IMG/VR virus record: IMGVR_UViG_3300030333_004689
Span: 1-30,789 of that record
DNA length: 30,789 bases
Origin: a virus
Strand: one strand, 5' to 3'
This document shows positions 1 through 30,789 of this stretch, piece by piece (within the stretch, counting starts at the first letter, position 1; the number at the start of each line of letters is the position of its first letter). The notes beneath the pieces are model-generated. The model saw nothing but the letters and a program-made list of their open reading frames with translations. It had not been told where the DNA came from and did not search any database. The position numbers and the translations under genes are program-made.

Positions 1-12
1 ACTTTCCCCGTC
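1..12. other. Left genome end, candidate cos sequence
   Basis: The first 12 bases, ACTTTCCCCGTC, are repeated exactly at 30777-30788, one base from the other end. A 12-base repeat is too short to be a usual assembly overlap. It is what results when 5' cohesive ends of a linear cos phage are filled in; lambda has a 12-nt overhang. The gpA-type terminase genes start 72 bp away, as in lambda. The next bases differ (T here, G at the right end), so the exact overhang length is uncertain. Confidence 0.5.
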
Positions 13-83
13 TCCCGTTATGTTTGTAGCTATACCGCTTTGCATAGGGCTTACACATCAAAAGCTATAAACCCCTGTTTTTA

Positions 84-464
84 ATGACTATTACAGAATT
101 AGCCAATATTACAGGATTTTGCCGCCAAGCTATAAAAACTAGGGTAGTACGGTTTGAATTGGGCAAAAACTGGCGCCCTAAAGATTTATTAGATTTAAAG
201 CCTTTAGATGACGCGCATAAAAGCAAAAAAAGCCTAGAAGAAGCTAGAACAGAATTAGCAATAGAAGACACCAGGCTAAAAAGATTGGCAGCCGAAAAGC
301 TAGAAGGTCAATTAGCTGACGTTGCAGAAATTGAAGAAGTGACTAACGAGCTATTTGAAAGCATAGCCGCAGTTATTAAATCATCAGAATTAAGCGACGA
401 AAAAAAAGAAGACATTTTTACAGCTATACAAGATTTAGGAAAAACCTGGAGGGTTAGCAAATGA
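84..464 (+). CDS. Terminase small subunit, Nu1-like
   Basis: A 126-residue protein that probably recognises the cos region and brings in the large subunit. Residues 1-35 form a short helix-turn-helix-like segment (ITELANITGFCRQAIKTRV) of the Nu1 winged-helix type. Residues 45-90 are charged and helical, as expected for oligomerisation. It is the first gene from the left end and overlaps the large subunit gene (ATGA), exactly as Nu1 precedes A in lambda. No Shine-Dalgarno precedes the ATG; the upstream stretch is CCCCTGTTTTTA. The family call rests mainly on position and HTH character. Confidence 0.75.
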   Translation: MTITELANITGFCRQAIKTRVVRFELGKNWRPKDLLDLKPLDDAHKSKKSLEEARTELAIEDTRLKRLAAEKLEGQLADVAEIEEVTNELFESIAAVIKSSELSDEKKEDIFTAIQDLGKTWRVSK

Positions 465-2368
465 GTTTAGCCGGTTTAGATAATTACATAGCTAGTAATA
501 AAAAAACTATAGAAAAGGTTTTTAATTTTAAACCTTCATTAACAGCAAGCCAATGGGCTGCCAAAATTAGAAGAATGGACGGGGGCCGCCGTTATCATTT
601 TAACTTTGCGCCGTACCAGCGCGAAATGATTGAAACACCTTTTAAAAAAGATGTACAAATGACGGTTTTCCAAATGGCTAGCCGGTTAGGTAAAACTGAA
701 ACGGTAATGAATTTAATTGGCCATTCTATAGATGAACAGCCCAGGCGCATTTTAGTTTTATACCCTACAACTAGCCAGGCGGAAAAATGGTCTAAAGAAA
801 CATTAGAAAAAGAATTGTTTGAAAGTACCCCTAATTTGCAATGGTTGGTTAGAGGTGGGCGCCGCAATTCAAACAACACTATTTTACACAAGTTATTTCC
901 AGGTGGTTTAATTAACATATTTGGAGGCAATGCACCTGGAGAAATGCGACGGGCTAAAGGAAACCTTTTATTTGCTGATGAGGTAGACAGCTTGCAAACA
1001 AGCAACACCGACGAAGGTGACCAGCTAGAAATATTTTGGATGCGTGGCAGCGAATATGCTGACGCCGTACGAATTGCGGCAAGTTATCCAAGTGTTGAGG
1101 GGCAAAGCAGAATAGCGGCTCTAATGGAAAAAAGCGATTTTAGAAAATGGTTCACTCCATGCCCAAAGTGTAGCGAATACATTGTAATGGAGCGCGGCCA
1201 CGTAAAGCACCCAAAAGACAAACCAGAAAAAGCTGTTGTTGAATGCCCAGAATGCGCCAAAACATTTAACGACAAGCAACGCCGGGAAAGTGTTAAACAA
1301 GGGGAATGGCGAGCTACGCGCAAATTTAACGGGGTTGCTGGGTTTTGGGCTAATGGTATGATTTCGCCGCACCCAAAACAAAAAGGTTTTAAAAGTCATT
1401 TGCATTGGGTTGCAGACCAAACGCTAAAAATTGACACCGCTGACAATCCAGAACGCGCCAAGCACGTATTTACAAACACATTTGATGCGTTGCCATATAA
1501 GCCAGAAGTGATTGAAGCACCAAGCGCCCATATACTTTTAGAGCGCCGCGAAGATTACAAACCATACCACAAGTTACCAGAAGAAGTTTTAATTTTAACG
1601 GCTGGCGTTGACATACAAAAAAGATGGATAGAGGCCGCAGTATGGGGCTGGGGCGAAGGTAAACAAAGCTGGTTACTTGAACATAAAAAGATTAGCGGCG
1701 CACCTGACGACCCAGGAACATGGAACGCGCTAGAAAGTTTTTTAGCCAGTTGCAGATACAAGCACCCGTTAGGCGTTGAATTAGCTTTATTTGAACCTGG
1801 CAGCCGCGTATTTGTAGATTCGGGCCATTGGTCTAACCATGTATTGCCCTGGACGTTTTCAAAGCAAAGCATGGGCGTTTACGCCTGTCATGGTTTGCCG
1901 TCGATTAATGCGCCAATATTGGGCAAGCCTAGAATAGCAGCAAACCCAAAAGCAAGGGTGTACCCATTAGGCGTTAACCAGGCAAAAGATATAATTTACT
2001 CACGGCTGGCCCTAGACTGGCCAGAAGGGGGCGACCAGTTCCCGGCTGGGTTTGTTCATTTTAATGATGTTGCCACGGTTGATTTTATGGAGGGGTTAAC
2101 CTGTGAGTATGGAAAACACGAAATATACAGGGGCGAAATATTTACTAGGTATATTTGCCCTAGTGGAAAACGTAACGAACCATTAGACACGTATGTTTAT
2201 GCTTTAGCGGCTGCCATAGACATTAACCCTAATTTTGAACGCATTAGGGAAAACATGAGCAAGAAAGGCGGCAAGCCTGTAAATAAAGAAAAGAAAGCAG
2301 CACCACCCAGGCCAATACAAAAAAGGCGGCGAGTTAGAAAAAACTTTATTGGAGGGTTTAAAACTTAA
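461..2368 (+). CDS. Terminase large subunit, lambda gpA family
   Basis: A 635-residue packaging motor: an N-terminal ATPase translocates DNA into the prohead and a C-terminal nuclease cuts the cos ends. The ATPase has a deviant Walker A (SRLGKTE, residues 74-80) and a Walker B (LLFADEVDSL, about 168-177). A zinc-ribbon-like pair, CPKC (about 234) and CPEC (about 261), follows. The nuclease begins near AGVDIQKRW (about 380-388), whose Asp probably binds metal. The C-terminus is Lys/Arg-rich. Length matches lambda gpA (641 residues). The start has one of the few good ribosome binding sites here: GGAGGG at 448-453, 7 nt before the ATG. gpA-type terminases make cohesive ends, in agreement with the terminal 12-bp repeat. 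Confidence 0.95.
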   Translation: MSLAGLDNYIASNKKTIEKVFNFKPSLTASQWAAKIRRMDGGRRYHFNFAPYQREMIETPFKKDVQMTVFQMASRLGKTETVMNLIGHSIDEQPRRILVLYPTTSQAEKWSKETLEKELFESTPNLQWLVRGGRRNSNNTILHKLFPGGLINIFGGNAPGEMRRAKGNLLFADEVDSLQTSNTDEGDQLEIFWMRGSEYADAVRIAASYPSVEGQSRIAALMEKSDFRKWFTPCPKCSEYIVMERGHVKHPKDKPEKAVVECPECAKTFNDKQRRESVKQGEWRATRKFNGVAGFWANGMISPHPKQKGFKSHLHWVADQTLKIDTADNPERAKHVFTNTFDALPYKPEVIEAPSAHILLERREDYKPYHKLPEEVLILTAGVDIQKRWIEAAVWGWGEGKQSWLLEHKKISGAPDDPGTWNALESFLASCRYKHPLGVELALFEPGSRVFVDSGHWSNHVLPWTFSKQSMGVYACHGLPSINAPILGKPRIAANPKARVYPLGVNQAKDIIYSRLALDWPEGGDQFPAGFVHFNDVATVDFMEGLTCEYGKHEIYRGEIFTRYICPSGKRNEPLDTYVYALAAAIDINPNFERIRENMSKKGGKPVNKEKKAAPPRPIQKRRRVRKNFIGGFKT

Positions 2369-2749
2369 ATGGCTTTTAGTAATTTTCTGGCAACGCTAGA
2401 AGACGAATTAACGCCAGAACAGCGGTTGCATTTAAATATTTTAATACAAGCTCGAGAAGATTGGGCAACGGCTAGAGCATTAGAATACATTGACGCTAAT
2501 GGTTATGTAGACCCGACAGCATTTAGGTACAAAGGTAGAGGGTTTAAACTTGTTGGTGGTTTTAGTATTCCAATGACGCCAAAAGATTTGCACGATTTGG
2601 CGAAATATTGGCGCAGTAAAGTGCCGTTAATATCTATAAATTATTTAGATATTCCTGATATGGAGCCACAAGATTTTTTAAATAAATTAAATGAAAGTGT
2701 AAAAACGCGAGAAAGTAAGCCCTCTAAAATGCCATTAGATACATTATGA
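2369..2749 (+). CDS. Hypothetical protein after terminase
   Basis: A 126-residue soluble protein I do not recognise. It starts directly after the terminase stop (TAA-ATG) and overlaps the next start by 4 bp (ATGA), so it is translated in the same operon. It has an acidic N-terminal helix (residues 5-40), a Lys/Gly-rich middle (YKGRGFKLVGGF) and a polar tail. No catalytic motif or membrane segment is visible. Its place suggests a packaging or head accessory role, but that is only positional. Confidence 0.7.
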   Translation: MAFSNFLATLEDELTPEQRLHLNILIQAREDWATARALEYIDANGYVDPTAFRYKGRGFKLVGGFSIPMTPKDLHDLAKYWRSKVPLISINYLDIPDMEPQDFLNKLNESVKTRESKPSKMPLDTL

Positions 2750-3027
2750 AAAAAGCAACAATAGACATGGACGCAACAGCTACCATTAGGCGCAGCCCAG
2801 AAGCGCGGCCTGGTACATTGACGACATACACAGCATTAAGGGAATTGGCAACTGAAGCCGGTGGCTGTGATTTTACAACTAAAGCCAATGAAATTAGTAA
2901 ACGGTCTTTATTGTCAGACAGTGCAACAACAACAGCATTAAACTTTTTAGAGCGGCGGCGATTAATTGACCGATATAAAACGCCAGGGGGTATTAGAGTA
3001 AGATTATTAAAAGTAGCTAGAAGCTAA
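2746..3027 (+). CDS. Small winged-helix-like DNA-binding protein
   Basis: A 93-residue basic protein. Residues 25-93 read as a winged helix of the replication-initiator or MarR type: a helix (TLTTYTALRELATEAGG), a turn and recognition helix (SKRSLLSDSATTTALNFLERRRLI), then a wing (RYKTPGGIRVRLLKV). The pattern 'L..S.S....L..LE.R.LI.R.' is typical of phage wHTH proteins. It overlaps the preceding gene by 4 bp and ends convergently with the leftward XRE gene, the two stop codons overlapping. Target and role unknown; it might regulate late genes. Confidence 0.7.
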   Translation: MKKATIDMDATATIRRSPEARPGTLTTYTALRELATEAGGCDFTTKANEISKRSLLSDSATTTALNFLERRRLIDRYKTPGGIRVRLLKVARS

Positions 3028-3224
3028 CTACGTTTTTTAATTTTTTTTAACCTAGCTAATACGCCTTCTTGTGTGACATCAAAAGGCTCAACAGTGCCAT
3101 GTTCCCAATTCCACAGAACGCGTTGCGAAATTGGTTTGTTGTCATTTTCAAAAACAGAAGCTAGTTCTGGCTGTGTGAGTCCTAGGCGCTCACGTTCTTT
3201 TTTTAGTTTTTCTGCAAAGGTCAT
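3024..3224 (-). CDS. XRE/Cro-type helix-turn-helix regulator
   Basis: A 66-residue single-domain DNA-binding protein. The HTH runs over residues 5-50: KLKKERERLGLTQPELASVF is the classic HTH_3 pattern (R..LGLTQ.ELA), followed by ISQRVLWNWEHGTVEP, the usual recognition helix and W-E-x-G motif. There is no dimerisation or protease domain, so it is Cro-like rather than CI-like. It is the second gene of a leftward pair inside the rightward packaging module. Likely targets are the ACTCGCA-type sites upstream of its own operon (3517-3562) and at 23206-23224; that link is inference. Confidence 0.85.
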   Translation of the reverse strand: MTFAEKLKKERERLGLTQPELASVFENDNKPISQRVLWNWEHGTVEPFDVTQEGVLARLKKIKKRS

Positions 3225-3234
3225 AAATTTTTAA

Positions 3235-3504
3235 TTATTTGTTAAGCTGTGCGCGTTTAAGCGCAGCAGCGTAAAAAGGTGATGTTTCAAAAAGGTTAAT
3301 TTTAGAAGTTTCAAAATAATCTGTATTAACTTCTGTATTGTTAACAGCGTCAGCAAATATTGCCTTTAGGTTTGCTGTTAAATCTTTAGCGTAAATGGTT
3401 ACACAATTACGGCCGTCAGTTCTGCCGTTAATGCTGTAAAATACACGAGCTTTTTTTGTGCCGTTTGTTACGTTGTGTTTATTAAAAGTAATTTTGTTTT
3501 GCAT
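3235..3504 (-). CDS. Conserved phage hypothetical (YAKD family-like)
   Basis: An 89-residue protein starting from ATG at 3504, nine bases beyond an operator-like site. The core (ARVFYSINGRTDGRNCVTIYAKD, shown only in part as NGRTDGRNCVTIYAKD) and the 'TDYFE..K..LFE.SP.YAAAL.RA' tail resemble an uncharacterised protein common in temperate phages. I know no function for that family. It is the first gene of a two-gene leftward operon, 10 bp upstream of the XRE gene. The order (small protein, then XRE) resembles HigBA toxin-antitoxin pairs, but the sequence lacks RelE-type features. Confidence 0.75.
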   Translation of the reverse strand: MQNKITFNKHNVTNGTKKARVFYSINGRTDGRNCVTIYAKDLTANLKAIFADAVNNTEVNTDYFETSKINLFETSPFYAAALKRAQLNK

Positions 3505-3516
3505 ATCTATAGAGTA

Positions 3517-3562
3517 GCAGAAAGTGCGAGTAATGCAAATAAAAAAGATGCAGAAAGTGCGA
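3517..3562. promoter_or_regulatory. Twin operator-like sites upstream of XRE operon
   Basis: GCAGAAAGTGCGA occurs twice, at 3517-3529 and 3550-3562, 33 bp apart (about three helical turns). On the minus strand the nearer copy reads ACTCGCACTTTCTGC, then TCTATAGAT, then the ATG at 3504. The same geometry (17-bp site, 9 nt, ATG) occurs at 23207-23223 before the early gene starting at 23197. Probably operators, with the nearer one overlapping the promoter. Confidence 0.6.
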
Positions 3563-3594
3563 TTTTTTTTTAAGGTTAAAAAACCCTTGTTTTA

Positions 3595-3628
3595 TTGACC
3601 TATTCCCAATGATTTAAATGATTAAATT
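3595..3628 (+). promoter_or_regulatory. Candidate late promoter, copy 1
   Basis: TTGACCTATTCCCA (3595-3608), then 14 bp, then TAAATT (3623-3628), six bases before the GTG at 3635. The 14-mer is identical to those at 5600 and 13451. It sits just after the leftward XRE operon, where rightward transcription of the structural genes would have to restart. If TAAATT is a -10 element, the mRNA would be almost leaderless. Confidence 0.6.
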
Positions 3629-3634
3629 CTTTAG

Positions 3635-4180
3635 GTGGCTGACACTTCACCTAAATCTGAAATTTTCGCTGGCGATAGCTTAACCTGGACTAGTTCATTT
3701 CCTGACTATCTAGCTAATGCGTCATGGGTTGCAAATATAACTTTTCAAAAGCCAGGCGAAACACCTTTAAACATTACAGCAACGGCAAGCGGTGAAAATC
3801 ACAGTTTTGTCGCAACGGCTGAACAAACAGCATTATTACAAGCTGGCACATGGACCTGGGGCATTAGGGTTACTAAAACAACAACGGCCAAGGTGGTACA
3901 AATTGGCGAAATGCTTGTAAGACCTAACCCGGCAGCCGTTGAAGAAGAAACACACAACGAAAAGTGTTTAAGATTGTTGCAAGCAGCAATAGAAAATCGG
4001 CTCGTAGATGTACAAGAAAGCATTTCTATACTTGGCCAGGACATTACCAAAGTGCCAGCGGCACAATTAGACATAATGCTAAACCGTTATCAAATAAGAG
4101 TTAACCAAGAGCGCCGCGAGTTTAACAGATTAACAACAGGCAACAGAAGACGCCGCAGTAGAATTTACTTAACAGGATAA
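3635..4180 (+). CDS. Head-tail joining protein, gpW-like position
   Basis: A 181-residue protein from a GTG start; the Met-containing product would begin MADTSPKSEIFAGDS. The first 110 residues are a predicted beta domain (GDSLTWTSSFPDY, QAGTWTWGIRVT). The last 70 are helical and basic (CLRLLQAAIENRL, LNRYQIRVNQERREFNR), like gpW-type head-tail joiners, which lie between terminase and portal in lambda. It overlaps the portal start by one base (TAATG). The gpW call is by position plus the helical C-terminus; the beta domain is an addition to gpW (68 residues in lambda). The GTG is chosen because the promoter-like motif lies 27 nt upstream. Confidence 0.6.
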   Translation: MADTSPKSEIFAGDSLTWTSSFPDYLANASWVANITFQKPGETPLNITATASGENHSFVATAEQTALLQAGTWTWGIRVTKTTTAKVVQIGEMLVRPNPAAVEEETHNEKCLRLLQAAIENRLVDVQESISILGQDITKVPAAQLDIMLNRYQIRVNQERREFNRLTTGNRRRRSRIYLTG

Positions 4181-5649
4181 TGGCAAAATATTTCTTTGAC
4201 TCAAAAAGTGGCAAAATGAAATTAAGAAGTTCTTTTAAGGAACGTTCTTATAGTGCTGTTATTAATAACCAATTTCAAGAAGGTTGGACAGCACCACTAA
4301 CAAACGCACATAGTGAATTAAGGGGCGGCGCCCAAAGGTTAAGAAATATGGCGCGTGACCTTGAAAGGTCTAACAGTTACGCTACCAGGTTTTTAAATGA
4401 ATGGACGACTAACATAATTGGCACGGGTTTTACTTTTCAGTCGTTAGCCTTAAACCGCCAGGGACGCGAAGACATCCAGGCAAGGCAAATAATAGAAGAC
4501 GCCTGGAACGATTGGAAGAAAGCAAGAAACTGCACAGCTTCGGGTGATATGCCCTACAATGAATTTAAGGCATTGAGTGAACGAGCTTGTGCCAGGGATG
4601 GCGGCGTACTAATTCAAAAAATAAAAGGGTACGAAGGCAATGGCTATAATTTTGCATTAAACATTTTAGAAATTGACCGACTAGACCATGATTATAACAC
4701 CAAAGACAACGGCGACGGTAACCGCGTTGTTATGGGTAAAGAGATAGACCAGTACGGCAAGGCTGTGGCCTACCATTTACTTGGTGACCATCCTGGCGAC
4801 ACTTACACAAGAACAGGCAAAAAACGCACTAGAGTACCAGCAGACCAAATTATACACAGGTATTACAGAAAAAGACCGGAAAGCGTACACGGGGAAAGTT
4901 TAATGGTTTGCGCTATAACGGGGTTAAGGCATTTAGAAAAGTATGAAGAAGCCGAGCAAATAGCCGCTAGAATTTCGGCAAGCTCAACGGTGGCTATAGA
5001 GCGCGATTTATCAACGCCCTATCATGGTGACGAATACAGCGACCAAGAATTAACACCTGGCGGCAAATGGGAATTAGAGCCAGGCGAAAAAGCAACGTTA
5101 TTAAACCCAACGCACCCTAATAGTAATTATGACGGGTTTAGAGGTGGTGTATTAAAAGGCGTAGCTAGTGGCCTGTTAATGTCATACCCAACACTAGCCC
5201 AAGATTTTGGCGGTGTTAGCTATTCAAGTTTGCGAGAAAGTAAACTAAACATAAAAGCACTAACTCAAGTTTACAGGCAGCTAAATATAGAAAACGAAGA
5301 AGAGCATATTTTTCGCGCCTGGTTAGGCACAGCATTAAGAACAAGAGTAATTAATTTACCGGCTGTTAATTTTGAAAACTTTGCCAGGGGTAACTTTACA
5401 GGAAAGGGCCACGAATGGGTTGACCCATTAAAAGATGTTAACGGCCTAGAAAAAGAATTAAGTTTAGGCGCCACAAGTTTAAGCCGCGCAGTAAAGGAAA
5501 GGCTAGGCGTTAGCCTCGATGTTATTATAGCAGAAAGAAAACGCGACATTGAGGCATTTGAAAAGGCTGGGTTGCCTGTACCAGAAGCGCTTAGAAATGT
5601 TGACCTATTCCCAACACCAGAAAATGAGATTGTAGTAGATAATGAGTGA
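4180..5649 (+). CDS. Portal protein, lambda gpB family
   Basis: A 489-residue portal: twelve copies form the DNA channel at one capsid vertex and dock terminase and neck. Recognisable family segments are NAHSELRGGAQRLRNMARDLER near residue 45, the NSYATRFLNEWTTNIIG helix after it, and EIDRLDHDYN near 165. Later come HRYYRKRPESVHGESLM (about 225-240) and SYPTLAQDFGGVSYSSLRE (about 335-355). Length fits the family (about 480-530 residues). Its 3' end contains copy 2 of the promoter-like motif, and it overlaps the capsid gene by 8 bp. Confidence 0.92.
   Translation: MAKYFFDSKSGKMKLRSSFKERSYSAVINNQFQEGWTAPLTNAHSELRGGAQRLRNMARDLERSNSYATRFLNEWTTNIIGTGFTFQSLALNRQGREDIQARQIIEDAWNDWKKARNCTASGDMPYNEFKALSERACARDGGVLIQKIKGYEGNGYNFALNILEIDRLDHDYNTKDNGDGNRVVMGKEIDQYGKAVAYHLLGDHPGDTYTRTGKKRTRVPADQIIHRYYRKRPESVHGESLMVCAITGLRHLEKYEEAEQIAARISASSTVAIERDLSTPYHGDEYSDQELTPGGKWELEPGEKATLLNPTHPNSNYDGFRGGVLKGVASGLLMSYPTLAQDFGGVSYSSLRESKLNIKALTQVYRQLNIENEEEHIFRAWLGTALRTRVINLPAVNFENFARGNFTGKGHEWVDPLKDVNGLEKELSLGATSLSRAVKERLGVSLDVIIAERKRDIEAFEKAGLPVPEALRNVDLFPTPENEIVVDNE
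5600..5633 (+). promoter_or_regulatory. Candidate late promoter, copy 2 (inside portal gene)
   Basis: An exact TTGACCTATTCCCA at 5600-5613 lies inside the portal gene (encoding D-L-F-P), 28 nt before the ATG of the protease-capsid fusion. The hexamer 14 bp downstream is GATTGT, a poorer -10 than at the other copies. It may boost capsid expression or be partly a coding coincidence. Confidence 0.45.
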
Positions 5650-7618
5650 ACAAACAGGCTATAGAACGTTTAGAGTAGATGCTGGAAGCCGTGAATATGG
5701 AGGCATTCCACGAGGCATTTTAACAACAGAACAGCCTGTAGAAATGTTTGACTGGTCTAGAGGTGATTACGTGCCAGAAGTGCTTTTAATGTCAGGTATG
5801 AAATTAAGAGGTAAAAGCATTAAACTTTTAGACACTCATAACACAGACAGCGTAAAGGATGTTTTAGGCACATTTACGAACATACAAATACACGAAGCTG
5901 GTAAAAGAGATGTGCCCTATAATTTTGCAGACGGGCAAATAGAAATTAGCAAAGCTGAACCAGAAGTAGAAACAAAAGTAGTTGAAGGACATATTAATGA
6001 AATGTCTGTTGGTTATAGATATAGCGACGAAAAGACCGAGTATTTAGAAGAAGACGAAACAAAGGTTATAAACGGGCAAAAGTTTACAGGGCCACTAAAT
6101 ATTAGAACAGAATGGTATGCCCAAGAAGCTAGCCTGGTGCCATTAGGTGCAGACGACCAGGCGCAAATTAGAGGCTTTAACAATTTTGCAGAAGCCAGAA
6201 AAAAGATTTCACGCAATGACGAAAGCGAACCAAGCAACGAGGACAGTTTGACCACTGACCAAGTACCAGCCCATGACACGGCAGAAGCAGAAGTTAGCCC
6301 AGAAATAGCGGAGAAAACCCAAAATAAACAAAACAACATTAAACCATTAGATAACGTGGAAAATAACGAAAATAATAATGGCGAAAAGTTGCAAGCTGAA
6401 GCAATCCAGAAAGGTGTAAAAGCCGGTCAGGAAGCATTCGACAAAAGAGCAGACGCCATCTTAGCCTTAGGCGAAGAAGTTGGCGACGCGAATTGGGGGC
6501 TTTCCCAGCTTCGCAGCGGCAAAAGTGTCGAGGAAGTACAGCGCGCAGCAATCGCAAAATTGAAGGAAGCCAACGCTAATGTTGGTTATAAACAAGAAGA
6601 AGAAGTTGGTCTTTCCAAAAAGGAAAAGAAAAGATATTCTCTTAGTGGTGCATTATTGGCACTAGCTGAAGGACGCAAGCCAGAAGGTTTGGAAGGTGAA
6701 GTTTCAGATTTCATTAGTGAAAGATGTGACCGCCGCCCAGACGGGTTTTTCGTAGCGCCAGAAGCTCTTAGAGGAGATTCACAGCGTAACTTAGTAGCTG
6801 GAACAGCTACAGACGGGGACGAATTAGTAGAAAACGAATTAAGAAGCGGCGAGTTTATCGACGTTCTTAGGCCTAACATGGTTTCAGCCCAGGCTGGAAT
6901 TCGTATTCTAAACGGCCTAGTTGGTGACGTTGTTATTCCTAGGAAAACAGCAGCTTCAGAAGCATCATTTAAAACTGAGGTTGCAACCTTTACAGAGAGC
7001 GAACCACAGTTTGACACTATCACATTGTCACCTAATCACTTAGGTTGCTTTACTGATGTGTCTAAGCAGTTGCTTCATCAGGGTTTACCTGACGTTGATG
7101 CATTAATTCGTGACGACCTTAACCAAGCTATTGCCGTAGGTCTTGATAAAGCAGTGTTCCAGGGAAGTGGCTCTGGCGAGCCTCAAGGAATTGACGGCGC
7201 TACAGGCGTAACTACTTCAACAATTAGTTCAGCAGCGGCACCAGCTAAAGCTGAAATCTTCGAGTTTATTGAAGATGTTGACACTGGTAACGCATTAGGT
7301 GGTGCTTTGAGTTGGGTAACTACCCCAGCACTTGCGTCATATTTGAAGCAAACACAAATAGACTCATCAACTGGTAAATATTACTGGGATATGGCAAGCG
7401 ACACCATACTAGGTTACCGCGCTTACAGCACTTCTCAGGCCGCATCAAATGATATATTCTTTGGAAACTTTAACGATTATATTCTTGGAGTGTTCGACGG
7501 TATAGACATCGTTGCGGATATTTACACAGGTGCTAAAACCAGAACAGTTACATACGTTGTTAACGTAATGGCTGACGGCGACGTTAGACGCGGCGCTTCA
7601 TTCTGTACTAACGCCTAA
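5642..7618 (+). CDS. Prohead protease-major capsid protein fusion (HK97 type)
   Basis: A 658-residue fusion. Residues 1-185 are an HK97-type prohead protease (S78/U35 family): the catalytic His is in LLDTHN (H66), the Ser in EMSVGYR (S122), and EASLVPLGAD (about 160-170) is the typical C-terminal motif. Residues 190-380 are acidic, low-complexity and helical, like a scaffold or delta domain (the NNENNNGEKLQAEA region). Residues 385-658 are the HK97-fold capsid protein (LRSGEFIDVLRP, IPRKTAASEASF, SPNHLGCFTDVSKQLLHQ, VFQGSGSGEPQGI). The protease should cut itself and the scaffold away after prohead assembly. No internal stop or frameshift separates the parts. Confidence 0.92.
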   Translation: MSEQTGYRTFRVDAGSREYGGIPRGILTTEQPVEMFDWSRGDYVPEVLLMSGMKLRGKSIKLLDTHNTDSVKDVLGTFTNIQIHEAGKRDVPYNFADGQIEISKAEPEVETKVVEGHINEMSVGYRYSDEKTEYLEEDETKVINGQKFTGPLNIRTEWYAQEASLVPLGADDQAQIRGFNNFAEARKKISRNDESEPSNEDSLTTDQVPAHDTAEAEVSPEIAEKTQNKQNNIKPLDNVENNENNNGEKLQAEAIQKGVKAGQEAFDKRADAILALGEEVGDANWGLSQLRSGKSVEEVQRAAIAKLKEANANVGYKQEEEVGLSKKEKKRYSLSGALLALAEGRKPEGLEGEVSDFISERCDRRPDGFFVAPEALRGDSQRNLVAGTATDGDELVENELRSGEFIDVLRPNMVSAQAGIRILNGLVGDVVIPRKTAASEASFKTEVATFTESEPQFDTITLSPNHLGCFTDVSKQLLHQGLPDVDALIRDDLNQAIAVGLDKAVFQGSGSGEPQGIDGATGVTTSTISSAAAPAKAEIFEFIEDVDTGNALGGALSWVTTPALASYLKQTQIDSSTGKYYWDMASDTILGYRAYSTSQAASNDIFFGNFNDYILGVFDGIDIVADIYTGAKTRTVTYVVNVMADGDVRRGASFCTNA

Positions 7619-7637
7619 TTAAATATTGTTAGTAATG

Positions 7638-7663
7638 CCCTGGTAGGGTCAAACCTACCAGGG
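7638..7663 (+). terminator. Hairpin after capsid gene
   Basis: A perfect 10-bp stem, CCCTGGTAGG / CCTACCAGGG, with loop GTCAAA, 20 bp after the capsid stop. The following bases (TTAACACATT) are not a clean T tract. It may be a partial terminator that lowers downstream transcription, or a stabiliser of the 3' end of the capsid mRNA. Confidence 0.55.
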
Positions 7664-7680
7664 TTAACACATTAAAAAAC

Positions 7681-7899
7681 ATGCCAAGCATTAGAAACAA
7701 GCCACCAGAAAAAACTATTGAGGTTGAAATTATAAAAGGTTGCATAGCCAACGGCGAAAGAACGCCCGTCGGTGCTGTAATTATGGTTTCACCATCAGAA
7801 GCTAATATTTTACTAGGTTCAAGTCTTGCTGTACCAGCAAAGAAAAAGCCAAAGAAAAAAGCAGCTAAAGCTAAACCTGTTGTTGACGCACAGCGCTAA
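7681..7899 (+). CDS. Small basic protein after capsid
   Basis: A 72-residue protein. Residues 10-50 look like a small beta domain (KTIEVEIIKGCIANGERTPVG, then VIMVSPSEANILLGSSLA). The last 20 residues are a Lys/Ala-rich tail (KKKPKKKAAKAKP) that could touch DNA. The 'G..v.VG..V.vs..eA..Li..g.A' pattern is common in small phage head proteins beside capsid genes. Starts 62 bp after the capsid stop, just past the hairpin. Head-associated role inferred from position. Confidence 0.65.
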   Translation: MPSIRNKPPEKTIEVEIIKGCIANGERTPVGAVIMVSPSEANILLGSSLAVPAKKKPKKKAAKAKPVVDAQR

Positions 7900-7901
7900 A
7901 A

Positions 7902-8216
7902 GTGACTGGTACACTGTTAGAACATTTAGTAAAAACTCAGTTTGATTTTGCGCTAAGAAATGGCGCAGCAGATTTTACTATTAACGGCAAAACAGTAAAA
8001 GCGCTTTTAGTTGAAGCGCCAGTTACAGAAAGCAGTTCAAGACGAGGCCGCCAACGTGGTACAAGACGCGCCATTGTTGGAGTGTTAAAAAAAGATATTG
8101 GCATTTTACCAGTACCAGGCACACCAACAAAATTAGACGACTGGCAATGCGTTGTTAGCGAAGAAGGCATAGAAGAAGAGCCGTTTGCTTTACGTATATT
8201 TTTAAGAAGCCCTTAA
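7902..8216 (+). CDS. Putative head-tail completion protein
   Basis: A 104-residue protein from GTG, 2 bp after the previous stop. Mostly beta, with a basic loop (SSSRRGRQRGTRRAIVG). Size, fold impression and place (after capsid, before tail terminator) match gpFII-like stopper proteins that close the portal and bind the tail. No sequence motif is decisive. Confidence 0.5.
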   Translation: MTGTLLEHLVKTQFDFALRNGAADFTINGKTVKALLVEAPVTESSSRRGRQRGTRRAIVGVLKKDIGILPVPGTPTKLDDWQCVVSEEGIEEEPFALRIFLRSP

Positions 8217-8219
8217 TAT

Positions 8220-8675
8220 ATGGCTGTTATTTCATCACCTAGCACGTTAGAAAGTTTTGCGGAAAGCCGTTTAAAAACTTTGCTAGAAGCACAATTAACA
8301 AAAATACCTGACGTAAATATATTGTGTGGACATTTAACTGATGACGAAACAATAGACCAAGAAGCGCCAGTTATTGTTATAACTGTAATTAGAGAAAGTG
8401 AAGATATACCTGGTACAGGTTGGTGGGCGTGTGATGTTGAAGTTGAACTTGACCCAAGAGATTTAACTGACACCGACATAGAAAGCACCTGGCTAGAATT
8501 AGAAACAGCATTAGGTGACGGAGGCGGAGACATTGAAACACAAATAACTAACGGGCGTTTAAAATGTATGCCTAAAAGTTTGTTTTATGATCAGGCGCAA
8601 GATTATGACCCAGCAGACGGTGAACGTATGCGCTATTTTAGGTTTAGTTGCTCGCTGGGTTTAACAAGCTCGTGA
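8220..8675 (+). CDS. Putative tail terminator protein
   Basis: A 151-residue protein starting 3 bp after the previous stop. An N-terminal helix (TLESFAESRLKTLLEAQLTK) is followed by strands with hydrophobic alternation (APVIVITVIRESED, WWACDVEVELDPRD) and a C-terminal strand (RYFRFSCSLGL). This alpha-beta layout and the place just before the tail tube gene fit tail terminators (gpU type), which cap the tube and join it to the head. Assignment is by layout and order only. Confidence 0.55.
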   Translation: MAVISSPSTLESFAESRLKTLLEAQLTKIPDVNILCGHLTDDETIDQEAPVIVITVIRESEDIPGTGWWACDVEVELDPRDLTDTDIESTWLELETALGDGGGDIETQITNGRLKCMPKSLFYDQAQDYDPADGERMRYFRFSCSLGLTSS

Positions 8676-8705
8676 CCTATTCCCAAACAATAAAAATTTT
8701 ATCTT
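8672..8705 (+). promoter_or_regulatory. Candidate late promoter, copy 3
   Basis: GTGACCTATTCCCA (8672-8685, 13 of 14 identical to the consensus), then 14 bp, then TATCTT (8700-8705), five bases before the ATG at 8711. It fills most of the 35-bp gap between tail terminator and tail tube genes, so it probably gives extra expression of the abundant tube protein. Confidence 0.6.
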
Positions 8706-8710
8706 AAATT

Positions 8711-9142
8711 ATGCCAGCACCCAGTTACGTAGACGGCGCCGCCGGAATGACTAAAGGCGTCGCAAATGACGAAGTAGGAATTAAAGTCAGTTCTGTAGAT
8801 ACAGATATAGCTGACCCAAAAGAATATTCATTTGATAAACACGGCGGCCACGACGGTTTTTGTCATGGGTATAACCCTAGTATAACCCTGAGCATTACAG
8901 GAGAAGTTGCTACAACAACAAGTTCTAACCCAATTTATGAAGCTGCTTTTGGTGCTGCTTTTAGTTTTGCTAACAAAGACAATGCTATTTTAGTAGACAG
9001 TGACGGCAACGGAAGCGCTGACAAATATGCAGGAATAGCAACAACTGGCGGATTTTATCCAGAAACAATTTCATTTAATGAAACTAGGGATGGTTTTAAA
9101 ACAATGTCTATTACAGCCATTAGCCACCCAGCTATAACATAA
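8711..9142 (+). CDS. Putative major tail tube protein
   Basis: A 143-residue, Gly/Thr/Ser-rich, mostly beta protein (NPSITLSITGEVATTTSSNP, GYNPSITLSI, YPETISFNETRDGFKTMSIT). Size and place between terminator and chaperones fit a tail tube protein, which stacks as hexameric rings round the tape measure. It has its own promoter-like motif 25 nt upstream, as expected for a high-copy product. No Shine-Dalgarno is seen before the ATG. Confidence 0.6.
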   Translation: MPAPSYVDGAAGMTKGVANDEVGIKVSSVDTDIADPKEYSFDKHGGHDGFCHGYNPSITLSITGEVATTTSSNPIYEAAFGAAFSFANKDNAILVDSDGNGSADKYAGIATTGGFYPETISFNETRDGFKTMSITAISHPAIT

Positions 9143-9172
9143 TAATTAAAACCGCCTACGGGCCAGATTGCG

Positions 9173-9685
9173 TTGAACGAAGCTGAACAGTTAGCACTGT
9201 TAAAAGCTGGTCAGTACATGACCAGTAACACCGACTTAGCCGCTGCTCTTATGGCGTCAGGTGTTTCACCTATTGAAAACAGCCCTGTTTCAAATACCTA
9301 TAGCAAAGAAAAACCTTATACGCCTGGCAAGCCTGGTAATGTCTTATATCATTTAAAAGTTAGCTCTGACACTTTTAAAAATAAATCCAATACGCCAATT
9401 AGTGCGGAAAAATTAGCCTCTGGTTTTAATTCTACTGACGCCAATGAAGTGTTAGACGAATTAATAGAAAAAATACAAGACCAAGATTTAAAAGATAAAA
9501 TTAAGGAACAATTACCTTTAGCAATAATGAGCCACCACCGTGCAGCTTTTGGCAACCGTTCAATAATTCGTAAATGGTGGCGCAATGTACAGCCGTGGGT
9601 TTATATCCAGCGCGGAAACAAAAAGTTTTTATTACCAAGAACAGCAAAAAACACAGCAAAGAAATGGGGGCTAACCAATGAGTAA
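9173..9685 (+). CDS. Tail module protein of unknown function
   Basis: A 170-residue protein if it starts at TTG 9173; ATG 9218 (MTSNTDLAAALM) would shorten it by 15 residues. Charged and helical in the middle (NEVLDELIEKIQDQDLKDKIKEQL), with a basic, Trp-rich end (IIRKWWRNVQPWVYIQRGNKKF). It overlaps the next gene by 8 bp. It lies between tube and chaperone genes, so a role in tail assembly is likely, but I do not recognise the family. Confidence 0.6.
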   Translation: MNEAEQLALLKAGQYMTSNTDLAAALMASGVSPIENSPVSNTYSKEKPYTPGKPGNVLYHLKVSSDTFKNKSNTPISAEKLASGFNSTDANEVLDELIEKIQDQDLKDKIKEQLPLAIMSHHRAAFGNRSIIRKWWRNVQPWVYIQRGNKKFLLPRTAKNTAKKWGLTNE

Positions 9686-10103
9686 CGCATTTAATACTAA
9701 CCAGGCAGCGATAGCTGTAATTAATCCTGATGATGCTTTTGAAGACAGTGCTAGCTATGAATGGAAAGGGCGCCCGTTATATTTTGGGTTAAGGCATTAT
9801 TACGCTGTTATGAGCATTGGCAGCATGGCGAACATTTCAGACATAGAACGCATATTTTTAGTGTTGTGGATTGCTAGCCATAACGAAATAGAAATTAAAA
9901 AAATTAGAAAACTGTGGCGCACTGACCAAGATAAAATTTACGATGCTATTGAAGAAGTGCCATTTACTTTTGACGTACACACTGAAAAAGACACCGCACA
10001 ATTAACAAAATTAATTAACAGCATTTGGGACGACATTGAAGCAAGCCGTGACCAAATTGACACAGAAGAAGAAAAAGAAAATGACGCAGCGCCGGAAAAG
10101 TAG
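9678..10103 (+). CDS. Putative tail assembly chaperone (gpG-like)
   Basis: A 141-residue acidic, helical protein (YYAVMSIGSMANISDIERIFLVLWIA, and a Glu/Asp-rich end). Acidic helical proteins just before the tape measure are usually tail assembly chaperones, which coat the tape measure while the tube forms. Its last sense codons are GAA AAG, followed by UAG. The frame shifted back by one base is open for 63 more codons, giving a gpG/gpGT-type arrangement. The UAG is 10101-10103. Confidence 0.6.
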   Translation: MSNAFNTNQAAIAVINPDDAFEDSASYEWKGRPLYFGLRHYYAVMSIGSMANISDIERIFLVLWIASHNEIEIKKIRKLWRTDQDKIYDAIEEVPFTFDVHTEKDTAQLTKLINSIWDDIEASRDQIDTEEEKENDAAPEK

Positions 10104-10291
10104 GGGCCGCGTCTTTATATGTGGCTAGCTTGGCGCGTGTTTTACCAGGTCACAGCATAGATTATTATTTAGGCGTTATACCTTACGCGCAAGGTTTACA
10201 GCTTCAAAGCATAGACCTGGCACGGCAGGGCGTAAAATTTGAAGGCATAACGCAACCTGGTGGGGATTTTGCAGAGGTTGCAGGGTTTTAA
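10100..10291 (+). CDS. Frameshift extension of tail chaperone (gpT-like)
   Basis: In the -1 frame relative to the preceding gene, positions 10100-10291 are open and encode about 63 residues (VGAASLYVASLARVLPGHSI at the start, ending FAEVAGF). A stop in this frame at 10082-10084 means entry must occur between there and the UAG at 10101. The only plausible slippery site is G GAA AAG (10094-10100), directly before the UAG. A G-GT fusion of about 204 residues would result. Alternative: separate translation from GTG 10121. The reading frame would otherwise leave 190 bp of this packed genome unused. Confidence 0.6.
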   Translation, partial: VGAASLYVASLARVLPGHSIDYYLGVIPYAQGLQLQSIDLARQGVKFEGITQPGGDFAEVAGF

Positions 10292-10295
10292 AATC

Positions 10296-10323
10296 TATTC
10301 CCAAACAAAAAAAACACTATTTT
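10296..10323 (+). promoter_or_regulatory. Candidate late promoter, copy 4 (divergent half)
   Basis: TATTCCCA (10296-10303) preceded by TC rather than TTGACC, then 14 bp, then TATTTT (10318-10323), five bases before GTG 10329. Only the downstream half of the motif is kept, but the 14-bp spacing and the distance to the start match copy 3 exactly. Confidence 0.45.
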
Positions 10324-10328
10324 TACCT

Positions 10329-10913
10329 GTGGCTATAAAAACAAGTAACGTAAAACAATGGAGCAAAGCAATGGGCGCCTGGATGAAGGCCAGCCGAGGC
10401 AAAAGCCATGCTGATTGTATAAACCATTTTGGTAAATGGTCATTGATTAATGCCATGAAAAAAACGCCAAAAGCTAAACTTGGTAAATTTCCATTTAACC
10501 AAACAGCAAACCCCGAAAAAGGCGGCAAAACATATAAACAAAAATTTTACTATGCAATGGCAGCAAGCGCTGGGGTAGCACCAGAAAACATTAAAAGCGT
10601 TGCCATAAAAATGTATAGAGCTAAACGGCGAAGTAGCGGCGCAATAAAAGCCGGCTTTATTAAACCGTTGCAAATGTTAGGAGGCATACCAAAAAGCCGC
10701 GCCTTTGCTGGTGGTAGTGCTAGCAAATCACGAGGCAGAAGAGCAAAAGATAAATCATTAAAGGCAATGTCTTTTAACAATGTAGAAGCCTCTGGAAGTG
10801 TTGCATATTTTCCAATGATGGCAGCAATGAAAGAAACAGCAGTGCGGCAACACACATGGGCAATAAACAGGCTACAAAAAGCCAACAATAAATTTTCATC
10901 TAAACGTTATTAA
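10329..10913 (+). CDS. Basic virion-associated protein
   Basis: A 194-residue, strongly basic protein. The reading frame extends upstream to ATG 10260, but GTG 10329 (GTGGCT, as at 3635) is preferred: it clears the chaperone extension and lies five bases after the promoter-like hexamer. The text KWSLINAMKKTPKAK, RRSSGAIKAGFIKPLQMLGG and the basic Gly/Ser stretch (GGSASKSRGRRAKDK) resemble minor head or tail proteins between chaperone and tape genes in other phages. Overlaps the tape measure start by one base. Confidence 0.6.
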   Translation: MAIKTSNVKQWSKAMGAWMKASRGKSHADCINHFGKWSLINAMKKTPKAKLGKFPFNQTANPEKGGKTYKQKFYYAMAASAGVAPENIKSVAIKMYRAKRRSSGAIKAGFIKPLQMLGGIPKSRAFAGGSASKSRGRRAKDKSLKAMSFNNVEASGSVAYFPMMAAMKETAVRQHTWAINRLQKANNKFSSKRY

Positions 10914-11965
10914 TGCCAACTAAATCAAAATTAGAAACAGTTTTTACTGGTGACGACCGACCGTTTCAATCAGTTGCCAGGCGTGTAAGGGCAACAGGTG
11001 AAAGGTTAAACCGTGTAGGGCAACAATTTAGAGGCGCATTTTTAGCCATTGGTGGCGGTATGCTAGGCCGTTCTTTATTGGTTAACATTGACCGACTAGG
11101 AAAGTTAAGCACAAGATTTGATATTGCCGCAGAAACATTATTTAAATTAAAGCACGTTGCAGAAATTGGCGGCGCAGATTTAGAAACTTTAGCGAAAGGA
11201 ATGAAGACGCTAAACAGCACAGCACACGAAGCGGCGGTTAATGGATTGGCTACATATAAAAGAGAATTTGAAGCGGTTAATATTAACGTTGATGAATTTA
11301 ACAAGTTAAGCCACGAAGAAAGGTTAATTCGTTATGCCAATGCTTTAAATACAGCTAACGATAGGAATAAAGCATTTGCAGCCACAACTAAATTAATGGG
11401 CCGAGCAGGTGCAGAAATGTTTACAATATTAGAACAAGGTGGCGAAGTATTAGCCGCACAAATGGCAGAAGTAAACCCACCAAGTAATGAAGCTGTAGAA
11501 GCTATACAAGAATTAAACGACGCATTTACAAAATTTAAAAATAATATAATCGGGCCGGTGGCTGATGGGTTGCGTGTAATAATTGAAACTTTTCAAAAAG
11601 TTGGTTCTGTTGTAGCAGCGGCAGCCGTGGCAGTTGATAACTTTTTTAATCCAGATAAATACATGGGGGCTTCATTGGATGACATAATGATAGCAGCCGG
11701 GGAAGTATTTAATGAAATGGAGGAGGAAAAAAAGAGAAGAAAAAATAGTATAGATTTAAAACCAGAAATAGAAGAGCAAAAAGAAAAAGAAAAAGAATTA
11801 AAACGGTTTTCATCTAGCCAAATATTTCAACCGGCAATGGCTGGCGGTTTTTTTGGTCATGGTGCAGCAGCACAACCGGCAAAGTTTCCAGGTTTAACTG
11901 AATTGCAAAAAATGCAGGACGAACTAGCTGGGTTAAGAAGTGACATTAGAGAAAGTTTAAAATAA
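10913..11965 (+). CDS. Short tail tape measure protein
   Basis: A 350-residue protein with a basic N-terminus (SVARRVRATGERLNRVGQQF), a Gly-rich hydrophobic stretch (FLAIGGGMLG), long helices and a second hydrophobic segment (GSVVAAAAVAVDNFF, about 232-246). Charged coiled coil follows (EMEEEKKRRKNSIDLKPEIE onwards). These are tape measure features, and it is the largest helical protein between chaperones and distal tail genes. The usual 0.15 nm per residue gives a tail of only about 50 nm. One-base overlaps join it to both neighbours. Confidence 0.75.
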   Translation: MPTKSKLETVFTGDDRPFQSVARRVRATGERLNRVGQQFRGAFLAIGGGMLGRSLLVNIDRLGKLSTRFDIAAETLFKLKHVAEIGGADLETLAKGMKTLNSTAHEAAVNGLATYKREFEAVNINVDEFNKLSHEERLIRYANALNTANDRNKAFAATTKLMGRAGAEMFTILEQGGEVLAAQMAEVNPPSNEAVEAIQELNDAFTKFKNNIIGPVADGLRVIIETFQKVGSVVAAAAVAVDNFFNPDKYMGASLDDIMIAAGEVFNEMEEEKKRRKNSIDLKPEIEEQKEKEKELKRFSSSQIFQPAMAGGFFGHGAAAQPAKFPGLTELQKMQDELAGLRSDIRESLK

Positions 11966-12621
11966 TGCCTGAAGAAATTTATATAGGAAAAGCAAACCAA
12001 TGGAAACAACAGCGCGGCACAAGGTTCGGCACTGAATCCAATGGTAAAGATTTTGTTGAGTTACGTTATAGAGGCCCATCTAAAACAGCCGCAAGCTGGC
12101 GCGAACAATGGACTAAAGGCACAGCTTGCCCAGAGCCAGGCTTTAGGCATTGCGGTTTAATACATCCGCCTACAGTAATTGAAGAAAGTGCCGCTTTTTC
12201 TAATGCTGTTTTAAGGTTTGAAGGTATTTTTGGAAATAGAGAAGAAAGCCAAGACCCAGAAATAAGGCACAGCACACAGGAGGCGCATTTATCACATTAC
12301 CGAACAGGAGACGAAGACCCTACTGGAAGTTTATATTTATATCATCGTGTTATTGTTACAGCCACGTATATAAAAGAAACAAGGCCAACCAGCACAAGAT
12401 TTGATAACGAATTAAATAAAGATGCTGACCCTAAACCGGTGGCAAACGTTGAAGGCTCACAGCTACCAGGGGCATTAAGCTACAACGAATTAAGACTAAA
12501 CCAGCATTATATAGTAAAGCCCTGGCATACAATTCTAGAATGGTCAAAAATTGGTGATGTTTACAATGTTGTTGAAGAACATTCTAAATTTTTGCAAGAC
12601 GTACCTGGCGCCGCTGATTAA
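11965..12621 (+). CDS. Distal tail protein, unrecognised
   Basis: A 218-residue protein between the tape measure and the distal tail genes. It has several aromatic and Pro-rich strands (AASWREQWTKGTACPEPGFRH shortened here to AASWREQWTKG, LYLYHRVIVTATYIKE). Its ends overlap neighbours by one base (TAATG). The position matches minor tail or baseplate hub proteins. I see no domain I can name. Confidence 0.6.
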   Translation: MPEEIYIGKANQWKQQRGTRFGTESNGKDFVELRYRGPSKTAASWREQWTKGTACPEPGFRHCGLIHPPTVIEESAAFSNAVLRFEGIFGNREESQDPEIRHSTQEAHLSHYRTGDEDPTGSLYLYHRVIVTATYIKETRPTSTRFDNELNKDADPKPVANVEGSQLPGALSYNELRLNQHYIVKPWHTILEWSKIGDVYNVVEEHSKFLQDVPGAAD

Positions 12622-13454
12622 TGCACGAACCACCGCCAAAGTTAGAAAAAGGCTGGAAGCTCCACAAGGATGCTTACAATAATCTTTTAGATTATGTTGT
12701 TAAAACACGGCCTATTATTGCCCACGGTCATACCGAAACAAATAATGGAACAATGCCACCGCCGCAACCGGCGAAAACATTACATCAGTTTGCGCCTTTA
12801 CTTGGTGGAGACCCTTTAAAATTGGCAATACATCCAGGTTATGTTTATGGGCCGTATGATGATGGCAATTCTGAAACCACACCTATGGTACAACAATGGC
12901 CGTATGAACCAAAAATTGGCACAACACTTTTAACCGCTACAGAAACGCCTACTTTATCATTATCTACAGGTTCAACTAATTACGTATATTTAAAACTAAA
13001 GTGGTTAAAGGCTGAACAAGATATTGGAGGCAGTCAGGTAACAGACGGCGGCAGTGTTTACGGATTTAGAGCAGATTATAATTTACAAGCTGTTGTTGAC
13101 GGAGTCACTGGCACAGTTAGCGACGGCTCTGGTTATACAACTGGCATTCATGTAAAAGTAAAAAGGGTTATGTATTATTTAAGTGAATGCACTTTTGAAG
13201 TTAACCAAAATTCAACGCCTCCAACTGAAACGATTGGCACAAATATATTTACCTATATATTAGCCGGTCATATAACCCTAGACGTCAATGGAAGGCCAGC
13301 AGCAAGCGGTAACACTGAGCCAATAAGATGGTTTTTAAATGGGCCTGTTTTTGCTAATAAACCGCCTGATTATATAGGAACAACAGACCAGGACAGAACA
13401 GAACCAGTTGCACCAGTTGCGGCAAGTGGTGAAGTTATACCAGGGCATGCTTGA
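12621..13454 (+). CDS. Tail or baseplate structural protein
   Basis: A 277-residue protein. The N-terminal 60 residues are Pro/His-rich (PKLEKGWKLHKDAYNNLLDY). The rest is a Gly/Thr-rich beta region (TETPTLSLSTGSTNYVYLKL, GSVYGFRADYNLQAVVDGVT), and it ends with a Pro/Val/Ala linker. This style is typical of tail-tip or fibre-attachment proteins. Copy 5 of the promoter-like motif begins at its last bases (TTGACC overlaps the TGA stop at 13452-13454). Confidence 0.6.
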   Translation: MHEPPPKLEKGWKLHKDAYNNLLDYVVKTRPIIAHGHTETNNGTMPPPQPAKTLHQFAPLLGGDPLKLAIHPGYVYGPYDDGNSETTPMVQQWPYEPKIGTTLLTATETPTLSLSTGSTNYVYLKLKWLKAEQDIGGSQVTDGGSVYGFRADYNLQAVVDGVTGTVSDGSGYTTGIHVKVKRVMYYLSECTFEVNQNSTPPTETIGTNIFTYILAGHITLDVNGRPAASGNTEPIRWFLNGPVFANKPPDYIGTTDQDRTEPVAPVAASGEVIPGHA

Positions 13455-13484
13455 CCTATTCCCATTAATTAAAAGGGGTAATTT
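13451..13484 (+). promoter_or_regulatory. Candidate late promoter, copy 5
   Basis: Exact TTGACCTATTCCCA (13451-13464), then 14 bp, then TAATTT (13479-13484), eight bases before the ATG at 13493. It sits in the gap before the tail structural and fibre genes, so it would drive fibre and possibly lysis expression. Confidence 0.6.
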
Positions 13485-13492
13485 AACAGTGT

Positions 13493-14560
13493 ATGGTTCA
13501 CACTGTTAGGTTTACGGGCGAAAATTATTTTACGAATTCACATAATAGTGGAAGCGGCATATATTTTAGAAGCACAGCCGCCGCCGACGTTCAAGACGTT
13601 AAAGTCTATGGTAAAACAACAAGCGGCAGCAATGCGGCTAATGTTATATTTTCACCATCAAGCGGCCAGGGCAAAATAGAACAATTAAGCGCTACAGCCT
13701 GGTCAGATGTTTATTTAATTAAAGCAGATAGCGCATTAGCTGGCATTGGATCACTGTTTAGCAATAACGGAACAGCAGCAACCGGCACTATACATATTTG
13801 TTCACAACCTTCTAACAACGACACTTTAGAAATTGGCTTAACAGGCTTTACAAAAACATTTCGTTTTAGAAGTGCTACAATACCAAACAATGGAGACGTT
13901 CACGTAGGCAGTAGTACAACACAAACAGCCGATAATTTAGCCAGTGCAATTAATGACAGTTCTACAGGCAGCCCGTCAGGAGGTGAAGCTACAAGCGGAG
14001 ATACAGGCGGCTGGAAAAATACAGATGGGGCTAACCCTTATGTAACGGCTACAGCTAGCGGTGCAACTGTTACCTTAACAGACAAAATTAACGCTAATCG
14101 TCAATTAGCCTGGGTTACAACTGCAAGCAATACAGCAAGCCTAGGAGTTAGCGGCATTAGAGGAGGCATAGACGGCACTAAAATAGTCGACATACCGGCC
14201 ACAGGTGTTTCAGCTAGTTTTGACTCTACAACAGGCGTTAATTTAGATAGTGAAGATTTAAGCACAACAAACGTAAGCGGTGCAATTTTAGGGGGTAGTG
14301 ACTCAATGGCAGTTAGAGGCCGTTTTATAGTAGATATTAGAACAGAAGACCCTGGCGCCGCAGTATTAGCAAAAATACAAACAAGCAACGATAACACAAA
14401 TTGGCGCGACGCAAGCAGCACTATAACAGATTTAAATTCTGACCAAGATCAGATAATTAACGGCGATGATTTATTTGCTGAATATGCGCGTCTTAATTTT
14501 ACAAGCTGGAGCAGTTCAGCCGCTAAAAGTTTTAATATTAAATTTATTTCACAAGGTTAA
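13493..14560 (+). CDS. Tail structural protein, beta-rich
   Basis: A 355-residue Ser/Gly/Thr-rich protein. The centre (DTLEIGLTGFTKTFRFRS, then NGDVHVG and TADNLASAINDSSTG) is a motif seen in many phage distal tail and baseplate proteins. The C-terminal 100 residues (SMAVRGRFIVDIRTEDPGA, KIQTSNDNTNWRDASSTI) look like a beta-sandwich, possibly carbohydrate-binding-like. ATG 13493 is chosen: GTG 13489 runs into a stop within seven codons. It overlaps the fibre gene by one base. Confidence 0.65.
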   Translation: MVHTVRFTGENYFTNSHNSGSGIYFRSTAAADVQDVKVYGKTTSGSNAANVIFSPSSGQGKIEQLSATAWSDVYLIKADSALAGIGSLFSNNGTAATGTIHICSQPSNNDTLEIGLTGFTKTFRFRSATIPNNGDVHVGSSTTQTADNLASAINDSSTGSPSGGEATSGDTGGWKNTDGANPYVTATASGATVTLTDKINANRQLAWVTTASNTASLGVSGIRGGIDGTKIVDIPATGVSASFDSTTGVNLDSEDLSTTNVSGAILGGSDSMAVRGRFIVDIRTEDPGAAVLAKIQTSNDNTNWRDASSTITDLNSDQDQIINGDDLFAEYARLNFTSWSSSAAKSFNIKFISQG

Positions 14561-17500
14561 TGGCTCACAAATTTATAATAGACAACAGAAGCGGCCAACT
14601 CTATACAGATTTTTCTGGCCGTAGGGTAACAACAGCCGCCGAAATATTAAAAGCTGAAAGGGGTTTAAGCCCTACTTTACAAGTTCATGTCGTAAACGTA
14701 GCAACTGACACCAGGGCCGTAACAAATGAAACTATTTCTAACGCTAACGTTAGTTTAGTTATAGGTGAAGCTAGTGCTGTACCAGATAAAGGTTTATTAA
14801 AAGCTCAATGGAATGTTAGCGGTACACTTTACGAAAGCGCTAATTTAGATTTACAAAATTTAACTGCTGACTCATTAGCAACAGCTTTTAATAGTGCAGT
14901 TTATCCAGTTTATAATGCTGGTGGTTTAGATATTGCTGAAATTGGCAAAGGTAAATTTTTGCTTACAATGAAAAACACAGGGGCCGTTGACGGTACACCT
15001 GGATTAAATGTTGAAGCTATAGACCCACCGAGCGGCGTTGAAGTTACTACAGTCAGAACAGGAGACAGTGACACACGGGCGCAATACCTTCTTAGCCTGG
15101 CTAAACTGCCAGTTGCAAAAATTGCTAGTGGTTCTTGGTCTAGTGCAACAGATGGCAGTTTTACAGGTCTAAGCGCCAGCATTAGCCTAAACACAACGGC
15201 TATGCTGGCAGCAATTTCTAGAGAGCAACGAGAGTTTGAAATATCTATATTAAACGGCAACCAGGTTTTACACAGGTCTAGCGTTTTAATTAATGAAAGT
15301 TTAGACCCAACTGCAAGCGGCACTATTGTTATAACTTCACCAACACTATTTACACTTGGCAGCAATGCAATTTTACAAAGTGAAACTATAGCATTATCGG
15401 GTGGTTTAACCTATGACGGCACAACCTTAGCCGCTCCATTTTTGCCCTTGGCAGGTGGGACGATGACGGGTGATGCTTTGTTTGGTGATAATGTAAAAGC
15501 TAAATTTGGAACCGATTCAGATCTAGAATTATATTCTAATGATACTAACGTTTACCTTGACGCGAAAAAAGGGGATATGTATTTGCGAACCGTCAATGTA
15601 GGTGATGACATTTTCTTGCAATCGCTCGATGATATTTTTCTAAGACCTAATAATGGGACGGCAGGAATTTCAGTCAAAGCTGGCGGAGCCGTTGAGCTTT
15701 ATTTTGACGGAAGCAAAAAAATAGAGAGCACAGATTTAGGCTGCACCATTTCGGGTAAGCTAATAGTTAACGGGGATATGGATGTCTCAGGCACGACCAC
15801 AACCTTTAATTCAACAACCGTTACAGTTGACGATCCTATTTTTACAGTAGGCGGAGACACTGCGCCCGGCAGCGATGACAATAAAGACCGAGGGATTGAA
15901 TTTAGGTATTATTCTGGATCTGCCAAGATTGGCTTTTTTGGTTATGATGACTCAGAAGATGCTTTTACTTTTCTTACAGACGCAACCAATAACAGCGAGG
16001 TATTTAGTGGGACGTTAGGAAGCATCAAAGTTGGAGGCGGCACTGTTACAGGTACCTTATACGTTGGCGATAGCATTGACCATTGGGGTGATGGTGGCAC
16101 AGGTTTAAGTTTTCCGAGTAATGATGTTGTGGCTTTTAAAACAAGCGGCACCGAGGCGGCTAGGTTTGACTCAAGTGGTTTATTTAAATCTCTGGGTGAT
16201 ATAGAAAATTCAAAAGGCACTGAAAGCTCTATAAAAGCAAGTGAAACAACAAATGGTCATTTTCTACAATTATATCAGCAAGCAACAGACTCATATTTAA
16301 TTGCAGGAAAAGCAAGCGGCACACCATCCCAAAATTTAAGATTTTACACAGGTGGCACCGAGGCGGCTAGGTTTGACTCAAATGGTAAATTTATTTTTGC
16401 ATCAACAGCTTATGGAGCAAACACATCAGAAGATTATTTTAGAATTAAATTTGAAGACGTAGGAGGAACAGCAAACGACGTTGGCATTGGACAAAGTGCA
16501 AGCGGTTCAATGGATTTTAATATTAATCCTAGTGGTTCTTATATTTGGTCTAGAGGCACGTCAGGGGAAACAATGCGCCTCAACTCCACAGGCTTAGGCA
16601 TTGGAGGGACGCCAAGCTATCCATTAGTTGTTAAATCAACAAGCGCATCCCATCAAGTTGTTGCTGTCAATCGTCCTGACAGTGATACGGCTGCATTATT
16701 TTTGGGAAACAACTCAGGGCTTAATGGAATAATTTCAGCTAACAATTCAGATTTACTTTTTGGTAAAGATTTTGGTAATACATTTTTCGAGGGTTTTAGA
16801 TTAGACACAAATGGGAATTTAAGAGTTGGCAACGGTACAAATATTTTTCTATGGAGAGATAACAATAATAATTACCTAAATTATGCTAATTGGGTGGCAA
16901 GCACTGGCAGCGAGTTAACTGTTCAAAATAATGGATCTGGGGGCATACATCTAAAAGCAAACGGATCTAATGCAGATGTTGTGTTTTCAGCCAAAGACGG
17001 AACTACTCTTAACGAGTTAATGAGACTCGACGGCTCGGCTAGTTCTATCAATGTTCCTGATGATGTGCAATTAAATATTGGTTCTGGTATTGATTTAATT
17101 CACAATAGTTCAAATGGATTTTTCAAAAATACTGTTGGTGATCTTTTTGTTGAAAACACTGCAAGCGGAAAAGACACAATATTTAAAAATGATAATGACT
17201 CAGGCACAGCAACTGAACTTTTAAGACTCGACGGGTCGGCTAGTACGATTAAAGTCCCTGATGATATCAAATTGCAATTTGGTTCTTCAAATGATTTACA
17301 AATTTATCACACAACGTCCAATAATCAAAGTTGGATATATAACAGCACAGGACACTTAAAGCTAACTAATGCCGCTATTAATTCTGATATAGTTTTTTCA
17401 TGCAAAGACGCAACAACTGTAAACGAGTTAATGCGCCTCGACGGCTCGGCTAGTTCCATCAACGTGCCTGATGATGTTAGCGTTAAAGTTGGATCAAGTG

Positions 17501-18771
17501 GTGATCTAACTCTTTACTCCAATAATGCTAACTTGCATTATGATCATTATAATTTAGACACTGTTTTTAGACATTTTGGAACAGACAAAGATTTTATTTG
17601 GTACACAACGACTGGCGGCACAACGTCGGAAATTATGCGCCTCGACGGGTCGACAAGTTTAGTTAAAATTCAAGGTGAGGGAAGCGGTGAGGTTTTTATT
17701 GGCACAGCAAATTTTGGATCTGGTAATTATACTGGAATAGGTTTGGCAGGAGAATTAAACGCAGCTACTTATCACTTGTTAAGTTCAACAAACGATAAAA
17801 ATCTTTATCTAAACAGGACAAGCGGTGCAGATATGGTGTTTAACGAAGCTAACACTGCACAAATGCGATTAAAAGCAGGAGGGTATTTAGGAATTAACAA
17901 TAATAGTCCAACTAATTTGTTATCTGTTGTTGGTAAAAGTGACGATCAAACCTCAGTTGTAAAAATAACAAGATCACACGCAAGCGCATCTAATGACACT
18001 TATACATTGGACGTTGATAGCTCTTCTCATACGTCAAACATGACCGCAGGAGGTGCGTTTAGTGTTAAAGTTAATTCTGGAAAGGCTTTTAAAATTAATG
18101 GCAATGGCGACATTTTCCAAAATTACATTAATTACACAGATGAAAGCAACTACGAGGCTTTGAAAATATCGGCTGCGTCTGATCATGTTCAATTTACAAC
18201 TGAAACAGTCGGCACGTTTTCAAGCAATAACCGAAATTTTAAGTTTTATCAAAATGGTAGTACAAGGGCTGAAATTACCTCTAATGGAATAACTGCATAT
18301 AGCACTTTTTACACTGCAAGCGGTGGAGCGTTTAGGGCTTACGGACACGATAACATAATATCAACAGGAGGAGGCAGTCATGACATTAGATTTGAACCCA
18401 ATGACACCGAAGCGGTTAGAATATTTGCATCAACTTTAAGAATACATAGTGCAGAAGATAAATCTTGGACTGTTGGAGATACAGTTGCTTCCTTAGAATT
18501 TTTTAGTGCTGATCAAAGTGGGTCAGGACCAAACTCAGTTCGATCAGAAATAAATTTAGTAACTGAAAACACATTCGGATCTGCGCACAGTTTAAGTTTT
18601 GCAACTCGTGGAGATGCTTCAGGTTCACCAACAGAAAAAGCAAAAATTACATCAAGCGGAGATATGGAACTTGTGACTGACGGCAAAGGTTTAATTTTAT
18701 CATCACCTGATGGCACTCGTTACAAGATAACAGTTGCAAACGGTGGCGCAGTTACATCAACGGCAATGTAA
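14560..18771 (+). CDS. Long tail fibre protein, mosaic
   Basis: A 1403-residue fibre, the likely receptor-binding protein. Residues 1-290 are an attachment domain (MAHKFIIDNRSGQLYTDFSG; SREQREFEISILNGN). LPLAGGTMTGD (about 295-305) is a linker typical of phage fibres. The remainder is a repetitive beta shaft with units such as LMRLDGSASSINVPDDV, GTEAARFDS and SSGDMEL, as in fibres of marine T4-like phages. It ends TRYKITVANGGAVTSTAM, with no S74 chaperone domain. From about 15440 the DNA changes: Asp is mostly GAT instead of GAC, and 16 GATC sites occur. The distal part is therefore probably a recent acquisition. Confidence 0.85.
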   Translation: MAHKFIIDNRSGQLYTDFSGRRVTTAAEILKAERGLSPTLQVHVVNVATDTRAVTNETISNANVSLVIGEASAVPDKGLLKAQWNVSGTLYESANLDLQNLTADSLATAFNSAVYPVYNAGGLDIAEIGKGKFLLTMKNTGAVDGTPGLNVEAIDPPSGVEVTTVRTGDSDTRAQYLLSLAKLPVAKIASGSWSSATDGSFTGLSASISLNTTAMLAAISREQREFEISILNGNQVLHRSSVLINESLDPTASGTIVITSPTLFTLGSNAILQSETIALSGGLTYDGTTLAAPFLPLAGGTMTGDALFGDNVKAKFGTDSDLELYSNDTNVYLDAKKGDMYLRTVNVGDDIFLQSLDDIFLRPNNGTAGISVKAGGAVELYFDGSKKIESTDLGCTISGKLIVNGDMDVSGTTTTFNSTTVTVDDPIFTVGGDTAPGSDDNKDRGIEFRYYSGSAKIGFFGYDDSEDAFTFLTDATNNSEVFSGTLGSIKVGGGTVTGTLYVGDSIDHWGDGGTGLSFPSNDVVAFKTSGTEAARFDSSGLFKSLGDIENSKGTESSIKASETTNGHFLQLYQQATDSYLIAGKASGTPSQNLRFYTGGTEAARFDSNGKFIFASTAYGANTSEDYFRIKFEDVGGTANDVGIGQSASGSMDFNINPSGSYIWSRGTSGETMRLNSTGLGIGGTPSYPLVVKSTSASHQVVAVNRPDSDTAALFLGNNSGLNGIISANNSDLLFGKDFGNTFFEGFRLDTNGNLRVGNGTNIFLWRDNNNNYLNYANWVASTGSELTVQNNGSGGIHLKANGSNADVVFSAKDGTTLNELMRLDGSASSINVPDDVQLNIGSGIDLIHNSSNGFFKNTVGDLFVENTASGKDTIFKNDNDSGTATELLRLDGSASTIKVPDDIKLQFGSSNDLQIYHTTSNNQSWIYNSTGHLKLTNAAINSDIVFSCKDATTVNELMRLDGSASSINVPDDVSVKVGSSGDLTLYSNNANLHYDHYNLDTVFRHFGTDKDFIWYTTTGGTTSEIMRLDGSTSLVKIQGEGSGEVFIGTANFGSGNYTGIGLAGELNAATYHLLSSTNDKNLYLNRTSGADMVFNEANTAQMRLKAGGYLGINNNSPTNLLSVVGKSDDQTSVVKITRSHASASNDTYTLDVDSSSHTSNMTAGGAFSVKVNSGKAFKINGNGDIFQNYINYTDESNYEALKISAASDHVQFTTETVGTFSSNNRNFKFYQNGSTRAEITSNGITAYSTFYTASGGAFRAYGHDNIISTGGGSHDIRFEPNDTEAVRIFASTLRIHSAEDKSWTVGDTVASLEFFSADQSGSGPNSVRSEINLVTENTFGSAHSLSFATRGDASGSPTEKAKITSSGDMELVTDGKGLILSSPDGTRYKITVANGGAVTSTAM
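16147..16385 (+). repeat. Near-identical 32-bp repeat in fibre gene
   Basis: A 32-bp stretch beginning GGCACCGAGGCGGCTAGG occurs at 16147-16178 and 16354-16385 with one base difference. It encodes G-T-E-A-A-R-F-D-S. A diverged version is at about 18403. Such repeats permit recombination between fibre genes. Confidence 0.8.
16991..17670 (+). repeat. Four-copy fibre shaft repeat (RLDGSAS units)
   Basis: Four units share the core L(M/L)RLDGS: about 17018-17067, 17218-17270, 17428-17478 and 17630-17670. The first and third also share the preceding K-D-(G/A)-T-T-x-N-E and are nearly identical at DNA level. The unit spacing is about 200 bp (about 68 residues), which suggests duplicated shaft segments. 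Confidence 0.75.
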
Positions 18772-18780
18772 TAACAATTT

Positions 18781-18960
18781 ATGAAAGACCAACCAAACAC
18801 AACACTAACAAACGAGCAGTTTAATTTATTAGCTGCGTTAATTGACACAGGAATAAAAGCCGCAGGCTTGCAAGCGGTAAGCAATGACTTGCCCGGAGCC
18901 GTGCAAGCATTTGCTCAATTAAAACCAGAACAACCAGAGCCAGAAAAAACAGAAGAATGA
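18781..18960 (+). CDS. Small acidic protein after tail fibre
   Basis: A 59-residue protein, MKDQPNTTLTNEQFNLLAAL onward, ending in a Pro/Glu-rich tail (PEQPEPEKTEE). It starts 9 bp after the fibre stop and overlaps the next start by 4 bp (ATGA). An amphipathic helix (residues 10-45) precedes the tail. Small proteins here often act as fibre assembly helpers, but no family is recognised. Confidence 0.65.
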   Translation: MKDQPNTTLTNEQFNLLAALIDTGIKAAGLQAVSNDLPGAVQAFAQLKPEQPEPEKTEE

Positions 18961-19259
18961 AATTTGAATACACCTTAACAGATGACGAACTGGCAGGGGT
19001 TAGCAAATCACTGGAGGCGCACAACAATGCAAAGCCTCAAGAGATTGACAACCCCGACCACGTACCAAGTCAAGGCAGTCCAACAATGCCAGACCCAGAA
19101 AACGAAGGTGAGGAAATTGCAAATCCTGACTTTGTTGAGGCAGTCGGTGAGCCAAAAATACCAAACCCTGACTTGATCGCTGACGAAGATGCTTATTTGA
19201 ATTTTGTATTTTCTGAGTGCTTTAAGTCATACCAAAAACAGTTTGAACTTGATGGCTAA
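18957..19259 (+). CDS. Acidic hypothetical protein with NPD repeats
   Basis: A 100-residue, very acidic protein. It carries a loosely repeated segment: NPDHVPSQGSPTMPDP, NPDFVEAVGEPKIPNPD, each with Asn-Pro-Asp and Pro-(D/N)-P. The C-terminal 25 residues are helical (AYLNFVFSECFKSYQKQFE). Overlaps both neighbours. Function unknown; location suggests a virion or fibre-linked role. Confidence 0.65.
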   Translation: MKFEYTLTDDELAGVSKSLEAHNNAKPQEIDNPDHVPSQGSPTMPDPENEGEEIANPDFVEAVGEPKIPNPDLIADEDAYLNFVFSECFKSYQKQFELDG

Positions 19260-19524
19260 AGCAACCTGGTGGCAAAGACCAGGGCGGCGCCGACAACACC
19301 CAAAATTAAACATGAAAACACTTATAAAAAAATTGATTGAAAAGCATTTAGTGCAAGGCTGGGGAAAACGTCAGCTAATTAAACTAGGCGCTGTTGTCAT
19401 TCCTTACATTGGAATTAGTCAACATGATTGGGACGGCGTTATAGCTACTTCTGTAGCTGGCGCCCTGGTATTAATAGAAATAATTTTTTCTAAAATGAAC
19501 GCTAAGAGATTGGAAACTAAATAA
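19252..19524 (+). CDS. Small membrane protein, holin-like
   Basis: A 90-residue protein from ATG 19252, overlapping the previous stop by 8 bp. ATG 19312 (MKTLIKKLIEKHLVQGWGKR) is an equally possible start. A basic helix is followed by one or two membrane segments (LIKLGAVVIPYIGIS and GVIATSVAGALVLIEIIFS), then a basic tail. Size, topology and neighbours fit a holin or holin-like protein. Confidence 0.6.
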   Translation: MAKATWWQRPGRRRQHPKLNMKTLIKKLIEKHLVQGWGKRQLIKLGAVVIPYIGISQHDWDGVIATSVAGALVLIEIIFSKMNAKRLETK

Positions 19525-19716
19525 ATGAAAAACATAAAAGTAATTATTGGACTATTATTATTAACTGTTGCACCTAGCTGCACTATTTTAAAACCTGGCG
19601 GACCTGTAAGCGACCTAAACGCATTTGCTGGCGACCGTACTGTACTAGGCGCCGAAGTTGAGGTATTAGGCATTAAAAAAGTTGGTGCTGGTGTTTGGGT
19701 TAAAGACGTAGATTAA
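19525..19716 (+). CDS. Small lipoprotein, possible outer spanin
   Basis: A 63-residue protein with a lipoprotein-type signal: MKNIKVIIGLLLLTVAPSC, Cys19 being the probable lipidation site (lipobox TVAPSC is slightly off consensus). The mature part is 44 residues. It follows the holin-like gene without a gap and lies two genes before the endolysin. A small lipoprotein here could be a spanin that disrupts the outer membrane. It would imply a Gram-negative host. Confidence 0.6.
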   Translation: MKNIKVIIGLLLLTVAPSCTILKPGGPVSDLNAFAGDRTVLGAEVEVLGIKKVGAGVWVKDVD

Positions 19717-19902
19717 ATGAGTAACAAAGCATTAGGGCTAATAAATTTTACGTGTATTTTTATACCTATGTTATTGGGCATAATGGAAGCACTGACCGGC
19801 AAGCCAATGGGTAACGGCCCATTAGTGGGCATTGTTGGCATATTTATGATTATATTCGGAATATGGGCTAGCATTAGGCTTATTAAAATTGATAGCTATT
19901 GA
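19717..19902 (+). CDS. Two-helix membrane protein, candidate holin
   Basis: A 61-residue protein with two membrane segments: ALGLINFTCIFIPMLLGIME and GPLVGIVGIFMIIFGIWASI, separated by a short polar turn (TGKPMGNG). This is class II holin topology. It follows the lipoprotein stop directly (TAA-ATG) and ends 3 bp before the endolysin start. Confidence 0.65.
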   Translation: MSNKALGLINFTCIFIPMLLGIMEALTGKPMGNGPLVGIVGIFMIIFGIWASIRLIKIDSY

Positions 19903-19905
19903 TTT

Positions 19906-20211
19906 ATGTTTAGGCGTTTACGTCGATTTATTCGCCGTTTGGTGAGTAGAAAAAAACAACAGCCGGTAAAACCTAGGCTGCGTTTTGTTGTAGACGCCAG
20001 GAGTAAAGAAGTATTAGCAACGTTAGACAAACGGGTACAACCAACGTTTACGCAGCTTGTTCAAATAGCCAAAGCAATGGGGCAAAAATATGGCGTAGAA
20101 GTAAAAGCTATTTCTGGACACCGTAGTTATTCAAAACAAGCTGAGTTATACGCTAAAGGGCGAACAAAGCCAGGCAGCATAGTTACGCATGCAAAGCCTG
20201 GCTATTCCTGA
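19906..20211 (+). CDS. M15 endolysin, N-terminal part (interrupted by UGA)
   Basis: A 101-residue open frame with the first half of an M15-type peptidoglycan peptidase. A basic N-terminus (MFRRLRRFIRRLVSRKK) precedes DARSKEVLATLDKRVQPTF and the motif SGHRSYSKQAELYAKGRTKP, ending HAKPGYS. In related enzymes GxS is followed by one residue and HNFG. Here a UGA stop follows the Ser codon UCC (20206-20208). The active-site His, Asp and His lie in the next frame (+1). Ribosomal shifting, two-part expression or gene decay could explain this. Confidence 0.85.
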   Translation: MFRRLRRFIRRLVSRKKQQPVKPRLRFVVDARSKEVLATLDKRVQPTFTQLVQIAKAMGQKYGVEVKAISGHRSYSKQAELYAKGRTKPGSIVTHAKPGYS

Positions 20212-20494
20212 CCCCGTAAGGGGTTTTATAAAAGCTAAACATAACTTTGGAACAGCTTTAGATTTTGGCTGTTTTGACAAAAAAACCGGCGAATATTTAG
20301 ACGCTAAAGATGGTAAATTAGTAGCTAAGATTTACAGAGCCATATACAACGAGGCAGAACGGCAAGACCTTAGAATAACTTGGGGCGGTCTATGGCGCAG
20401 TTTTAAAGACACACCACATTTTGAATATATAACTGGCTTAACTATGGCCGAAATGCGCCAACGTAAAGAGGCCGGGTTGCCTGTTTTTGCATAA
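20189..20494 (+). CDS. M15 endolysin, C-terminal catalytic part
   Basis: In the +1 frame, this carries the zinc site of the M15 peptidase: HNFGTALDFG (His and Asp ligands) and DTPHFEY (third ligand), with WGGLWRSF between. The frame is open from ATG 20189, overlapping the N-terminal part by 23 bp. If entered by a +1 shift at UCC-UGA-C, reading resumes at GAC 20210 and gives DPVRGFIKAKHNFG, a protein of about 195 residues. That has about nine residues between S and xHNFG that the family lacks. It lyses the host wall by cutting the stem peptide. Confidence 0.8.
   Translation: MQSLAIPDPVRGFIKAKHNFGTALDFGCFDKKTGEYLDAKDGKLVAKIYRAIYNEAERQDLRITWGGLWRSFKDTPHFEYITGLTMAEMRQRKEAGLPVFA
20212..20233 (+). 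promoter_or_regulatory. Hairpin CCCC-GTAA-GGGG just after the endolysin UGA
   Basis: CCCC (20212-20215), the GNRA-type loop GTAA and GGGG (20220-20223) form a 4-bp G-C hairpin. TTTTATAAAA (20224-20233), itself self-complementary, follows at once. The hairpin begins directly after the UGA and lies inside a 28-nt stretch absent from related enzymes. It could stimulate recoding; alternatively it is a tiny terminator-like element. Confidence 0.5.
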
Positions 20495-20815
20495 ATGAAT
20501 TTGCCAATATTAGAAGCTATTAGCGGAGTATTAGCAGCGGTTGCTGCTTACTACTCTATAAAAGCTAAAAAAGAAGCTGGCGAGGCTAACAAGGCGGTTA
20601 ACCATACCGAGCCAGGGCAGCCCAGGCTGTACGACATTGCCTTAAATAACGCTACTAACCTGGCAACTATAAAAGAGAGGCAGCGCAATGTAGAAGCCAA
20701 CGTCGACGATTTAAAAGAAGGCCAGGACAAACACGCAAAGACCCTAGCTAAACATTCCCAATTATTAAAAGCCCACGGTAAATATTTAGAAAGTTTAACC
20801 TCAGATAATGACTAA
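20495..20815 (+). CDS. Membrane-anchored coiled-coil protein, spanin- or holin-like
   Basis: A 106-residue protein with an N-terminal hydrophobic segment (LPILEAISGVLAAVAAYYSI) and a long polar coiled coil (NLATIKERQRNVEANVDDLK through the C-terminus). It starts directly after the endolysin stop. An N-terminal anchor plus coiled coil fits an inner-membrane spanin; some actinophage lysis cassettes have a similar membrane protein. No transmembrane hairpin is seen. Confidence 0.6.
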   Translation: MNLPILEAISGVLAAVAAYYSIKAKKEAGEANKAVNHTEPGQPRLYDIALNNATNLATIKERQRNVEANVDDLKEGQDKHAKTLAKHSQLLKAHGKYLESLTSDND

Positions 20816-21544
20816 ATGCGTTTTACCTTTATAGCTGTTTCAGACACTCACGGCGAATTAATTGACCTAGACTATCAGAAAAAAGTTTTACAATTTGTAA
20901 AAGACCATAAGCCAAAAAAACGTTTTCATTTAGGCGACTGGTTAGACCTTCGAGCTTGTCGAGTGGGTGCAAGCCAGGAAGATAAAGCTAGCAGCCTGGT
21001 AAATGACATAAAAAGCGGTTTAGGCTTTTTAAAAGCATACAGGCCACACGTTTTAATGAGTGGTAACCATGACCACCGTTTAAACGTCATTGCCCAATCT
21101 GATAGAGACAGCTTAGAAATTGATTACGCTAGGCAATTACAAAAGCAAATAGACAAAGAGCTAAAAGCATTAAAGACAAAAGTTTACCCTTATGACGTTA
21201 GGCGTGGTTGGCACGAGTTTGCGCCAGGGCGCTTAATTGGCCACGGTTATGCTAGTTCTATTTATGCCGCCAAGCAGCACAGTTTAAATTTTGGCAGCGT
21301 TATAGTTGGCCACGTACATAGTTTTGATTTTCACAGGCTTGATAATTTAGCCGGTGACGAAAGCTGGACAATAGGCTGTGGCTGTAAAATTGAACAAGAA
21401 TATAACCGAACGCATAGGCGGCGATTAAAGCACCAAGTGGGCTTTGTTTATGGCGTGGCAGACGACAAAACAGGAGATTGGCAAATATGGCCAGTAAGAA
21501 GAACAAAAAACGGAATATGGCTAGACCCGACAAAAATAATTTAG
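20816..21544 (+). CDS. Metallophosphoesterase
   Basis: A 242-residue calcineurin-like enzyme with the complete metal-binding signature: SDTHG (D10, H12), LGDWLD (D41), GNHDH (about 81-85), a later His and GHVHS (about 165-169). Substrate unknown; such phage enzymes may be nucleases, 2',3'-cyclic phosphodiesterases or phosphatases. It starts directly after the previous stop and its end overlaps the next gene by about 58 bp. The distance from the lysis genes makes a role in lysis itself unlikely. Confidence 0.88.
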   Translation: MRFTFIAVSDTHGELIDLDYQKKVLQFVKDHKPKKRFHLGDWLDLRACRVGASQEDKASSLVNDIKSGLGFLKAYRPHVLMSGNHDHRLNVIAQSDRDSLEIDYARQLQKQIDKELKALKTKVYPYDVRRGWHEFAPGRLIGHGYASSIYAAKQHSLNFGSVIVGHVHSFDFHRLDNLAGDESWTIGCGCKIEQEYNRTHRRRLKHQVGFVYGVADDKTGDWQIWPVRRTKNGIWLDPTKII

Positions 21545-21765
21545 AAGAAGTTGCTAAGAAATTTCAAAGCCTTATTAACGCGCCTAAACAGCACCCTAGG
21601 CCGCCTAATTCTATAAGTGCCACAGAATACGCAGAACGGTCAAATATACATTATAAAACAGCCGCCGACTATTTGCGGAAGTTATATAAAGACGGTTACG
21701 CTAGGCGTTACAAGTGGGGTAAAATGTTTGTTTACGTCTTAGAAGAAGATGCAGAAAATACCTAA
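21487..21765 (+). CDS. Small winged-helix DNA-binding protein
   Basis: A 92-residue basic protein from ATG 21487; ATG 21517 (MARPDKNNLEE) is an alternative. Residues 40-85 form a wHTH: SATEYAERSNIHYKTAADYL, then KLYKDGYARRYKWGKMFVYVL as the wing. Candidate transcription regulator or replication accessory. It overlaps the previous gene by 58 bp, an unusually long overlap, so the later start is worth considering. It overlaps the next by 17 bp. Confidence 0.65.
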   Translation: MASKKNKKRNMARPDKNNLEEVAKKFQSLINAPKQHPRPPNSISATEYAERSNIHYKTAADYLRKLYKDGYARRYKWGKMFVYVLEEDAENT

Positions 21766-22054
21766 ACACGTTGAAATTATTGGGCATAAATACAGCGTTG
21801 TTATTTCTACAGAAATGTCAGAAGACGAATTAGGCCGTTGTGATTACAACAACCAAAAAATACTAATTAGCAAACACCAAGCTAGTGACACAATGCGCGA
21901 CACTTTACTACATGAAATAATACACGCTGTACACTGGCTTATGGGGCTAGGGGATAACAGCACAGAAGAGGAATACACAGCTAGAACGGCAACGGGGCTT
22001 CGCAGCGTTATGCTACAAAACCCCGAAGTCGTTAATTATTTGTTGGGTCGTTAA
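21749..22054 (+). CDS. Small HEXXH metalloprotein
   Basis: A 101-residue protein with HEIIHAVH (residues 55-62), a gluzincin-type zinc motif, and a downstream acidic stretch (STEEEYTART) that may supply the third ligand. It resembles small ImmA/IrrE- or SprT-like phage proteins. If active it could cleave a repressor, as ImmA does, but no substrate is evident. It ends one base before the stop of the leftward early genes, with no terminator between. Confidence 0.7.
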   Translation: MQKIPKHVEIIGHKYSVVISTEMSEDELGRCDYNNQKILISKHQASDTMRDTLLHEIIHAVHWLMGLGDNSTEEEYTARTATGLRSVMLQNPEVVNYLLGR

Positions 22055-22423
22055 TTATTCAAAACTATTAGTTTCTGGGTTAAACCATTTAATAAAACTA
22101 ATACCTACGCCGCGTTCAGCAGCTTTTAAAATATCTTTGTTTTGATAAATTGAGCAGTTAAAAGTAGTAATATTGTTTTTACATCTTGCTGAAAAAAATT
22201 CGTCAACAGTCCAATTACCTAAACCGTTTTCTTTTGGCTCATGTATAGCTAACACAGCATATTGACCATGTGTTAAAAGTTTTACTTTATAAAAGTTACC
22301 CCTAGCTCCAAATTCAATATTTCTTTTATTTTTTTCTAGCAATTCAGCAATTTTTTTTATTTTAGTTTTACTAAATTTGTAAGTTACTTTTTTAAGTTTT
22401 GGTTTTGGTTTTGTTTTTGTCAT
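22055..22423 (-). CDS. Lys-rich hypothetical early protein
   Basis: A 122-residue protein with a strongly basic N-terminus (MTKTKPKPKLKKVTYKFSKT) and a mixed alpha-beta core (YKVKLLTHGQYAVLAIHEPK, ending GVGISFIKWFNP). No family recognised. Its start is 17 bp from an operator-like 15-mer (22440-22455), with an upstream sequence nearly the same as that of the next gene, so both are probably co-regulated. Confidence 0.65.
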   Translation of the reverse strand: MTKTKPKPKLKKVTYKFSKTKIKKIAELLEKNKRNIEFGARGNFYKVKLLTHGQYAVLAIHEPKENGLGNWTVDEFFSARCKNNITTFNCSIYQNKDILKAAERGVGISFIKWFNPETNSFE

Positions 22424-22439
22424 TTTGTTATTGTGTTGT

Positions 22440-22455
22440 GGGTGGTTAACACCCC
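22440..22455 (-). promoter_or_regulatory. Operator-like 15-mer, copy A
   Basis: On the minus strand this reads GGGGTGTTAACCACCC, sharing GGGGTGTTAACCACC with copies B, C and D. It is a partial inverted repeat (GGGGTG / CACC) round TTAAC. It lies 17 bp upstream of the ATG at 22423. Confidence 0.6.
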
Positions 22456-22466
22456 GATTAAAAAAA

Positions 22467-22763
22467 TTATCTTAAAAAACTTTTTTTGTAAGCTATAACA
22501 CTGTCTAAAGTTTCAAGAGCGCTAGATAGTGTTTTATAAGTATTTTCATAAGCATTATCTACCCAACTGCCGCAACCAAACATAACCCAAATTTTATTAC
22601 CCATATAATCATATAAAGCTCCATCACCATATTCATTTTTAGACTGTCTATAAATTCCCCATGTGTTTTCTGTTCTATGCATTGCTTTTTTTACAATGTG
22701 ATAAATTTCACCATCTTTTTTTATAATATAATGGCCTTTTCTGTATTTAGTTTTATTTGTCAT
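22467..22763 (-). CDS. Hypothetical early protein
   Basis: A 98-residue protein, MTNKTKYRKGHYIIKKDGEI onward. The start at ATG 22763 is chosen because it has the same upstream layout as the gene starting at 22423; a longer frame would run back through the operator. The protein is basic and aromatic (WGIYRQSKNEYGDGALYDYM, WVMFGCGSWVD), with no motif I recognise. Confidence 0.6.
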   Translation of the reverse strand: MTNKTKYRKGHYIIKKDGEIYHIVKKAMHRTENTWGIYRQSKNEYGDGALYDYMGNKIWVMFGCGSWVDNAYENTYKTLSSALETLDSVIAYKKSFLR

Positions 22764-22779
22764 GCTGTTGTTGTGTTGT

Positions 22780-22796
22780 GGGGTGGTTAACACCCC
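22780..22796 (-). promoter_or_regulatory. Operator-like 15-mer, copy B
   Basis: On the minus strand GGGGTGTTAACCACCCC, a 6-bp inverted repeat (GGGGTG / CACCCC) with a TTAAC centre. It is 16 bp upstream of ATG 22763. Surrounding bases (CACAACACAA, CGGTT/CGATT) match copy A, showing that the whole control region was duplicated. Confidence 0.6.
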
Positions 22797-22804
22797 GGTT
22801 AAAA

Positions 22805-23197
22805 TTAAGCGGCTATGTATTCGCTATTAAAACGGTCATTAACATCTACATAATATGTACCAGCTTTACGGCGCCAGAATGAGCCAGGTACAGCCCTTTT
22901 AAATTCTTTTAAACGTTGTTTGTCATCCTGTGTAGTGAATTTTGCGTCACTTTTAAATATTACGCCGTCAACGTCGCACATAGCTAGAGCATTAGCTAAA
23001 CCGCAATCAGACCATTCACAGGTAAAACCCTCTTCAAATTTTTGGTCAATCATGAAATGAACTCTGTAAAAAGTTTCTTCGTAGTTTTCACCGTTTCTAG
23101 CCGGTGCTACTTTTGCCTCAACAATTTGTAAAATTTTGTTGCCTTCTGTTACTACTAATTTGATTAGTCTTTTTTTCATATACATTGTTTTGCTCAT
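22805..23197 (-). CDS. Hypothetical early protein
   Basis: A 130-residue protein from ATG 23197 (MSKTMYMKKRLIKLVVTEGN). That start lies nine bases from an ACTCGCA-type site; the longer alternative (MCEYIN, 23215) would overlap it. Rich in charged residues, with YEETFYRVHFMIDQKFEEGF and FWRRKAGTYYVDVND. No family recognised. Confidence 0.65.
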   Translation of the reverse strand: MSKTMYMKKRLIKLVVTEGNKILQIVEAKVAPARNGENYEETFYRVHFMIDQKFEEGFTCEWSDCGLANALAMCDVDGVIFKSDAKFTTQDDKQRLKEFKRAVPGSFWRRKAGTYYVDVNDRFNSEYIAA

Positions 23198-23205
23198 GTT
23201 TATAT

Positions 23206-23224
23206 ACTCGCACATTCTGCGAGT
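23206..23224. promoter_or_regulatory. Palindromic operator-like site
   Basis: ACTCGCA-CATTC-TGCGAGT: perfect 7-bp arms round five bases. On the minus strand it is followed by TATATAAAC and ATG 23197, the same spacing as at the XRE operon (3504). TATATA may be the -10 element, giving a very short leader. Confidence 0.65.
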
Positions 23225-23261
23225 TATGTAAAGGGCAAAAGTACATTTTTTTTATTTTTTT

Positions 23262-23498
23262 TTAATGGTCTGTTTTTACTAGGAAAAAAGGGGTTTTACT
23301 GCCAACATACGCGCCAACAATATTAAATTCGTAATGTTCTATGGCTTCTTCCCTGGTTAAATCTGAATTTTTTTGAATTAATTCAATGGTTTTTTCTTCA
23401 TCATAACAAGCTACCGGCTGAGTGCCACAGCGGTAAACATAACCTATTAAGGCGTCTTCTAAACCATCAGCAAAAAGCATTTTATTTTTATCAATCAT
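23262..23498 (-). CDS. Conserved phage hypothetical protein
   Basis: A 78-residue protein. FADGLEDALIGYVYRCGTQP, YDEEKTIELIQK, TREEAIEHYEFNIVGAYVG and TPFFL match a frequent uncharacterised phage family, whose members keep the 'E.A..Y.EFN..GAYVG...P.f' ending. Function unknown. Overlaps the upstream gene's stop by 4 bp (ATGA). Confidence 0.75.
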   Translation of the reverse strand: MIDKNKMLFADGLEDALIGYVYRCGTQPVACYDEEKTIELIQKNSDLTREEAIEHYEFNIVGAYVGSKTPFFLVKTDH

Positions 23499-23746
23499 TT
23501 AAATCTAGCTAGCCACTCCTGGGCTAAATATTGCGCGTAATCTTTTGCTGATTGTAAACCCTCAGTTAAATCGTAATGCGCGTTGTTACGATAAAATGAA
23601 CAAACAAAACCTTCAGCAATGTCTTGCCCGTGCGCGTGTTTAAAATCTTCTACAGCAAATTTAAATTCATCCCTAGGTAAACCACGCTGGTTATACGCTA
23701 AAGCAAAAGCCGCATCTATAGAACAAGCTATATTTAAATCTTCCAT
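23495..23746 (-). CDS. Hypothetical early protein
   Basis: An 83-residue, mildly acidic, helical protein (SIDAAFALAYNQRGLPRDEF; GLQSAKDYAQYLAQEWLARF). It overlaps the gene on each side (13 bp upstream, 4 bp downstream). No motif recognised. Confidence 0.65.
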   Translation of the reverse strand: MEDLNIACSIDAAFALAYNQRGLPRDEFKFAVEDFKHAHGQDIAEGFVCSFYRNNAHYDLTEGLQSAKDYAQYLAQEWLARFK

Positions 23747-23952
23747 GCCGTCATATTTAAATTTTTACCCTGGTTAATTTTATGAACAGCCCTTTCAAAT
23801 TTAAGCCGCGTTCTTCCACATTCTTCAACACAGATTTTATTAAATACCTGGCTGCTAACTTCTGTTTTAATTTGTGGCTTTGGCCAGGTTGGCTTTTCTA
23901 AATCTGTTAGTACAAAATAGCTTTTTTCTTTTGGCATAAATGTTTTAAACAT
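23734..23952 (-). CDS. Hypothetical early protein
   Basis: A 72-residue protein if started at ATG 23952 (MFKTFMPKEKSYFVLTDLEK). TTG 23970 would add six residues, but ATG is preferred. Basic, with EVSSQVFNKICVEECGRTRL in the middle. It follows the candidate structured RNA (23981-24061), which would lie in its 5' leader. Confidence 0.6.
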   Translation of the reverse strand: MFKTFMPKEKSYFVLTDLEKPTWPKPQIKTEVSSQVFNKICVEECGRTRLKFERAVHKINQGKNLNMTAWKI

Positions 23953-23980
23953 CACTGTTATTTTATACAAAATTTAAGGA

Positions 23981-24061
23981 CTAGTTTTTAGTGTTCAATG
24001 TCGGGTAAAAAAACCTTAAACCCTGTTGCAAACTCTCTTTGCACTCTATTCTAAAAACTAG
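23981..24061 (-). ncRNA. Candidate structured RNA or leader
   Basis: An exact 11-bp inverted repeat, CTAGTTTTTAG (23981-23991) and CTAAAAACTAG (24051-24061), encloses 59 bp. Inside are a hairpin TGCAAA-CTCTC-TTTGCA (about 24027-24043) and a weaker GGGT...ACCC pairing (24003-24023). A closing stem with two inner hairpins suggests a three-way junction. It occupies the largest gap in the leftward early operon. Could be a small RNA or leader of the gene starting at 23952. Confidence 0.45.
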
Positions 24062-24062
24062 C

Positions 24063-24076
24063 CGGGTTGGTTGGGT
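24063..24076. repeat. G-rich 14-mer, copy 1
   Basis: CGGGTTGGTTGGGT occurs here and exactly again at 30243-30256. Here it lies between the RecE-like nuclease gene and the structured element; at 30243 it lies between a promoter-like TATAAT and a start codon. Meaning unknown. Confidence 0.6.
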
Positions 24077-24082
24077 AAATTG

Positions 24083-24982
24083 TTAGTATTCCATTTGTGC
24101 TAATAGGTACGGCGGTAATTCAACATCGCGAGAATGACCTGGCCAGTTGCCTGTTTTACGGCCTTCATAAATCCAGCCTAGCCAACTTTTATATTCAGTA
24201 CGGCCTAGTCTTATTAACTCTTCTGGCGCCGTGTAATAGGTTGCCTGGTGTGGTAATTCTTTTTGTATGAAGCACCAGGAAAATGTCGCGTGTTCATCGA
24301 CTAAGCCAACAGTGCGGCATAGGTCTAAATAAAACGCCGCTTGTACATAGGCTTTGTAATTGGCTATAAACTTGCCAATCTTTACCGGTGAAGTGTTAAC
24401 CGTAGTTTTAAGATCTAGCAACGCATTAGGTTTTAGCGCGTCTATACGGCCTTTACATAAAACGTTATTGCCCTGGTGGTCTAACAGTTCGGCAAATATA
24501 CTTATTTCTGTTTCTAATTCTGGATGGGCTAAAAACTCGTTAAGCTCATCAACTTTGAACGCTGCTGTACCTAAACCATCAACGGTTAAAAAGTCTTCTT
24601 CTGTAATAACTCTTTGCCCATTGGCGGCGGCTCTATTTTTAAAGTTTTTATAACTGCTTAATGCCTTACTAAACCCTTTGGCTTTGCTGCCATCTTCTAT
24701 AGCCTCGTTGTAAAGCTCTTCTTTTTTTAGGTCGTCTAAAATTACATATTCTTTTTTAAATTCGCCAGGTTCTAAAACATAACTATGTAAAGCTGTGCCT
24801 ATTGCCATAGCCGCCGTTTCTGTTTGCTTAATGTCGCCGTTTGAATGGCTAAACCAGGTTAGTGGGCAGCCGTCGCGCTCTGGGTCTATATATTGAAAGC
24901 TCGAAGCATTAACGCCATTAGCTGCGTGATAGGTTGCAGCGTCTAGGCCTCTCTTAATGTGTACTGGATTTTCTGTTTTCAT
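24083..24982 (-). CDS. RecE-like PD-(D/E)XK exonuclease
   Basis: A 299-residue nuclease from ATG 24982 (MKTENPVHIKRGLDAATYHA); an upstream frame from 25027 overlaps the previous gene. Family features: ANGVNASSFQYIDPER, the MAIGTALHSYVLEPGEF helix near residue 78, and the catalytic core CKGRIDALKPNALLDLKTT (Asp, then Asp-x-Lys). YKAYVQAAFYLDL and FIQKELPHQ follow. This is the DUF3799/RecE exonuclease type: it resects double-strand ends for recombination. It overlaps its upstream neighbour by 4 bp. Confidence 0.88.
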   Translation of the reverse strand: MKTENPVHIKRGLDAATYHAANGVNASSFQYIDPERDGCPLTWFSHSNGDIKQTETAAMAIGTALHSYVLEPGEFKKEYVILDDLKKEELYNEAIEDGSKAKGFSKALSSYKNFKNRAAANGQRVITEEDFLTVDGLGTAAFKVDELNEFLAHPELETEISIFAELLDHQGNNVLCKGRIDALKPNALLDLKTTVNTSPVKIGKFIANYKAYVQAAFYLDLCRTVGLVDEHATFSWCFIQKELPHQATYYTAPEELIRLGRTEYKSWLGWIYEGRKTGNWPGHSRDVELPPYLLAQMEY

Positions 24983-25320
24983 TTTACGCGAATACAAGGG
25001 TGTTCTGGGTCTTTGCCAAAGCGGCAAGTCGTTGGGTAAAAAGTAAAGGATTTACCAATCCAGCTTTTAGGCTCAAAGCCGCCAAGTTTTTGTAACTGAA
25101 AAAACACAGTTTTTGGCGCTACGTATTTTTTTGGTGTTTCCTTAAAGCTCAAGACTGTGCCGGTCATTTTCCGACCATCAGCGCCAATGTCTTTAGGGCC
25201 GCATGTTCTAAAACCAGTTATGGTTAGCTTCATTTCTTTGCCCATTAAATCAGGGGCGCGGAGATATTCAGACGGGTAGGCTTTTGCGAAAGTAAATTGT
25301 TCTGACATAGTTTTAGACAT
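24979..25320 (-). CDS. Conserved protein linked to phage recombination genes
   Basis: A 113-residue protein. The pattern 'P.EYLRAPDL.GKEM.LTI', 'GTVLSFKE..KKYV..KTVFFQLQKLGG' and 'WIGKSFTFYPT....G....CIRVK' is a well-spread but uncharacterised phage family next to nuclease or annealing genes. It may be a small DNA-binding or accessory protein. Start at ATG 25320, 5 bp after the SSB-like gene. Confidence 0.75.
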   Translation of the reverse strand: MSKTMSEQFTFAKAYPSEYLRAPDLMGKEMKLTITGFRTCGPKDIGADGRKMTGTVLSFKETPKKYVAPKTVFFQLQKLGGFEPKSWIGKSFTFYPTTCRFGKDPEHPCIRVK

Positions 25321-25325
25321 AATTT

Positions 25326-25631
25326 TTAAAATGGTATTTCGTCATTAGGGCCAAAGTTATGGCCTTGCTGTTGTTGTTGCGGTTGCTGCTGTGTTTGCTG
25401 TGACTGTGCAGCCGGTTGTTGTTGTTGTTCCTGGTCTTTTCGTTGACCATAAGGGTCATAAAAATTTAGCCACCCATTCCAGTCAGCAGACAAAGGCAAA
25501 CTTTCCAACTTCATTGAAAAACTGCCATCATCACGCTGGAATAATGAACCAACTTTTTGATAACGTTTTTTTATTTCTCCGCCTTTGTTGTATTCACCAA
25601 CAACGGCTATAGCATCTTTAATTTTTTCCAT
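25326..25631 (-). CDS. SSB-like single-strand DNA-binding protein
   Basis: A 101-residue protein from ATG 25631 (MEKIKDAIAVVGEYNKGGEI). The core (KRYQKVGSLFQRDDGSFSMK, then LPLSADWNGWLNFYDP) resembles a small phage family. A Gln-rich linker (QQQQPAAQSQQTQQQPQQQQ) leads to GPNDEIPF, closely like the acidic tip of SSB (DDDIPF) that recruits repair proteins. The longer frame from 25754 runs into the upstream membrane protein, so it is not used. Role: cover single strands during replication and recombination. Confidence 0.75.
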   Translation of the reverse strand: MEKIKDAIAVVGEYNKGGEIKKRYQKVGSLFQRDDGSFSMKLESLPLSADWNGWLNFYDPYGQRKDQEQQQQPAAQSQQTQQQPQQQQQGHNFGPNDEIPF

Positions 25632-25635
25632 ATTT

Positions 25636-25953
25636 TTAGTTATTGTTTTTTGGTAATAAATTTTGGTATTCCCTATAATTTGCTTCTTCTCGCCATTCGC
25701 ATAACCACCCCAGGCACATAGACAACAGCACAAAAAAGAAACCGCCAAAAACACACGAGCCTAAAAAGCCGGCTAGTGTTAGGTCTTCCATTTTATGACA
25801 ATCAAACGCGATAAAACTAATTATTGATAGGGTGGTTAACACCCCAAACAAAAAAAACATTTTCTTAGTTTTGTTATGACGTTTATGCCAGGTACCGCAA
25901 CGCCTAACATAATAGGCTAGAGCTTTGCTTTTTGTGTTAGTTAAATTAATCAT
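25636..25953 (-). CDS. Small two-helix membrane protein
   Basis: A 105-residue protein with a basic N-terminus and two membrane helices (FFLFGVLTTLSIISFIAF; LGSCVFGGFFFVLLSMCLGW), then a charged tail. It lies between replication and SSB genes; membrane proteins here in temperate phages are sometimes superinfection exclusion factors, but nothing in the sequence proves it. It carries an operator-like 15-mer in frame (encoding GVLTT). Start ATG 25953 overlaps the HTH gene by 4 bp. Confidence 0.65.
   Translation of the reverse strand: MINLTNTKSKALAYYVRRCGTWHKRHNKTKKMFFLFGVLTTLSIISFIAFDCHKMEDLTLAGFLGSCVFGGFFFVLLSMCLGWLCEWREEANYREYQNLLPKNNN
25830..25845 (-). promoter_or_regulatory. Operator-like 15-mer, copy C (inside gene)
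   Basis: Minus strand GGGGTGTTAACCACCC, identical over 16 bases with copy A. It lies inside the membrane protein gene and has no start codon nearby, so it is not a simple promoter operator. Stoperator-like action is one possible explanation. Confidence 0.55.
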
Positions 25954-26150
25954 TTTTTTAATAGCTTTACACTTTGCATTTCTAAATGTTCTAAAACATC
26001 AGGTAACGAGAAACGTATAATTCTGTTTACGTTTATTAAAGAGGGGATAATACCGTTTTGGTGCCAGGTTAATATAGTGCGCTTAGACACCCCTAGCGCT
26101 TCCGCTACTTGTTGGGCGTTTAAAGGTTTTTCTGTAAGGTTTGTTTTCAT
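25950..26150 (-). CDS. Excisionase-like HTH protein
   Basis: A 66-residue protein of the MerR/HTH_17 type: LNAQQVAEALGVSKRTILTW, then the wing-like NRIIRFSLPDVLEHLE. This is the usual form of excisionases and small regulators. Start ATG 26150 shares a base with the preceding stop. As Xis it would bend the attP arms with Int; as it lies far from int, a regulatory role is equally possible. Confidence 0.75.
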   Translation of the reverse strand: MKTNLTEKPLNAQQVAEALGVSKRTILTWHQNGIIPSLINVNRIIRFSLPDVLEHLEMQSVKLLKK

Positions 26151-26386
26151 TATTTTATTTGTGTTTTAAATTTACATGCCATTGACTCGGCTAAATTTTC
26201 CCAATCGCCTTGATCTAAAGAAAAGTAATTAAATATAAAATCGACACTTTCGGCATGCGTTGCCTGGCGTTTACGCAATTTAAAATATATTGGCCAGGCC
26301 CATAACCAATTACTAAGCCTGTGAGGTATATAATTATCTGCCGCATGCATTGCTTTTAAAATTTCTGTTTTGTTAGGCCGAAACAT
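26150..26386 (-). CDS. Hypothetical early protein
   Basis: A 78-residue protein with an aromatic helical core (YIPHRLSNWLWAWPIYFKLR) and a helical C-terminal half (ESVDFIFNYFSLDQGDWENL). It overlaps the helicase loader gene by 14 bp and the HTH gene by one. It may act with the loader, from position only. Confidence 0.6.
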   Translation of the reverse strand: MFRPNKTEILKAMHAADNYIPHRLSNWLWAWPIYFKLRKRQATHAESVDFIFNYFSLDQGDWENLAESMACKFKTQIK

Positions 26387-27041
26387 TTAATTTACGTTCT
26401 AGCCTTTTAGCTATTTTTAAAAGTTCGCCGCTAAGTTGGTTTAAATCGGCTAATTCTTTTTCTTCAACTTCAACCGGTTGCGGCTCTAACCTGGGCAATT
26501 GTGGAATGGTTACATTTTTACGGAGGTTAAAGTTTTGGGCTAAAGTATGTTTAACAATGCCACCGCCTATTAACCTGGAAGCTATACGGGCGCTAAATTC
26601 GTTAATTTCATTTAAATGTAAATTAGATGTAATTACGGTTGGTTTATTCCGCCTAGCGTTTAATAACATTAATAATTTTTCGCTAGCCCAATCTGTTGAG
26701 TTTTCCGCGCCAATGTCGTCAATGATTAACAAGCCAACGTTTTGCAGTTCTTTTATTTTTGTTGCTGGATGACTGCCGCGCATTTCATCCAAAAATCTAG
26801 CCCATTCAACAAAGTAAGCGTATTGGCAACGCTTGCCATTATAAAGGTGCCAGCGGTTCCAGTAAGGTATTAAATGCCTGGCTAAATGTGTTTTACCAAT
26901 GCCACTAGGACCAGTTAAGGTTAACCATTTACTATTAGGTAAATTTTCCGCGTATTCTCTAACAGTGTTTAATAGCTTTTTTAATTCTGGGCAGTCGCAT
27001 GTGGCAAATTCCCAATTCCATTGAGTTGATTTATAAGACAT
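26373..27041 (-). CDS. DnaC-like helicase loader ATPase
   Basis: A 222-residue AAA+ ATPase. Walker A is GPSGIGKTH (residues 44-52), Walker B LLIIDDIGAE (about 105-114), then an Arg-finger region (ARIASRLIGGGIVKH). The order matches DnaC/IstB-type loaders that put host DnaB onto the phage origin. No phage helicase gene is present, so host DnaB must be used. Overlaps the initiator gene by 11 bp. Confidence 0.9.
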   Translation of the reverse strand: MSYKSTQWNWEFATCDCPELKKLLNTVREYAENLPNSKWLTLTGPSGIGKTHLARHLIPYWNRWHLYNGKRCQYAYFVEWARFLDEMRGSHPATKIKELQNVGLLIIDDIGAENSTDWASEKLLMLLNARRNKPTVITSNLHLNEINEFSARIASRLIGGGIVKHTLAQNFNLRKNVTIPQLPRLEPQPVEVEEKELADLNQLSGELLKIAKRLERKLNVSA

Positions 27042-27807
27042 GATTACTTAAATCTAATTTCACATTTTCGTTAGCAGTCCCTAAATTAGTGTTTACGCGT
27101 TTAGGTAAATTTTTGTCGTCTTCATTTCGGTAGCTTTCTGGGTCGTCGCGCCAGCGCTCTTCTATAAAAAAGGTGCCGACATGTGGGACATATTTATTAG
27201 TTGCTGCGTTAGGTCTTGTTTCATTTATAACCTTAACTATTGCCCTAGTGCCTTGTTCTATTTCTTTAATGTCGGCGCCGTGTTCTAGGCTATGTTTTAC
27301 AGCCTTTAAGGCCTCATTACTTTTGACCTGTTTGGGGTACAGCGCGACCAGGCTAGCGGCGTCTAATATTTCCTGGTCAACTTGCTGTTCTTGGTTTTGT
27401 TCTTCGGTATAACCCCCATTACCCGAATTACTGCCGCTTAAAACTGGCTCAAAAGAAAGCCAGCCAATATTAGAAAATGTTAAAATGTCTATTGCTTCGT
27501 TTAAATCGTTTTCACTAATGCGTAATTTATCGGCGATTATTTCAATGGTTAACGGTTCACCATTTGACCGGCAAAGCTGCCCATTAATTCTTAGGCTTTT
27601 ATTTGAGTTGGTGCTATGCAGTTGAAGCAATAAAAGAAATATACCTAGGGCTTTTAAACCATTTTCTTTTTTGCGTAGGTATATAAGTCCAGTGCTTTCT
27701 GTACCTGTAGGACATTGGAACCACACCAAATTATCTCGTTTTCTTGAATGGCTACATTCAAACGTTTCGTTCCAATTTTTAATAGTTAATGCTTTTTTAT
27801 CTGACAT
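27031..27807 (-). CDS. Replication initiator (O/DnaD-like)
   Basis: A 258-residue protein, first of the replication operon. The N-terminal half has a wHTH-like segment (PLTIEIIADKLRISENDLNE, then AIDILTFSNIGWLSFEP). A Gln/Gly-rich linker (GSNSGNGGYTEEQNQEQQ) leads to a helical C-terminal half ending near 'HVGTFFIEERWRDDPE', a text common in phage DnaD-like initiators. It would bind the origin and recruit the loader. No iterons are obvious in the gene, so the origin is not located. ATG 27807 is eight bases from operator-like copy D. Confidence 0.8.
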   Translation of the reverse strand: MSDKKALTIKNWNETFECSHSRKRDNLVWFQCPTGTESTGLIYLRKKENGLKALGIFLLLLQLHSTNSNKSLRINGQLCRSNGEPLTIEIIADKLRISENDLNEAIDILTFSNIGWLSFEPVLSGSNSGNGGYTEEQNQEQQVDQEILDAASLVALYPKQVKSNEALKAVKHSLEHGADIKEIEQGTRAIVKVINETRPNAATNKYVPHVGTFFIEERWRDDPESYRNEDDKNLPKRVNTNLGTANENVKLDLSNHVL

Positions 27808-27814
27808 AAATAAA

Positions 27815-27830
27815 AGGTGGTTAACACCCC
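27815..27830 (-). promoter_or_regulatory. Operator-like 15-mer, copy D
   Basis: Minus strand GGGGTGTTAACCACCT, followed by TTTATTT and ATG 27807. AT-rich sequence with TATAAC and TTTATT lies just before it. A repressor here would block the replication operon. Confidence 0.65.
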
Positions 27831-27863
27831 TGATAAATAAAGAGTTATATTTATTTTAACAGA

Positions 27864-28025
27864 CTATTCTCTGGCTGTTAATGCCTCTTCTAATAATAGT
27901 GCCGTAAATACGCCTAGCGCCCTTTTATCCTTTTTGGCAGCCTCTTTTAATTGGGCGTGTAGCTTTTCACAAATGGCTACAGTACAAACTTTTTTTAACC
28001 CCTCTTTTGTTTTCTCCACAGTCAT
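27864..28025 (-). CDS. Ribbon-helix-helix regulator, 53 residues
   Basis: A 53-residue protein: MTVEKTKEGLKKVCTVAICE onward, ending LLEEALTARE. A beta strand (KKVCTVAI) precedes two helices (KLHAQLKEAAKKDKR; LGVFTALLLEEALTA), the ribbon-helix-helix fold of Arc-type regulators. The palindrome TTAAACGTTTAA is eight bases upstream of its ATG, a possible autoregulatory site. It lies upstream of the replication operon in the same orientation. Confidence 0.75.
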   Translation of the reverse strand: MTVEKTKEGLKKVCTVAICEKLHAQLKEAAKKDKRALGVFTALLLEEALTARE

Positions 28026-28032
28026 AATAAAA

Positions 28033-28044
28033 TTAAACGTTTAA
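28033..28044. promoter_or_regulatory. Palindrome TTAAACGTTTAA
   Basis: A perfect 12-bp palindrome eight bases upstream of the leftward RHH gene. It shares ACGTTT half-sites with the palindrome at 28281-28293, in front of the other RHH gene. RHH proteins typically bind such short inverted half-sites. Confidence 0.55.
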
Positions 28045-28060
28045 AATATATTAAAAGTAT

Positions 28061-28080
28061 GGGGGTGTTTAACACCTAAC
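28061..28080. promoter_or_regulatory. Operator-like palindrome GGTGTTTAACACC, copy E
   Basis: A perfect 13-bp palindrome about a central T (28064-28076), with GGG before it. It is a variant of the 15-mer at copies A-D. It lies 36-55 bp upstream of the leftward RHH gene. Confidence 0.55.
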
Positions 28081-28129
28081 ATAAACGCAACTTTGTCGCA
28101 ATACTTTTTTTACTAAAATGTTAGTTTTT

Positions 28130-28151
28130 TTTGTTATGTTAAGATAACAAA
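28130..28151. promoter_or_regulatory. Inverted repeat TTTGTTAT / ATAACAAA
   Basis: Perfect 8-bp arms spaced by GTTAAG, in the middle of the control region. No other copy was noticed. Possible operator of a dimeric regulator. Confidence 0.45.
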
Positions 28152-28280
28152 TACACAACTCATTGATTATTAATTATTAACAAAAAAGTAAAAATACCTT
28201 AATTTTAAATTAATGAAATATTAAGAAATATAAAAAAAACTCTTTTATTATATTACAATTTAGCTATGTGTTAAAAAAAT

Positions 28281-28293
28281 AAACGTAACGTTT
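28281..28293. promoter_or_regulatory. Palindrome AAACGTAACGTTT
   Basis: A perfect 13-bp palindrome about a central A, 72 bp before ATG 28366 of the rightward RHH gene. Half-sites match those at 28033-28044. Confidence 0.55.
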
Positions 28294-28365
28294 ATAAATA
28301 CATAAATAAAAAACCATTTAATAATGCTTTTCTCTGTTGGCTTTATTAAAAAAAAAACTACACAA

Positions 28366-28527
28366 ATGCCAAACCAACGAGACCCAAATAAAAAAATGTT
28401 AGCCATCTGGGCCGACAAACCACTACAAAAAAAATTAGAAAATTTTGTAAAAACTAGCGGCGCTAATAGTCAATCTGAAGCTATTCAAATCCTTTTAAAA
28501 GAAGCTCTTGACGCTAGAAAAAATTAA
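28366..28527 (+). CDS. Ribbon-helix-helix regulator, 53 residues
   Basis: A 53-residue protein from ATG 28366 (MPNQRDPNKKMLAIWADKPL). ATG 28324 would add 14 residues, not needed for the fold. Beta strand KKMLAIWA, then helices (PLQKKLENFVKTSG; SQSEAIQILLKEALDA). Same length as, but only weakly like, the divergent RHH protein. It ends against the integrase gene, the two stop codons overlapping over TTAA. No toxin gene is next to it, so it is a regulator rather than an antitoxin. Confidence 0.7.
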   Translation: MPNQRDPNKKMLAIWADKPLQKKLENFVKTSGANSQSEAIQILLKEALDARKN

Positions 28528-29714
28528 ATAGCTTTTAGCTGTTTAGCTTTAACGCCTTTTGGGTAAATAGACCAATAGGCTAAAGCCTCTTTTGTTGTCC
28601 TGGCGTTATGGTAATGGTCAAAATAAGTCGACATGTGAGCATGTCCCATATTTAAACCAAGCGCGTTTATGTCACCATAATGGGCTAAATGAAAAGAGCC
28701 ATAAGAGTGCCTTAATATATCAACTTTACCTTTTAACCCAACAGCGCTCATTACTTGCGATTTTTTAGTATGCCAGGCGCCTGGAACAATACGGCCATAA
28801 CGTAATTTTTCGGGTACTGTATTAATAAAAGCTAATAAATTGTCTTCAATATAAACATTACGCAGCGTTCTAGTTTTACTTTTTGCGGCTGGTATTCTTA
28901 TGTTGCGATTTTCTAAACAAACATCTTCCCAAGTTAACCGGCCTAATTCGCCTTGTTCACTTGGTCTAATTCCAGCAAATGCTGCAAATGCAAAAGCAAT
29001 AACACAATCTGAGCAATCACGCGCATTATGGTATTGGCCGCGATAGTCAACACAAGCGGCAAAAATGTTATTAATATCTTCAACTGTGCAAACCTCTACA
29101 ATTTTAGGCGCTGTTTTTCTTTTGCGTGTTTTCTCTACTGGGTTTTTAGAATTGTACCCATCGCGTTCAGCTTCATTAAATACGGCTCTTAAAAGGGCGC
29201 GGTGCTTATTGTACACTGCTGGGCTAGAAGTTAATTTATCTAATACCTTTGAACATTCTTGTAGTGTAATATCACAAACCTTTTTATCTAATAAGCTAGA
29301 AGGTAGTAATTTATGCGTATGCTTGTATTCCCTAATTGTTCCGGCTGATTTATTTTCTTTAATACGTAAATCAATAGTGTTTATAAAAGCCTCATTTAAA
29401 CTAATGCTTTTTTCTTGTGTTTTTTTGTGCTGCAACCATTCATTAACAACCTGGGTTAATGTCACATCAAAATTATCAAGCAGCTTATAACAATTATTAG
29501 CTTCTGATGCTCTTTCTGCTGCAATGGGTACAACATTAGTACCATTCAAATTAATGTCGGCTGCTCGCCTGTTAGCCTCTACTTGTGCCAAGGCTTTTGT
29601 AGGAAATTCAAGCCGTTGCCTTTTGCCAGTCTCACTATATTTTGAAGGTATGTTAATACGCCATTTACCAGTTACAGAATTACGCGAAGGTTTAAATTTT
29701 GTTTTTCGACTCAT
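28524..29714 (-). CDS. Tyrosine integrase
   Basis: A 396-residue site-specific recombinase with a basic arm-binding N-terminus (MSRKTKFKPSRNSVTGKWRI), a core-binding helical domain and a catalytic domain. Catalytic residues seen: Arg in AFAGIRPSEQ, Arg335-His336 in DILRHSYGS (Asp replaces the usual first His), His358 in NMGHAHM and Tyr368 in YFDHYHN. It integrates the phage into a host tRNA-Phe gene, shown by the attP core 144 bp upstream of its start. Left arm-type repeats begin 10 bp before its ATG, so Int binding may also repress its own promoter. Confidence 0.95.
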   Translation of the reverse strand: MSRKTKFKPSRNSVTGKWRINIPSKYSETGKRQRLEFPTKALAQVEANRRAADINLNGTNVVPIAAERASEANNCYKLLDNFDVTLTQVVNEWLQHKKTQEKSISLNEAFINTIDLRIKENKSAGTIREYKHTHKLLPSSLLDKKVCDITLQECSKVLDKLTSSPAVYNKHRALLRAVFNEAERDGYNSKNPVEKTRKRKTAPKIVEVCTVEDINNIFAACVDYRGQYHNARDCSDCVIAFAFAAFAGIRPSEQGELGRLTWEDVCLENRNIRIPAAKSKTRTLRNVYIEDNLLAFINTVPEKLRYGRIVPGAWHTKKSQVMSAVGLKGKVDILRHSYGSFHLAHYGDINALGLNMGHAHMSTYFDHYHNARTTKEALAYWSIYPKGVKAKQLKAI

Positions 29715-29723
29715 GTAACTAAA

Positions 29724-29775
29724 TTGCCCCTATTTGCCTTTAAAATCAAGCACGTATTTGCCTCCAAATGCCTTT
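29724..29775 (+). other. Left arm-type repeats (TGCC) near attP
   Basis: Four (A/T)TGCC boxes with AT-rich ends: TGCC at 29725, 29735, 29759 and 29769. They form two pairs, 10 bp apart within each, 24 bp between. Two boxes extend to TGCCTTTAAA. They lie between int and the core, where integrase arm sites are expected. Confidence 0.55.
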
Positions 29776-29857
29776 AAATGTTTAGAATATACATAATATA
29801 CGCATTTATGGCACAAAATGACCCTTGATGCTCAAGACGTTATAAATACATAAAGAT

Positions 29858-29899
29858 CTGAAAATCCTTGTGTCGGCGGTTCAATTCCGTCCCGAGCCA
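29858..29899 (+). other. attP core, 3' half of tRNA-Phe(GAA)
   Basis: The segment reads as a tRNA from the anticodon loop to the discriminator. It has loop CTGAAAA (anticodon GAA), stem TCCTT, variable GTGTC, T stem GGCGG with loop TTCAATT and stem CCGTC, acceptor CCGAGCC and discriminator A. The 5' side of the anticodon stem (AAGAT before the loop) no longer pairs fully, so the host-like sequence ends about there. Typical core for integration into a tRNA gene, letting the prophage restore the 3' end. Confidence 0.88.
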
Positions 29900-29973
29900 C
29901 TTCTTTAACCCTATAAAAATCAGGATGTTACACAACAATAAGCACTAAAATATTAACAGCTTAATTTATTTTA

Positions 29974-29994
29974 TTGCCCTTATATTGCCCTTAA
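29974..29994 (+). other. Right arm-type repeats (TTGCCCTTA)
   Basis: TTGCCCTTA occurs twice, at 29974-29982 and 29985-29993, 11 bp apart in the same orientation. Together with the left boxes they frame the attP core (about 75 bp to the right of it). Confidence 0.55.
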
Positions 29995-30050
29995 AAATAT
30001 ATTTTTATTTGTATAGCTGACACACGTTTTAATTAGTTAGCTGTTTAAAA

Positions 30051-30110
30051 TGCCAGTCATCTGCCACCAATCTGCCACCACGTGTGCCAGTCAAATGCCA
30101 CGAGTTGCCA
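30051..30110 (+). repeat. Six TGCCA boxes in helical phase
   Basis: TGCCA begins at 30051, 30062, 30073, 30085, 30096 and 30106 (steps 11, 11, 12, 11, 10), all in one orientation. All boxes face one side of the helix. Binding sites for a multimeric protein (Int, Xis, terminase or another regulator) are likely. Confidence 0.75.
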
Positions 30111-30112
30111 GG

Positions 30113-30151
30113 ACATACATACATACATACATAACAATACAGACAGACAGA
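30113..30151 (+). repeat. Simple repeats (ACAT)5 and (CAGA)3
   Basis: ACAT repeated five times (30113-30132), then CAGA three times (30140-30151). Tetranucleotide tracts directly after the TGCCA array. They may vary in length by slippage. Confidence 0.85.
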
Positions 30152-30231
30152 CACACTGTGAGAAAAAGAATTACCTTATGTTGTACAAGACAAAGTAATA
30201 AATTTAACCTTTATTAAATTTTAATTAGTGT

Positions 30232-30256
30232 TATAATTTTGTCGGGTTGGTTGGGT
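30232..30256 (+). promoter_or_regulatory. Possible promoter of the cos-side nuclease gene
   Basis: TATAAT (30232-30237), 30 nt before ATG 30267. No good -35 hexamer is seen. The G-rich 14-mer CGGGTTGGTTGGGT (30243-30256) follows, at or after the likely start of transcription. Confidence 0.35.
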
Positions 30257-30266
30257 CATTGAACAA

Positions 30267-30728
30267 ATGCACTCAACGGTAAACATACAAAGCGCGTTAC
30301 CATTATTTTTTAAACGCTGCCAAGAAGCTGGGGTAAATAATCCTGAGAAGTTTTTAATTTCTAAAATACCAACAACCTATTCATATTTACGCGGATCATT
30401 TCCTTATGGCACTTTGCCCACTGACGTAGATGGTGAGGTAGAACTAAACGGCCATTACCTAAGGCTAGAGTTTAAAGAAGAAGGCATAATAAGAAACAAT
30501 GCTTGGCATTCAGCCCAAAAGATTGCATTTCTTAAATTGGTAGAAAAGAAAGGGTTTACTTTATTTCTTGTTGGTCATGACAACCAAGGGGGGGTCAAGG
30601 TGTTGAGATGGATAAAACCAGCTAAATATAACACTTATGAAACTGGTTTAATTGACCCGTGCAACGAGCAACGACTAGCCCAGGCGTGTAAAAATTGGGC
30701 TGACAATATTAATAACATCTGTAACTAA
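30267..30728 (+). CDS. Small PD-(D/E)XK-like nuclease
   Basis: A 153-residue protein. TYSYLRGSFPYGTLPTDVDG is followed by HYLRLEFKEE: an Asp and a later Glu-x-Lys spaced as in PD-(D/E)XK nucleases of the VRR-NUC or resolvase kind. ALKLVEKKGF-like helix and TLFLVGHDNQGG strand follow. It lies between attP and cos and directs transcription towards terminase when the genome is circular. Possible roles: Holliday junction resolution before packaging, or other DNA trimming. Confidence 0.65.
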   Translation: MHSTVNIQSALPLFFKRCQEAGVNNPEKFLISKIPTTYSYLRGSFPYGTLPTDVDGEVELNGHYLRLEFKEEGIIRNNAWHSAQKIAFLKLVEKKGFTLFLVGHDNQGGVKVLRWIKPAKYNTYETGLIDPCNEQRLAQACKNWADNINNICN

Positions 30729-30776
30729 TTGATTACAAGCTATATACATAGGTTCTTCTGGAGGTGGTCCACTGGC

Positions 30777-30788
30777 ACTTTCCCCGTC
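30777..30788. other. Right genome end, candidate cos sequence
   Basis: ACTTTCCCCGTC, identical to positions 1-12, ends one base before the window's end. GTGG-T-CCAC (30764-30772) lies just inside it, a small palindrome that might mark the terminase nicking region. Confidence 0.5.
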
Positions 30789-30789
30789 G

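Follow-up and report, generated by a model that had tools for sequence, protein, structure and literature searches.

Why should a tetranucleotide that is scarce over most of a phage genome be frequent in one part of a single gene? In the viral DNA analysed here (the window, 30,789 nt), an exact count located 24 GATC sites, 16 of them between positions 15520 and 18581, inside the tail fibre gene, and 8 elsewhere. All 24 had been listed at these positions by hand in a first-pass annotation, which read the contrast as the mark of a GATC-cutting restriction system acting on the phage lineage and of a recently acquired receptor-binding part. To evaluate this reading, we calculated GATC expectations under several models, compared the fibre with those of related phages and examined whether other short words follow the same pattern.

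Distribution of GATC sites along the window

Outside the fibre, base composition predicts ∼97 GATC sites, close to the ∼100 anticipated by the first-pass annotation, and 8 were found. The expectation falls to 30 with an order-1 Markov model (dinucleotides), to 33-37 when synonymous codons of the outside genes are shuffled (7 sites found in the shuffled genes) and to 18.3 with a maximal-order Markov model (trinucleotides). The deficit is thus real, although its size had been overstated, since the controlled models give a 2- to 5-fold and not a 12-fold reduction. Once trinucleotide content is taken into account the deficit is modest (8 versus 18, or 9 versus 26 when the window is taken together with L016, a phage contig described below); GATC is nevertheless depleted beyond both composition and codon use, as in restriction avoidance. 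Inside the cluster, the 16 sites compare with ∼11 expected by base composition, trinucleotides or codon shuffling, the figure that the annotation had given, and with 8 expected by dinucleotides.

If length alone is considered, at least 16 of 24 sites would fall in this 10% of the window with a probability of 3e-11, and taking synonymous-codon expectations as exposure raises the value to 2e-6. Both values are optimistic, the limits of the interval having been set by the sites themselves. In a whole-gene test, where the interval is not chosen, the fibre gave P = 4.6e-5 and was the most extreme of 737 ORFs from 44 related loci, the next one reaching 0.012. The contrast between inside and outside is therefore strong. 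The features to which we refer below are collected in Table 1.

Table 1. Coordinates and properties of the main features of the window.
Feature	Position	Strand	Properties
GATC-poor left part: terminase, portal, capsid and tail genes	1-15471		3 GATC; PHROG matches
Accessory block common to the window and L016	3024-3593	-	83-87% nt identity over 3035-3237 and 3485-3593; 66-aa ORF with 86% aa identity to L016
N-terminal fibre anchor, conserved	14560-15471	+	68% aa identity to L012 and L011; 0 GATC; T|C junctions 7 versus 13.9 expected; no break in avoidance
Distal fibre cassette, swapped	15472-18630	+	∼residues 305-1357; unalignable to L012; 16 of 24 GATC; no T|C avoidance; codon chi2 141
Recombination tract, 146 bp	16027-16172	+	3 mismatches to L013/L016 (98%); flanks ∼70% or unalignable
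GATC-dense half of the cassette	16934-18581	+	13 of the 16 sites; varied codon contexts
C-terminal fibre tip, conserved, 46 residues	18631-18771	+	76% aa identity to L012; 80% nt identity over 18676-18797
GATC-poor right part: lysis, replication, recombination, integrase	18772-30789		5 GATC; PHROG matches
Tyrosine integrase	28524-29714	-	phrog_1, E = 2e-31; nearest annotated relatives in Akkermansia phages, 31% aa identity to Akkermansia phage Chantilly

In the right part of the window, a VanY/M15-like endolysin peptidase gene (19906-20494) is divided into two overlapping ORFs, while it forms one frame in L012. At the break there are ∼28 additional bases, which include a hairpin and a T-run (ACCCCGTAAGGGGTTTT) and occur once in the window and in none of the other loci compared.

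Replacement of the middle of the tail fibre

The fibre, 1403 aa long, can be aligned with that of the sibling phage L012 only at residues 1-309 (68%) and 1358-1403 (76%), and in the full alignment the near-identity of the anchor ends with LPLAGGTMTG, identical in both, at residue 304. The anchor has been conserved and what follows replaced, as in modular fibre exchange, and fibre architecture and homology suggest that the distal portion is the putative receptor-binding part. The edges of homology and those of the GATC cluster nearly coincide: the first clustered GATC follows the left edge of homology loss (∼15472) by 48 bases, and the last one precedes the right edge (∼18631) by ∼50 bases. Composition changes at the same boundary. 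Junctions between a codon ending in T and one starting with C (T|C) occur at 0.42 of expectation outside and at 1.10 in the fibre, and this avoidance, present in the anchor and absent from all four blocks of the cassette, stops where the fibre homology breaks (residues 304-309). No other part of the genome departs as far in codon usage as the cassette (chi2 141, df 40; 36-101 in outside blocks of equal length), so that the fibre does differ from its neighbours, and the excess of GAT among Asp codons noticed in the first-pass annotation was confirmed (0.59 in the fibre versus 0.43 outside). Two further words, GCAGG and CTTA, are also released from avoidance in the cassette, and GAWTC is still low (1 versus 5.7 expected).

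The near-identical tract inside the cassette, shared with L016, a phage otherwise unrelated to that of the window, shows apparently recent recombination within the fibre. In database comparisons, residues 310-540 resembled L016 and also fibres from myoviruses of Prochlorococcus and Synechococcus (41-54%), and the rest of the cassette had no match in annotated phages and only ∼33% identity to one viral contig. The cassette is itself mosaic. Recent import of the receptor-binding part, as the annotation had proposed, holds in so far as the distal part of the fibre has been swapped as a module, with edges that match the change in GATC; it is incomplete as an account of a mosaic cassette in which GAWTC remains scarce.

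A mirror image of this pattern was found in two siblings. The DNA of L011 and L012 is 82% identical up to ∼240 bases past the fibre anchor, where different cassettes begin, and on backbones with normal GATC both cassettes contain 0 sites versus 6.4 and 5.2 expected (P = 0.0017 and 0.0056). At the whole-gene level, among the 737 ORFs, the lack of GATC in these fibres was not significant, and we therefore take the mirror pattern as suggestive. This reversal suggests that cassettes may move between GATC-avoiding and GATC-tolerant genomes. Gene 24 of Verrucomicrobia phage P8625, a lectin-domain gene (L095, 17789-19543) that is GATC-poor (2 versus 7.0 expected) on a GATC-rich backbone, was considered as a further mirror case and discarded, not being significant after correction for 737 tests.

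Avoided words, relatives and host

The dinucleotides TC and GA are scarce outside the fibre (rho 0.52 and 0.69, respectively), and the low number of GATC sites is partly due to this general shortage. Other words are missing too. With the codon control, AAGCTT (0 versus 13.4 expected), CCCGC (0 versus 14.8), CAGCTG (0 versus 9.1), GAWTC (3 versus 22.2), GCAGG (6 versus 27.5) and CAATTG (1 versus 10.4) were depleted outside the fibre, and the avoided words other than GATC add up to 13 versus 112, a sum over words picked after being seen. A pressure on GATC only was therefore rejected, given the broadly low GA/TC and the avoidance of these words. We take GATC, AAGCTT, CCCGC, CAGCTG, GAWTC and CAATTG to be the recognition words of MboI/DpnII, HindIII, FauI, PvuII, TfiI and MfeI, respectively. 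The avoidance looks restriction-driven, in that it concerns specific short words, most of them palindromic (CCCGC is not), and affects GAWTC and not GASTC, which is not depleted overall. The restriction proposed in the annotation would accordingly fit the kind of words lost, GATC being one of several. Deamination in TC contexts as the cause of TC loss was also discarded: TT/AA are not above the level of relatives and the loss of AAGCTT and CCCGC would be left unexplained.

Since the avoided words had been selected for their depletion, a fair test has to be a held-out one, in which words chosen on the window alone were pooled and their observed/expected ratio was computed in other phage contigs. 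The ratio was 0.29 in L016 and 0.88-1.43 in 12 control contigs, same-lineage phages included. We considered as same-lineage those phages related by terminase, capsid or fibre anchor (∼30-82% aa identity in structural genes). Eight of them (L002, L003, L004, L006, L007, L009, L011 and L012) carry ordinary numbers of GATC and L005 is lowish (12 versus 26). L016, a 13.8-kb contig of which L013 is part, contains 1 GATC and has the same dinucleotide profile as the window, while its portal, protease and capsid differ from those of the window. Searches of viral contigs with the integrase, the exonuclease and the 66-aa ORF of the accessory block gave no close relatives except L016. The claim that the phage lineage itself had long faced a GATC-cutting system was thus not supported, since same-lineage kin are ordinary in GATC and an unrelated phage shares the avoidance; this points to a restriction pressure that would belong to a host pool shared by the window phage and L016 rather than to the lineage.

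The host is probably a marine Verrucomicrobiota. Three observations support this assignment: the L016 capsid shares 63% identity with its P8625 counterpart, the window integrase is Akkermansia-like, and an Opitutae MAG contains a relative of the L016 capsid. The assignment is kept at probable because the search with the L016 capsid group returned two MAG contigs and the second one is labelled Flavobacteriales. A search of genome contigs with the window terminase found nothing. The order of the Opitutae MAG (373 genomes) was screened for a host with the signature by CCWGG pairs, and pieces of 20 genomes minus the last five were read; none of those read matched the signature. The DpnII family is present in 7 of these 373 genomes, so that a GATC cutter is available in that bacterial group. 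The window proteins scanned included no recognisable DNA methyltransferase, so that self-methylation is not indicated. The 24 GATC sites leave the phage cuttable by a GATC enzyme, and the pressure would thus be relaxed, intermittent or left behind when the fibre changed.

CCWGG is over-represented outside 15472-18630 (103 sites, 2.3-fold over the codon expectation) and CCSGG is low there; L016, L002 and L003 likewise over-represent CCWGG, and many related phages lack CCWGG and are enriched in CCSGG. The absence of CCWGG from the fibre was dropped as a second marker of foreignness, as the cassette amino acids predict only 1.4 sites.

Explanations for a GATC-rich fibre cassette

We consider it likely that a phage bearing an integrase lost GATC and other words under Type II restriction in a pool shared with L016, and that an unpurged fibre cassette was imported by recombination. 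GATC and several short words would have disappeared from most of the genome, most likely through Type II restriction selection in the host pool, and the cassette would have been swapped in by recombination between the homologies of the N-terminal anchor and the C-terminal tip. Its donor would not have been under GATC pressure and the imported block would have remained unpurged since then, so that GATC density would mark the import. Under this reading, words lost nearly genome-wide and kept in a 3.1-kb fibre segment would both record past restriction and point to the receptor-binding part as imported, an import possibly accompanied by a change of host. Several facts count against it: the GATC deficit is modest beyond trinucleotide content and the 24 sites leave the phage open to cutting, the scarcity of GAWTC in the cassette is unexplained by a wholly unpressured donor, L016, with which the cassette has recombined at one end, is itself GATC-poor, neither a host genome with the signature nor a matching enzyme was found in the genomes screened, and temperate phages less commonly eliminate their sites in full (Rusinov et al. 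2018, PMC6286503).

The contrast could instead be a by-product of the amino acids of the fibre (Asp-X and Gly-Ser pairs) and of its repeats, given that all the cassette sites are GAT C.. or.GA TC. codon pairs and that the fibre contains repeated segments. The same amino acids with the outside codon usage, however, would give 5.4 sites and not 16, and T|C junctions and codon usage shift at the boundary too. Repeats do not account for the sites, since codon contexts are varied and the main 75-base repeat has GATC in only one copy; we regard this explanation as very improbable. Equally little credit is due to a chimeric contig in which metagenome assembly joined a fibre fragment of another phage. 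The source is metagenomic and near-identical tracts such as the one shared with L016 are places where assemblers can jump, but a single intact frame of 1403 codons leads from a conserved anchor to a conserved tip, both of one fibre family, and the fibres of siblings are likewise built of anchor, variable part and tip.

A host bias against TC/GA, in mutation or in codon use, operating without restriction on a phage whose fibre would be foreign for unrelated reasons, deserves somewhat more weight and still appears unlikely. TC and GA are indeed broadly scarce outside, and the trinucleotide expectation is just 18. Against this, L062 and L081, phages with similarly low GA, retain GATC at 1.6 times expectation, so that a dinucleotide bias need not entail GATC loss; such a bias would also leave aside the avoidance of GAWTC and not of GASTC and the entire absence of CCCGC and AAGCTT.

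Avoidance of restriction sites is a strategy widespread among phages and directed mostly at orthodox Type II systems (PMC6286503). Like the dsDNA phages of Rusinov et al. 2018, the window shows several short, mostly palindromic words depleted beyond composition; unlike them, it combines an integrase gene with near-elimination from which one gene segment is exempt. Modular exchange of receptor-binding proteins is also well documented, for instance in Klebsiella phages (PMC8262889), whose fibres resemble that of the window in the conserved N-terminal anchor, the replaced distal part and the intragenic recombination, and differ from it in that the window also keeps the C-terminal tip and that its import is visible by restriction-word content. 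In the open-access literature searched, we found no work joining site avoidance with fibre swapping in this way. Each phenomenon is well known. Taken together, they would allow an imported receptor-binding part to be recognised from sequence alone: the resident genome bears the signature left by restriction pressure, and a block that has not been purged contrasts with it at the resolution of a gene. If this holds generally, host switches could be sought in metagenomic phage contigs with no need for cultures, and phages with unrelated genes, such as that of the window and L016, could be assigned to one host pool by the avoided words that they share. A broader idea, which we find possible but doubtful, is that the fibre cassettes of marine verrucomicrobial phages form a circulating gene pool of their own and preserve a record of the restriction words of earlier phages and hosts, with GATC-rich cassettes on GATC-poor backbones and vice versa, so that discordance between backbone and cassette might be readable as the trace of a switch in host range.

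P8625 (KP792622, PMC4642752) is connected to these observations through its capsid group, which includes L016, the sharer of the avoided words; it differs from the window in showing no GATC avoidance (198 sites) and in having a capsid unlike that of the window. A different word, GGNCC, is nearly absent in most P8625-like marine contigs (L017-L095), P8625 itself having 1 GGWCC versus 33 expected and 1 GGSCC versus 45, which suggests that a widespread pressure on GGNCC may act on P8625-like marine phages.
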